Positions 1 through 33,680 of a stretch of DNA of 33,680 bases are shown piece after piece; the first letter of the stretch is position 1, and each line of letters begins with the position of its first letter. The notes below the pieces were generated by a model. The model was not told where the DNA came from. It saw only the letters and a program-made list of their open reading frames with translations, and made no database searches. The DNA is from Sphingomonas bacterium (GTDB lineage: Bacteria; Pseudomonadota; Alphaproteobacteria; Sphingomonadales; Sphingomonadaceae), in NCBI RefSeq assembly GCF_903644135.1, contig NZ_CAHJXA010000002.1, positions 1-33,680 of the forward strand, written 5' to 3'. A program made the translations under genes and the position numbers.

Positions 1-773
1 CCTTCACCGGCTCGACCGCGACGGGCCGGCAGGTGATGGCCGACGCCGCGCTGTCCGGGCCCAAGCCGGTGTCGCTGGAAATGGGCGGCAAGGGGCCGCA
101 GATCGTGTTCGCCGATGCCGATCTCGACGCGGCGGCGGGGATCATCGCCAGCTCGGTCGTGCGCAATGCCGGCCAGATCTGCTATGCCGGCACGCGGCTG
201 GTGGTCGCGCGCAGCGTCGCCGATGAGATGATCGAGAAGGTCGGCAGCCGCGTCGGCGGCACCGTCGCCGGGCCGACCTGGTCGAAGCGGACGACGCTGG
301 CACCGATCCTGTCGCTCAAGCAGCGCGACCGGATCACCGGCATCCTTGCGAAAGGCGTCGAGGCCGGTGCCGAAATCCTGATCGGCGGCGCGGCGATCGA
401 GGACCGCGACGGCTTTTATTTCGAGCCGACGCTGGTCGACAAGCTGACGGTCGACAATCCGATCATCGAGCAGGAGGTGTTCGGCCCGGTCCTCGCCATC
501 CAGCCGTTCGAGGACCTCGACGAGGCGCTGGAGCTGGCGGAGCATTGCGACTACGGACTGGGTGCCGCGCTCTATACCCGCGACCTGGCGACGGCGATGC
601 GGGCCAGCAAGGCGATTAAGGCCGGGTCGGTCTGGGTCAACCAGTTCGGCGTCAACGACATCATCGCGCCGGTGGGCGGCTACAAGAAGTCGGGCTTCGG
701 CAAGGACTTCGGCGTCGAAGGGCTACTCAAGTTCATGCATATCAAGGGCATCTCGATCAAGATGACCGCCTGA
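1..773 (+). CDS. Aldehyde dehydrogenase, C-terminal part (5' end outside window)
   Basis: NAD(P)-dependent aldehyde dehydrogenase that would oxidise an aldehyde to its acid in the cytoplasm. The open frame already runs at base 3, upstream of the first ATG at 33, so the gene is cut by the window edge. The visible part starts with FTGSTATGR, part of the cofactor-binding fold. It continues with LEMGGKGPQ, carrying the general-base Glu, and NAGQICYAGTR, carrying the nucleophilic Cys. The motif EQEVFGPVL and the usual ALDH C-terminus follow. The substrate cannot be told. A hairpin lies directly after the stop, so this is probably the last gene of an upstream plus-strand operon. It is a different protein from the ALDH at 28060-29541. 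Confidence 0.93.
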   Translation, partial: FTGSTATGRQVMADAALSGPKPVSLEMGGKGPQIVFADADLDAAAGIIASSVVRNAGQICYAGTRLVVARSVADEMIEKVGSRVGGTVAGPTWSKRTTLAPILSLKQRDRITGILAKGVEAGAEILIGGAAIEDRDGFYFEPTLVDKLTVDNPIIEQEVFGPVLAIQPFEDLDEALELAEHCDYGLGAALYTRDLATAMRASKAIKAGSVWVNQFGVNDIIAPVGGYKKSGFGKDFGVEGLLKFMHIKGISIKMTA

Positions 774-778
774 CGCGG

Positions 779-809
779 CGACCCGACGCAAACCGTTCGC
801 GCCGGGTCG
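779..809. terminator. Hairpin between convergent genes, probable bidirectional terminator
   Basis: CGACCCGACGC (779-789) and GCGCCGGGTCG (799-809) form an 11-bp stem with one mismatch around a 9-nt loop. It lies 5 nt after the ALDH stop and 13 nt before the stop of the convergent minus-strand gene. There is no long T run, so termination efficiency is uncertain. Confidence 0.5.
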
Positions 810-822
810 ATCGATGGCACCA

Positions 823-1200
823 TTACTTGCTCTGGCGCGCCTTCATCATCGACACGAACGCGGTCGCGGCGGTCGCGATCGTCTCGGTCGGATGGGCGGC
901 GCACTCGCCGTGCATGAAGGTCTTCATGTCGTCAGGGGTCAGCCCGCGGCCGATGTCGAAGCCAGGCGGCGAGACGTAGATATTGTACGCCGACATCACC
1001 CCCGCGACGAAGAACCGATTGGCCATATATTCCGATGGCTCGGCTTTGATCTCGGCGGCGGACCAGTCGCTGCACAGCTTGTGACCCGGGCCATAGGTGA
1101 CCGGCCCGGTCGGAGCGGCGGGTGCCGCCATCGGCTTGGCCTGCTGTGCTACAGCAGGAGAGAGAGGAGCGAGCAGCAACAGCGCGAGAACCAGCTTCAT
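823..1200 (-). CDS. Small secreted protein of unknown function
   Basis: I do not recognise this 125-residue protein with certainty. I place the start at ATG 1200, preceded by GGGAG, because it opens directly with a signal peptide (MKLVLALLLLAPLSPAVAQ); the frame can be read from an upstream TTG but that would bury the signal. The mature part has two cysteines, in HKLCSDW and HGECAAHP, that could form a disulfide, and a helical middle (FFVAGVMSAYN). A Cys, then GxxxA, then GLTxxxM, then Cys-xx-HP layout is loosely like Rap1a/Tai-type small periplasmic proteins, but that is a weak resemblance. It is the last gene of the minus-strand run that begins with the receptor at 5337. Confidence 0.75.
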   Translation of the reverse strand: MKLVLALLLLAPLSPAVAQQAKPMAAPAAPTGPVTYGPGHKLCSDWSAAEIKAEPSEYMANRFFVAGVMSAYNIYVSPPGFDIGRGLTPDDMKTFMHGECAAHPTETIATAATAFVSMMKARQSK

Positions 1201-1252
1201 GGACGATCTCCCGAGTGGACGAACCTTGAACAACGCCTGACCGTCGAGGGCA

Positions 1253-1768
1253 TCAATGCGTCACCGCTCGCAATGCCGGCACCCGCCGCACCCCATTCTG
1301 CCAGGCGACCAGCCCGAGCCAGATCAGGATGAGCGGCGATGTCGAGCTCAACGCCACTGGCGGCACGAAGCGCGTGACGAAGCTGTAGAGGAACAGGAGC
1401 AAGCCGGCGAGCACGCCGGTGATCTTGACCGCGCGCGAGCCGGGAAGCGAGACAGTGACGAACCAGATACCGGCGAAGATGTGGCCGCCGTACCGCTCGA
1501 AATAGGCGATGTCGTGAGCGACGTTGCCCATCGTCATCACCCCGCTCGTCACGTCCAACACCAGCCAGCCATAGCCCGCCGCCTTGGCCCATTCCGGCGC
1601 TTCCAGCTTCGCTACCAACAGGAAGATGGACAGATGGAACAGGATACCCGGATAGTTGATCCACCATCGGCCCGGTGCCACCGCAAACGAGATCACCACC
1701 GGCACGAAGAACAGCAGCGCGGCCAGCGCGGGCACCCGCGGTGACAAGGAGGCGGCGGGATCGTTCAT
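1253..1768 (-). CDS. Integral membrane protein of unknown function
   Basis: A 171-residue protein with about five hydrophobic segments, including VPALAALLFFVPVVISFAV near the N-terminus, YPGILFHLSIFLLVA, IFAGIWFVTVSL, ITGVLAGLLLFLYSFV and SPLILIWLGLVAW. The loops are short and no enzyme motif is visible; a few His residues in or near the membrane (for example in GGHIF) could bind a cofactor, which is speculation. The ATG at 1768 has GGGGA about 9 nt upstream. It sits between a secreted protein and an NmrA-like reductase in a run of same-strand genes behind a TonB-dependent receptor, so it is probably co-transcribed with them. Confidence 0.8.
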   Translation of the reverse strand: MNDPAASLSPRVPALAALLFFVPVVISFAVAPGRWWINYPGILFHLSIFLLVAKLEAPEWAKAAGYGWLVLDVTSGVMTMGNVAHDIAYFERYGGHIFAGIWFVTVSLPGSRAVKITGVLAGLLLFLYSFVTRFVPPVALSSTSPLILIWLGLVAWQNGVRRVPALRAVTH

Positions 1769-1824
1769 GAGCTTGTCCCCGATGAGGAGTGATAAGGCGG
1801 CGGTTCGAAGGCCATACGCGCAGC

Positions 1825-2706
1825 CTAGCCGCTCGCCGCCGCGGTCATGGCGGCGTGGTGGGACGCGACGAACTGCTCGAAACTGGTCGGTGGTCGGCCG
1901 AGCAGCCAGGTCAGCACGTTAGGGTTGCCGATGAAATCATGGCTGCTGTAGCGCTCGGTCAGCGATCGGCCGACGGCGGCTTCGTGCGGCATGGTGCTGA
2001 GGTCATGATCGCCGAACAGGCCCTTGAGATAGGCATCGGGGCCGATCTCCTCCACGGTGATCGGCTTGCCGAACACCTTGGCGATAATCGCACCCATGTC
2101 ATGCGCGGTGTAGCGCCCCGCCCCGACCAGTTCATAGGTCGCGCCGGCATGACGCTCGCTGTCGCCCAGCACCGCCGCCGCGACGTCGGTCACGTCGCCG
2201 ATATCGACCAGCGACTGATGCCGGTCGAGCGACCATCCCGCCCGCAATACGCCGGTCTCGAAAATCCGCGTGAAGCGCCGCGGTGCCATGTAGATGGTTG
2301 GCTGTAGGATTGTGTATTCCAGCCCCGACGAGACCAGATATTCCTCGATGTCGCGCTTGATCTCGTGCTGCACCAAGTCGGTGAGGATCGCGTGCAGCAC
2401 CGAGCTGAACACGAAATGCTCGACGCCCTCCGCCTTGGCGGCGTCGATCCAGGCCAACCCGATCTCGCGCTCACGCGGGTTGATGCCTGGGCAGACGTGA
2501 TAGACCTTGTCGACCCCGCGGATCGCACGCTCGATGATGTCGGGCTGGCTGATATCGCCGACGACGACATCAGCGAGGCCGGCATCGCGCAGCTCCGCCG
2601 CCGATCGCTCCGAGCGCACACAGGCGCGCAGTTCATGTCCCTGGGCGAGGAGCTTGGGAACGAGCAGCTTGCCCTGCTGACCGTTGGCGGCGTTGACGAG
2701 GATCAT
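1825..2706 (-). CDS. NmrA-like NAD(P)-binding protein (atypical short-chain dehydrogenase)
   Basis: A 293-residue Rossmann-fold protein of the NmrA/atypical SDR group, cytoplasmic. The N-terminal strand MILVNAANGQQG (residues 1-12) is the glycine-rich dinucleotide-binding loop. It is followed by ELRACVRSE, typical of the second strand, then VVGDISQPD and FVFSSVLHA in the places where this family carries its conserved strand ends. NmrA-like proteins either reduce small carbonyl compounds or quinones with NAD(P)H or act as redox-sensing regulators; sequence alone does not decide. GGAG lies 7 nt before the ATG. The position directly behind the receptor gene suggests a role in handling the imported compound. 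Confidence 0.88.
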   Translation of the reverse strand: MILVNAANGQQGKLLVPKLLAQGHELRACVRSERSAAELRDAGLADVVVGDISQPDIIERAIRGVDKVYHVCPGINPREREIGLAWIDAAKAEGVEHFVFSSVLHAILTDLVQHEIKRDIEEYLVSSGLEYTILQPTIYMAPRRFTRIFETGVLRAGWSLDRHQSLVDIGDVTDVAAAVLGDSERHAGATYELVGAGRYTAHDMGAIIAKVFGKPITVEEIGPDAYLKGLFGDHDLSTMPHEAAVGRSLTERYSSHDFIGNPNVLTWLLGRPPTSFEQFVASHHAAMTAAASG

Positions 2707-2808
2707 GACGGTCTCCGGGGAAAACTGCTGCTCGGTCTGCCATCGGCCTGTTCACATCGCGAGCGAAATCTCGTCGATCGATCGGTCCGCCGCATCACGC
2801 TACAGGTA

Positions 2809-2840
2809 GATCGACCGGGGACCCCGTTCCCCGGTCGATC
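2809..2840 (-). terminator. Perfect 12-bp hairpin after the receptor gene
   Basis: GATCGACCGGGG (2809-2820) and CCCCGGTCGATC (2829-2840) are perfectly complementary around an 8-nt loop. The hairpin starts 7 nt beyond the stop of the receptor gene at 2848 and lies before the NmrA-like gene. No U-run follows on the minus strand, so it could be a weak terminator or an mRNA-stabilising hairpin that lets the receptor be made in excess over the downstream genes. Confidence 0.55.
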
Positions 2841-2847
2841 CCACTCT

Positions 2848-5337
2848 TTAGAACTTGACCGAAGCGCGGCCGCCAAAGGTACGCGGCGGGCTGGTAAAGG
2901 CCGAGAGCACGTTGCCGAACGCCACCGGCGCGGTGAGCAGGCGATGGTTCTCGATGTTGCGCACAAAGCCCTGCAGCGACCAGCGACCGTTCGCCGGACC
3001 GAACGAGATCTGGCCGTTGGTGGTCCAGCTTGCCGTCTGGATCTGCTCGGACGCATAATCGAAATAGGTGTAGCGGCTGGTCTTGTACGCCGTGTCCACC
3101 CCAAACACGAGCTTGTAGTCGCCCACCGGCACCGTCTGCGATCCACCCAGGTTCAACGACCATTTGGGCGAGTTGTAGGACGGCAGGCCAGCGCAGTTGA
3201 CGTTGAAGAACGGCACGATGCCGAACAACGGTGCCAGCGTCGATGGGGACACCGCGCAGTTGGTGTACGGGTAACCCAGCGTCGAGTAGGTGAAGCTCTT
3301 CGCCTTGGCATCCAGATACTGGACGTCGGCATTGAGCTCGGTCGTCTTGGTCACGAGCACGCGGCCCTCGACCTCGACGCCCTTGATCTCCGAGCGGCCG
3401 ATATTCTGGGTATAGCTGCCGGGACGGTTCAAGGCGTCGACGGCGGCGTGAGCGATCTGCTCGTTGTTATACTTCCAGTAAAAGCCCTCGATATTGAGCT
3501 GGACGCGATTGTCGAAGAAGCGGTTCTTCGAGCCGATCGTGAACGCGGTCAGCGTCTCGGGCTGATAGGTCTCCAGCCCCACAGCGTTGTTAACCCCGCC
3601 CGACCGGAAGCCGGTCTCGACGCTGCCATAGAGCAGCGAGGTGGGGGTCAGGTCGAACTCGACCGCGCCGCGATAGGTCACCTTGCCGTTGCTGAGCTGG
3701 TTGTTGAAGAAGATGTCGGTCCGCGCGATGGTCGTGTTCGGGGTCGGCCCGGGGATACGGAGCGCGATCGCACCCGTGGGGCTGACCGCGGTCGGGATTG
3801 CGAAGGGCAGCGCCTGGTAGGAGGTGATCGTCGGCGGCAGGATCGCCGTCGGGCAGGTGAAGCCCGCGTTGCACGTCTCGGCAATGGTGATGCCGTGCGC
3901 GTTGAAATACTTCTGGTCGTGCGTGTAGCGGACACCGCCAACGAGGCGGAGCCGGTCGGTCAGGTGCGCGGTCAGGCGCAGGAACGGCGCGTAGGAGTCG
4001 GTCCTGACCTGGGTCGGATCCTGGAAGTTCTCGCTGGTGGCGCTGGCCACCGTGCCCGCCTGCAGCTTGGCATTCTCATGATAGTAGAAGAAGCCCAGCG
4101 TATAGTCGAACAGGCTGACCTTGCCGGCAAAGCGGCTCTCGACGCTGTACTGGATGTCCTTCTGGTTGTTGGCGATCGGGAAGCCGCCGCCCGCGTTGCG
4201 ATTGACCACATGATCGAAGCGCACCGCCGGGATGACGGTGAGGACGCCCTTGCCGGTATCCCATTCGAAGTCGCCGTTCGCGCCGTAAAACGAGCTGTCC
4301 TGGTACAGGCTGGGGAACGGATCATATTTACGGCCGGTGACGGCGCTGTTCCGCGACGTCTCGAACGCCTGCGAGGCGGGCGACAGATTGCCGTCCGAGC
4401 GCGGGATGTTGAGCGGCGTGACGACGCAGTTCGGCGTCCGGCCGGGAGTCGTCGGCGTCGCCGCCGAGCAGGCATAGGTGTTGAGGTAGGTGACGCCCGC
4501 CCCGACGCCGCCGAGATGCGAATAGTCGAACGAAACGCGCGCGGTGATGTCCGGCGTCAGTTTCGCCTTCGCCTGGATGCGCAGGCCTTCCGACTTGTCG
4601 TCGGAGGTGCCGTCGAGATCATAGCCGTCGCGGCGGTTAAACACGCCCGAGACGCGGACCGCGCCGTTCTCGCCGAGCGGGAGGTTGATCGCGCCTTCGC
4701 CGGCGAACGCGTTGTAGTTGCCATAGGACACCGTGCCATACCCGCCCAGCTCGCCGAGCTTGGGCTGGGTCGGCAGGACGTTGATCGCGCCGGCAGTGGC
4801 GTTGCGGCCGTAGAGCGTGCCCTGCGGCCCCTTCAGCACTTCGACCCGGTCGAGATCGAAGAAAGTGGTGGAGGTGGCGGTCAGGCGGCCGATATACACG
4901 CCGTCATAGTTGAACGCGACCGCCGGATCGCTGGTGACCGACACCGAGAAGTTGCCGACGCCGCGGATGAACGAGGTCGCCGACGGGCCGACATTGGCGA
5001 TGGTCAGCGCCGGGACCAGCTGGTTGAGCCGCTCGGGCTGAGTGATGCCAGCGCCGGTGATGCCCGCGCCGCTGACGACGCTGATTGCGATTGCCGCCTT
5101 TTGCGAGCTTTCCTGCCGGCGCTGGGCGGTGACGATGATGTCCTGAAGACCGGTCGACCCCTGCGTCTGCGCCGTGGCATCGGCGGTCGCGGAACCGTCC
5201 TGGATGCCGGAAGCCTGCTGCGAGGGAACCGCGTTGCCGGCCGCGACGGGGGGCTGCCCGGTGGCGTCCTGCGCTAGGGCGATGCCCGGCACCATCCCCA
5301 TGGCCAGCACGGTGCCAGCCAGCAACATCTTACGCAT
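2848..5337 (-). CDS. TonB-dependent outer-membrane receptor (first)
   Basis: An 829-residue outer-membrane transporter that takes up a ligand using TonB energy. It has a signal peptide (MRKMLLAGTVLAMGMVPGIALAQ), a low-complexity linker, and a TonB-box-like segment around residues 66-74 (QDIIVTAQR). The plug domain carries LKGPQGTLYGRNA, and a 22-strand-type barrel ends in Phe (RASVKF), as outer-membrane proteins do. Sphingomonads carry many such receptors beside aromatic-catabolic genes; most are of unknown substrate and no siderophore marker is visible. GGGAGAGG precedes the ATG. The leader carries a tandem 11-bp repeat (5412-5440). It heads the minus-strand run to 823. Confidence 0.95.
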   Translation of the reverse strand: MRKMLLAGTVLAMGMVPGIALAQDATGQPPVAAGNAVPSQQASGIQDGSATADATAQTQGSTGLQDIIVTAQRRQESSQKAAIAISVVSGAGITGAGITQPERLNQLVPALTIANVGPSATSFIRGVGNFSVSVTSDPAVAFNYDGVYIGRLTATSTTFFDLDRVEVLKGPQGTLYGRNATAGAINVLPTQPKLGELGGYGTVSYGNYNAFAGEGAINLPLGENGAVRVSGVFNRRDGYDLDGTSDDKSEGLRIQAKAKLTPDITARVSFDYSHLGGVGAGVTYLNTYACSAATPTTPGRTPNCVVTPLNIPRSDGNLSPASQAFETSRNSAVTGRKYDPFPSLYQDSSFYGANGDFEWDTGKGVLTVIPAVRFDHVVNRNAGGGFPIANNQKDIQYSVESRFAGKVSLFDYTLGFFYYHENAKLQAGTVASATSENFQDPTQVRTDSYAPFLRLTAHLTDRLRLVGGVRYTHDQKYFNAHGITIAETCNAGFTCPTAILPPTITSYQALPFAIPTAVSPTGAIALRIPGPTPNTTIARTDIFFNNQLSNGKVTYRGAVEFDLTPTSLLYGSVETGFRSGGVNNAVGLETYQPETLTAFTIGSKNRFFDNRVQLNIEGFYWKYNNEQIAHAAVDALNRPGSYTQNIGRSEIKGVEVEGRVLVTKTTELNADVQYLDAKAKSFTYSTLGYPYTNCAVSPSTLAPLFGIVPFFNVNCAGLPSYNSPKWSLNLGGSQTVPVGDYKLVFGVDTAYKTSRYTYFDYASEQIQTASWTTNGQISFGPANGRWSLQGFVRNIENHRLLTAPVAFGNVLSAFTSPPRTFGGRASVKF

Positions 5338-5607
5338 CGTGATCCTCTCCCTTTGAAATCAGGGTCTTCCTGCCGAAGACCTCGTTGGGCGAACGCTTCG
5401 CCGTTGGAGGGCCGATAGCGGAGCGGTTTCCGATAGCGGAAGATGCCGAATAACGATGCTATATAACAAATTGTAGATCGGAAGAGGTATCACTGCCGGA
5501 TCGATCGCAGCGTCACTTGGCCCATCGACCGCGATTCAACGGCAAGCGGCTCCGAACCGCGACGGTGCGAGGCTTACATGACGCAGAAATGCCCGTTGGC
5601 TGGGTAG
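5338..5607 (-). promoter_or_regulatory. Leader/promoter region of the first receptor operon
   Basis: A 270-nt gap between the receptor start and the cytochrome b561 stop, both on the minus strand. Its centre is AT-rich compared with the surroundings: on the minus strand TTGTTATATAG lies around 5460-5470 and could hold a -10 element, though no convincing -35 was found. The direct repeat CCGATAGCGGA occurs at 5412-5422 and 5430-5440, downstream of that candidate on the minus strand. Confidence 0.5.
5412..5440. repeat. Tandem direct repeat CCGATAGCGGA, 18-bp period, candidate operator
   Basis: CCGATAGCGGA is found twice (5412-5422 and 5430-5440), offset by 18 bp, close to two helical turns. Each copy contains a CCG, 4 nt, CGG dyad. 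The placement in the receptor 5' leader suits a repressor site. Confidence 0.5.
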
Positions 5608-6198
5608 CTAGGCGGAAACCCGCGCCGTCCGGCCAGGCAGGATGCGCCAGAGCACGCCGTCATGCTGGACGAACTGATGCTTGAGCGCCGCACCGATGTG
5701 CAAAAGGATCAGCGCGCCGAACAGATAGGCGAGGTAGACATGGGTGGTGCCGACATTGTTCTCGATCGCCAGGCGCACCGGCATCGGCTGATCATGGACC
5801 ACGCCGATGTGCGGCAGCGGGATCAGCTTGTAGAGCAGGGTCGGCAGGTTGAGCGCGCTGGCGGAGACGATCACCCAGCCGGTCAGCGGCATCACCAGCA
5901 TCAGACCGTAGAAGGTCCAGTGGGTCGTGGTCGCCGCGACCCGCTCCCACGGCTTCATCGTCGCAGGATAGGGCGGCGGCCGATGCGCGAGCCGCCAGCC
6001 GAGCCGCAGCACGCTGAGCGCCAGCACGGTGATGCCGATCGATTTATGCAGCTGGAACAGCGTGAACCGGTCGAGCCCGGTGATCCGGTCCATCCGCCAG
6101 CCGAGCCAGATGTTGAACACGATCAGCGCGGCGATCACCCAGTGGAACGCGATCGCGCCCAGCGAATAGCGCCGCGTGGTGGCGGAGGCGTCGGGCAT
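5608..6198 (-). CDS. Cytochrome b561-family membrane protein
   Basis: A 196-residue four-helix di-heme b protein of the bacterial b561 group, which passes electrons between quinol and periplasmic partners in the inner membrane. I start it at ATG 6198 (MPDASATTRRYSLG), since the residues upstream in that frame overlap the YceI gene and look non-coding; a GGTGG lies about 13 nt upstream. Candidate heme ligands are H19 (AIAFHW), H51 (QLHKS), H93 (TTHWTF), H153 (TTHVYL) and H167 (LLHIGA). It follows the YceI-like gene by 19 nt; b561 and YceI genes are often neighbours in proteobacteria, which suggests a shared quinone- or isoprenoid-related role. It is the last gene of the second receptor operon. 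Confidence 0.92.
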   Translation of the reverse strand: MPDASATTRRYSLGAIAFHWVIAALIVFNIWLGWRMDRITGLDRFTLFQLHKSIGITVLALSVLRLGWRLAHRPPPYPATMKPWERVAATTTHWTFYGLMLVMPLTGWVIVSASALNLPTLLYKLIPLPHIGVVHDQPMPVRLAIENNVGTTHVYLAYLFGALILLHIGAALKHQFVQHDGVLWRILPGRTARVSA

Positions 6199-6217
6199 GG
6201 CTGCGAGCGTTGCCACC

Positions 6218-6808
6218 TCAGCTATGCTTGGCTGCGACGTCGACCGCCAGCTGGACGTTGAATGGCACGGTGTCGGCGGTGGCGAACTGGCCCTGACCGA
6301 CGCCGAAGACATGCCGGTCGATAGTTGCCGTTCCCGTCATCCGCGCCTGGTTACCCTGGATCTTGAGGGTGAAGGGCAGTGCCAGCGGACGAGCGACGCC
6401 GCGGATCGTTAGCGTGCCGAGCGCCTGGTAGCGGCCGCCGCCCAAGTCCTTGAAGCTCTTGGCGGCATAGCTCGCCTGCGCATATTTACTGATCGAGAAC
6501 CAGTCCGCCCCGGGCAGCGCCTCGTCGCGATCGCTGCTGCCGGTCTTGGCGGAGGCCATGTTCACCCTGACCAGCACCGACGAGCCGGCGAGGTTCTTGG
6601 GGTCAAAGCGGATATCGGCGTGCCAGCGAGCGAAACTGCCGCTGAACGGCGCGCCGCCGACGCTGCTCGAGAAGCGCAGGTGCGAGGCCGCCATGTCCGT
6701 CGTCCAGGCCGGCGCTAGCGCCGGCACGGCTGCCACCACGGGCATCATCGCCAGCGGCGCTCCCAGGGCGAGTGCCGACATCAATCCGGCGGCGATCAGC
6801 TTCGTCAT
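6218..6808 (-). CDS. YceI-family periplasmic lipid-binding protein (first copy)
   Basis: A 196-residue secreted protein with a signal peptide (MTKLIAAGLMSALALGAPLA...) followed by a YceI domain. YceI proteins form a lipocalin-like beta barrel that binds isoprenoid lipids such as polyprenyl chains. Matching segments are AASHLRFSSSVGG, GSFARWHADIRFDP, the ISKYAQASYAAKSF strand pair, LGTLTIRGVARPLALPF and the end VPFNVQLAVDV. It sits between the DUF6644-like pair and cytochrome b561 on the same strand with short gaps, so it is probably co-transcribed with them. A second, clearly different YceI gene is at 23065. Confidence 0.9.
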   Translation of the reverse strand: MTKLIAAGLMSALALGAPLAMMPVVAAVPALAPAWTTDMAASHLRFSSSVGGAPFSGSFARWHADIRFDPKNLAGSSVLVRVNMASAKTGSSDRDEALPGADWFSISKYAQASYAAKSFKDLGGGRYQALGTLTIRGVARPLALPFTLKIQGNQARMTGTATIDRHVFGVGQGQFATADTVPFNVQLAVDVAAKHS

Positions 6809-6853
6809 TCGTCACACTCCAATTGCGCGCCACCCGGAAAGCCGCCGCACGCC

Positions 6854-7357
6854 CTATACAAACCCGACCCATCGCCCGGCAACCACCACGCCGATCCAGA
6901 AGACCAGCGACAGCCCCGCCGCGATCCGCACGCCCCGCGGCGTCGGCACCCGCTCGTTCCATTCGTGCACCTGCCGCCAGGCACCGCGATGGAAGATGAG
7001 CATATTGGCACCGGCCAGCGCGAGCAGCACCATCTTGATGCGGAACGGCACATTGGCATAATATTTGGTCGCCGCCGACACGAACATCAAGCTGCCGGTG
7101 ATCGCCGCGACGATGAACGCGGTCCAGGTCCAGGGAAGCACCTCGTCCGACAGCTGCATCGCGCCCATCGTGCGGGTGGAAATACCCAGCAGGCGAAGGT
7201 CGAGCATCGCGATCGACCCGACCACCAGGGTCAGCGCAAGGACGTGGATCGTCTCGATCGTCGGGAAGATCCATTCCGATTCGGTGATCTTCACCGCAAG
7301 CGGCGTCGCCTCGATCCAGGTGGCGACCTGGAACAGCATCGTGCCACCGCCGCTCAT
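6854..7357 (-). CDS. DUF6644-like membrane protein (second of pair)
   Basis: A 167-residue inner-membrane protein with about four hydrophobic segments. It resembles the DUF6644 group through the block FPTIETIHVLALTLVVGSIA followed by MLDLRLLG, also found as VPTLQSVHILAIAIVMSSIG plus MLDLRLAG in the next gene upstream. Function is unknown for the family as far as I know. The His in ETIHV is shared by both copies and could bind heme or metal; this is inference. I start it at ATG 7357, whose ATGA overlaps the stop of the upstream gene, which suggests translational coupling. An internal ATG (MLFQ) 18 nt later is an alternative start. Confidence 0.85.
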   Translation of the reverse strand: MSGGGTMLFQVATWIEATPLAVKITESEWIFPTIETIHVLALTLVVGSIAMLDLRLLGISTRTMGAMQLSDEVLPWTWTAFIVAAITGSLMFVSAATKYYANVPFRIKMVLLALAGANMLIFHRGAWRQVHEWNERVPTPRGVRIAAGLSLVFWIGVVVAGRWVGFV

Positions 7358-7854
7358 ACATGCCCCCCGGCATAGGCGATCCAGCGGCCGCAGGTCAGCA
7401 CCGCCACCCACAGCGCCAGCGAGATTAGTGCGCAGACGCGGATGATCGCGCGCTTGCCGGCCGGCAGGTCACGATAGCGGCAATCCTCCAGCAGCAGCGG
7501 GATTGGAGCGGTGAACAACGCCGCGCCGATGATCAGCCCCATCTTGGTCCAGAACACCCAGTTGAGCAGCTCGCGCGCCGGCTCGGCCATGATCTGCAAC
7601 AGCCCCGTCGCGAGCAGCACCGCAAGCGCGCCCCAGATCCAGGGATAGAAGCGCAGGGTTAGCCCCCGCATCGACTGCTCGCGCCCCAGGAAGCCGGCGA
7701 GCCTCAGGTCGAGCATCCCGATCGACGACATGACGATCGCGATCGCCAGGATATGAACGCTCTGCAACGTCGGCACCGCCCAGTTATGGTTGGCGATAGC
7801 GGTGCTCAGCGACGTCGTCGCCAACCAGTCGCTTGCCGCCTGCAACCTTTCCAT
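7354..7854 (-). CDS. DUF6644-like membrane protein (first of pair)
   Basis: A 166-residue paralog of the gene it overlaps, with the same layout: a short N-terminus, the conserved SVHILAIAIVMSSIGMLDLRL block, then three more hydrophobic stretches (IWGALAVLLATGLLQ, MGLIIGAALFTAPIPLLL, VCALISLALWVAVLTCG). The start is ATG 7854 with GGGAGAGG just upstream; the TTG one codon earlier has no room for a ribosome site. Two divergent copies translated together suggest a heterodimer in the inner membrane. The gene lies 169 nt behind the second TonB-dependent receptor, with YceI and b561 downstream. Confidence 0.85.
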   Translation of the reverse strand: MERLQAASDWLATTSLSTAIANHNWAVPTLQSVHILAIAIVMSSIGMLDLRLAGFLGREQSMRGLTLRFYPWIWGALAVLLATGLLQIMAEPARELLNWVFWTKMGLIIGAALFTAPIPLLLEDCRYRDLPAGKRAIIRVCALISLALWVAVLTCGRWIAYAGGHV

Positions 7855-7901
7855 CAACCTCTCCCATCTGTGTTGGCGGTCGGCACCACAACCGGGAACG
7901 A

Positions 7902-7920
7902 CCGCGACTTACCGTCGCGG
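7902..7920 (-). terminator. Short hairpin between receptor and DUF6644 genes
   Basis: CCGCGAC (7902-7908) and GTCGCGG (7914-7920) pair perfectly around TTACC. It lies about 100 nt after the receptor stop and before the DUF6644-like start on the same strand. No U-run follows, so partial termination or an mRNA-processing hairpin is possible. Confidence 0.35.
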
Positions 7921-8023
7921 CCGTGCCGGCAACAGATCATATTTTCAAGTTACCGATACGTTCCGTTACGTTCAAACGCCTCGGTATTCAGCCTATTCTC
8001 CCCGGCCGGTCAGGTGCCGGAGA

Positions 8024-10390
8024 TCAGAAATGAGCGCCCAGCGTCGCACCGAAGGTGCGCGGAGCGCCCGGTGCGAAGGCGAAGCTGGTGGCCACCTGAC
8101 CAACGGCATAGGTGTATTCCTTGGTCAGGTTCTTGACCCAGAGCTGGATGTCGTAGCGCTTGCTGGGTGCCGTCCAGCCGAGCGAGGCATCGACGATGTG
8201 ATGGGCGTCGTTCACCACATATTGGGCCGAGGTCGGATAGGACTCGTTATAGTGGTCATTGGCGCTCAGCGTGAACGAGCCCTGGCGGGTGTTGATGTTG
8301 TAGACCGCGCCGATTGTCGCCGACACGGGCGCGGCGAACTGCGGCGTCGCGCCGGCGAGGTTGCACAGCGTGTTGACCACCGTTCCTACCGTGACACCGC
8401 GGGCATCGACGCGCGGAACGCCCGGCGTGGGGCAAGTGGTGCCGGGGAAGTCGGCGTATTTGGCGTCGAGATACTCGATCGCGCCGTTCAGGGTCAGCCC
8501 GCGGACCGGCACGACGCTGAGGTCGATGTCGACGCCGTCGACCTTCTCCCTGGCCGCGTTCAGCAGCAGCGCGTTGCCGGGCGCGGCGGGCGGCGACATC
8601 GACCGGACCTGGACGTTCTGGTAGTTGTAATGGAAGTAGGAGGCGTTGAAGCGCAGCCGCCGATCGAAGAACTCGGACTTCACCCCGCCTTCTGTCGCGT
8701 ACAGCAGCTCGGGCGTCACCGGCGGGTTGTTGAAACCGTTGCCGTTATACGCGCCCGACTTGAAGCCCAGGTTATGCGACGCGAACAGGTGGATGTTGTC
8801 GCCGATGTCCTGCGCCAGCACGAAGCGGTAGGTCAGCTTGTGGAACACCAGCCGCGTCGGGATGCCGTTGGGGAACGACGCCGCGATGACGCCATTGGTG
8901 AAGAGCGCGAAAGGCTGCCCCGGATAATAGACGATGCCGGGCGTTGTCGCGGTCGCCGGCACGCCGAGCGTCGCGACCGAGTTCGGGTAGCCCGCCAGCG
9001 GCGAAAGCTGACCGGTCAGCGTCTTGCGCTCGGCGGTGTAGCGCAGGCCGACCGTCAGGTGCGTCCCCTTGAAGAAGCGGTAAGAACCGTCGCCGAACAC
9101 CGACCCTGACAGCGTGTTGGGAAAACCGTTGTTGCGCTGCGGTGTCCCCAGGCAGTTGGCCGGAAGCGGACCGTTGCAGGTTGGCAGCGAGTCCAGCCGC
9201 AGCTGGGTATGGTCGTCATAATAGAACGCACCTAGCACCCAGTCGAAACGGTTGTCCGGCGATGCCTTGGAGACAAGCTGAAGCTCCTCGCTGAGCGACC
9301 GGTTCTTCTCGTAGAAATTGCTGTACGCCGTGGTCTCGCCGGCCAGCGGCTGCCCCGGGCCGGGGCCACCGCCGGCGAAGGCGACGTTGGCGTGGCTGGC
9401 CTGGAAGCCGCTCAGGCTCTGCAAGGTGGCGAAGCCCAGGTCCTGCTCGACCTTCAGCGTGCCGATATAGATGTTGGTCGGGGCCGACGGATCGATCCGC
9501 AAGGTGCTGCGATACTTGCCCTGATAGGTCGTGCCGTCGTTGGCGATCGTGCCGGGCAACACCTCATAGGCATAGCCGTAGTCGCGGTTGTTGTAGTCGT
9601 AGATGAAGCTGGTGGTGATCTTGGTGTTCGACCCCGGCCGCCAGACCAGCTTGGCCTGGACGCCGGTCTCGTTCGACTTCTGGATATCGCTGCCGGTGAC
9701 GAGGTTGCGGCTCCAGCCGTCGCTCTGCTTCTGGTGGTAGACGGCGACCCCGGCCGCCAGCGTGTCGGTCAGCGGCGTCGCGGCGTAGAGATTGGTCGTC
9801 AGCGTATTGTAGTTGCCATAGCCGACCGAGGCATCGACGCGGGTGGTGTCGCCGGGATCGCGGGTGATGACCGAGATCAGGCCGCCGGTCGCGTTGCGGC
9901 CATACAGCGTCCCCTGCGGCCCCTTCAGCACCTCGACCCGCTCGATATTGTTGAACGAGTAGATGCCGACTGTTGGGTTGGCGAGGTAGAGGCCGTCGAT
10001 ATAGACCGCGACCTGCGCCTCGTTGAAGCCGGTGCTGGGCGTGCCGATGCCGCGCAGATAGATGTTGTTGCCGCCCGACGGCGTCACCACCAGGCCCGAT
10101 ACCAGGCTCGGCAGCGACAGCACGCCGGTGACGTTGAAGGCCTTGAGCGTGGAGGCGGACACCGCCTGGATGGTGATCGGTACCGCCTGCAGGTCGGCGC
10201 TGCGACGGGTCGCGGTGACGACGATGTCCTCGACCGCGGAGGATGTGGCCGCGTCCGGAGCGCCGGTCTGATCGGTCGCGCCCGGGGCGTTCGACGGCGT
10301 CACCGGGCTGGCCGGCTGCGCGGTCTGCGCCAAGGCGGGCTCCGCGGCGAACAGCGACGCGGAGAGAAACAGAGCGGTCTTGATGGTCAT
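8024..10390 (-). CDS. TonB-dependent outer-membrane receptor (second)
   Basis: A 788-residue TonB-dependent receptor. The signal peptide is MTIKTALFLSASLFAAEPALAQ. A TonB-box-like EDIVVTATRR lies at residues 54-63, the plug carries IYLRGIGTPSTG and LKGPQGTLYGRNA, and the barrel ends in Phe (GATLGAHF). It is only distantly like the first receptor outside the plug, so the two probably take different ligands or different forms of one ligand. GAGGATTAGGC precedes the ATG. It is divergent from the secreted-protein operon at 10795 across 404 nt, so the two operons may share regulation. DUF6644-like, YceI and b561 genes follow on the same strand. Confidence 0.95.
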   Translation of the reverse strand: MTIKTALFLSASLFAAEPALAQTAQPASPVTPSNAPGATDQTGAPDAATSSAVEDIVVTATRRSADLQAVPITIQAVSASTLKAFNVTGVLSLPSLVSGLVVTPSGGNNIYLRGIGTPSTGFNEAQVAVYIDGLYLANPTVGIYSFNNIERVEVLKGPQGTLYGRNATGGLISVITRDPGDTTRVDASVGYGNYNTLTTNLYAATPLTDTLAAGVAVYHQKQSDGWSRNLVTGSDIQKSNETGVQAKLVWRPGSNTKITTSFIYDYNNRDYGYAYEVLPGTIANDGTTYQGKYRSTLRIDPSAPTNIYIGTLKVEQDLGFATLQSLSGFQASHANVAFAGGGPGPGQPLAGETTAYSNFYEKNRSLSEELQLVSKASPDNRFDWVLGAFYYDDHTQLRLDSLPTCNGPLPANCLGTPQRNNGFPNTLSGSVFGDGSYRFFKGTHLTVGLRYTAERKTLTGQLSPLAGYPNSVATLGVPATATTPGIVYYPGQPFALFTNGVIAASFPNGIPTRLVFHKLTYRFVLAQDIGDNIHLFASHNLGFKSGAYNGNGFNNPPVTPELLYATEGGVKSEFFDRRLRFNASYFHYNYQNVQVRSMSPPAAPGNALLLNAAREKVDGVDIDLSVVPVRGLTLNGAIEYLDAKYADFPGTTCPTPGVPRVDARGVTVGTVVNTLCNLAGATPQFAAPVSATIGAVYNINTRQGSFTLSANDHYNESYPTSAQYVVNDAHHIVDASLGWTAPSKRYDIQLWVKNLTKEYTYAVGQVATSFAFAPGAPRTFGATLGAHF

Positions 10391-10794
10391 GCCTAATCCT
10401 CACCTGATCTGATTGGCGCAGCGTGACCGGGCGAACGATCGCGCAACGTCTGAACAAGGATTGGCCAAGCCATCGGCTCGCAATCCTCTCCGCGCTTCTG
10501 CGAGCGCCGTTGTCCATCTGATCCAAACAAAACAAGGAGGGGAGATGCAGATTTCATGGAACGATGCTGGTTTGTTATACCTGATCTAGGCCATGTATCG
10601 TCCGCGGCATATAAGCGATCAACAAACGGTGCAGAACCCGCGCGATAAGAGCGTTGCATCAACGCTGTCAGGATCGCATCTCACTTGCCCGCTCCGCCTT
10701 GTCTATGGCAGCAGCAAAGGCGTAGATCAGCGCAGGCGGTTCCGATCAGCCGATGATGCGACGACGCCAGCGAGATGAGAGGAAGACGATCACG
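10391..10794. promoter_or_regulatory. 404-nt divergent intergenic region
   Basis: No gene is supported here. It must hold promoters for the receptor (-) and the secreted-protein operon (+). Visible structure: AGGATTG (10457-10463) with CAATCCT (10481-10487) as a dyad with a 17-nt spacer; GTTTGTT (10570-10576) with AACAAAC (10621-10627) as a wide dyad; and ACCTGATCT repeated directly at 10402-10410 and 10579-10587. A GAGAGGAAG ribosome site at 10777-10785 serves the 10795 gene. Which, if any, of the dyads is an operator cannot be told. Confidence 0.5.
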
Positions 10795-11583
10795 ATGCGC
10801 CCCTTGACCAGCATCTGCCGCCGAGTGGCCTTGGCCGCTGCGTCCGCCTGCCTCGCAATGCCGGCAATGGCCGGCACCCAAGCGCAAACCGCGCCGCAGG
10901 GGCAGATCGCGCCGGAGCAGCTCAACTGGCATGGCGATGCCAAGGCACCGGATATCAGCGGCGTCTGGGTGCGGGCCGATACTCCCGCCGCCAGTGGCAG
11001 CAAGGAAGGCTGGGCTCCCTGGGCACCGCCGCTGAAGGGAGCTTTCGCCGAGACCTGGAAGAAGCGCGTCGCCGATGCCGCCGCCGGCACCCGCACCGAC
11101 GATCCGGTGCGCGGATGCCAGCCGCCGGGGATGCCGCGCTTCATCACCGGCTCCAACGGGCCGATGCTGATCATGCAGACCCCGGGCCGGGTGATGCTCT
11201 ATCGCGACGGCATGCCGGTGCGCCGCGTCTGGCTCACCCCAGCCGCCCTGCCGGCGGCGAAGGATATCGAAAGCTTCTCCAACGGCAACGCGATCGGCAA
11301 GTATGAGGGGCAGGACCTCGTGACGCAGATCGTCGGCATCAAGGACCAGCCGATCGACAGCACCGGCGTGCCGCATAGCAACGCCCTGAAGATCGCCGAG
11401 CGGTTCCACCGCGTCGGCGCCAATACCATGACGGTGACGGTGACGCTGACCGACCCCGCCGCCCTGACCCGGCCGATGACGTCCACCGTGACATATCACC
11501 TGCTCGGCGATCCCAAATGGGAGCCGCATGAGTTCCTGTGCACGCCCAACACCAATTACTCGCCGGACAAATATGTTCATTGA
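10795..11583 (+). CDS. Secreted protein with PDISG motif, paralog A, unknown function
   Basis: A 262-residue protein I cannot assign to a function. The start is ATG 10795, after GAGAGGAAG; the upstream part of the frame (MMRRRQRDE...) is unlikely because the signal peptide begins at MRPLTSICRRVALAAASACL. The mature part opens with APDISGVW (51-58), then GCQPPGMP with C108, QTPGRVMLY (128-136), PVRRVW and a final Cys, C249 (FLCTPN). The same landmarks in the same order occur in the gene at 12093, so the two are paralogs. Exported, near two receptors and a DUF6152-like protein, it may act on or bind the imported compound in the periplasm (inference). Confidence 0.85.
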   Translation: MRPLTSICRRVALAAASACLAMPAMAGTQAQTAPQGQIAPEQLNWHGDAKAPDISGVWVRADTPAASGSKEGWAPWAPPLKGAFAETWKKRVADAAAGTRTDDPVRGCQPPGMPRFITGSNGPMLIMQTPGRVMLYRDGMPVRRVWLTPAALPAAKDIESFSNGNAIGKYEGQDLVTQIVGIKDQPIDSTGVPHSNALKIAERFHRVGANTMTVTVTLTDPAALTRPMTSTVTYHLLGDPKWEPHEFLCTPNTNYSPDKYVH

Positions 11584-11659
11584 GCGCTGCGCCGGCGGTC
11601 GTTCAGCACTCCGCCAGCCAGCCTTGGCCATATTCGATGATCGACCGACTAGAGGAAAC

Positions 11660-12052
11660 ATGATGACCAAGAAGATCCGTATCCTTGCCGCGCTGGCGGT
11701 GATTGCCGCGCCGCTGCCGGTGCTGGCGCATCATTCGTTCGCGATGTTCGACAAGTCCAAGGAGATCGTGCTTAAGAATGCGGTCGTGAAGGACTGGCAA
11801 TGGACCAGCCCGCACACCTGGCTGTACCTCGTGGTGCCGAACGGGTCAGGCACCCCCGACAAATATTCGATCGAGGGCGGCAACCCGGGTGCGATGCGGC
11901 GTGACGGCTTTGCCAAGGGATCGCTGTCGCCCGGCGACAAGGTCACCGTCTACGCGGCACCGCTGCGCAGCGGTGAGAAGGGCGGCAGCCTGAATGCCGT
12001 CGTCCTGCCCAACGGCAAGATGCTGGGCGAGCGGATGAAGCCAGGCGCGTGA
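11660..12052 (+). CDS. DUF6152-like small periplasmic protein
   Basis: A 130-residue exported protein: signal peptide MTKKIRILAALAVIAAPLPV ending at LAHH, then the HHSFAMFD block right after cleavage that marks the DUF6152 group. VVKDWQWTSPHTWLYL follows, then a beta-rich remainder with GGNPGAMRR and GDKVTVYAAPLRSG, ending at ERMKPGA. The new N-terminus would begin at or next to His-His, a feature often seen in metal-binding proteins; that reading is inference. Two ATG codons (11660 and 11663) follow AGAGG and either may be used. It lies between two paralogous secreted proteins with gaps of 76 and 40 nt, so the three are probably one operon. Confidence 0.88.
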   Translation: MMTKKIRILAALAVIAAPLPVLAHHSFAMFDKSKEIVLKNAVVKDWQWTSPHTWLYLVVPNGSGTPDKYSIEGGNPGAMRRDGFAKGSLSPGDKVTVYAAPLRSGEKGGSLNAVVLPNGKMLGERMKPGA

Positions 12053-12092
12053 GGTCGGCGGCGGTGCTGGACCGCAACAAGGGAACAGGCAG

Positions 12093-12926
12093 ATGATCAA
12101 GCGCCTATCGATCGGCATGGCGGCCACGGTGCTCGCCGCTCTTGCCGTTCCCACGCCGCTGGCCGCCCAGGACGCTGATCGCGCCTGGCCGCCTGCCGGC
12201 GTCTCCTATTATGGCGACCCCGGCGTGCCCGACATCTCGGGCTTGTGGCTTGGGACGACGATGGGTGTGCCCGGCGGCGCGATCGCCAGCAACACCGGCA
12301 AGACCGCCGATGGCCGCCCGCCCTCCTTCCTGGCCCCCTGGCCGCTCCCCTACACCGCCGCCTTCAAGAAGATGTCGGACGAGCGCGCCGCCGCCGCCAA
12401 GGCGGGCAAGCAGATCGGCGACACCGGATCGCGATGCCTGCCGTTCGGCATTCCCTTCCTGATGCTGTCCGAAGCCTATCCCAATGAGGTGGTACAGACC
12501 CCGGGGCAGGTGTCGGTCTTCTTCTTCACCGCTTTCCCGGTGGTGGTCTGGACCGACGGTCGCGGCCATCCCGCCGACCTGAAGCCGAGCTATAACGGCC
12601 ATTCGATCGGTCACTGGGTCGGCAACACGCTGTATGTCGACACGGTCGGCCTGCGTGGCGAGACGCCGCTGGAAAGCCATTTCGACCCGCACAGCGACCA
12701 GTTCCATTTCCGCTGGACCATGCAGCGCGTCGCCGATGGCGTGATGCACGTCCACATCACACTGTTCGACGAGGGCGCGTTCACCGAGCCGGTCGAGAGC
12801 ACCAACATCTGGCATCGCAAGACCGACTATAAATGGGCGATGCTCGACGACCAGTCATGCTTCGAGAACGCGGCCGGTATCAGCGCCAACGCCAAGCCCC
12901 CCGAAGAAGGCTTCATGAAGTTCTGA
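12093..12926 (+). CDS. Secreted protein with PDISG motif, paralog B, unknown function
   Basis: A 277-residue exported protein (signal peptide MIKRLSIGMAATVLAALAVP, ending near PLAAQ). Landmarks match the gene at 10795: VPDISGLW (45-52), CLPFGIP with C115, QTPGQVSVF (135-143), PVVVW, NGHSIGHWVGNTL against NGNAIGKYEGQDL, PHS, and a late Cys, C256 (QSCFEN). The overall likeness is low, so the duplication is old. Histidines are frequent in the second half (SHFDPHSDQFHF, HVHITLF), which could bind a metal or form an active site; no known catalytic motif is recognised. It precedes the MFS gene by 48 nt and is probably co-transcribed with it. Confidence 0.85.
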   Translation: MIKRLSIGMAATVLAALAVPTPLAAQDADRAWPPAGVSYYGDPGVPDISGLWLGTTMGVPGGAIASNTGKTADGRPPSFLAPWPLPYTAAFKKMSDERAAAAKAGKQIGDTGSRCLPFGIPFLMLSEAYPNEVVQTPGQVSVFFFTAFPVVVWTDGRGHPADLKPSYNGHSIGHWVGNTLYVDTVGLRGETPLESHFDPHSDQFHFRWTMQRVADGVMHVHITLFDEGAFTEPVESTNIWHRKTDYKWAMLDDQSCFENAAGISANAKPPEEGFMKF

Positions 12927-12974
12927 CGATCGCATAAGGGGGTGCGCTGAACGGCTTTGGGGGGAGAGCCTGGA

Positions 12975-14297
12975 ATGACGAGCGCGACAGCGGCAGCAGG
13001 CACCGCGCCCGGCCTGGCCTGGGACAGTCGCTATGAGTGGCGCGCGGTGCTGCTGCTCACCCTTGGCTTCGGGCTGGTCGGGCTTGATCGCTGGGTGATC
13101 GCCGACCTGGCCGGGCTGCGCTCGTCGACGATGGTCAGCGACCTCGCGCTGCGACCGCAGGACGTCGGCAACCTCGTCGCCTCGCTCGGCATCGCCTGGG
13201 GCGTGTCGTCGCTGTTCATGGGTAATCTGTCCGACGTGTTCGGGCGCCGGCGGGTGATCGTGCCGTCGCTGGTGCTGTTCTCGATCCTGTCCGGGTTTTC
13301 GGGACTGGCCGGCACGTTCCTGGCGATGCTGCTGTGCCGGATCACCATGGGGCTGTTCGAGGGCGCGTTCTGCCCATCGAGCTTCGCCGCCGTCGCGGAG
13401 GCGTCGCTGCCGCGGCGGCGCGGCAACAATCTTGGGTTTCAGCAGAGCGCCTTCGCGCTGTTCGGCCTGGGCTTCGGCCCGACGATCGCGGCGTTGCTGC
13501 TCGGCTCGATGAGCTGGCGCTGGGTGTTCGCGATCGTCGGCATCCCCGGCCTGATCGTCGCCGCGCTTGCCGCACGCATCATCCGCGAGCCGGCGTCCAT
13601 CCTCGCCCGCCGCCAGAGCCAGGCCACGGGCCGGGCGGTCGCCAAGCCGCCGCGGCTGTCGCTCGCCGCGCTTACCAGCCATCGCAATCTGCCGCTCAGC
13701 ATGGCGGGGCAGCTGTGCGCGATGTGCGGCATCTTCGTGCTGTCCGCCTTCACTCCCGCCTATCTCAGCGGTTATCTGCACCTCAGCGATGCGGCGACGG
13801 CCGGTGTGACCTCCGCGATCGGCTTTGGCGGCTTTCTCGGCCAATGGGGCCTTCCCGCCGCGTCCGACCGGTTCGGCCGGCGCGCGGTGGCGATCACCGG
13901 CTTCGTCGTCAGCAGCGGCTTCCTGTTGCTGTTCACTCGCCTCGACGCGGCGAGCGGGGTGACGACGCTGTTCGCGACGCTGTTCCTGGCCTCGGGCTTC
14001 TCGTTTGGGCTGCTCAGCCTGATCAGCGGGCCGATCGCGTCGGAGGCGGCACCGCTCGGCATGGTCGGCGGCGTGATCGGCGTGGTCGCGGCGGTGGCGG
14101 AGATCTTCGGCGGCGGCGTCGCGCCCTCACTGGGAGGCTATATCGCCCAGCATTACGGCATCCAGCACGTCCTCTGGCTGGCGCTGGCTGGTCTGGTAGC
14201 GGGGATCGTCGTCAGTCTGTTCTTCATCGAGACAGCGCCGCGGCTGGCCCGGATCGGCGAGGGTGAACGCTCGGCGCTCGACGCCACCGTCTCTTGA
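12975..14297 (+). CDS. MFS transporter, probably for an organic or aromatic acid
   Basis: A 440-residue, 12-helix major facilitator. The start is ATG 12975, preceded by GGGGGGAG; the frame can be opened from TTG 12957 but that codon lies upstream of the ribosome site. Helix 1 carries an Asp (LVGLDRWV, D38). The loop after helix 2 has the family motif A, GNLSDVFGRRR (83-93), and the second half has a degenerate copy, ASDRFGRRAV. This pattern fits proton-driven organic-anion carriers of the ACS/AAHS groups. The genomic position, just ahead of ring-cleavage genes, suggests it imports the aromatic substrate or an intermediate. The exact substrate is unknown. Confidence 0.9.
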   Translation: MTSATAAAGTAPGLAWDSRYEWRAVLLLTLGFGLVGLDRWVIADLAGLRSSTMVSDLALRPQDVGNLVASLGIAWGVSSLFMGNLSDVFGRRRVIVPSLVLFSILSGFSGLAGTFLAMLLCRITMGLFEGAFCPSSFAAVAEASLPRRRGNNLGFQQSAFALFGLGFGPTIAALLLGSMSWRWVFAIVGIPGLIVAALAARIIREPASILARRQSQATGRAVAKPPRLSLAALTSHRNLPLSMAGQLCAMCGIFVLSAFTPAYLSGYLHLSDAATAGVTSAIGFGGFLGQWGLPAASDRFGRRAVAITGFVVSSGFLLLFTRLDAASGVTTLFATLFLASGFSFGLLSLISGPIASEAAPLGMVGGVIGVVAAVAEIFGGGVAPSLGGYIAQHYGIQHVLWLALAGLVAGIVVSLFFIETAPRLARIGEGERSALDATVS

Positions 14298-14425
14298 CGC
14301 GTCGGGCATGGTGGACGATCTAACAACGTAACGGGTCAGGCCGGTCGGGCATCTCGCAAGCCCATAGCCTTGATGATCCGATGCGATGATCGCTCCCGGA
14401 CACGGGGGTGTCTTGAGAGGAAAAG

Positions 14426-15037
14426 ATGATGGCAACTGCCCTCGATACCGCCCCGACCACCACCAGCGACGCCATCGTTTCGCCGGATCGGCTGGCGCAC
14501 GTCGTCCTGCGCACCTCGCGGTTTAAGGAGATGGTGGCGTGGTACAAGCTGGTGTTCAACGCGACCCCTGCGTTCGAGTCGGAGCATATCGCCTTCCTCG
14601 CCTATGACGACGAGCATCACCGCATCGCGCTGATCAACATCCCCAATCTCGCGTCGCCGCCCAAGGGCGTCGTAGGCGTCCATCACTTCGCCTTCACCTA
14701 CAATTCGATGAGCGACCTGCTCGGCAACTACGTCAAGCTGCGCGACAAGGGTGTCGTGCCGGTGTGGGGAGTCAATCACGGCCCGACCACATCGTTCTAC
14801 TATGCCGATCCGGAGGGCAATAACGTCGAGCTGCAGGTCGACAATTGCGACACGGTCGAGGAGGCGGGCGAGTTCTTCTTCACCGAGAACTTCCGGCAGA
14901 ACGCGATCGGCGTCGACGTCGATCCCGAGGACCTGTACCAGCGCATGATGGGCGGCGAGGACGAGGCGTCGCTCAAGGCCTATCACCCGATCGGCTATCG
15001 TTCGGTCGAGGATTCGCCGCTCGAAGGCGCCGCCTGA
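14426..15037 (+). CDS. One-domain VOC protein, candidate extradiol ring-cleavage dioxygenase
   Basis: A 203-residue vicinal-oxygen-chelate protein with two beta-alpha-beta modules (about residues 22-74 and 83-139). H25 (LAHVVL), H87 (VHHFAF) and E135 (NNVELQV) are in the places of the iron ligands. The stretch VNH, five residues, FYYADPEG, then E135 satisfies the extradiol-dioxygenase signature as I remember it from PROSITE PS00082, giving H118 as the candidate catalytic His. Two-domain enzymes of this family are near 300 residues, so this would be a one-domain type; such enzymes are known. A glyoxalase-like or isomerase role remains possible. GAGAGG lies upstream, with ATG at 14426 or 14429. 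GST follows after 32 nt. Confidence 0.85.
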   Translation: MMATALDTAPTTTSDAIVSPDRLAHVVLRTSRFKEMVAWYKLVFNATPAFESEHIAFLAYDDEHHRIALINIPNLASPPKGVVGVHHFAFTYNSMSDLLGNYVKLRDKGVVPVWGVNHGPTTSFYYADPEGNNVELQVDNCDTVEEAGEFFFTENFRQNAIGVDVDPEDLYQRMMGGEDEASLKAYHPIGYRSVEDSPLEGAA

Positions 15038-15069
15038 AGCCGCATCGCCGGTAGCATGACAGGACCAGC

Positions 15070-15720
15070 ATGACCCAGCCCAGCCTGACGCTCCACCATT
15101 TCCCCGGTGCCTGCTCGCGCGTGACCGTGTGTGCGCTGGAGATGGCGTCGCTCGACTATGACCTCGCCTTGGTCGACATCACCAAGGGCGCGCAGAACGC
15201 CGACGCGTATCTGGCAATCTCTCCGCTCGGCAAGGTGCCGCTGCTGGTTGCCGACGGTGCGCCGCTGGCGGAGAACATCGCCATCCTCAGCTATATCGCG
15301 GCGTTACGGCCCGACAGCGGCATCTTCCCGCGCGATCCGTCGCCGCGACTGCTCGCCGACACGATGAGCGGGCTGTCCTTCTGCGCGGGCACGGTCCACG
15401 TCCAGATCCGCGGCCTTGCCAATCCGCAGCGGCTCACAAACGGCGACGTCGAGGGCGTGCGCGAGAAGTCGAAGGAGTTGGCCAAGAAGTCGTTCGGCTA
15501 TGCCGAGCGCCGACTGGCCGAGCGTGGCTGGTGGGCGGGCGAGCCGACCATCGCCGACGTCTATGTCGACTGGACCTTCTCGGTCGCCAGCAGGAACGGA
15601 TTCGACGCTGATATATACCCGACGTTGGCGTCGTTCCCCAAGCGGTTGACCGACGCCCTGCCCGCCTATGCGCGGATGCTGGAGGAGGAAGACCGCTCGC
15701 GCGCGGCGCTCGGCCTCTAG
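15070..15720 (+). CDS. Glutathione S-transferase family protein
   Basis: A 216-residue cytosolic GST: thioredoxin-fold N-terminal half with LTLHHFPGACSRVTV, where C15/S16 sit at the usual active-site position, the cis-proline loop SPLGKVPLLV, and the gamma-glutamyl-binding LAENIAIL. An all-helical C-terminal half contains WWAGEPTIADVYVDW, the conserved Asp capping motif. In aromatic-degrading sphingomonads, GSTs carry out ether cleavage, ring-cleavage-product isomerisation (maleylpyruvate isomerase type) or dehalogenation; none can be chosen here. It is downstream of the one-domain VOC gene. Its TAG stop overlaps the stop of the convergent flavin monooxygenase inside CTAG. Confidence 0.92.
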   Translation: MTQPSLTLHHFPGACSRVTVCALEMASLDYDLALVDITKGAQNADAYLAISPLGKVPLLVADGAPLAENIAILSYIAALRPDSGIFPRDPSPRLLADTMSGLSFCAGTVHVQIRGLANPQRLTNGDVEGVREKSKELAKKSFGYAERRLAERGWWAGEPTIADVYVDWTFSVASRNGFDADIYPTLASFPKRLTDALPAYARMLEEEDRSRAALGL

Positions 15721-17357
15721 GCGTCCTGCCGGAGCGACTCACCGGCTGCAGTCTCGTGCTGACGCCCGGTGACGACGTCGAGCAAGCCGTCCTCCCACCG
15801 ATCGCCGCGCCACGCGACGAACTGGTCGGGCCGGACCAGCGTCAGCCGTGCCGGATACAGCGCGCCTGCCTCCTCCTCGGTCAGGTGGACCACGCTTAGC
15901 GGCACGTTGCCAGCCTGCGCGGTCGCCCGCTCGACGTCTGCCGGCTCCGCCTCGGGCCGACAAAGCAGCGCGAATTTGTTCGCGAACGCGTCGTACAGCG
16001 AGCTGCCGTCGGCACGCCAGCGATGCGGGGCAAGGCAACCGGGGCGGCTGGTCGGGATATAGACGCGGCTGTCGGATGGCGACGTCGGCGCTGCCTCACT
16101 GACGATCACCGGTGAGCTGCCATAGCACCCTCCCAGCACCGTCCCGAGCGTGTGGAACTCGCGCTGCTTGGCACCGACGATACGCTCGCCCACCTCGGCG
16201 CGCAGCCGCTCCCCCGCCTCGCCCGGCTCCTCGATGCCGTCACGCCACAGGTCGTTGGACAGAACCGCATGGTTGGCCGTCGCTTCCGCCATCACCGCCT
16301 CATGGATCGGCCGCCGCTCGACCTCATAGCTGTCGAGCAGTGCCGGGCCGCCCCAGCCGCACACCGTCGCCGCCAGTTTCCAGCCGAGATCGACGCCATC
16401 GGCCAGCCCCATGTTCATGCCATAGCCGCCGAACGGCGGGTGCAGGTGGCAGGCATCGCCCGCCAGGAAGATGCGGCGGTCGCGATAGCGGTCGGCTATC
16501 AGGCTGCTGGCGACCCATTCATCGCTGCTGAGCACCTCATAGGGCAGATCGAACCCGGTCGCCTGGCGGATCATCGTCGCCGCCAGATCCTTGGTGATCG
16601 TCACGCCCTCGGGCAGCCGGGTTGGCATGAAGAACCAGATATCGTCCTTGTCCATCGGACCGACGAGGCCCGGCATGGCGGGGTTGAGCTGCCAATACAT
16701 CGACGCCGGGCCATGGCCATGCGCCTCAGCCAATCCGGGCGCGCGGAAGACGATGTTGTAGTTGCGCGACAAACCGTATGTGCCCGACATACCCGCGCCG
16801 ATCGCCTCGCGCACGCCGCTGCGCGCGCCATCAGCACCGACCAGATAGCGCGCCGTCAGCGTCTCGGCCTCGCCGGTGTCGACGCGCTTCAGGGTCACCG
16901 TCACGCCATCGGCGTCCTGGGTCGCGCCGGCGAACTCCGTGCTGAACTGCAGCCGCACCGACGGCAGCGTCTCGGCATGTTCACGCAACACCTGTTCCAG
17001 CTTGTATTGCGGGATCCACTGACCATGCTCGGGATAGCGCTCGTCGCGCGCCGGAGCGCAGTTCGACGCATTTTCGATCCTCGCCACCAGCGGCCCGGCC
17101 AGCTTGGTGACGAATGCCACATCGGTCGGGTAATCGACGCCGAACGGCGATGCAGCCGCCAGGTCGCCGGCAATCCCCCAGCGGCGCAGATGCGTGCGGG
17201 TACGTACGTTGGTAGTCTTTGCGCGCGGGGCGTAGCCGACCCGGTCGTTGCGTTCGACCACTAGGCAGTCGACGCCGCGCATACCCAGCTCATTGGCCAG
17301 AGCGAGCCCGCTCGGCCCGGCACCGATGATCACGACGGACGTCTCGTGGGTGGTCAT
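15717..17357 (-). CDS. FAD-dependent aromatic hydroxylase (class A flavin monooxygenase)
   Basis: A 546-residue flavoprotein of the PheA/TfdB/MhpA group, which hydroxylates phenolic rings with NAD(P)H and O2. The FAD-binding GAGPSG is at 12-17, the second-strand acid at VVERND, the DG motif at LVGADGARS (about 173-180) and the GD motif at IFLAGDACHLHPPFGG (about 296-311). A thioredoxin-like C-terminal domain (RPEAEPADVERA...VRPDQFVAWR) is typical of the phenol-hydroxylase subgroup. I start at ATG 17357, with AGGAG 8 nt upstream; the frame reads 93 nt further upstream, but that part lacks signs of coding. It lies behind LysR on the same strand and converges on GST. Confidence 0.94.
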   Translation of the reverse strand: MTTHETSVVIIGAGPSGLALANELGMRGVDCLVVERNDRVGYAPRAKTTNVRTRTHLRRWGIAGDLAAASPFGVDYPTDVAFVTKLAGPLVARIENASNCAPARDERYPEHGQWIPQYKLEQVLREHAETLPSVRLQFSTEFAGATQDADGVTVTLKRVDTGEAETLTARYLVGADGARSGVREAIGAGMSGTYGLSRNYNIVFRAPGLAEAHGHGPASMYWQLNPAMPGLVGPMDKDDIWFFMPTRLPEGVTITKDLAATMIRQATGFDLPYEVLSSDEWVASSLIADRYRDRRIFLAGDACHLHPPFGGYGMNMGLADGVDLGWKLAATVCGWGGPALLDSYEVERRPIHEAVMAEATANHAVLSNDLWRDGIEEPGEAGERLRAEVGERIVGAKQREFHTLGTVLGGCYGSSPVIVSEAAPTSPSDSRVYIPTSRPGCLAPHRWRADGSSLYDAFANKFALLCRPEAEPADVERATAQAGNVPLSVVHLTEEEAGALYPARLTLVRPDQFVAWRGDRWEDGLLDVVTGRQHETAAGESLRQDA

Positions 17358-17518
17358 CGCCCGCTCCTGATAATGGTACAACGGTTTGCCCGTCCGGTGT
17401 CGTGATGAAACATGATGTCGCGCAATTGGCGGTCGCTGCGCAAGATGCACGATGTTAAATGCGGCGGAGTGACACGGATACGTTATCGATGCCTGCTCTA
17501 CCGCCCGCTACGCTATCG

Positions 17519-18445
17519 CTACGGACCGCGTTCCGCGTCTCGGCGATGTACGTAATTGAGCGCCGCCCGTCGCATAAGGTCGCAGAAGATCTCGGCGAGC
17601 GGTGTCAGCGGCATGTCGCGGCGGCGAACGATGCAGATCGGCACGCCGGCGATCGGCTCGTCGAGCGGCAACGGCGCGACGAGGTTCGACAGCAATGGGA
17701 AGTCAAGCCACTGCTCGGGCAGGATGGTCAGCAGGTCGGAGTTCATGATGACCAGCAGCATCACCATCGCCGAGCGTGCGTGAAGCGCCACTCGCGGCGG
17801 ATCATAGCCCTGTTCCTCGAACAACAGATCGACATCGACATCGGCATTGTTGCCGGACAGGACCGGCCGCACCCATTCGGCGTCGACCAGATCGCTCAGC
17901 TTGCGCGCATTGGCGAGCGGATGGTCCTTGCGCGCGAGGATGAGCCGGCGATTGTCGAACAGCTTCTCCACCGTGAACTGCTGCGAGACCTGGACGATGT
18001 CGATCGGCCCGACATAGAAATCGACCGCTCCGGCCAGGATATCGGCCTCGATTGGCCGGAAGAAGCTTTCGGAAATCTTCAGCAGCGCGTCGGGACAGCG
18101 TTTGCGGAACGCCTTGACCGCCGACGGCATCAGGCTGAGGCTCGACGCGGTCGACAGCGATACCGCGACCTCGCCGACGTTACGCCCCTTGAGCTGGTCC
18201 ACCTCCTCGCGCGCACGGCGCAGCTCGGAGTGGACCGCGCTGGCCCGCCGCACGAACGCCGCGCCGATCTCCGTCAAGCGCACCCCGCGGGCATGTCGCT
18301 CGAACAGCGTCGCACCCAGTTCCTGCTCGACCTCGCGGATGCTGCGCGTGATCGCGGGCTGGGCGACGCCGATCTGGCGGCCGGCGGCGCGAAGGCTGCC
18401 ATGTTCGGCCACGGCAATCACGTCGCGCAGGTGGCTGAGTTTCAC
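17519..18445 (-). CDS. LysR-family transcriptional regulator
   Basis: A 308-residue LysR regulator. The N-terminal winged helix-turn-helix is clear: MKLSHLRDVIAVAEHGSLRA, AGRQIGVAQPAITRSIREVE and LGATLFERHARGVRLT (to about residue 57). A linker helix and a two-lobed effector domain follow (VGEVAVSLSTASSL, PDALLKISE, GAVDFYVGPID). It is divergent from the amidohydrolase operon (18727) across 281 nt that hold a dyad, and the flavin monooxygenase lies behind it on the same strand. The usual LysR arrangement makes it the probable activator of the ring-cleavage operon, responding to the substrate or an intermediate; the effector is unknown. Confidence 0.94.
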   Translation of the reverse strand: MKLSHLRDVIAVAEHGSLRAAGRQIGVAQPAITRSIREVEQELGATLFERHARGVRLTEIGAAFVRRASAVHSELRRAREEVDQLKGRNVGEVAVSLSTASSLSLMPSAVKAFRKRCPDALLKISESFFRPIEADILAGAVDFYVGPIDIVQVSQQFTVEKLFDNRRLILARKDHPLANARKLSDLVDAEWVRPVLSGNNADVDVDLLFEEQGYDPPRVALHARSAMVMLLVIMNSDLLTILPEQWLDFPLLSNLVAPLPLDEPIAGVPICIVRRRDMPLTPLAEIFCDLMRRAALNYVHRRDAERGP

Positions 18446-18726
18446 GGTCGGTGTTCATCCTTTCGATGACATGGTCGTTAGAGGTGTAGGGCACGCGCCG
18501 ATGACGAACAACCCGAACGATCTTGAGGTGATAGCCGCCAACATCGCCTCCCGTGCGGTATCGGAGAGCAGAAATTGTTATCTCCGGTTTGACCTGGCTC
18601 CTGCCTATGTCAAAGCGGTCGCGACGCCACCGAACGGCAATGGCGCGCAGGAGAGACCGAAGCGATGATCGCAGCACCGTCCTCTCGCATCCTTGGCAGG
18701 TTCCGTCTGGCAGGAGCGTCATCGCT
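18446..18726. promoter_or_regulatory. Divergent control region between LysR and the amidohydrolase operon
   Basis: A 281-nt region without a supported gene. CGGAGA (18562-18567) and TCTCCG (18581-18586) form a perfect dyad with an AT-rich 13-nt spacer, centred about 130 nt from the LysR start, a plausible LysR recognition site. The AGGAG at 18712-18716 serves the GTG start at 18727. Confidence 0.5.
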
Positions 18727-19740
18727 GTGCGCCTGATCGCGACGGAGGAAGGGTTCGCCCCCGTCGAGTATATCGACGAGTATCTCAAGCTGTCCGAGCA
18801 CCTCGATACCGGCGTGTCGCGCTACCTGGCGATGTATTACCGGCAGGCGTCGGTGGTGCGGCAGTTCACTGACCTCGACTCCCGCCTGCCCGAGATGGAC
18901 GAGTACGGCGTCGACGTTCACCTCCTCGGCATTGCCGCACCGGGGGTGCAGGCGTTCGACGCGGCGCTCGGCACCGACCTGGCCCAGATCGCCAACGAGA
19001 CGCTGGTCAAGGCGATCGCGCGCCACCCTACCCGCTTCGCCGGCCTGGCTGCGGTCGCGCCGCAGGACCCCGCCGCCGCCGCGCGCGAAGTGACGCGTGG
19101 CATCCGCGAGCTGGGAATGAATGGCGTCATCATCAACTCGCACACGCATGGCGAGTATCTCGACGATCCCAAGTTCTGGCCGATCCTCGAAGCGGCGGTG
19201 GCGTGCGACGCGCCGATCTACATCCATCCCACCTTTCCGTCGGAAGCGATGAGCAAGCCCTATGCCGATTACGGCATGATGGGTGCCTTGTGGGGGTTTG
19301 GTGCCGATGCCTCGGTGCACGTCGTCCGCATGATCATGGGCGGCGTGTTCGACGCCTTTCCGGACCTCAAGATTGTGCTCGGCCATCTCGGCGAGGGGCT
19401 GGCCTTCTGGCTTGACCGGCTCGACAACCGCTATGGCAACATCGTCCGGCGCGGCGGGCTGGAGCCGTTGGGGATGAAGCGGCTGGAACGGCGGCCGAGC
19501 GAATACTTCCGCAGCAATTTCTACATGACGACCAGCGGCATGAACACCGACCCGCCCTTGAAGTTCTGCCTCGACATGTTCGGGCCCGAGCGGATCATGT
19601 TCGCGATCGACTATCCCTACGAACAGACGTCGGACGCTGTGCCGTTCATCAAGGCCGCATCGCTCGACGACGCCGCGCGGCGCAAGATCATGTATGAGAA
19701 TGCCGAGGCGCTGTTCCGGATTTCGCCGGCCGCGGTATAG
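18727..19740 (+). CDS. Amidohydrolase-family decarboxylase, LigW/gamma-resorcylate type
   Basis: A 337-residue metal-dependent (beta/alpha)8 protein of the ACMSD group, whose members remove CO2 from aromatic acids or ring-cleavage products. I choose GTG 18727 because MRLIATEEGF is the conserved N-terminal strand and AGGAG lies 10 nt upstream; residues before it look non-coding. Candidate metal/catalytic residues are E7 (TEEGF), H167 (IYIHPTF), H220 (LGHLGEG) and D295 (FAIDYPYE). YMTTSGMNTD resembles the C-terminal block of 5-carboxyvanillate and gamma-resorcylate decarboxylases. G9 stands where gamma-resorcylate decarboxylase has a His ligand, closer to LigW. It heads the operon with FAH hydrolase and extradiol dioxygenase; the substrate is probably a hydroxylated benzoate. 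Confidence 0.9.
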   Translation: MRLIATEEGFAPVEYIDEYLKLSEHLDTGVSRYLAMYYRQASVVRQFTDLDSRLPEMDEYGVDVHLLGIAAPGVQAFDAALGTDLAQIANETLVKAIARHPTRFAGLAAVAPQDPAAAAREVTRGIRELGMNGVIINSHTHGEYLDDPKFWPILEAAVACDAPIYIHPTFPSEAMSKPYADYGMMGALWGFGADASVHVVRMIMGGVFDAFPDLKIVLGHLGEGLAFWLDRLDNRYGNIVRRGGLEPLGMKRLERRPSEYFRSNFYMTTSGMNTDPPLKFCLDMFGPERIMFAIDYPYEQTSDAVPFIKAASLDDAARRKIMYENAEALFRISPAAV

Positions 19741-19776
19741 GCCGCCAGGATCGATGAACCACAAAAGGACGATGCA

Positions 19777-20628
19777 GTGAAACTGGTCAGATATCGGCAG
19801 GACGACGCAGTACATGTCGGCGCGGTCAAGGACGACGGCATCGTCTCGCTCGACGGCATCGGCTTTGCGACGATGGCGGCGGTGATCGAGGGCGGCAAGC
19901 CGGCGCTGGACCGCATCGCCGAACATCTGTCCACCGCCACCGCCGAGGTCGCGCTGGCGGACGCCGAGCTGCTCGCGCCGATCGAGCGGCCGGGCAAGTA
20001 TCTGGCGATCGGCATGAACTATGCCAAGCATCTGGAGGAGGCCGACAAGCTGGGCGTCGCGCGCGCCAAGCACCAGGTCTGGTTCAACAAGCAGACGACC
20101 TGCATCAGCGGCCCCTATGACGATATCGAACCCGGCGTCACCGAGAAGCTGGACTATGAGGTCGAGCTGGCGGCGGTGATCGGCATGGCGGCCAAGCGGG
20201 TGAGCGAGGCGGACGCCAAAGATCATGTGTTCGGCTACACCGTCGCCAACGACGTGTCGGCACGCGACTGGCAGTTCCACACGCCGACCTTCACCATGGG
20301 CAAGTCGTTCGACACGCACGGCCCGATCGGCCCGTGGATCGTCACCGCCGACGAGGTGCCCGATCCGCACGCGCTGGACCTGCGCTGCTTCGTCAATGGC
20401 GAGAAGCGGCAGGAGAGCAATACCAACCAGCTGATCAACAATCTCTGGGCGCAGATCGCCTATCTCTCGACCGCTTTCACGCTGGAGCCGGGCGACCTGA
20501 TCGCCACCGGTACGCCGGAGGGGGTCGGGATCGGCATGGAGCCGCAGGTGTTCCTACAGCCGGGCGATGTGGTACGCTGCGAAATTGATGGGATCGGCGC
20601 GATCGAGAATCGCGTCGCGGCGCGATAG
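19777..20628 (+). CDS. Fumarylacetoacetate hydrolase-family protein
   Basis: A 283-residue FAH-fold enzyme. These cleave C-C bonds in, decarboxylate, hydrate or isomerise oxo-acids formed after ring opening. The magnesium site is visible: DYEVELAAVIG with E128 and E130, and ANDVSARD with D159. AIGMNYAKHLEEA, FNKQTTCISGP and the late GDLIATGTPEGVG block, typical of HpcE/2-hydroxyhepta-2,4-diene-dioate isomerase-like members, are present. The start is GTG 19777 with AAGGA about 8 nt upstream. It lies 36 nt after the decarboxylase and 11 nt before the extradiol dioxygenase, so it very likely processes the dioxygenase product. No alpha/beta-fold meta-cleavage hydrolase is seen in the window. Confidence 0.94.
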   Translation: MKLVRYRQDDAVHVGAVKDDGIVSLDGIGFATMAAVIEGGKPALDRIAEHLSTATAEVALADAELLAPIERPGKYLAIGMNYAKHLEEADKLGVARAKHQVWFNKQTTCISGPYDDIEPGVTEKLDYEVELAAVIGMAAKRVSEADAKDHVFGYTVANDVSARDWQFHTPTFTMGKSFDTHGPIGPWIVTADEVPDPHALDLRCFVNGEKRQESNTNQLINNLWAQIAYLSTAFTLEPGDLIATGTPEGVGIGMEPQVFLQPGDVVRCEIDGIGAIENRVAAR

Positions 20629-20639
20629 GAGAGACTGAC

Positions 20640-21605
20640 ATGGCTGTTCTGGGTCCGCTATCGTTCACGCTGGAGGTGCCCGACCTGGACGTCGGCGTGA
20701 AGTTCTACGCCGACGCCGGGCTGGTGGCGGACATCGAGGGCAACGAGGCGCGGCTGCGCTGCCCTGGGCAGGATCGCGACTCGATCGTGCTGCTCGGCGG
20801 CTTCCCGCGCAAGCGGCTGCACCATATCTCGCTGCGCGCCGACCGGCTCGACGAGATGGCGAAGAACGTCGGCGAGCATGGCGGCAAGGTGGTCGCCGCG
20901 CCACAGGGGTTCGAGGATAACGGCCTGTGGGTCGAGGACCCGCACGGGATGCTCATCCGCCTGTCCGAGCGCGCCGCCGACCCCGAGCTGTCGGCAGCCG
21001 AGCCGTTCCAGGTCAACGCCCCCGGGCTGACGGTGCGCAAGCGCCGCTCGGCGATGCTGCCCGGCGCGTCCTACACTCCGGTCAAGCCGCTGCGGCTCGG
21101 CCACATCCTGGTGTTCAGCCCCGACGTGCCGGCGAGCGTCGCCTTCATGTCGGACGCGCTCGGCATGGGGCTCGCCGATCGCGCGCAGGACATCATCGCC
21201 TTCTGCTGCGCCCGCAAGGACAGCGACCACCATGTCGTCGCCTTTGCCAAGTCGCCGGGCGTCGGGTTCCACCATGCCAGCTTCATGGTCAACGATCCCG
21301 ACGAGGTCGGCCGCGGCGGTCGCGCCCTGCTCGCCAAGGCGAAGCTGGGCGACTGGGGGTTCGGCCGGCACACGATCGGCTCGAATTTCTTCCATTACAT
21401 TCAGGACCCGTGGGGATCATGGTTCGAATATTATTCGGACATGGACCATATCGACGACTATTCGCTGTGGACGCCGACCAACTACGAAATGGACGACAGC
21501 CTGGCGAACTGGGGGCCCGACGTGCCCCATGATTTCGTCCACAATTATGAGGTCGACTCCGCCGGCTTCGCGCCGGCACCGGTGCGCGAAGCCGCGGCGG
21601 CCTGA
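20640..21605 (+). CDS. Two-domain type I extradiol (meta-cleavage) dioxygenase
   Basis: A 321-residue VOC-fold Fe(II) enzyme that would open a catechol-type ring beside the diol. The C-terminal domain holds iron ligands H155 (RLGHILVF), H212 (FHHASF) and E263 (WFEYYSD). It also holds candidate catalytic H198 (SDHHVVAF), H244 (FGRHTIG) and Y253 (FHYIQDPWG). Spacing matches the textbook BphC set (146, 195, 210, 241, 250, 260) closely. The stretch from H244 to E263 nearly fits the family signature; the residue before Y253 is His rather than a hydrophobic one. The N-terminal domain is degenerate, as usual. Length suits BphC/catechol 2,3-dioxygenase types. It is the last gene of the LysR-linked operon. 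Confidence 0.93.
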   Translation: MAVLGPLSFTLEVPDLDVGVKFYADAGLVADIEGNEARLRCPGQDRDSIVLLGGFPRKRLHHISLRADRLDEMAKNVGEHGGKVVAAPQGFEDNGLWVEDPHGMLIRLSERAADPELSAAEPFQVNAPGLTVRKRRSAMLPGASYTPVKPLRLGHILVFSPDVPASVAFMSDALGMGLADRAQDIIAFCCARKDSDHHVVAFAKSPGVGFHHASFMVNDPDEVGRGGRALLAKAKLGDWGFGRHTIGSNFFHYIQDPWGSWFEYYSDMDHIDDYSLWTPTNYEMDDSLANWGPDVPHDFVHNYEVDSAGFAPAPVREAAAA

Positions 21606-21619
21606 TGCGCGGGCGGCGG

Positions 21620-21901
21620 CTACATCTGGTTGAGCGTCGCCTCGTCGGGATGGCCGCCATGCTTGGCGACGCTGTCGGCTTCCTTCTTCAGGTCCTTGCC
21701 CCAGTCCCGGGTCTGCTGCGCCTCGTTGCGCAGCGCATCGGCCTTGTTGTCGAGCACGTCGGCACGGTTGTCGATCGCATCGGCGGCATTGTCGTGCGCC
21801 GCCGCGATGTTCGAGCCGACCTCGCTGTTCGACCGGTTACATCCCGCCGTCGCGATCATCGCCAGGGCCGCCGCCGCGACCATCGTCTTTCGAGTGTTCA
21901 T
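21620..21901 (-). CDS. Small lipoprotein with Asp/Ala-rich coiled repeat
   Basis: A 93-residue protein with a short signal (MNTRKTMVAAAALAMIAT) ending in AGC, a probable lipobox with C21 as the lipid-carrying residue. The mature chain is almost wholly helical, with a repeating pattern of seven (AADAIDN, RADVLDN, KADALRN), which predicts a coiled coil like that of small outer-membrane lipoproteins. No function is recognised; such proteins often stabilise the envelope. GGAGAGG precedes the ATG. It is divergent from the FGE-like gene across 87 nt and converges on the extradiol gene with a 14-nt gap. Confidence 0.85.
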   Translation of the reverse strand: MNTRKTMVAAAALAMIATAGCNRSNSEVGSNIAAAHDNAADAIDNRADVLDNKADALRNEAQQTRDWGKDLKKEADSVAKHGGHPDEATLNQM

Positions 21902-21988
21902 GCGTCACCTCTCCGTTGCGATAGCGGTCGAAAGCACGAACACCGTCCCGGGTTCCTCGACATCCGCGTGAGGCCGTGGAGCAGACGC

Positions 21989-23029
21989 ATGGTCCAGGCG
22001 ATCGCCGGCAGCGTCGTCCTGATGGCGGCGACGGCGGCGTGGTCGGCCGGGCCGGAGGACAATCTCGACGACTGGCTCAAGGCGCGGCACGACCGCTTCG
22101 CCGAGCTGAGTGTCCAGCACCGCGACCAGCCGGCCCAGATCGCCGCGCTGAAGGCAAAGACGGCGACGATGATCGCCGATGCCGGCCAGCCAGCGAAAGA
22201 CGACGCTGCACCGGTGATCTGGCGCGCGACCGACAAGCCCGTGGTGATCCTCGACGATCCGGTCGCACCGCGCATGGTCGTGGTGCCGGCGGGTGAGTTC
22301 ACGATTGGAGCGGCGGCATCAAGGCGTCGCGTGAGGATCGGCACCCCGTTCGCGGTCAGCATGTTCCCGATCGTTTATGGCGAGTTCGCGCAGTTCGCCG
22401 CCGCCACCGGCTATCGGGCGCGCAAACCCTGCGTGACCTTCGAGGATGGCCGCTTCGCCCCCCGGCCGGGTCGCGACTGGAGCCATCCCGGCTTTGTCGA
22501 GACACCGCGGATGCCGGCGACCTGCGTCAGCCTCGATGACGCGACCGCCTATGCCGCATGGCTGACGCGCAAGACCGGCCATGGCTACCGACTGCTGTCC
22601 GAGGCGGAATATGAATACGTGAACCGCGCCGGCACGACCACCACCTATTGGTGGGGCGACGACCTCGCCGCGGCCTGCGCCTATGCCAATGGCTTCGATC
22701 AGGACGCCAGGGCGTTTGCCGGGGCACCAGCGCCGATCGCCTGCCACGACAAGGCCGCGGCGACCGCCGGCGTGGGCAGCTTCAAGGCCAACGGCTTCGG
22801 GCTGTTCGATACGGCCGGCAACGTCGCCTCATGGACCGCCGATTGCTGGAACCCCAGCGTTGCGGGCGTACCTGCCGACGGAGCGGCGCGCAGCGGCGGT
22901 GACTGTCGCCGCCACGTTGTTCGGGGCGGCTCCTGGGCGGATACCGGCCTCGCCTCCGCCGATCGCGTCGCCGTTCCGATCGGCCAGACCACCGTCCGTC
23001 AGGGCTTCCGCTTAGTTCGCATCCTGTAA
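21989..23029 (+). CDS. Exported FGE-sulfatase-fold protein lacking the FGE cysteines
   Basis: A 346-residue protein: N-terminal signal (MVQAIAGSVVLMAATAAWSA), a charged helical region (25-70), then the formylglycine-generating-enzyme-type fold from about residue 93. Landmarks are MVVVPAGEFTIG, RLLSEAEYEYVNRAG (201-215), YWWGDD, NGFGLFDTAGNVASW (268-282), VVRGGSWAD and QGFRLVRIL. True FGE has a conserved cysteine pair just after RGGS; here the text is RGGSWADTGLASADR, so sulfatase activation is unlikely and no sulfatase is near. Other members of the fold act in metal, oxidase or pigment maturation. The start is ATG 21989 with GGAG 7 nt upstream. The frame is open further upstream, but that part lies antisense to the lipoprotein gene. 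Confidence 0.9.
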   Translation: MVQAIAGSVVLMAATAAWSAGPEDNLDDWLKARHDRFAELSVQHRDQPAQIAALKAKTATMIADAGQPAKDDAAPVIWRATDKPVVILDDPVAPRMVVVPAGEFTIGAAASRRRVRIGTPFAVSMFPIVYGEFAQFAAATGYRARKPCVTFEDGRFAPRPGRDWSHPGFVETPRMPATCVSLDDATAYAAWLTRKTGHGYRLLSEAEYEYVNRAGTTTTYWWGDDLAAACAYANGFDQDARAFAGAPAPIACHDKAAATAGVGSFKANGFGLFDTAGNVASWTADCWNPSVAGVPADGAARSGGDCRRHVVRGGSWADTGLASADRVAVPIGQTTVRQGFRLVRIL

Positions 23030-23064
23030 TTCTGTATCGTCATCGCTTTCTTCGGGAGATCATC

Positions 23065-23679
23065 ATGCGCAAGATTCTTCTCACCCTGTCGCTCGTCGCC
23101 GCCGCCGCCGTTCCGGCGCTCGCGCAGACGATCCCGGGCTCGGTCAACGTCAGCGCGGTGGTGCCCGGCACCTACACCGCCGACGGCCGCCACACCCAGG
23201 TCGCGTGGACGGTCAACCATCTCGGCTTCAGCCTGTATCACGGCCTGTTCGGCAATGCGTCGGGCTCGCTGACGATCGACCCTGCTCAGCCGAACGCGGC
23301 CAAGGTGACGGTCAGCTTCCCGATCGCCGACGTCGTCACCACCGTGGACGCGCTCAACAAGCACATCGCCGCGCCCGACATGTTCGATGCGGCCAAGTAT
23401 CCGACCGGCAGCTTCACGTCGATCAAGGTGACGGTGAACGGCACCCACGCCACCATCGACGGCAATCTGACGCTGAAGGGTGTCACCAAGCCGGTGTCGC
23501 TGGCGGCGACCTTCACCGGCGTCGGCACCAACCCGCTCAACAAGGCGGCGACGGGCGGCTTCCAGGCCAAGGGCAGCATCAAGCGCAGCGACTTCGGCAT
23601 CTCCTATCTGCTGCCGGCACTGGGCGATCAGGTTGACCTCGACATTACCGCCGCGTTTGAGAAGAAGCCGGCCGCCTGA
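23065..23679 (+). CDS. YceI-family periplasmic lipid-binding protein (second copy)
   Basis: A 204-residue exported YceI protein: signal peptide MRKILLTLSLVAAAAVPALA, then GTYTADGRHTQVAWTVNHLG, the classical YceI start. SLYHGLFGNASGSLTID follows, then HIAAPDMFDAAKYPTGSF, where family members carry the DFFDV/KYP block, then LTLKGVTKPVSL and FGISYLLPALGDQVDL. It is closer to the canonical YceI pattern than the copy at 6218. It probably binds an isoprenoid or other lipid-like molecule in the periplasm. The ATG has GGGAG upstream. It lies 35 nt after the FGE-like gene and may be co-transcribed with it. Confidence 0.95.
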   Translation: MRKILLTLSLVAAAAVPALAQTIPGSVNVSAVVPGTYTADGRHTQVAWTVNHLGFSLYHGLFGNASGSLTIDPAQPNAAKVTVSFPIADVVTTVDALNKHIAAPDMFDAAKYPTGSFTSIKVTVNGTHATIDGNLTLKGVTKPVSLAATFTGVGTNPLNKAATGGFQAKGSIKRSDFGISYLLPALGDQVDLDITAAFEKKPAA

Positions 23680-23706
23680 CCCGCGTTCGGCTTAGGTCGA
23701 CCATTT

Positions 23707-23758
23707 GATCGGTGCCGATCGCACGTTACAGTTGATCTGTAACGGTACGGCTACCGTA
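23707..23758. promoter_or_regulatory. Three adjacent dyads upstream of the cytochrome c operon
   Basis: GATCGG and CCGATC (23707-23720, 2-nt centre), CGTTACAG and CTGTAACG (23724-23744, 5-nt centre) and TACGG and CCGTA (23746-23758, 3-nt centre) follow each other within 52 nt. All are perfect. They lie after the YceI stop and about 90 nt before the cytochrome start. The middle one looks like a dimeric repressor operator of TetR type; the first could alternatively be part of a terminator. Confidence 0.55.
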
Positions 23759-23845
23759 GAATGGTTGATCTCGCCGGCGTCGGAGCCACATCGCATCCTC
23801 GCTGCCTTCATCTGATTGGTGTGCGGCTCTGGGTCGAGGATGACG

Positions 23846-24598
23846 ATGCCGTGGTGGCGCTCGAGATGGCTGATCGTCCTGTTGCTGGTTGTGACCGTAT
23901 CGGTCGTGGCGCTGGTCCGGACCGCCGATGCGCGCGAGGCGCGTAACGCGCTGATGCGCGCCGACCCGGAGGCGATCCTCGCCACCCCCAGCTTGGCGCA
24001 CACCGCGCTGGCGCTCGGCCGTGACGGCTTTGTGCGGCATTGCGCGTCCTGTCACGGCACCGGTGGCCCCGACCAGGCGCGCGGCGTGCCCGACCTCACC
24101 GATGGCGATTACCTCTACGGCACCGGCCAAGTCGCAGAGATCGAGCAGATCGTGCTGCACGGTATCCGCTCGGGCGATCCGCGCGGCTGGCAGCTGGCGG
24201 CGATGCCCGCCTATGCGCGACCCAAGCCCTATGCCGCCGAACCCATCCCGCCGATGACGCCGACGCAGATTCGCGACGTCATCCAGTTCCTCCGGTTCAA
24301 GCACGGCACCGCGACCGATCAGGCGGCAGCGGCACGCGGCGGCAAGCTCTATGCGGGGAGCGGCGGCTGCTACGACTGCCACGGCAACGACGCCGGCGGC
24401 GACGAGGCGGTCGGCGCGCCCAACCTGCTCGACGATGTCTGGCTGTACGGCAACACGCCGGCAACGTTGGAGCGCACCATCCGCGAGGGCCGCGCCGGCA
24501 TCAGCCCCGCCTTTGCCACGACGCTCTCCCCGGTCGAGGCGCGCGCCATCGCGGTCTACGTCGCCGCCCTACCCCGGCATCAACAGGACCAGCGATGA
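23846..24598 (+). CDS. Membrane-anchored di-heme cytochrome c, CcoP-like
   Basis: A 250-residue protein: N-terminal anchor (RWLIVLLLVVTVSVVALV), then two class-I cytochrome c domains with CASCH (66-70) and CYDCH (175-179). It carries electrons in the periplasm. Segments VPDLTDGDYLYG and APNLLDDVWLYG are like the two domains of CcoP of cbb3 oxidase. M120 (LAAMPAYA) can be the sixth ligand of heme 1. After CYDCH there is no Met at all: the CcoP-type GxMPA loop reads RAGISPAF, so heme 2 must have another ligand (a late His in LPRHQQ is one candidate) or an open site. I prefer ATG 23846 because GAGG lies 6 nt upstream; ATG 23840 is possible. Its TGA overlaps the next ATG. Confidence 0.92.
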   Translation: MPWWRSRWLIVLLLVVTVSVVALVRTADAREARNALMRADPEAILATPSLAHTALALGRDGFVRHCASCHGTGGPDQARGVPDLTDGDYLYGTGQVAEIEQIVLHGIRSGDPRGWQLAAMPAYARPKPYAAEPIPPMTPTQIRDVIQFLRFKHGTATDQAAAARGGKLYAGSGGCYDCHGNDAGGDEAVGAPNLLDDVWLYGNTPATLERTIREGRAGISPAFATTLSPVEARAIAVYVAALPRHQQDQR

Positions 24599-25500
24599 CC
24601 GACGACACCCGGCCCGCTGCCGACACCTGGTCGCTGGCGCGGCCCAGCGCTCGCCGCTCGCTGATCCTCTGTGCCATCGGTGCCTTGCTGGGCCTCGCGA
24701 TCGCCGGGCTGGGCCTGTTCACCGCCAAGGGCACGCGGACCTCCAGCGTTCCGGCCGAGGACGTCGCGGTCGTCAACCAGGTGCCGATCCTGATGAGCGA
24801 CTACATTGCGCAGCTGCGCGCGCTCTACGACGTGTCGCTCGGCCAGGCGACGCCGGCGCAGAAGCGCAAGGCGCTCGACGACATGATCAGCGAGGAGTTG
24901 CACGTTCAGCGCGGCGTCGAGCTTGGGCTGCAGTCCGACACGATCGAGGTGCGGCAGTCGCTGGTCGGCGCGGTCGAGGCGCAGACCGCCGCCGACGCGG
25001 TGATGGCGCAACCGACCGAGGCAGACCTGCGCGCCTATTACGACAAGAACCGCGAGACCTTCCAGAGCGAGGGCGTCATGCACGTCGCCGACCATGTCCT
25101 GCCGCCCGGCTCCAGCCAGCAGGCGATCGCGGCGGCGCTCGCCGGACTGCGCGCCGCCGGTCCCGACAGCGCCGCCGCCGACCGTATCGCGCCACGCTCG
25201 GCCAAGGCGGGCGACGAGGACGAGTTCTACTTCGCCGCGCGCATCCATCTCGGCAACCGGCTGTTCAGCGTCGCCAGGCACCTGAAGGCTGGGGAAATAT
25301 CGCCGCCCATCGCGCTATCCGACGGCGTCCACCTGTTAGTGATGCAGCAGAACGTCGAGCCGGTCGTCGCGCCGTTCGCCACGATCCGCGACAAAGTGCT
25401 CACCAGCTATGTCGACTCCCAGAGCAAGCTGCTGACCGCCGCCAACGACAATTTCCTGCGCAAGCGCGCCGATATACAGATCGCCACGGGTTATCAGTGA
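24595..25500 (+). CDS. Membrane-anchored parvulin-type peptidyl-prolyl isomerase
   Basis: A 301-residue PpiC/SurA-like protein: one transmembrane helix at about 22-44 (LILCAIGALLGLAIAGLGLF) and a helical chaperone-like part (VAVVNQVPILMSDYIAQLRA; QKRKALDDMISEELHVQRG). A parvulin-like domain follows (VMHVADHVL, then LFSVARHLKAGEISPPIAL and GVHLLVMQQ). The isomerase core is worn: the usual GDLG-type loop reads APRSAKAGDEDEFYF, so it may act only as a chaperone. The gene overlaps the cytochrome stop by ATGA and the next start by GTGA, so all three are translationally coupled. It probably helps fold or assemble one of its two partners in the periplasm. Confidence 0.9.
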   Translation: MTDDTRPAADTWSLARPSARRSLILCAIGALLGLAIAGLGLFTAKGTRTSSVPAEDVAVVNQVPILMSDYIAQLRALYDVSLGQATPAQKRKALDDMISEELHVQRGVELGLQSDTIEVRQSLVGAVEAQTAADAVMAQPTEADLRAYYDKNRETFQSEGVMHVADHVLPPGSSQQAIAAALAGLRAAGPDSAAADRIAPRSAKAGDEDEFYFAARIHLGNRLFSVARHLKAGEISPPIALSDGVHLLVMQQNVEPVVAPFATIRDKVLTSYVDSQSKLLTAANDNFLRKRADIQIATGYQ

Positions 25501-26696
25501 AGCTGCTCGGCCGGCTCGTCTGCGCGATTGTCGCGATACTGTGCGCGCTGCCGGCCGCCGCGCATACCCGCAGCGAGTCGCACAGCGCCTGGACGATCGA
25601 CGGCACCGTCGTCCACCTCAACTTCAGCGTCGCGGACCTGGAGGTCAAGCGGATCACCCCCAACGGTAATCGGCCGAGCGATGCCGCATTGATCGCCTAT
25701 CTCGCCCCCAGGCTCGGCGTCACGGCGGCGGACCAGTCGTGCAAGCTGGCGGCACCGCCGCGCATCCTGGCGGCGGCGGCCGGGTTCCGCCGCGCCGAGT
25801 TTCAATATGCCTGCCCGTCCGCGGAGGGGCTGCACCTGATCGACAAGGCGTTCTTCGAGCTGGTCTCGACCCATGTCAATTTCGCGCAGATCCAGCGGCC
25901 GAACGGCGACTTTGCCGAACAGCTCATCACCGCCGACCAGCAGGGGCTCGACCTCGCCAGCGCCGAGGGCGGCGGGTTGCAGAGCGCCGGCTTCCTGCGC
26001 TTCATCGAGATGGGGGTGCTACACATCTTCACCGGCGTCGACCACCAGTCGTTCCTGCTCGGGCTGGTGCTGATCTCGCGGCGGCTGCGCGACCTGGTGT
26101 TCGTCGTCACCGGCTTCACCCTCGGCCACAGCCTGACGCTGGCGCTGGCGGTGACCGGCATCATCCGCCCCCATGCCGAGTTCATCGACGCGCTGGTGGC
26201 GCTCACCATCATGCTGATCGGAGCGGAGAACGTCTCGGTCGCCTCGGGCCGGCCCGGAACGATCGCGCTGTGGACGGGCGGCAGCCTGATGGTGATGGCG
26301 GGGCTGCGCCTCGCCGGCATCGGCCTGTTGCCGCCGTTGCTGCTGATCGGCTCGGCGATCTTTGCGGCGAACTACATCATGGTGTCGGGGCATCTGCGCG
26401 ACGCCGGGCGGGTGCGGCTGGTGGTGACGCTGGTATTCGGGCTGATCCACGGCTTCGGCTTCGCCGCCGACCTCCTCGAAAGCAAGTTGCCGCCGGAGAA
26501 GCTGGCGGAAATTCTGGTCGGCTTCAATGTCGGGGTCGAGATCGGTCAACTCACCATCGTTCTGGCGTTGACCGGCCTCGTCATCCTGCTGCGCCGCGTG
26601 AAGCTCACATTGCCTCGCCCGATCGTGGTCGATGTATGCGCCGCCGGGCTGGTCACGGTCGGCACCTACTGGTTCATGTCGCGCAGCTTCGCCTGA
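25497..26696 (+). CDS. HupE/UreJ-type membrane protein with large periplasmic domain
   Basis: A 399-residue protein starting at GTG 25497, inside the stop of the previous gene. It has a signal peptide (MKLLGRLVCAIVAILCALPA), a periplasmic domain (about 24-165) with two possible disulfide cysteines (C82, C106), then six or seven helices. HupE/UreJ motifs are clear: GVLHIFTGVDHQSFLLG (H176, D182, H183), VTGFTLGHSLTLALA (H211) and GLIHGFGFA (H318). Relatives are nickel/cobalt permeases or accessory proteins of hydrogenase and urease; neither enzyme is in this window, so the metal, if any, is unknown. The coupling to a di-heme cytochrome suggests metal or electron handling in the envelope. Confidence 0.92.
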   Translation: MKLLGRLVCAIVAILCALPAAAHTRSESHSAWTIDGTVVHLNFSVADLEVKRITPNGNRPSDAALIAYLAPRLGVTAADQSCKLAAPPRILAAAAGFRRAEFQYACPSAEGLHLIDKAFFELVSTHVNFAQIQRPNGDFAEQLITADQQGLDLASAEGGGLQSAGFLRFIEMGVLHIFTGVDHQSFLLGLVLISRRLRDLVFVVTGFTLGHSLTLALAVTGIIRPHAEFIDALVALTIMLIGAENVSVASGRPGTIALWTGGSLMVMAGLRLAGIGLLPPLLLIGSAIFAANYIMVSGHLRDAGRVRLVVTLVFGLIHGFGFAADLLESKLPPEKLAEILVGFNVGVEIGQLTIVLALTGLVILLRRVKLTLPRPIVVDVCAAGLVTVGTYWFMSRSFA

Positions 26697-26702
26697 CGGT
26701 CA
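26694..26702. other. Convergent stop codons forming the dyad TGACGGTCA
   Basis: The TGA of the HupE-type gene (26694-26696) and the reverse TGA of the regulator (26700-26702) lie 3 nt apart in the dyad TGAC, G, GTCA. There is no room for a classical terminator, so the two transcripts must overlap or end inside each other. Confidence 0.6.
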
Positions 26703-28007
26703 CCCGCCGAGGGCCTGCGCGGGCGGTTCATGGAACTCGTCGGGGAAGCGCTGCGCCGGCTTCCCCGACCAGTCGACCGCCCGGCGGGGTGCCAGCGTGA
26801 CCAGTTGCGCGCTCAAGCCGACGTTGCGCAGGCTGTCGACCGACAGCAGCGCCTCGAACGCTGTGCCAGGCGTGATCGAGCGGGTCGCCGCCGCCAGTCC
26901 GTCGGGCCGGGTCGCGTAATCCGCCGCCTGCATCAACGCGGCGTCGCGCGTTCCGGCGATCACGGTGATCCAGTTGCCGGTCAGCCCCGGGAAACACGAG
27001 ATCAGCGCATATTCGCGGCTCGGCGTCTGGTCGTTGCGGTCGAGATGGGTGCCGGCCATGTAGCTGCGCCCGGTCCGACGGTCGACGATCTCGTCATAGG
27101 AGCCACCGATCGCGAAGCGGGAGCCGCTGAACACCGGATCGCGCAGGGTGCCCAGGCCGCTCAGATAGCCGAGATAGACGATGTTGACGAGCTTCAGCTG
27201 CTCGGGCGACAGCCGCGAGACCGGCACGACCAGATTGCCGATCGGTGCATAGCCATCGCTGCGCACCACCGGCGTCACGACGCGCAGGGCGTTGCCGACG
27301 CCGACCGGCAGATAGTCGAGGCCGAGATCGACATCGACCCCCGAGCGTTCCGGATGCGCAGCGATCAGCCCGTCAAGGTCCTGGGGAGAGTTGATGTCGA
27401 AGCGCCGGACGAGCTGATGGATATCGCCGTTGGCGTCGCGCTCGCCGAAGATGTAATAGTCGCCAACGATCAGCGAGACCCGGCTGCCATTGGCGATCGC
27501 GGGTGCCCACGCCGCGCTCGCCCGCACCGTGCGCAGCCCCGCATCCGGGCGCCGCGCCAGCCACCAGCTGCCGCTGCCGACGAGGACGAGCAGCAGCAGG
27601 ACACCGACCGCCGCGAGCGCGTAGCCCCGGCGGCTGGCGACCGGCGATGACGACGGCGCAACCGGATCGGCCGCCGCCGTCATCGGCTCCAGCATCAGCC
27701 GGTAGCCACCCTTGGGCATGACCAGCCGCTCGGCCTCGCCCGCGCCGACACCGGCGTAATATTCGTCGAGCTTGCGGCGCAGGCGATGGATGTGGACGCG
27801 CACCGAGGAGTCCTGGTCGGCGCTGCCGGCGCTGCGGCCGAACACCTGGTCGGCGATCTCCAGCTCCTTGGGGGTGCGCCCCTCGATCGAGCAGTCGAGC
27901 AGGAACTGCAGCAGCCGGTCGAGCCCCTGCGAGCGGCCGAGCGCCTCACCGGCGCGCAACGCCGCGACCTGCGCGCGCAGTCGGTCGCCGGTATCGTCCT
28001 CGCTCAT
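26700..28007 (-). CDS. ToxR-like membrane-anchored winged-helix regulator
   Basis: A 435-residue one-component regulator. The N-terminus holds an OmpR/ToxR-type winged helix (about 25-107): RTPKELEIADQVFGR, then SSVRVHIHRLRRKLDEYY (recognition helix) and RLVMPKGGYRL (wing). One transmembrane helix follows at about 128-150 (YALAAVGVLLLLVLVGSGSW). The rest, about 285 residues, would be periplasmic and matches no sensor domain I recognise; it contains SLIVGDYYIFGE and a Cys in ISCFPGLTGN. It could read an envelope signal directly. I choose ATG 28007 (AGGG upstream) over ATG 28025. It lies 52 nt behind the ALDH gene on the same strand and converges on HupE with a 3-nt gap. Confidence 0.88.
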   Translation of the reverse strand: MSEDDTGDRLRAQVAALRAGEALGRSQGLDRLLQFLLDCSIEGRTPKELEIADQVFGRSAGSADQDSSVRVHIHRLRRKLDEYYAGVGAGEAERLVMPKGGYRLMLEPMTAAADPVAPSSSPVASRRGYALAAVGVLLLLVLVGSGSWWLARRPDAGLRTVRASAAWAPAIANGSRVSLIVGDYYIFGERDANGDIHQLVRRFDINSPQDLDGLIAAHPERSGVDVDLGLDYLPVGVGNALRVVTPVVRSDGYAPIGNLVVPVSRLSPEQLKLVNIVYLGYLSGLGTLRDPVFSGSRFAIGGSYDEIVDRRTGRSYMAGTHLDRNDQTPSREYALISCFPGLTGNWITVIAGTRDAALMQAADYATRPDGLAAATRSITPGTAFEALLSVDSLRNVGLSAQLVTLAPRRAVDWSGKPAQRFPDEFHEPPAQALGG

Positions 28008-28059
28008 CGCCGCCCTATAGCGCATTGCGCCGCCATGCGAAGCGCGCCGATGTGAACCG

Positions 28060-29541
28060 CTAGAACGGGTATTGCGACGCGCCGCCGGTCATCGTCACCA
28101 GCCGCACTTCGGTGAAGTCCTCGACCGCATAATGGCCCGACCGGCCCCAGCCCGAATCCTTGGTGCCGCCGACCGGCAGCGCCGCTTCGCTGGCCATGGT
28201 CGGTGCGTTGATGTGGACGATGCCGGCGTCGAGCCGCTGCGCCATCGCGAAGGCGCGCGCCTGATCGCGGGTCATGATCGAGGCGCTGAGGCCATAGGGC
28301 GTGTCCTGCGCATCGGCGAGCGCCTGTTCGGCATCGTCGAATGCTTCGACGACCAGCAGCGGCCCGAACGTCTCGTCGCAGCCGGTGGTACAGATCGCGT
28401 CCCTGGGCACGTTGGCCAGCACCGTCGGCGCGTACACCAGCCCCTCGGACGTGCCGCCGGTCACCAAGGTCGCGCCGCGGTCGAGCGCGTCCTTGATCCG
28501 CGCCGCGGTCTGGTCGAGCGCGCGCTGGTTAATCAGCGGGCCGATGATGACGCTGGGGTCGGCCGGATTACCCTGCTTGAGCGCGCCCACGCGCGCGCCG
28601 AGCTGCGCCACGAAGTCGTCGTGGATGGCGCGATCGACATAGATCTTGCGCGTGTTCATGCACACCTGCCCCTGGTGCAGGAACGCGCCGAAGGTCGCGG
28701 CCCGCACGCTGTGCTCGATGTCTGCATCCGCCAGCACGATCATCGGATTGAAGCCGCCCAGCTCCAGCACCATCCGCTTCAGCGCGCGGCCGGCGCGCTC
28801 GCCGAGCATCCGGGCGGTCTTGTCCGAGCCGGTGAAGTTGATGCAGCGCACCGCCTTGCTTTCGAAGAACACGTCGGCGATGTCGGCCGCGGCGCCCGGC
28901 GCGTGGGTGACGACGTTGAAGCTGCCGGCGGGGAAGCCCGCCTCCTCCAGGATCTCGGCGTGGATCAGCCCGGCGCTCATCGGTGCCTCCTCCGACGGCT
29001 TGATGACCGTCGTATTGCCGAACGCCATCGGCAGCAGGAACGCGCGCCAGGCGAGATAAAAGGCGCCGTTCCACGGCGTGAAGCCGGCGACGACGCCCAA
29101 TGGCTTGCGCGTCACCAGCGCGGTCCGGCCCGGCACGTCGGAACGCAGCACGTCGCCATAGGGCATGTAGCCATAGCTCGCCGCTTGGCGCAGCATCGCC
29201 GCTGACAGGCGGATCTGAAACGCGGCGAACACCTTGCTCGACCCGTTTTCGGCCGCCATCGTCGCAACGATGTCGTCTAGCCGGCGCTCGGTGATGTCCG
29301 CCGCCTTGAGGAACAGCCGCTGGCGCTCCCCCGGCGGCATCGCCGCCCAGGCTGGAAAGGCGGCAGCGGCGGCGGCAACCGCCGCCTCGGCCTCGGCGCG
29401 ACCACCCGCAGCGATCTCGGCGACCACTTCGCCGTTGAACGGGTTGTAGTCAGGGAAGGTCGGGCCGCCCTGCGACCATGCGCCGTTGATATAGTGCGTC
29501 GTCCGCCGCGCCGCCGATTGGATCGGAGTCATCTCGTTCAT
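28060..29541 (-). CDS. Aldehyde dehydrogenase, vanillin/salicylaldehyde type
   Basis: A complete 493-residue NAD(P)-dependent aldehyde dehydrogenase. It shows the cofactor-site FTPWNGAFYLAWR and KPSEEAPMS, FTGSDKTARMLGE, the general base E260 (VLELGGFNP) and the nucleophile C294 (HQGQVCMNTRKI), followed by the ETFGPLLVVEAF block. The N-terminus (HYINGAWSQGGPTFPDYNP) and the vanillin/benzaldehyde-dehydrogenase-like features suggest an aromatic or semialdehyde substrate. AGGAGAG lies 6-7 nt before the ATG. It is divergent from the iron-type alcohol dehydrogenase at 29651 across 109 nt, an arrangement fitting an alcohol-aldehyde-acid sequence or the processing of a ring-cleavage semialdehyde. 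Confidence 0.95.
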   Translation of the reverse strand: MNEMTPIQSAARRTTHYINGAWSQGGPTFPDYNPFNGEVVAEIAAGGRAEAEAAVAAAAAAFPAWAAMPPGERQRLFLKAADITERRLDDIVATMAAENGSSKVFAAFQIRLSAAMLRQAASYGYMPYGDVLRSDVPGRTALVTRKPLGVVAGFTPWNGAFYLAWRAFLLPMAFGNTTVIKPSEEAPMSAGLIHAEILEEAGFPAGSFNVVTHAPGAAADIADVFFESKAVRCINFTGSDKTARMLGERAGRALKRMVLELGGFNPMIVLADADIEHSVRAATFGAFLHQGQVCMNTRKIYVDRAIHDDFVAQLGARVGALKQGNPADPSVIIGPLINQRALDQTAARIKDALDRGATLVTGGTSEGLVYAPTVLANVPRDAICTTGCDETFGPLLVVEAFDDAEQALADAQDTPYGLSASIMTRDQARAFAMAQRLDAGIVHINAPTMASEAALPVGGTKDSGWGRSGHYAVEDFTEVRLVTMTGGASQYPF

Positions 29542-29650
29542 CGCGCTCTCCTGGCCGGTCGTTCCGCCGCTGCAAGGGTGGACACCGTTCGGTCGCCTTA
29601 CTAACGGAGCGGGATATCACCTGCAAGCCGGCAGCCTGAGGAGTTGAAGC
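29542..29650. promoter_or_regulatory. Divergent promoter region, ALDH / iron-type ADH
   Basis: 109 nt between two start codons. CCGTT (29585-29589) and AACGG (29603-29607) form a short dyad with a 13-nt spacer near the centre, a weak candidate for the MarR-type regulator encoded at 30773. GAGGAG serves the gene at 29651. Confidence 0.35.
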
Positions 29651-30757
29651 ATGGCATCCACCTTGTCGCTGCCGCGTGTGGTGTTCGGCGCGGGATCGCT
29701 CGTGGAGCTGGCGGCGGAACTGGCGCTGCTGGGCGTGACTCGGCCGCTGCTGATCGCCGATCGCGGTGTGGAGCGCGTCGGGCTGGTCGCCGTGACGCAG
29801 GCCGCGATCCCCGGTCTGGCGGCGAGCTTCGTCGACGTGCCCGAGAACCCCACCGCCGCCGGAGCCGACGGGGCGCTCGCCATCTATCGCGCGGCGCGGT
29901 GCGATGGGGTGGTGGCGCTGGGCGGCGGCTCGGTGCTGGACACCGCCAAGATCGTCGCCGCGCTCGCCGCCGGCGACCTGCCCGACGCCGCCGCGCTGAT
30001 CGGCCACCCCGACCTCGTCAAGGCGGTCGTGCCGCTGGTCGCGATCCCGACCACGCTCGGCACCGGCAGCGAGAGCTCGCCGGTCGCTGCGTTACACCTC
30101 GTAACGGGCGGAGCGGGGATCGGCACGCGCCACCCCCTGCTGGTGCCGCGCGTCGCCGTCTGCGATCCGGATCTGACGCGCACCCTGCCCCGCCGGCTGA
30201 TCGCCGCGACCGCGATCGACGCGCTGTCGCACTGCATCGAGGGCTATTTCGCCGAGCCCGCCAACCCGGTCGCCGACGCGCTGGCGCTGGACGGGGCCGG
30301 GCGGGTGTTCGCGGCCATTCATGCGGCGCTGGAGCCGGATGGCGAGGCGGCGCGCGCGTCGCTGATGGCGGCGGCGTTCGCGGGCGGTGCGGCGATCCAC
30401 AAGGGGTTGGGACCGGCGCACGCCATTGCGTTCGTCTGCGGCGACCAGGACGTGCATCACGGTACGCTGATCGGCGTCGCGCTGCCGCACACGGTACGGC
30501 TGGTGGCGCACCACGTCCCCGCCAAGGCGGCGAGGCTGGCCACCGCAGTCGGGCTCGACGCCGGTGCCCATCTCGGCGAGGCGCTGGCGGCGCTGGTCGC
30601 GTCGCTCGGGCTGCCGGCGACGCTGAGCGACGCCGGCTATCGCATGGCGTCCATGGAGGCGGCGGTCGCGGCGATGGTCGCCAGCCACTTCAACCGAACC
30701 TCGCCCTATGTCCCGGACGCCGACCAGTATCGCGAGCTGACCCAGGCGATCGCCTAG
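29651..30757 (+). CDS. Iron-containing alcohol dehydrogenase / maleylacetate reductase-like
   Basis: A 368-residue group III dehydrogenase. The NAD(P)-binding loop VVALGGGSVLDTAK (about 87-100) and IPTTLGTGSE (132-141) are present. The metal ligands are all there: D190 and H194 (AIDALSHCIEGYF), H257 (GLGPAHAIA) and H270 (QDVHHGTLIG). Members reduce maleylacetate in aromatic pathways or interconvert alcohols and aldehydes. The compact size and the GTLIGVALPH ending of the iron site fit the maleylacetate reductase-like branch, but the choice is not certain. A MarR-type regulator gene follows after 15 nt, and the two are probably one transcript. Confidence 0.93.
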   Translation: MASTLSLPRVVFGAGSLVELAAELALLGVTRPLLIADRGVERVGLVAVTQAAIPGLAASFVDVPENPTAAGADGALAIYRAARCDGVVALGGGSVLDTAKIVAALAAGDLPDAAALIGHPDLVKAVVPLVAIPTTLGTGSESSPVAALHLVTGGAGIGTRHPLLVPRVAVCDPDLTRTLPRRLIAATAIDALSHCIEGYFAEPANPVADALALDGAGRVFAAIHAALEPDGEAARASLMAAAFAGGAAIHKGLGPAHAIAFVCGDQDVHHGTLIGVALPHTVRLVAHHVPAKAARLATAVGLDAGAHLGEALAALVASLGLPATLSDAGYRMASMEAAVAAMVASHFNRTSPYVPDADQYRELTQAIA

Positions 30758-30772
30758 GATGGAGCGCCGAGG

Positions 30773-31684
30773 ATGACGGCCGCCGCCGCTGCCCCGATCG
30801 CACCGGCCGACGACGCCTGGCGGACGCTCAACCTGGGCGCGCTGCTGTTCGCGGCGACCGACCGCTGCGTGCGCGACAAGCTGCGCGTGATGCGCGCCGA
30901 TGGATTTGTCGTGACCGAAGCGCAGCTCGCGCTGTTCCATCATCTTGATCGAGCGGGCACCCGGCTGACGGTGCTGGCGGCGCGTGCCAACCTCACCAAG
31001 CAGGGCATGATCGAGCTGGTCGACCGCGCCGAAGCGATGCGGCTGGTCGAGCGCCGGCGCGATCCCGCCGACGGTCGCGCCAAGACCGTGCACCTCACCG
31101 ATCACGGCGCGCCGATGCTCGCCAGCCTGCACCGCGGCATCGTCGCGGCGGAGACCGGCGTGCGCGATGCGTTCGGGGCCGAGTTCGACGGGATCGCCCA
31201 TACCCTGGGCGCTTACGGTGCCAGCCTGCCGATCGCGTCGCTGGGCGCGGACGGTGAGCGCGGATCGGCCAACATCGCGCGTGTCTTCGCGCTGGCCGCA
31301 CGCCGTTTCTCGCGTGAGGCGCTGGCGGTGACGGAGGGACGGCGCGACCAGCCGATCGCCGAGGTGTTGCTGGCGCTGTTCCGCAACCTGGACCTTGACG
31401 GCGGCCGGTTGACCGACATCGCCGCGCGGGCGCGCATGACCAAACAGTCGATGCGTGAACTGGTCGACCGTGCCGAGGCGGTCGGGTTTGTCGAGCGGCG
31501 TTCCGACCTCACCGACCGGCGCGCGAAGCTGATCGCCTTTACCGCGCAGGGATTGACGATGCTCGGCGACATGCGACACGGCCTGATCGCGGCGGAGAAG
31601 CGCTTCGAGTACGCGGCCGGCGCGGCGTTCACCGCTCGGCTGAGGGATCGCCTGCTCGATTACACCGCCCTGCCGCCGTCCTAG
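30773..31684 (+). CDS. Tandem double-MarR transcriptional regulator
   Basis: A 303-residue regulator made of two fused MarR-type winged-helix domains (about 20-145 and 165-295). The DNA-binding cores, residues 65-112 and 213-260, align without gaps: LTVLAARANLTKQGM against LTDIAARARMTKQSM and ELVDRAEA in both. By hand count, 29 of 48 positions are identical. Ordinary MarR proteins are about 150 residues and work as dimers, so this chain can form a MarR-like pair by itself. It probably controls the neighbouring alcohol dehydrogenase, ALDH or MFS gene in response to an aromatic acid; the ligand is unknown. It converges on the MFS gene with a 15-nt gap. Confidence 0.92.
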   Translation: MTAAAAAPIAPADDAWRTLNLGALLFAATDRCVRDKLRVMRADGFVVTEAQLALFHHLDRAGTRLTVLAARANLTKQGMIELVDRAEAMRLVERRRDPADGRAKTVHLTDHGAPMLASLHRGIVAAETGVRDAFGAEFDGIAHTLGAYGASLPIASLGADGERGSANIARVFALAARRFSREALAVTEGRRDQPIAEVLLALFRNLDLDGGRLTDIAARARMTKQSMRELVDRAEAVGFVERRSDLTDRRAKLIAFTAQGLTMLGDMRHGLIAAEKRFEYAAGAAFTARLRDRLLDYTALPPS

Positions 31685-31699
31685 CGGCCCCAGGCTGGG

Positions 31700-33103
31700 T
31701 CAGGCGGTGCCGGCGACCGGATCGAGCGGCACCTTGCCCGCGCCGGACGCGATCGGGAATTCGGCGACCCGGAAGCTGCCGAACTGCCGCCGACATGCCA
31801 GCGTCAGCACCACGCAGGCGACGCCGCCGACCAGCAGCAGCGCGCCCGGCGCGAACGGCAGCTTGCTCGTCGAGACGTTGAGCCCCAGCAGCAAGGCACC
31901 CACAGTCGGCGCGGCAAAGGCACCGAGCCGGCCCGCCGCCTGCGTCCAGCCCGTCCCCACCGACCGGATCGTCGTGGGATAGAGCAGACCCAGCGCCGCC
32001 GTCAGGCCGATCTGGATGCCCTGGACGCAGAAGCCCGCGCTGACGATCACCAGCGCATGGATTGTCGGCGACAGGCTGGTGCTGGCCATGCTGGCGACCA
32101 GCGGCGCGCCGACGAAGAACATCGCCACCATCGGCATGACGCCGAGCCGCTCGATGACGAACAGCAGCAGCACGCCGGCGATCAGCCCGCCGATCGCGAA
32201 CAGCGAGGCGGTGCCGCCCGCCGCCGCCGTGCTCGCGCCGCCCGCCTGGAGCAGCTGCGGCAACCATGTCAGGGAGAAGAAGTTCGACATCTGGTTTGCC
32301 GCCTGACAGATCCACAGCATCGGCGTGACCACCGCCAACGATCCGGCGAACAGCAGGCGGATCGACCCGCCCTTTGCGGGAGCCGCCGCGCCGGCGACCA
32401 GCCGAGCATTGTCGGCGATCGTCAGATCGGGCCGCAACCGCCGCGCCATGCGCAAGGCCTGCAACTCGCGGCCGGTCCGTGCGGCCAGATACTTGATACT
32501 CTCGGGCATGATCAGCGCCACCGCCGCCGCGACGACCAGCTGGGCGCAGGCACCGACCACCAGGATCGACTGCCAGCCATGCGTCGGCACCAGCCCCCTG
32601 GCGACGAAGCCGGGGATCGCGATGCCGAGCACCACCCCCAGGCTGACCAGGACGAGCACCCGGCCGCGGATCAGCCGCGGCGTGATCTCGGCGATCAGCG
32701 CGGCGGCGTTGGGAAACACGCCGCCCACCATCAGCCCGACCAGCCCGCGCAGGATCACCAGATCGCCCGGGCCGCGCACCTGCGTCATCAGCAGATCGAG
32801 CACGGCGATGGTGGCAAGCCCCGCCACGATCATCGGCTTGCGGCCGAACCGGTCGCCGAGCATCCCCAGCAACGGCCCGCCGATCGCCATGCCGATGATG
32901 CCGGCACCGGCGGCGGGTGCCAGCGCGGTTCGGCCGAGGTGCCATTGCTTGAGGAGTTCGGGGATGATGTAGCCGAGCGAGGCGAGGTCGTAGCCGTCGC
33001 TCGCCATCGCCAGCGCCGCCAGGACAATGAAGACGATCGAGGCCCCGCGAAGCCGCTGGCCGTCGACGATCTGGTTCAGCTCAAGGGAATTTGCCCCGGT
33101 CAT
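31700..33103 (-). CDS. Aromatic acid:H+ symporter-like MFS transporter (AAHS family)
   Basis: A 467-residue, 12-helix carrier close to PcaK/BenK-type aromatic-acid importers. Helix 1 has the AAHS signature DGYD (D36-D39, MASDGYDLASLGYI). The loop after helix 2 has GMLGDRFGRKP, and helices 4 and 5 carry LRGLVGLMVGGVFPNAAAL, typical of the family. The second half has LYPTTIRSVGTGWTQAAGRLGA, the conserved helix-10/11 region. I start at ATG 33103 with GGAGAG upstream, shortening the open frame by nine codons. It probably imports a benzoate- or phenylacetate-like acid. The PepSY gene is upstream on the same strand with an 86-nt gap. Confidence 0.94.
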   Translation of the reverse strand: MTGANSLELNQIVDGQRLRGASIVFIVLAALAMASDGYDLASLGYIIPELLKQWHLGRTALAPAAGAGIIGMAIGGPLLGMLGDRFGRKPMIVAGLATIAVLDLLMTQVRGPGDLVILRGLVGLMVGGVFPNAAALIAEITPRLIRGRVLVLVSLGVVLGIAIPGFVARGLVPTHGWQSILVVGACAQLVVAAAVALIMPESIKYLAARTGRELQALRMARRLRPDLTIADNARLVAGAAAPAKGGSIRLLFAGSLAVVTPMLWICQAANQMSNFFSLTWLPQLLQAGGASTAAAGGTASLFAIGGLIAGVLLLFVIERLGVMPMVAMFFVGAPLVASMASTSLSPTIHALVIVSAGFCVQGIQIGLTAALGLLYPTTIRSVGTGWTQAAGRLGAFAAPTVGALLLGLNVSTSKLPFAPGALLLVGGVACVVLTLACRRQFGSFRVAEFPIASGAGKVPLDPVAGTA

Positions 33104-33189
33104 CGTGTCTCTCCAATCGTCCGGCCGCACCCTGTAGACGCCAACCTGACGCGCGGCACCTTACCGGCCGCCGCCGCCGACGCAACACG

Positions 33190-33680
33190 TCATACGCGGC
33201 GACGCACCAGCCGCGACCAGCCGATGCGGATGCCGCTGATCGAGGTGACGATGCCGCCGATCGACAACAGCCAGAGCAGCAGGTCCCAGGCCGGGCGATG
33301 GCGCAGCAGCAGGTTGAGGTCCCATTTGTGCAACAGGTCGAACAGCCAGCGATACACGCGGCGGCGCGTGTCGATGCTGCCGAGCAGCGCCCCGGTCGCC
33401 GGGTCGACATGGGCCCAGGTGCGAGCGGCGTCGCCATATTCGATGCGCAGAACAGGGAGCACCGAGTCGCCGGACAGCTCGTACCAATAGCCGTCGGGCT
33501 CGGTCAGCCGCTCGACGCGCTCGATCGGGGCCGGCACCAGCCGCGCGGCGGTGCGGACCAGCATCGCCGGATCGGGTCGGTAGGGCGTCAGTGTCGCGGC
33601 GTCGCGCACCGCTGTGCCGTCCGCTCGCATGATCGCCAGCAGCGGCCGCCCGGCGAGCCAGCGCAGTTCGACCTGCTTCG
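33190..33680 (-). CDS. PepSY-domain membrane protein (5' end outside window)
   Basis: The last 163 or so residues of a PepSY-type protein. The frame is open to the window edge, so the first ATG inside (33630) is not the true start. A PepSY module is visible (RYRPDPAML-like start, VERLTEPDGYWYEL, LRIEYGDAARTWAHVDPATG, LLGSIDTRRRVYRWLF). A transmembrane helix follows (LLLWLLSIGGIVTSISGIRIGW) and a short basic tail (SRLVRRRV). PepSY-TM proteins sit in the inner membrane and are often linked to ferric-siderophore reduction or protease inhibition; neither can be concluded here. Confidence 0.8.
   Translation of the reverse strand, partial: KQVELRWLAGRPLLAIMRADGTAVRDAATLTPYRPDPAMLVRTAARLVPAPIERVERLTEPDGYWYELSGDSVLPVLRIEYGDAARTWAHVDPATGALLGSIDTRRRVYRWLFDLLHKWDLNLLLRHRPAWDLLLWLLSIGGIVTSISGIRIGWSRLVRRRV

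Follow-up and report, generated by a model that had tools for sequence, protein, structure and literature searches.

Lipocalin-like barrels (FABP, CRABP, NanoLuc), histidine-brace proteins (CopC, LPMO, YcnI/DUF1775) and the membrane protein CopD (PF05425) are the described systems closest to the proteins considered here. In fatty-acid-binding proteins, the chain is ordered as a strand, helices and further strands. In the histidine brace, as set out in PMC10952591, the ligands of copper are an N-terminal His, through both its amino group and its side chain, and a second His. YcnI is described as binding Cu(II) through its N-terminal His and a Glu (PMC8424229) and as exchanging Cu(II) with YcnJ (PMC12362106), and the genes of CopC and CopD are placed in extended pmo operons in the account of PMC6189053. 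Pfam families PF19649 (DUF6152) and PF20349 (DUF6644), whose cut-offs are exceeded by proteins of the present locus, are both described as having unknown function.

The window, i.e. the whole stretch of 33,680 nucleotides that was analysed, carries two genes, A and B, on either side of a DUF6152 gene. All three are on the plus strand, with intergenic gaps of 76 bp (A to DUF6152 gene) and 40 bp (DUF6152 gene to B). A and B are members of what is called below the barrel family, after the predicted fold of B. The features were as follows.

2848..5337, minus strand: second TonB-dependent receptor, context
5608..6234, minus strand: cytochrome b561-type protein, context; near in 0 of 53 other loci
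6218..6808, minus strand: YceI-like exported protein, context; near in 1 of 53 other loci
6854..7357, minus strand: DUF6644 membrane protein, second of a tandem pair (PF20349 match)
7354..7857, minus strand: DUF6644 membrane protein, first of the tandem pair (PF20349 match)
8024..10390, minus strand: TonB-dependent receptor, divergent from A, occasional partner
10795..11583, plus strand: A, exported barrel-family protein, 262 aa (ORF, BLASTP, alignment, tree)
11660..12052, plus strand: DUF6152 protein, 130 aa, predicted mature N-terminus His-His (PF19649 match)
12093..12926, plus strand: B, exported barrel-family protein, 277 aa (ORF, BLASTP, alignment, model, tree)
12972..14297, plus strand: MFS transporter, 45 bp past B, possibly co-transcribed

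Proteins A and B

A single pairwise BLASTP comparison of A with B gave 32% identity over 218 aa (E=1e-28), and on the tree both fall into two sister sphingomonad clades with good (starred) support. The first-pass annotation had presented them as ancient secreted paralogs. Their paralogy is borne out and, since the two clades are sister and well supported, "ancient" is correct at the level of the order, the split being an old one as judged from the tree. Signal peptides were recognized on both, as on the DUF6152 protein, by eye. The landmarks said to be shared in the same order were found in the two translations: PDISG, CQPPGMP, QTPG, PVRRVW, NGNAIG, PHS and a late Cys in A; PDISG, CLPFGIP, QTPG, PVVVW, NGHSIG, PHS and a late Cys in B. 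The Cys pair is likewise conserved, both residues (C90 and C231 of mature B) being invariant, along with G144, across 96 aligned family members (near-full-length ORFs from 94 places, plus A and B; 105 ORFs had a barrel hit). The profile search that had been proposed assigned neither A nor B to a family, no match being obtained in Pfam up to E=1 or in NCBIfam up to 0.1. Over the 96 members, Pfam returned only five hits, one member each (best E 0.027), and NCBIfam none up to 0.001.

At nine polar positions (134, 145, 149, 151, 158, 180, 183, 184 and 201, mature B numbering), the commonest residues of the family read HHHEDHERD, each present in 65 to 90 of the 96 members. A reads LNKEQKERD, lacking the four commonest His and keeping E/R; B reads HHHVDHWTD, keeping the His set with W/T in place of E/R. 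Pairing of an A-type with a B-type gene is retained in four loci (L007, L008, L009, L012). An obligate A-B heteromer with complementary sites, E/R being supplied by A and the His set by B, is not claimed: because A and B represent two sister clades, the complementarity counts as one event, a single duplication. It is further weakened by locus L011 (20.8 kb), where a B-type gene is present and an A-type gene absent. L002 (3.8 kb) and L010 (4.2 kb) also have a B-type gene without an A-type one, but both are short.

Predicted folds

AlphaFold predicts B to be a meander barrel (pLDDT 83, pTM 0.82) in which a helical segment is inserted between strands 1 and 2, as in FABP, CRABP and NanoLuc. These barrels scored Z 8.0-8.9 among the best 50 matches listed; nanoKAZ/NanoLuc luciferase (Z 8.9, rmsd 3.0, 112 aligned) and CRABP2 (Z 8.7, rmsd 4.3, 132 aligned) were among the first rows, a Z of 8-9 being near the level reached by models without a clear relative. 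Foldseek gave no hit for the B model at E<=0.001 (best E 0.027), and the family profile had no sequence match up to E=1 among solved chains. B probably adopts a fatty-acid-binding-protein-like barrel, as far as the model indicates. Unlike FABP, CRABP and NanoLuc, the barrel family is exported, larger and equipped with two invariant Cys.

For the DUF6152 protein, the AlphaFold model (pLDDT 92.5) matched PriB with Z 9.0 and rmsd 2.7 (81 of 107 aligned), and in Foldseek the OB-fold match had a probability of 1.00 but an E of 1.8e-3. An OB-fold is likely from this model but not certain, this Z too being close to what models lacking a clear relative attain. CusF is an OB-fold copper protein; it was not among the best 50 structural matches listed for DUF6152, and may be present further down. 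A predicted N-terminal His is a feature DUF6152 has in common with histidine-brace proteins, and its invariant inner His and Glu may contribute to a comparable metal site. It differs from these proteins by two adjacent His at its start and, in the case of YcnI, by a predicted OB-fold instead of a cupredoxin fold.

Association of the three families

Barrel genes were searched in species genomes, which resulted in 60 loci from Sphingomonadales, Caulobacterales, other Proteobacteria, Acidobacteriota and Myxococcota; in an even class sample, the family was present in 2 of 57 genomes, the window's own included. Distances were counted in eight genomes, selected for the presence of barrel genes and not including G060 and G061, which are described below. 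There, a barrel gene is found no more than 500 bp from 60 of the 74 DUF6152 genes (on the same strand for 54 of the 60), where by our own arithmetic well under one would be expected by chance. Of the 101 barrel genes, 59 are as close as this to a DUF6152 gene and 42 are not. The same picture emerged from the loci, whose counts include a few overlaps (L004 with L005, L031 with L049). Among 60 DUF6152 genes, 39 had a barrel gene at most 300 bp away on their own strand and 16 on the opposite one, with three within 1.5 kb and two farther away; among 102 barrel genes, DUF6152 was found within 300 bp on the same strand for 43, on the other strand for 17 and within 1.5 kb on the same strand for four, the remaining 38 falling in none of these classes. 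The window's own genome, an 82% complete assembly in 387 contigs, contains six genes of the barrel family and three of DUF6152, all three of the latter adjoining a barrel gene. In genome G006, the two families are naturally fused in a single open frame of 391 residues (L076, 150-1322, minus strand).

Across 147 Sphingomonadales genomes, the barrel family occurred in eight and DUF6644 (E<=0.001) in nine, i.e. in 8/8 barrel-bearing genomes vs 1/139 others (G198). This co-occurrence has a P of 2e-12 by genome and 1.7e-6 by genus, both assuming independence; one of the eight, G201, has a DUF6644 below the Pfam cut-off (E 1e-5) that is strong with our own DUF6644 profile, and in G104 the barrel genes and DUF6644 are about 31 kb apart. 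In the eight genomes selected for distance counts, the nearest barrel gene is at most 5 kb away for 38 of 42 DUF6644 genes, at most 1.5 kb for 24 and at most 500 bp for six; 36 of the 42 are accompanied by another copy no more than 400 bp off. In the loci, the 1.5 kb limit to a barrel gene holds for 26 of 30 DUF6644 hits. DUF6644 relatives occur at most 3 kb from module genes in 13 of 53 non-sphingomonad loci, none being seen farther away within those loci. Taking 70 loci together, many of them short contigs, DUF6644 is found in 19 and DUF6152 in 51; L011 has a barrel gene and a DUF6644 pair, DUF6152 being absent.

On account of position, co-occurrence, fusion and paired conservation, the barrel family, DUF6152 and the DUF6644 pair very probably constitute one conserved module, as read from sequence comparison. 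The trio proposed in the first-pass annotation was right in joining the A/B family to DUF6152, a link that the distances and the natural fusion make real, and incomplete in leaving out the tandem DUF6644 membrane pair. The first-pass annotation gave the module no definite job, and no function was found in the databases searched. In the library searched, no paper mentioning DUF6152 or DUF6644 was found, and none on PQQ-dependent proteins with DUF6152. The link of PF19649 and PF20349 with the barrel family is the addition made here; it turns three separate unknowns into one testable system.

Proposed function

With a probability of about 0.4, the module is tentatively read as a periplasmic ligand- and metal-handling unit that serves oxidative catabolism, a function we infer from the combination of many ligand-variable exported barrels, a probable metal protein and a membrane pair, often in oxidative or catabolic settings. 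Barrel proteins would bind or present hydrophobic, often aromatic compounds that enter the periplasm, in the window's case probably by way of the nearby TonB receptors, and their lid would probably be pinned by the conserved, predicted disulfide. DUF6152 would hold a metal, most likely copper, by means of its N-terminal His and its invariant inner His and Glu. The DUF6644 pair may act as an inner-membrane heteromer passing on metal, electrons or ligand. Barrel paralogs would supply the substrate range and the other parts the common chemistry, the whole feeding oxidative catabolic clusters such as that located downstream in the window.

Barrel copy number, catabolic surroundings and the possibility of enzymes

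Copy numbers in the ten genomes reached via the loci ranged from 2 to at least 136. The highest value was that of G060 (L032; Bryobacterales, Acidobacteriota), with at least 136 barrel copies when 150 of 205 candidates were scored, and G061 (L018; Caulobacteraceae, 2.6 Mb assembly) has 58. A few of the copies listed for these two genomes contain an in-frame stop. At least 136 copies of an unnamed family without Pfam or NCBIfam match in a single Acidobacteriota genome are as expected of a family varying in its ligand.

The window module is followed downstream by a catabolic gene cluster encoding the MFS transporter, a VOC protein, a GST, an FAD monooxygenase, an amidohydrolase and an extradiol dioxygenase-like protein. 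Two further genes of this cluster were assigned to LysR and FAA hydrolase type from their sequences. The region 14426-21605 is a probable aromatic ring-cleavage cluster. Because lichen assemblies (L007, L009, L010, L012) yielded near relatives of B, lichen phenolics are a possible substrate. Elsewhere, neighbours vary widely. A second neighbour set (148 genes, minus 20 overlapping module genes or spurious-looking, i.e. 128) comprised 117 Pfam families, none of them in more than five neighbours: short-chain dehydrogenases (5), FAA hydrolase (3), LigA/LigB (2), xanthine permease (2) and many singletons. No copper family was among the top 25 of the near-neighbour family counts, a point against the preferred reading. 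Some loci do have oxidative or aromatic neighbours, namely LigA/LigB, FAA hydrolase, an amidohydrolase, PQQ dehydrogenases and cytochrome c. A general link with ring-opening LigB dioxygenases was rejected, LigB genes being near the barrel gene in 2 of 24 cases (counted by eye).

Three genomes (G092, G201, G088; loci L084, L085 and L089) share an island with barrel genes, DUF6644 and DUF6152. Its scanned copy (L084) contains three PQQ dehydrogenase-type genes, a carboxylesterase and a cytochrome c; in the other two, genes were recognized by sequence, the scan covering only HupE (L089) and a TPR protein (L085). Some barrel-family hits in these three loci come in pieces that lie in a single frame, which suggests that the domain carries inserts. 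A plasmid of Novosphingobium humi has a DUF6644 pair, a barrel gene and DUF6152 together; next to them are genes for an electron-transfer flavoprotein and an enoyl-CoA hydratase, with a glycosidase-like gene intervening. A Sphingobium plasmid has two barrel-DUF6152 pairs and a DUF6644 pair, with monooxygenase genes on one side and a TonB receptor on the other; the members of all three pairs carry the annotation "hypothetical".

The barrels may be either carriers or enzymes. One alternative is that barrels are enzymes, each acting on a different periplasmic compound at a shared polar site (His134/145/149/180, Glu151, Asp158, Glu183-Arg184, Asp201), with DUF6152 and DUF6644 delivering metal or electrons. 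Such a role would agree with the retention of each of the nine HHHEDHERD residues in most distant paralogs, with the very high copy number and with the PQQ dehydrogenase-type, carboxylesterase and cytochrome c genes of the island, mainly known from L084. However, His145 and His149 are both present in only 70 of 96 members and both missing from A, and the invariant residues are the two Cys and a Gly rather than a catalytic set. We consider this alternative unlikely.

TonB receptors

The receptor reported as divergent from A is the TonB receptor gene at 8024-10390. Short inverted repeats only were found by an operator search in the spacer between A and this receptor. The survey of how often the trio sits beside such receptors gave a less general picture: one was detected within 3 kb in 20 of 70 loci and was absent in 50, many of these loci being short and the profile, derived from the window's own kind, possibly missing distant receptors. 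In a first neighbour set based on crude gene calls, where 132 of 328 near and 143 of 214 distant ORFs were sampled, the receptor barrel domain occurred in 7/132 near neighbours vs 2/143 distant ones. Among the 53 non-sphingomonad loci, relatives of each window receptor were within 3 kb in seven, and relatives of each DUF6644 copy in 13. A general link was rejected on the locus and neighbour counts, and the receptor is kept as an occasional neighbour.

These figures bear on a second alternative, by which the barrels would be plain ligand carriers for TonB-linked uptake, handing receptor-imported compounds to inner-membrane transporters, with DUF6152 only stabilizing them. Receptors divergent from or adjoining the genes in several sphingomonad and Caulobacterales loci, together with MFS genes adjoining in some, are what such carriers would show; the 50 loci without receptor, subject to the limits just given, are not, and the invariant His-His start of DUF6152 is left unexplained. 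Plain TonB-linked carriage appears quite unlikely.

DUF6152, DUF6644 and a possible role of copper

The middle protein had been called DUF6152-like with a His-His start; it scores above the threshold of PF19649 (99.7 bits, cut-off 27), and its mature form is predicted to begin with HHSF. The dipeptide His-His comes immediately after Ala (65 hits) or Gly (2) in each of the 67 hits, 66 of them distinct, that extend to the N-terminus, a count made without selection for His-His. Three residues ahead of the dipeptide, 49 hits have Ala and the others Val, Leu, Gly, Thr, Ile or Ser. These residues are as at a signal-peptidase site, so that cleavage before His-His is predicted. The single remaining hit, which lacks His-His, is truncated where L005 ends. 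The alignment of DUF6152 proteins, picked with a His-His requirement, has inner His29 and Glu49 invariant in 56/56. Six DUF6152 proteins of the class sample also start with His-His; five are from genomes without a barrel gene and one is the fusion. As divergent members without a barrel gene have the same start, the site belongs to DUF6152 at large and is not specific to the module. DUF6152 had no match in phage records. The conserved start offers a direct first experiment, namely copper binding.

Both DUF6644 copies of the window, placed on the far side of the TonB receptor from A, exceed the PF20349 cut-off of 27 (48.5 and 48.6 bits). His38, Gly88, Phe105, Lys108, Gly161 and Arg162 (window copy) are invariant in 32 aligned copies. 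In a tree of 19 pairs, first and second genes separate, with two label changes vs 12.9 in shuffles and L052 and L055 as exceptions, a separation that fits an old heteromer at the sequence level. Like CopD, DUF6644 is a small membrane protein with several helices that accompanies an exported protein with a predicted N-terminal His; unlike CopD, it mostly occurs as two different short copies in tandem, and it scores below the family cut-off. Two of ten scanned DUF6644 proteins matched CopD (PF05425, cut-off 32.1 bits): the L056 copy (E 2.7e-4, 21.7 bits) and one window copy (E 0.011, 16.5 bits); no CopD match was listed for the other eight. DUF2214 was a more frequent weak match, below cut-off, in seven of the ten. 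The CopD likeness suggests, weakly, a resemblance in layout and not membership.

An improbable third alternative is copper or metal acquisition or homeostasis in the style of CopC-CopD or YcnI-YcnJ, with DUF6152 as chaperone, DUF6644 as membrane part and barrels for storage: the N-terminal His-His with further His and Glu, the weak CopD similarity of two DUF6644 proteins and the precedent of Cu(II) binding by YcnI (PMC8424229) speak for it, but both CopD scores are below cut-off and rarer than those of DUF2214, neighbours look catabolic rather than metal-related, and metal homeostasis gives no obvious need for 58 or 136 barrel paralogs.

A bolder version of the ligand- and metal-handling unit can be formulated, which we hold to be a long shot. 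DUF6152 would be an OB-fold histidine-brace metalloprotein which, with the DUF6644 heteromer, would power or supply a periplasmic copper-dependent oxidation. If so, interchangeable barrel paralogs, up to about 136 per genome, would present different substrates to it.

Other genes of the window

YceI, cytochrome b561, SUMF1-like, cytochrome c, PPIase and HupE proteins were rejected as members of the module, their relatives lying within 3 kb of module genes in 0 to 2 of the 53 non-sphingomonad loci; the cytochrome c, PPIase and HupE cases (L031, L049) overlap on one contig and count as one. In the window, genes for a SUMF1-like protein, YceI, a two-domain cytochrome c, a PpiC-type isomerase and HupE/UreJ form a run on the plus strand (21974-26696). 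Relatives of its last three members lie near barrel genes on the L031/L049 contig, and HupE is also found in L089. In L087, a PepSY-type membrane protein (272-1741, minus strand) stands beside a TonB receptor and a DUF6644 pair, in what we take to be a metal-reductase setting.
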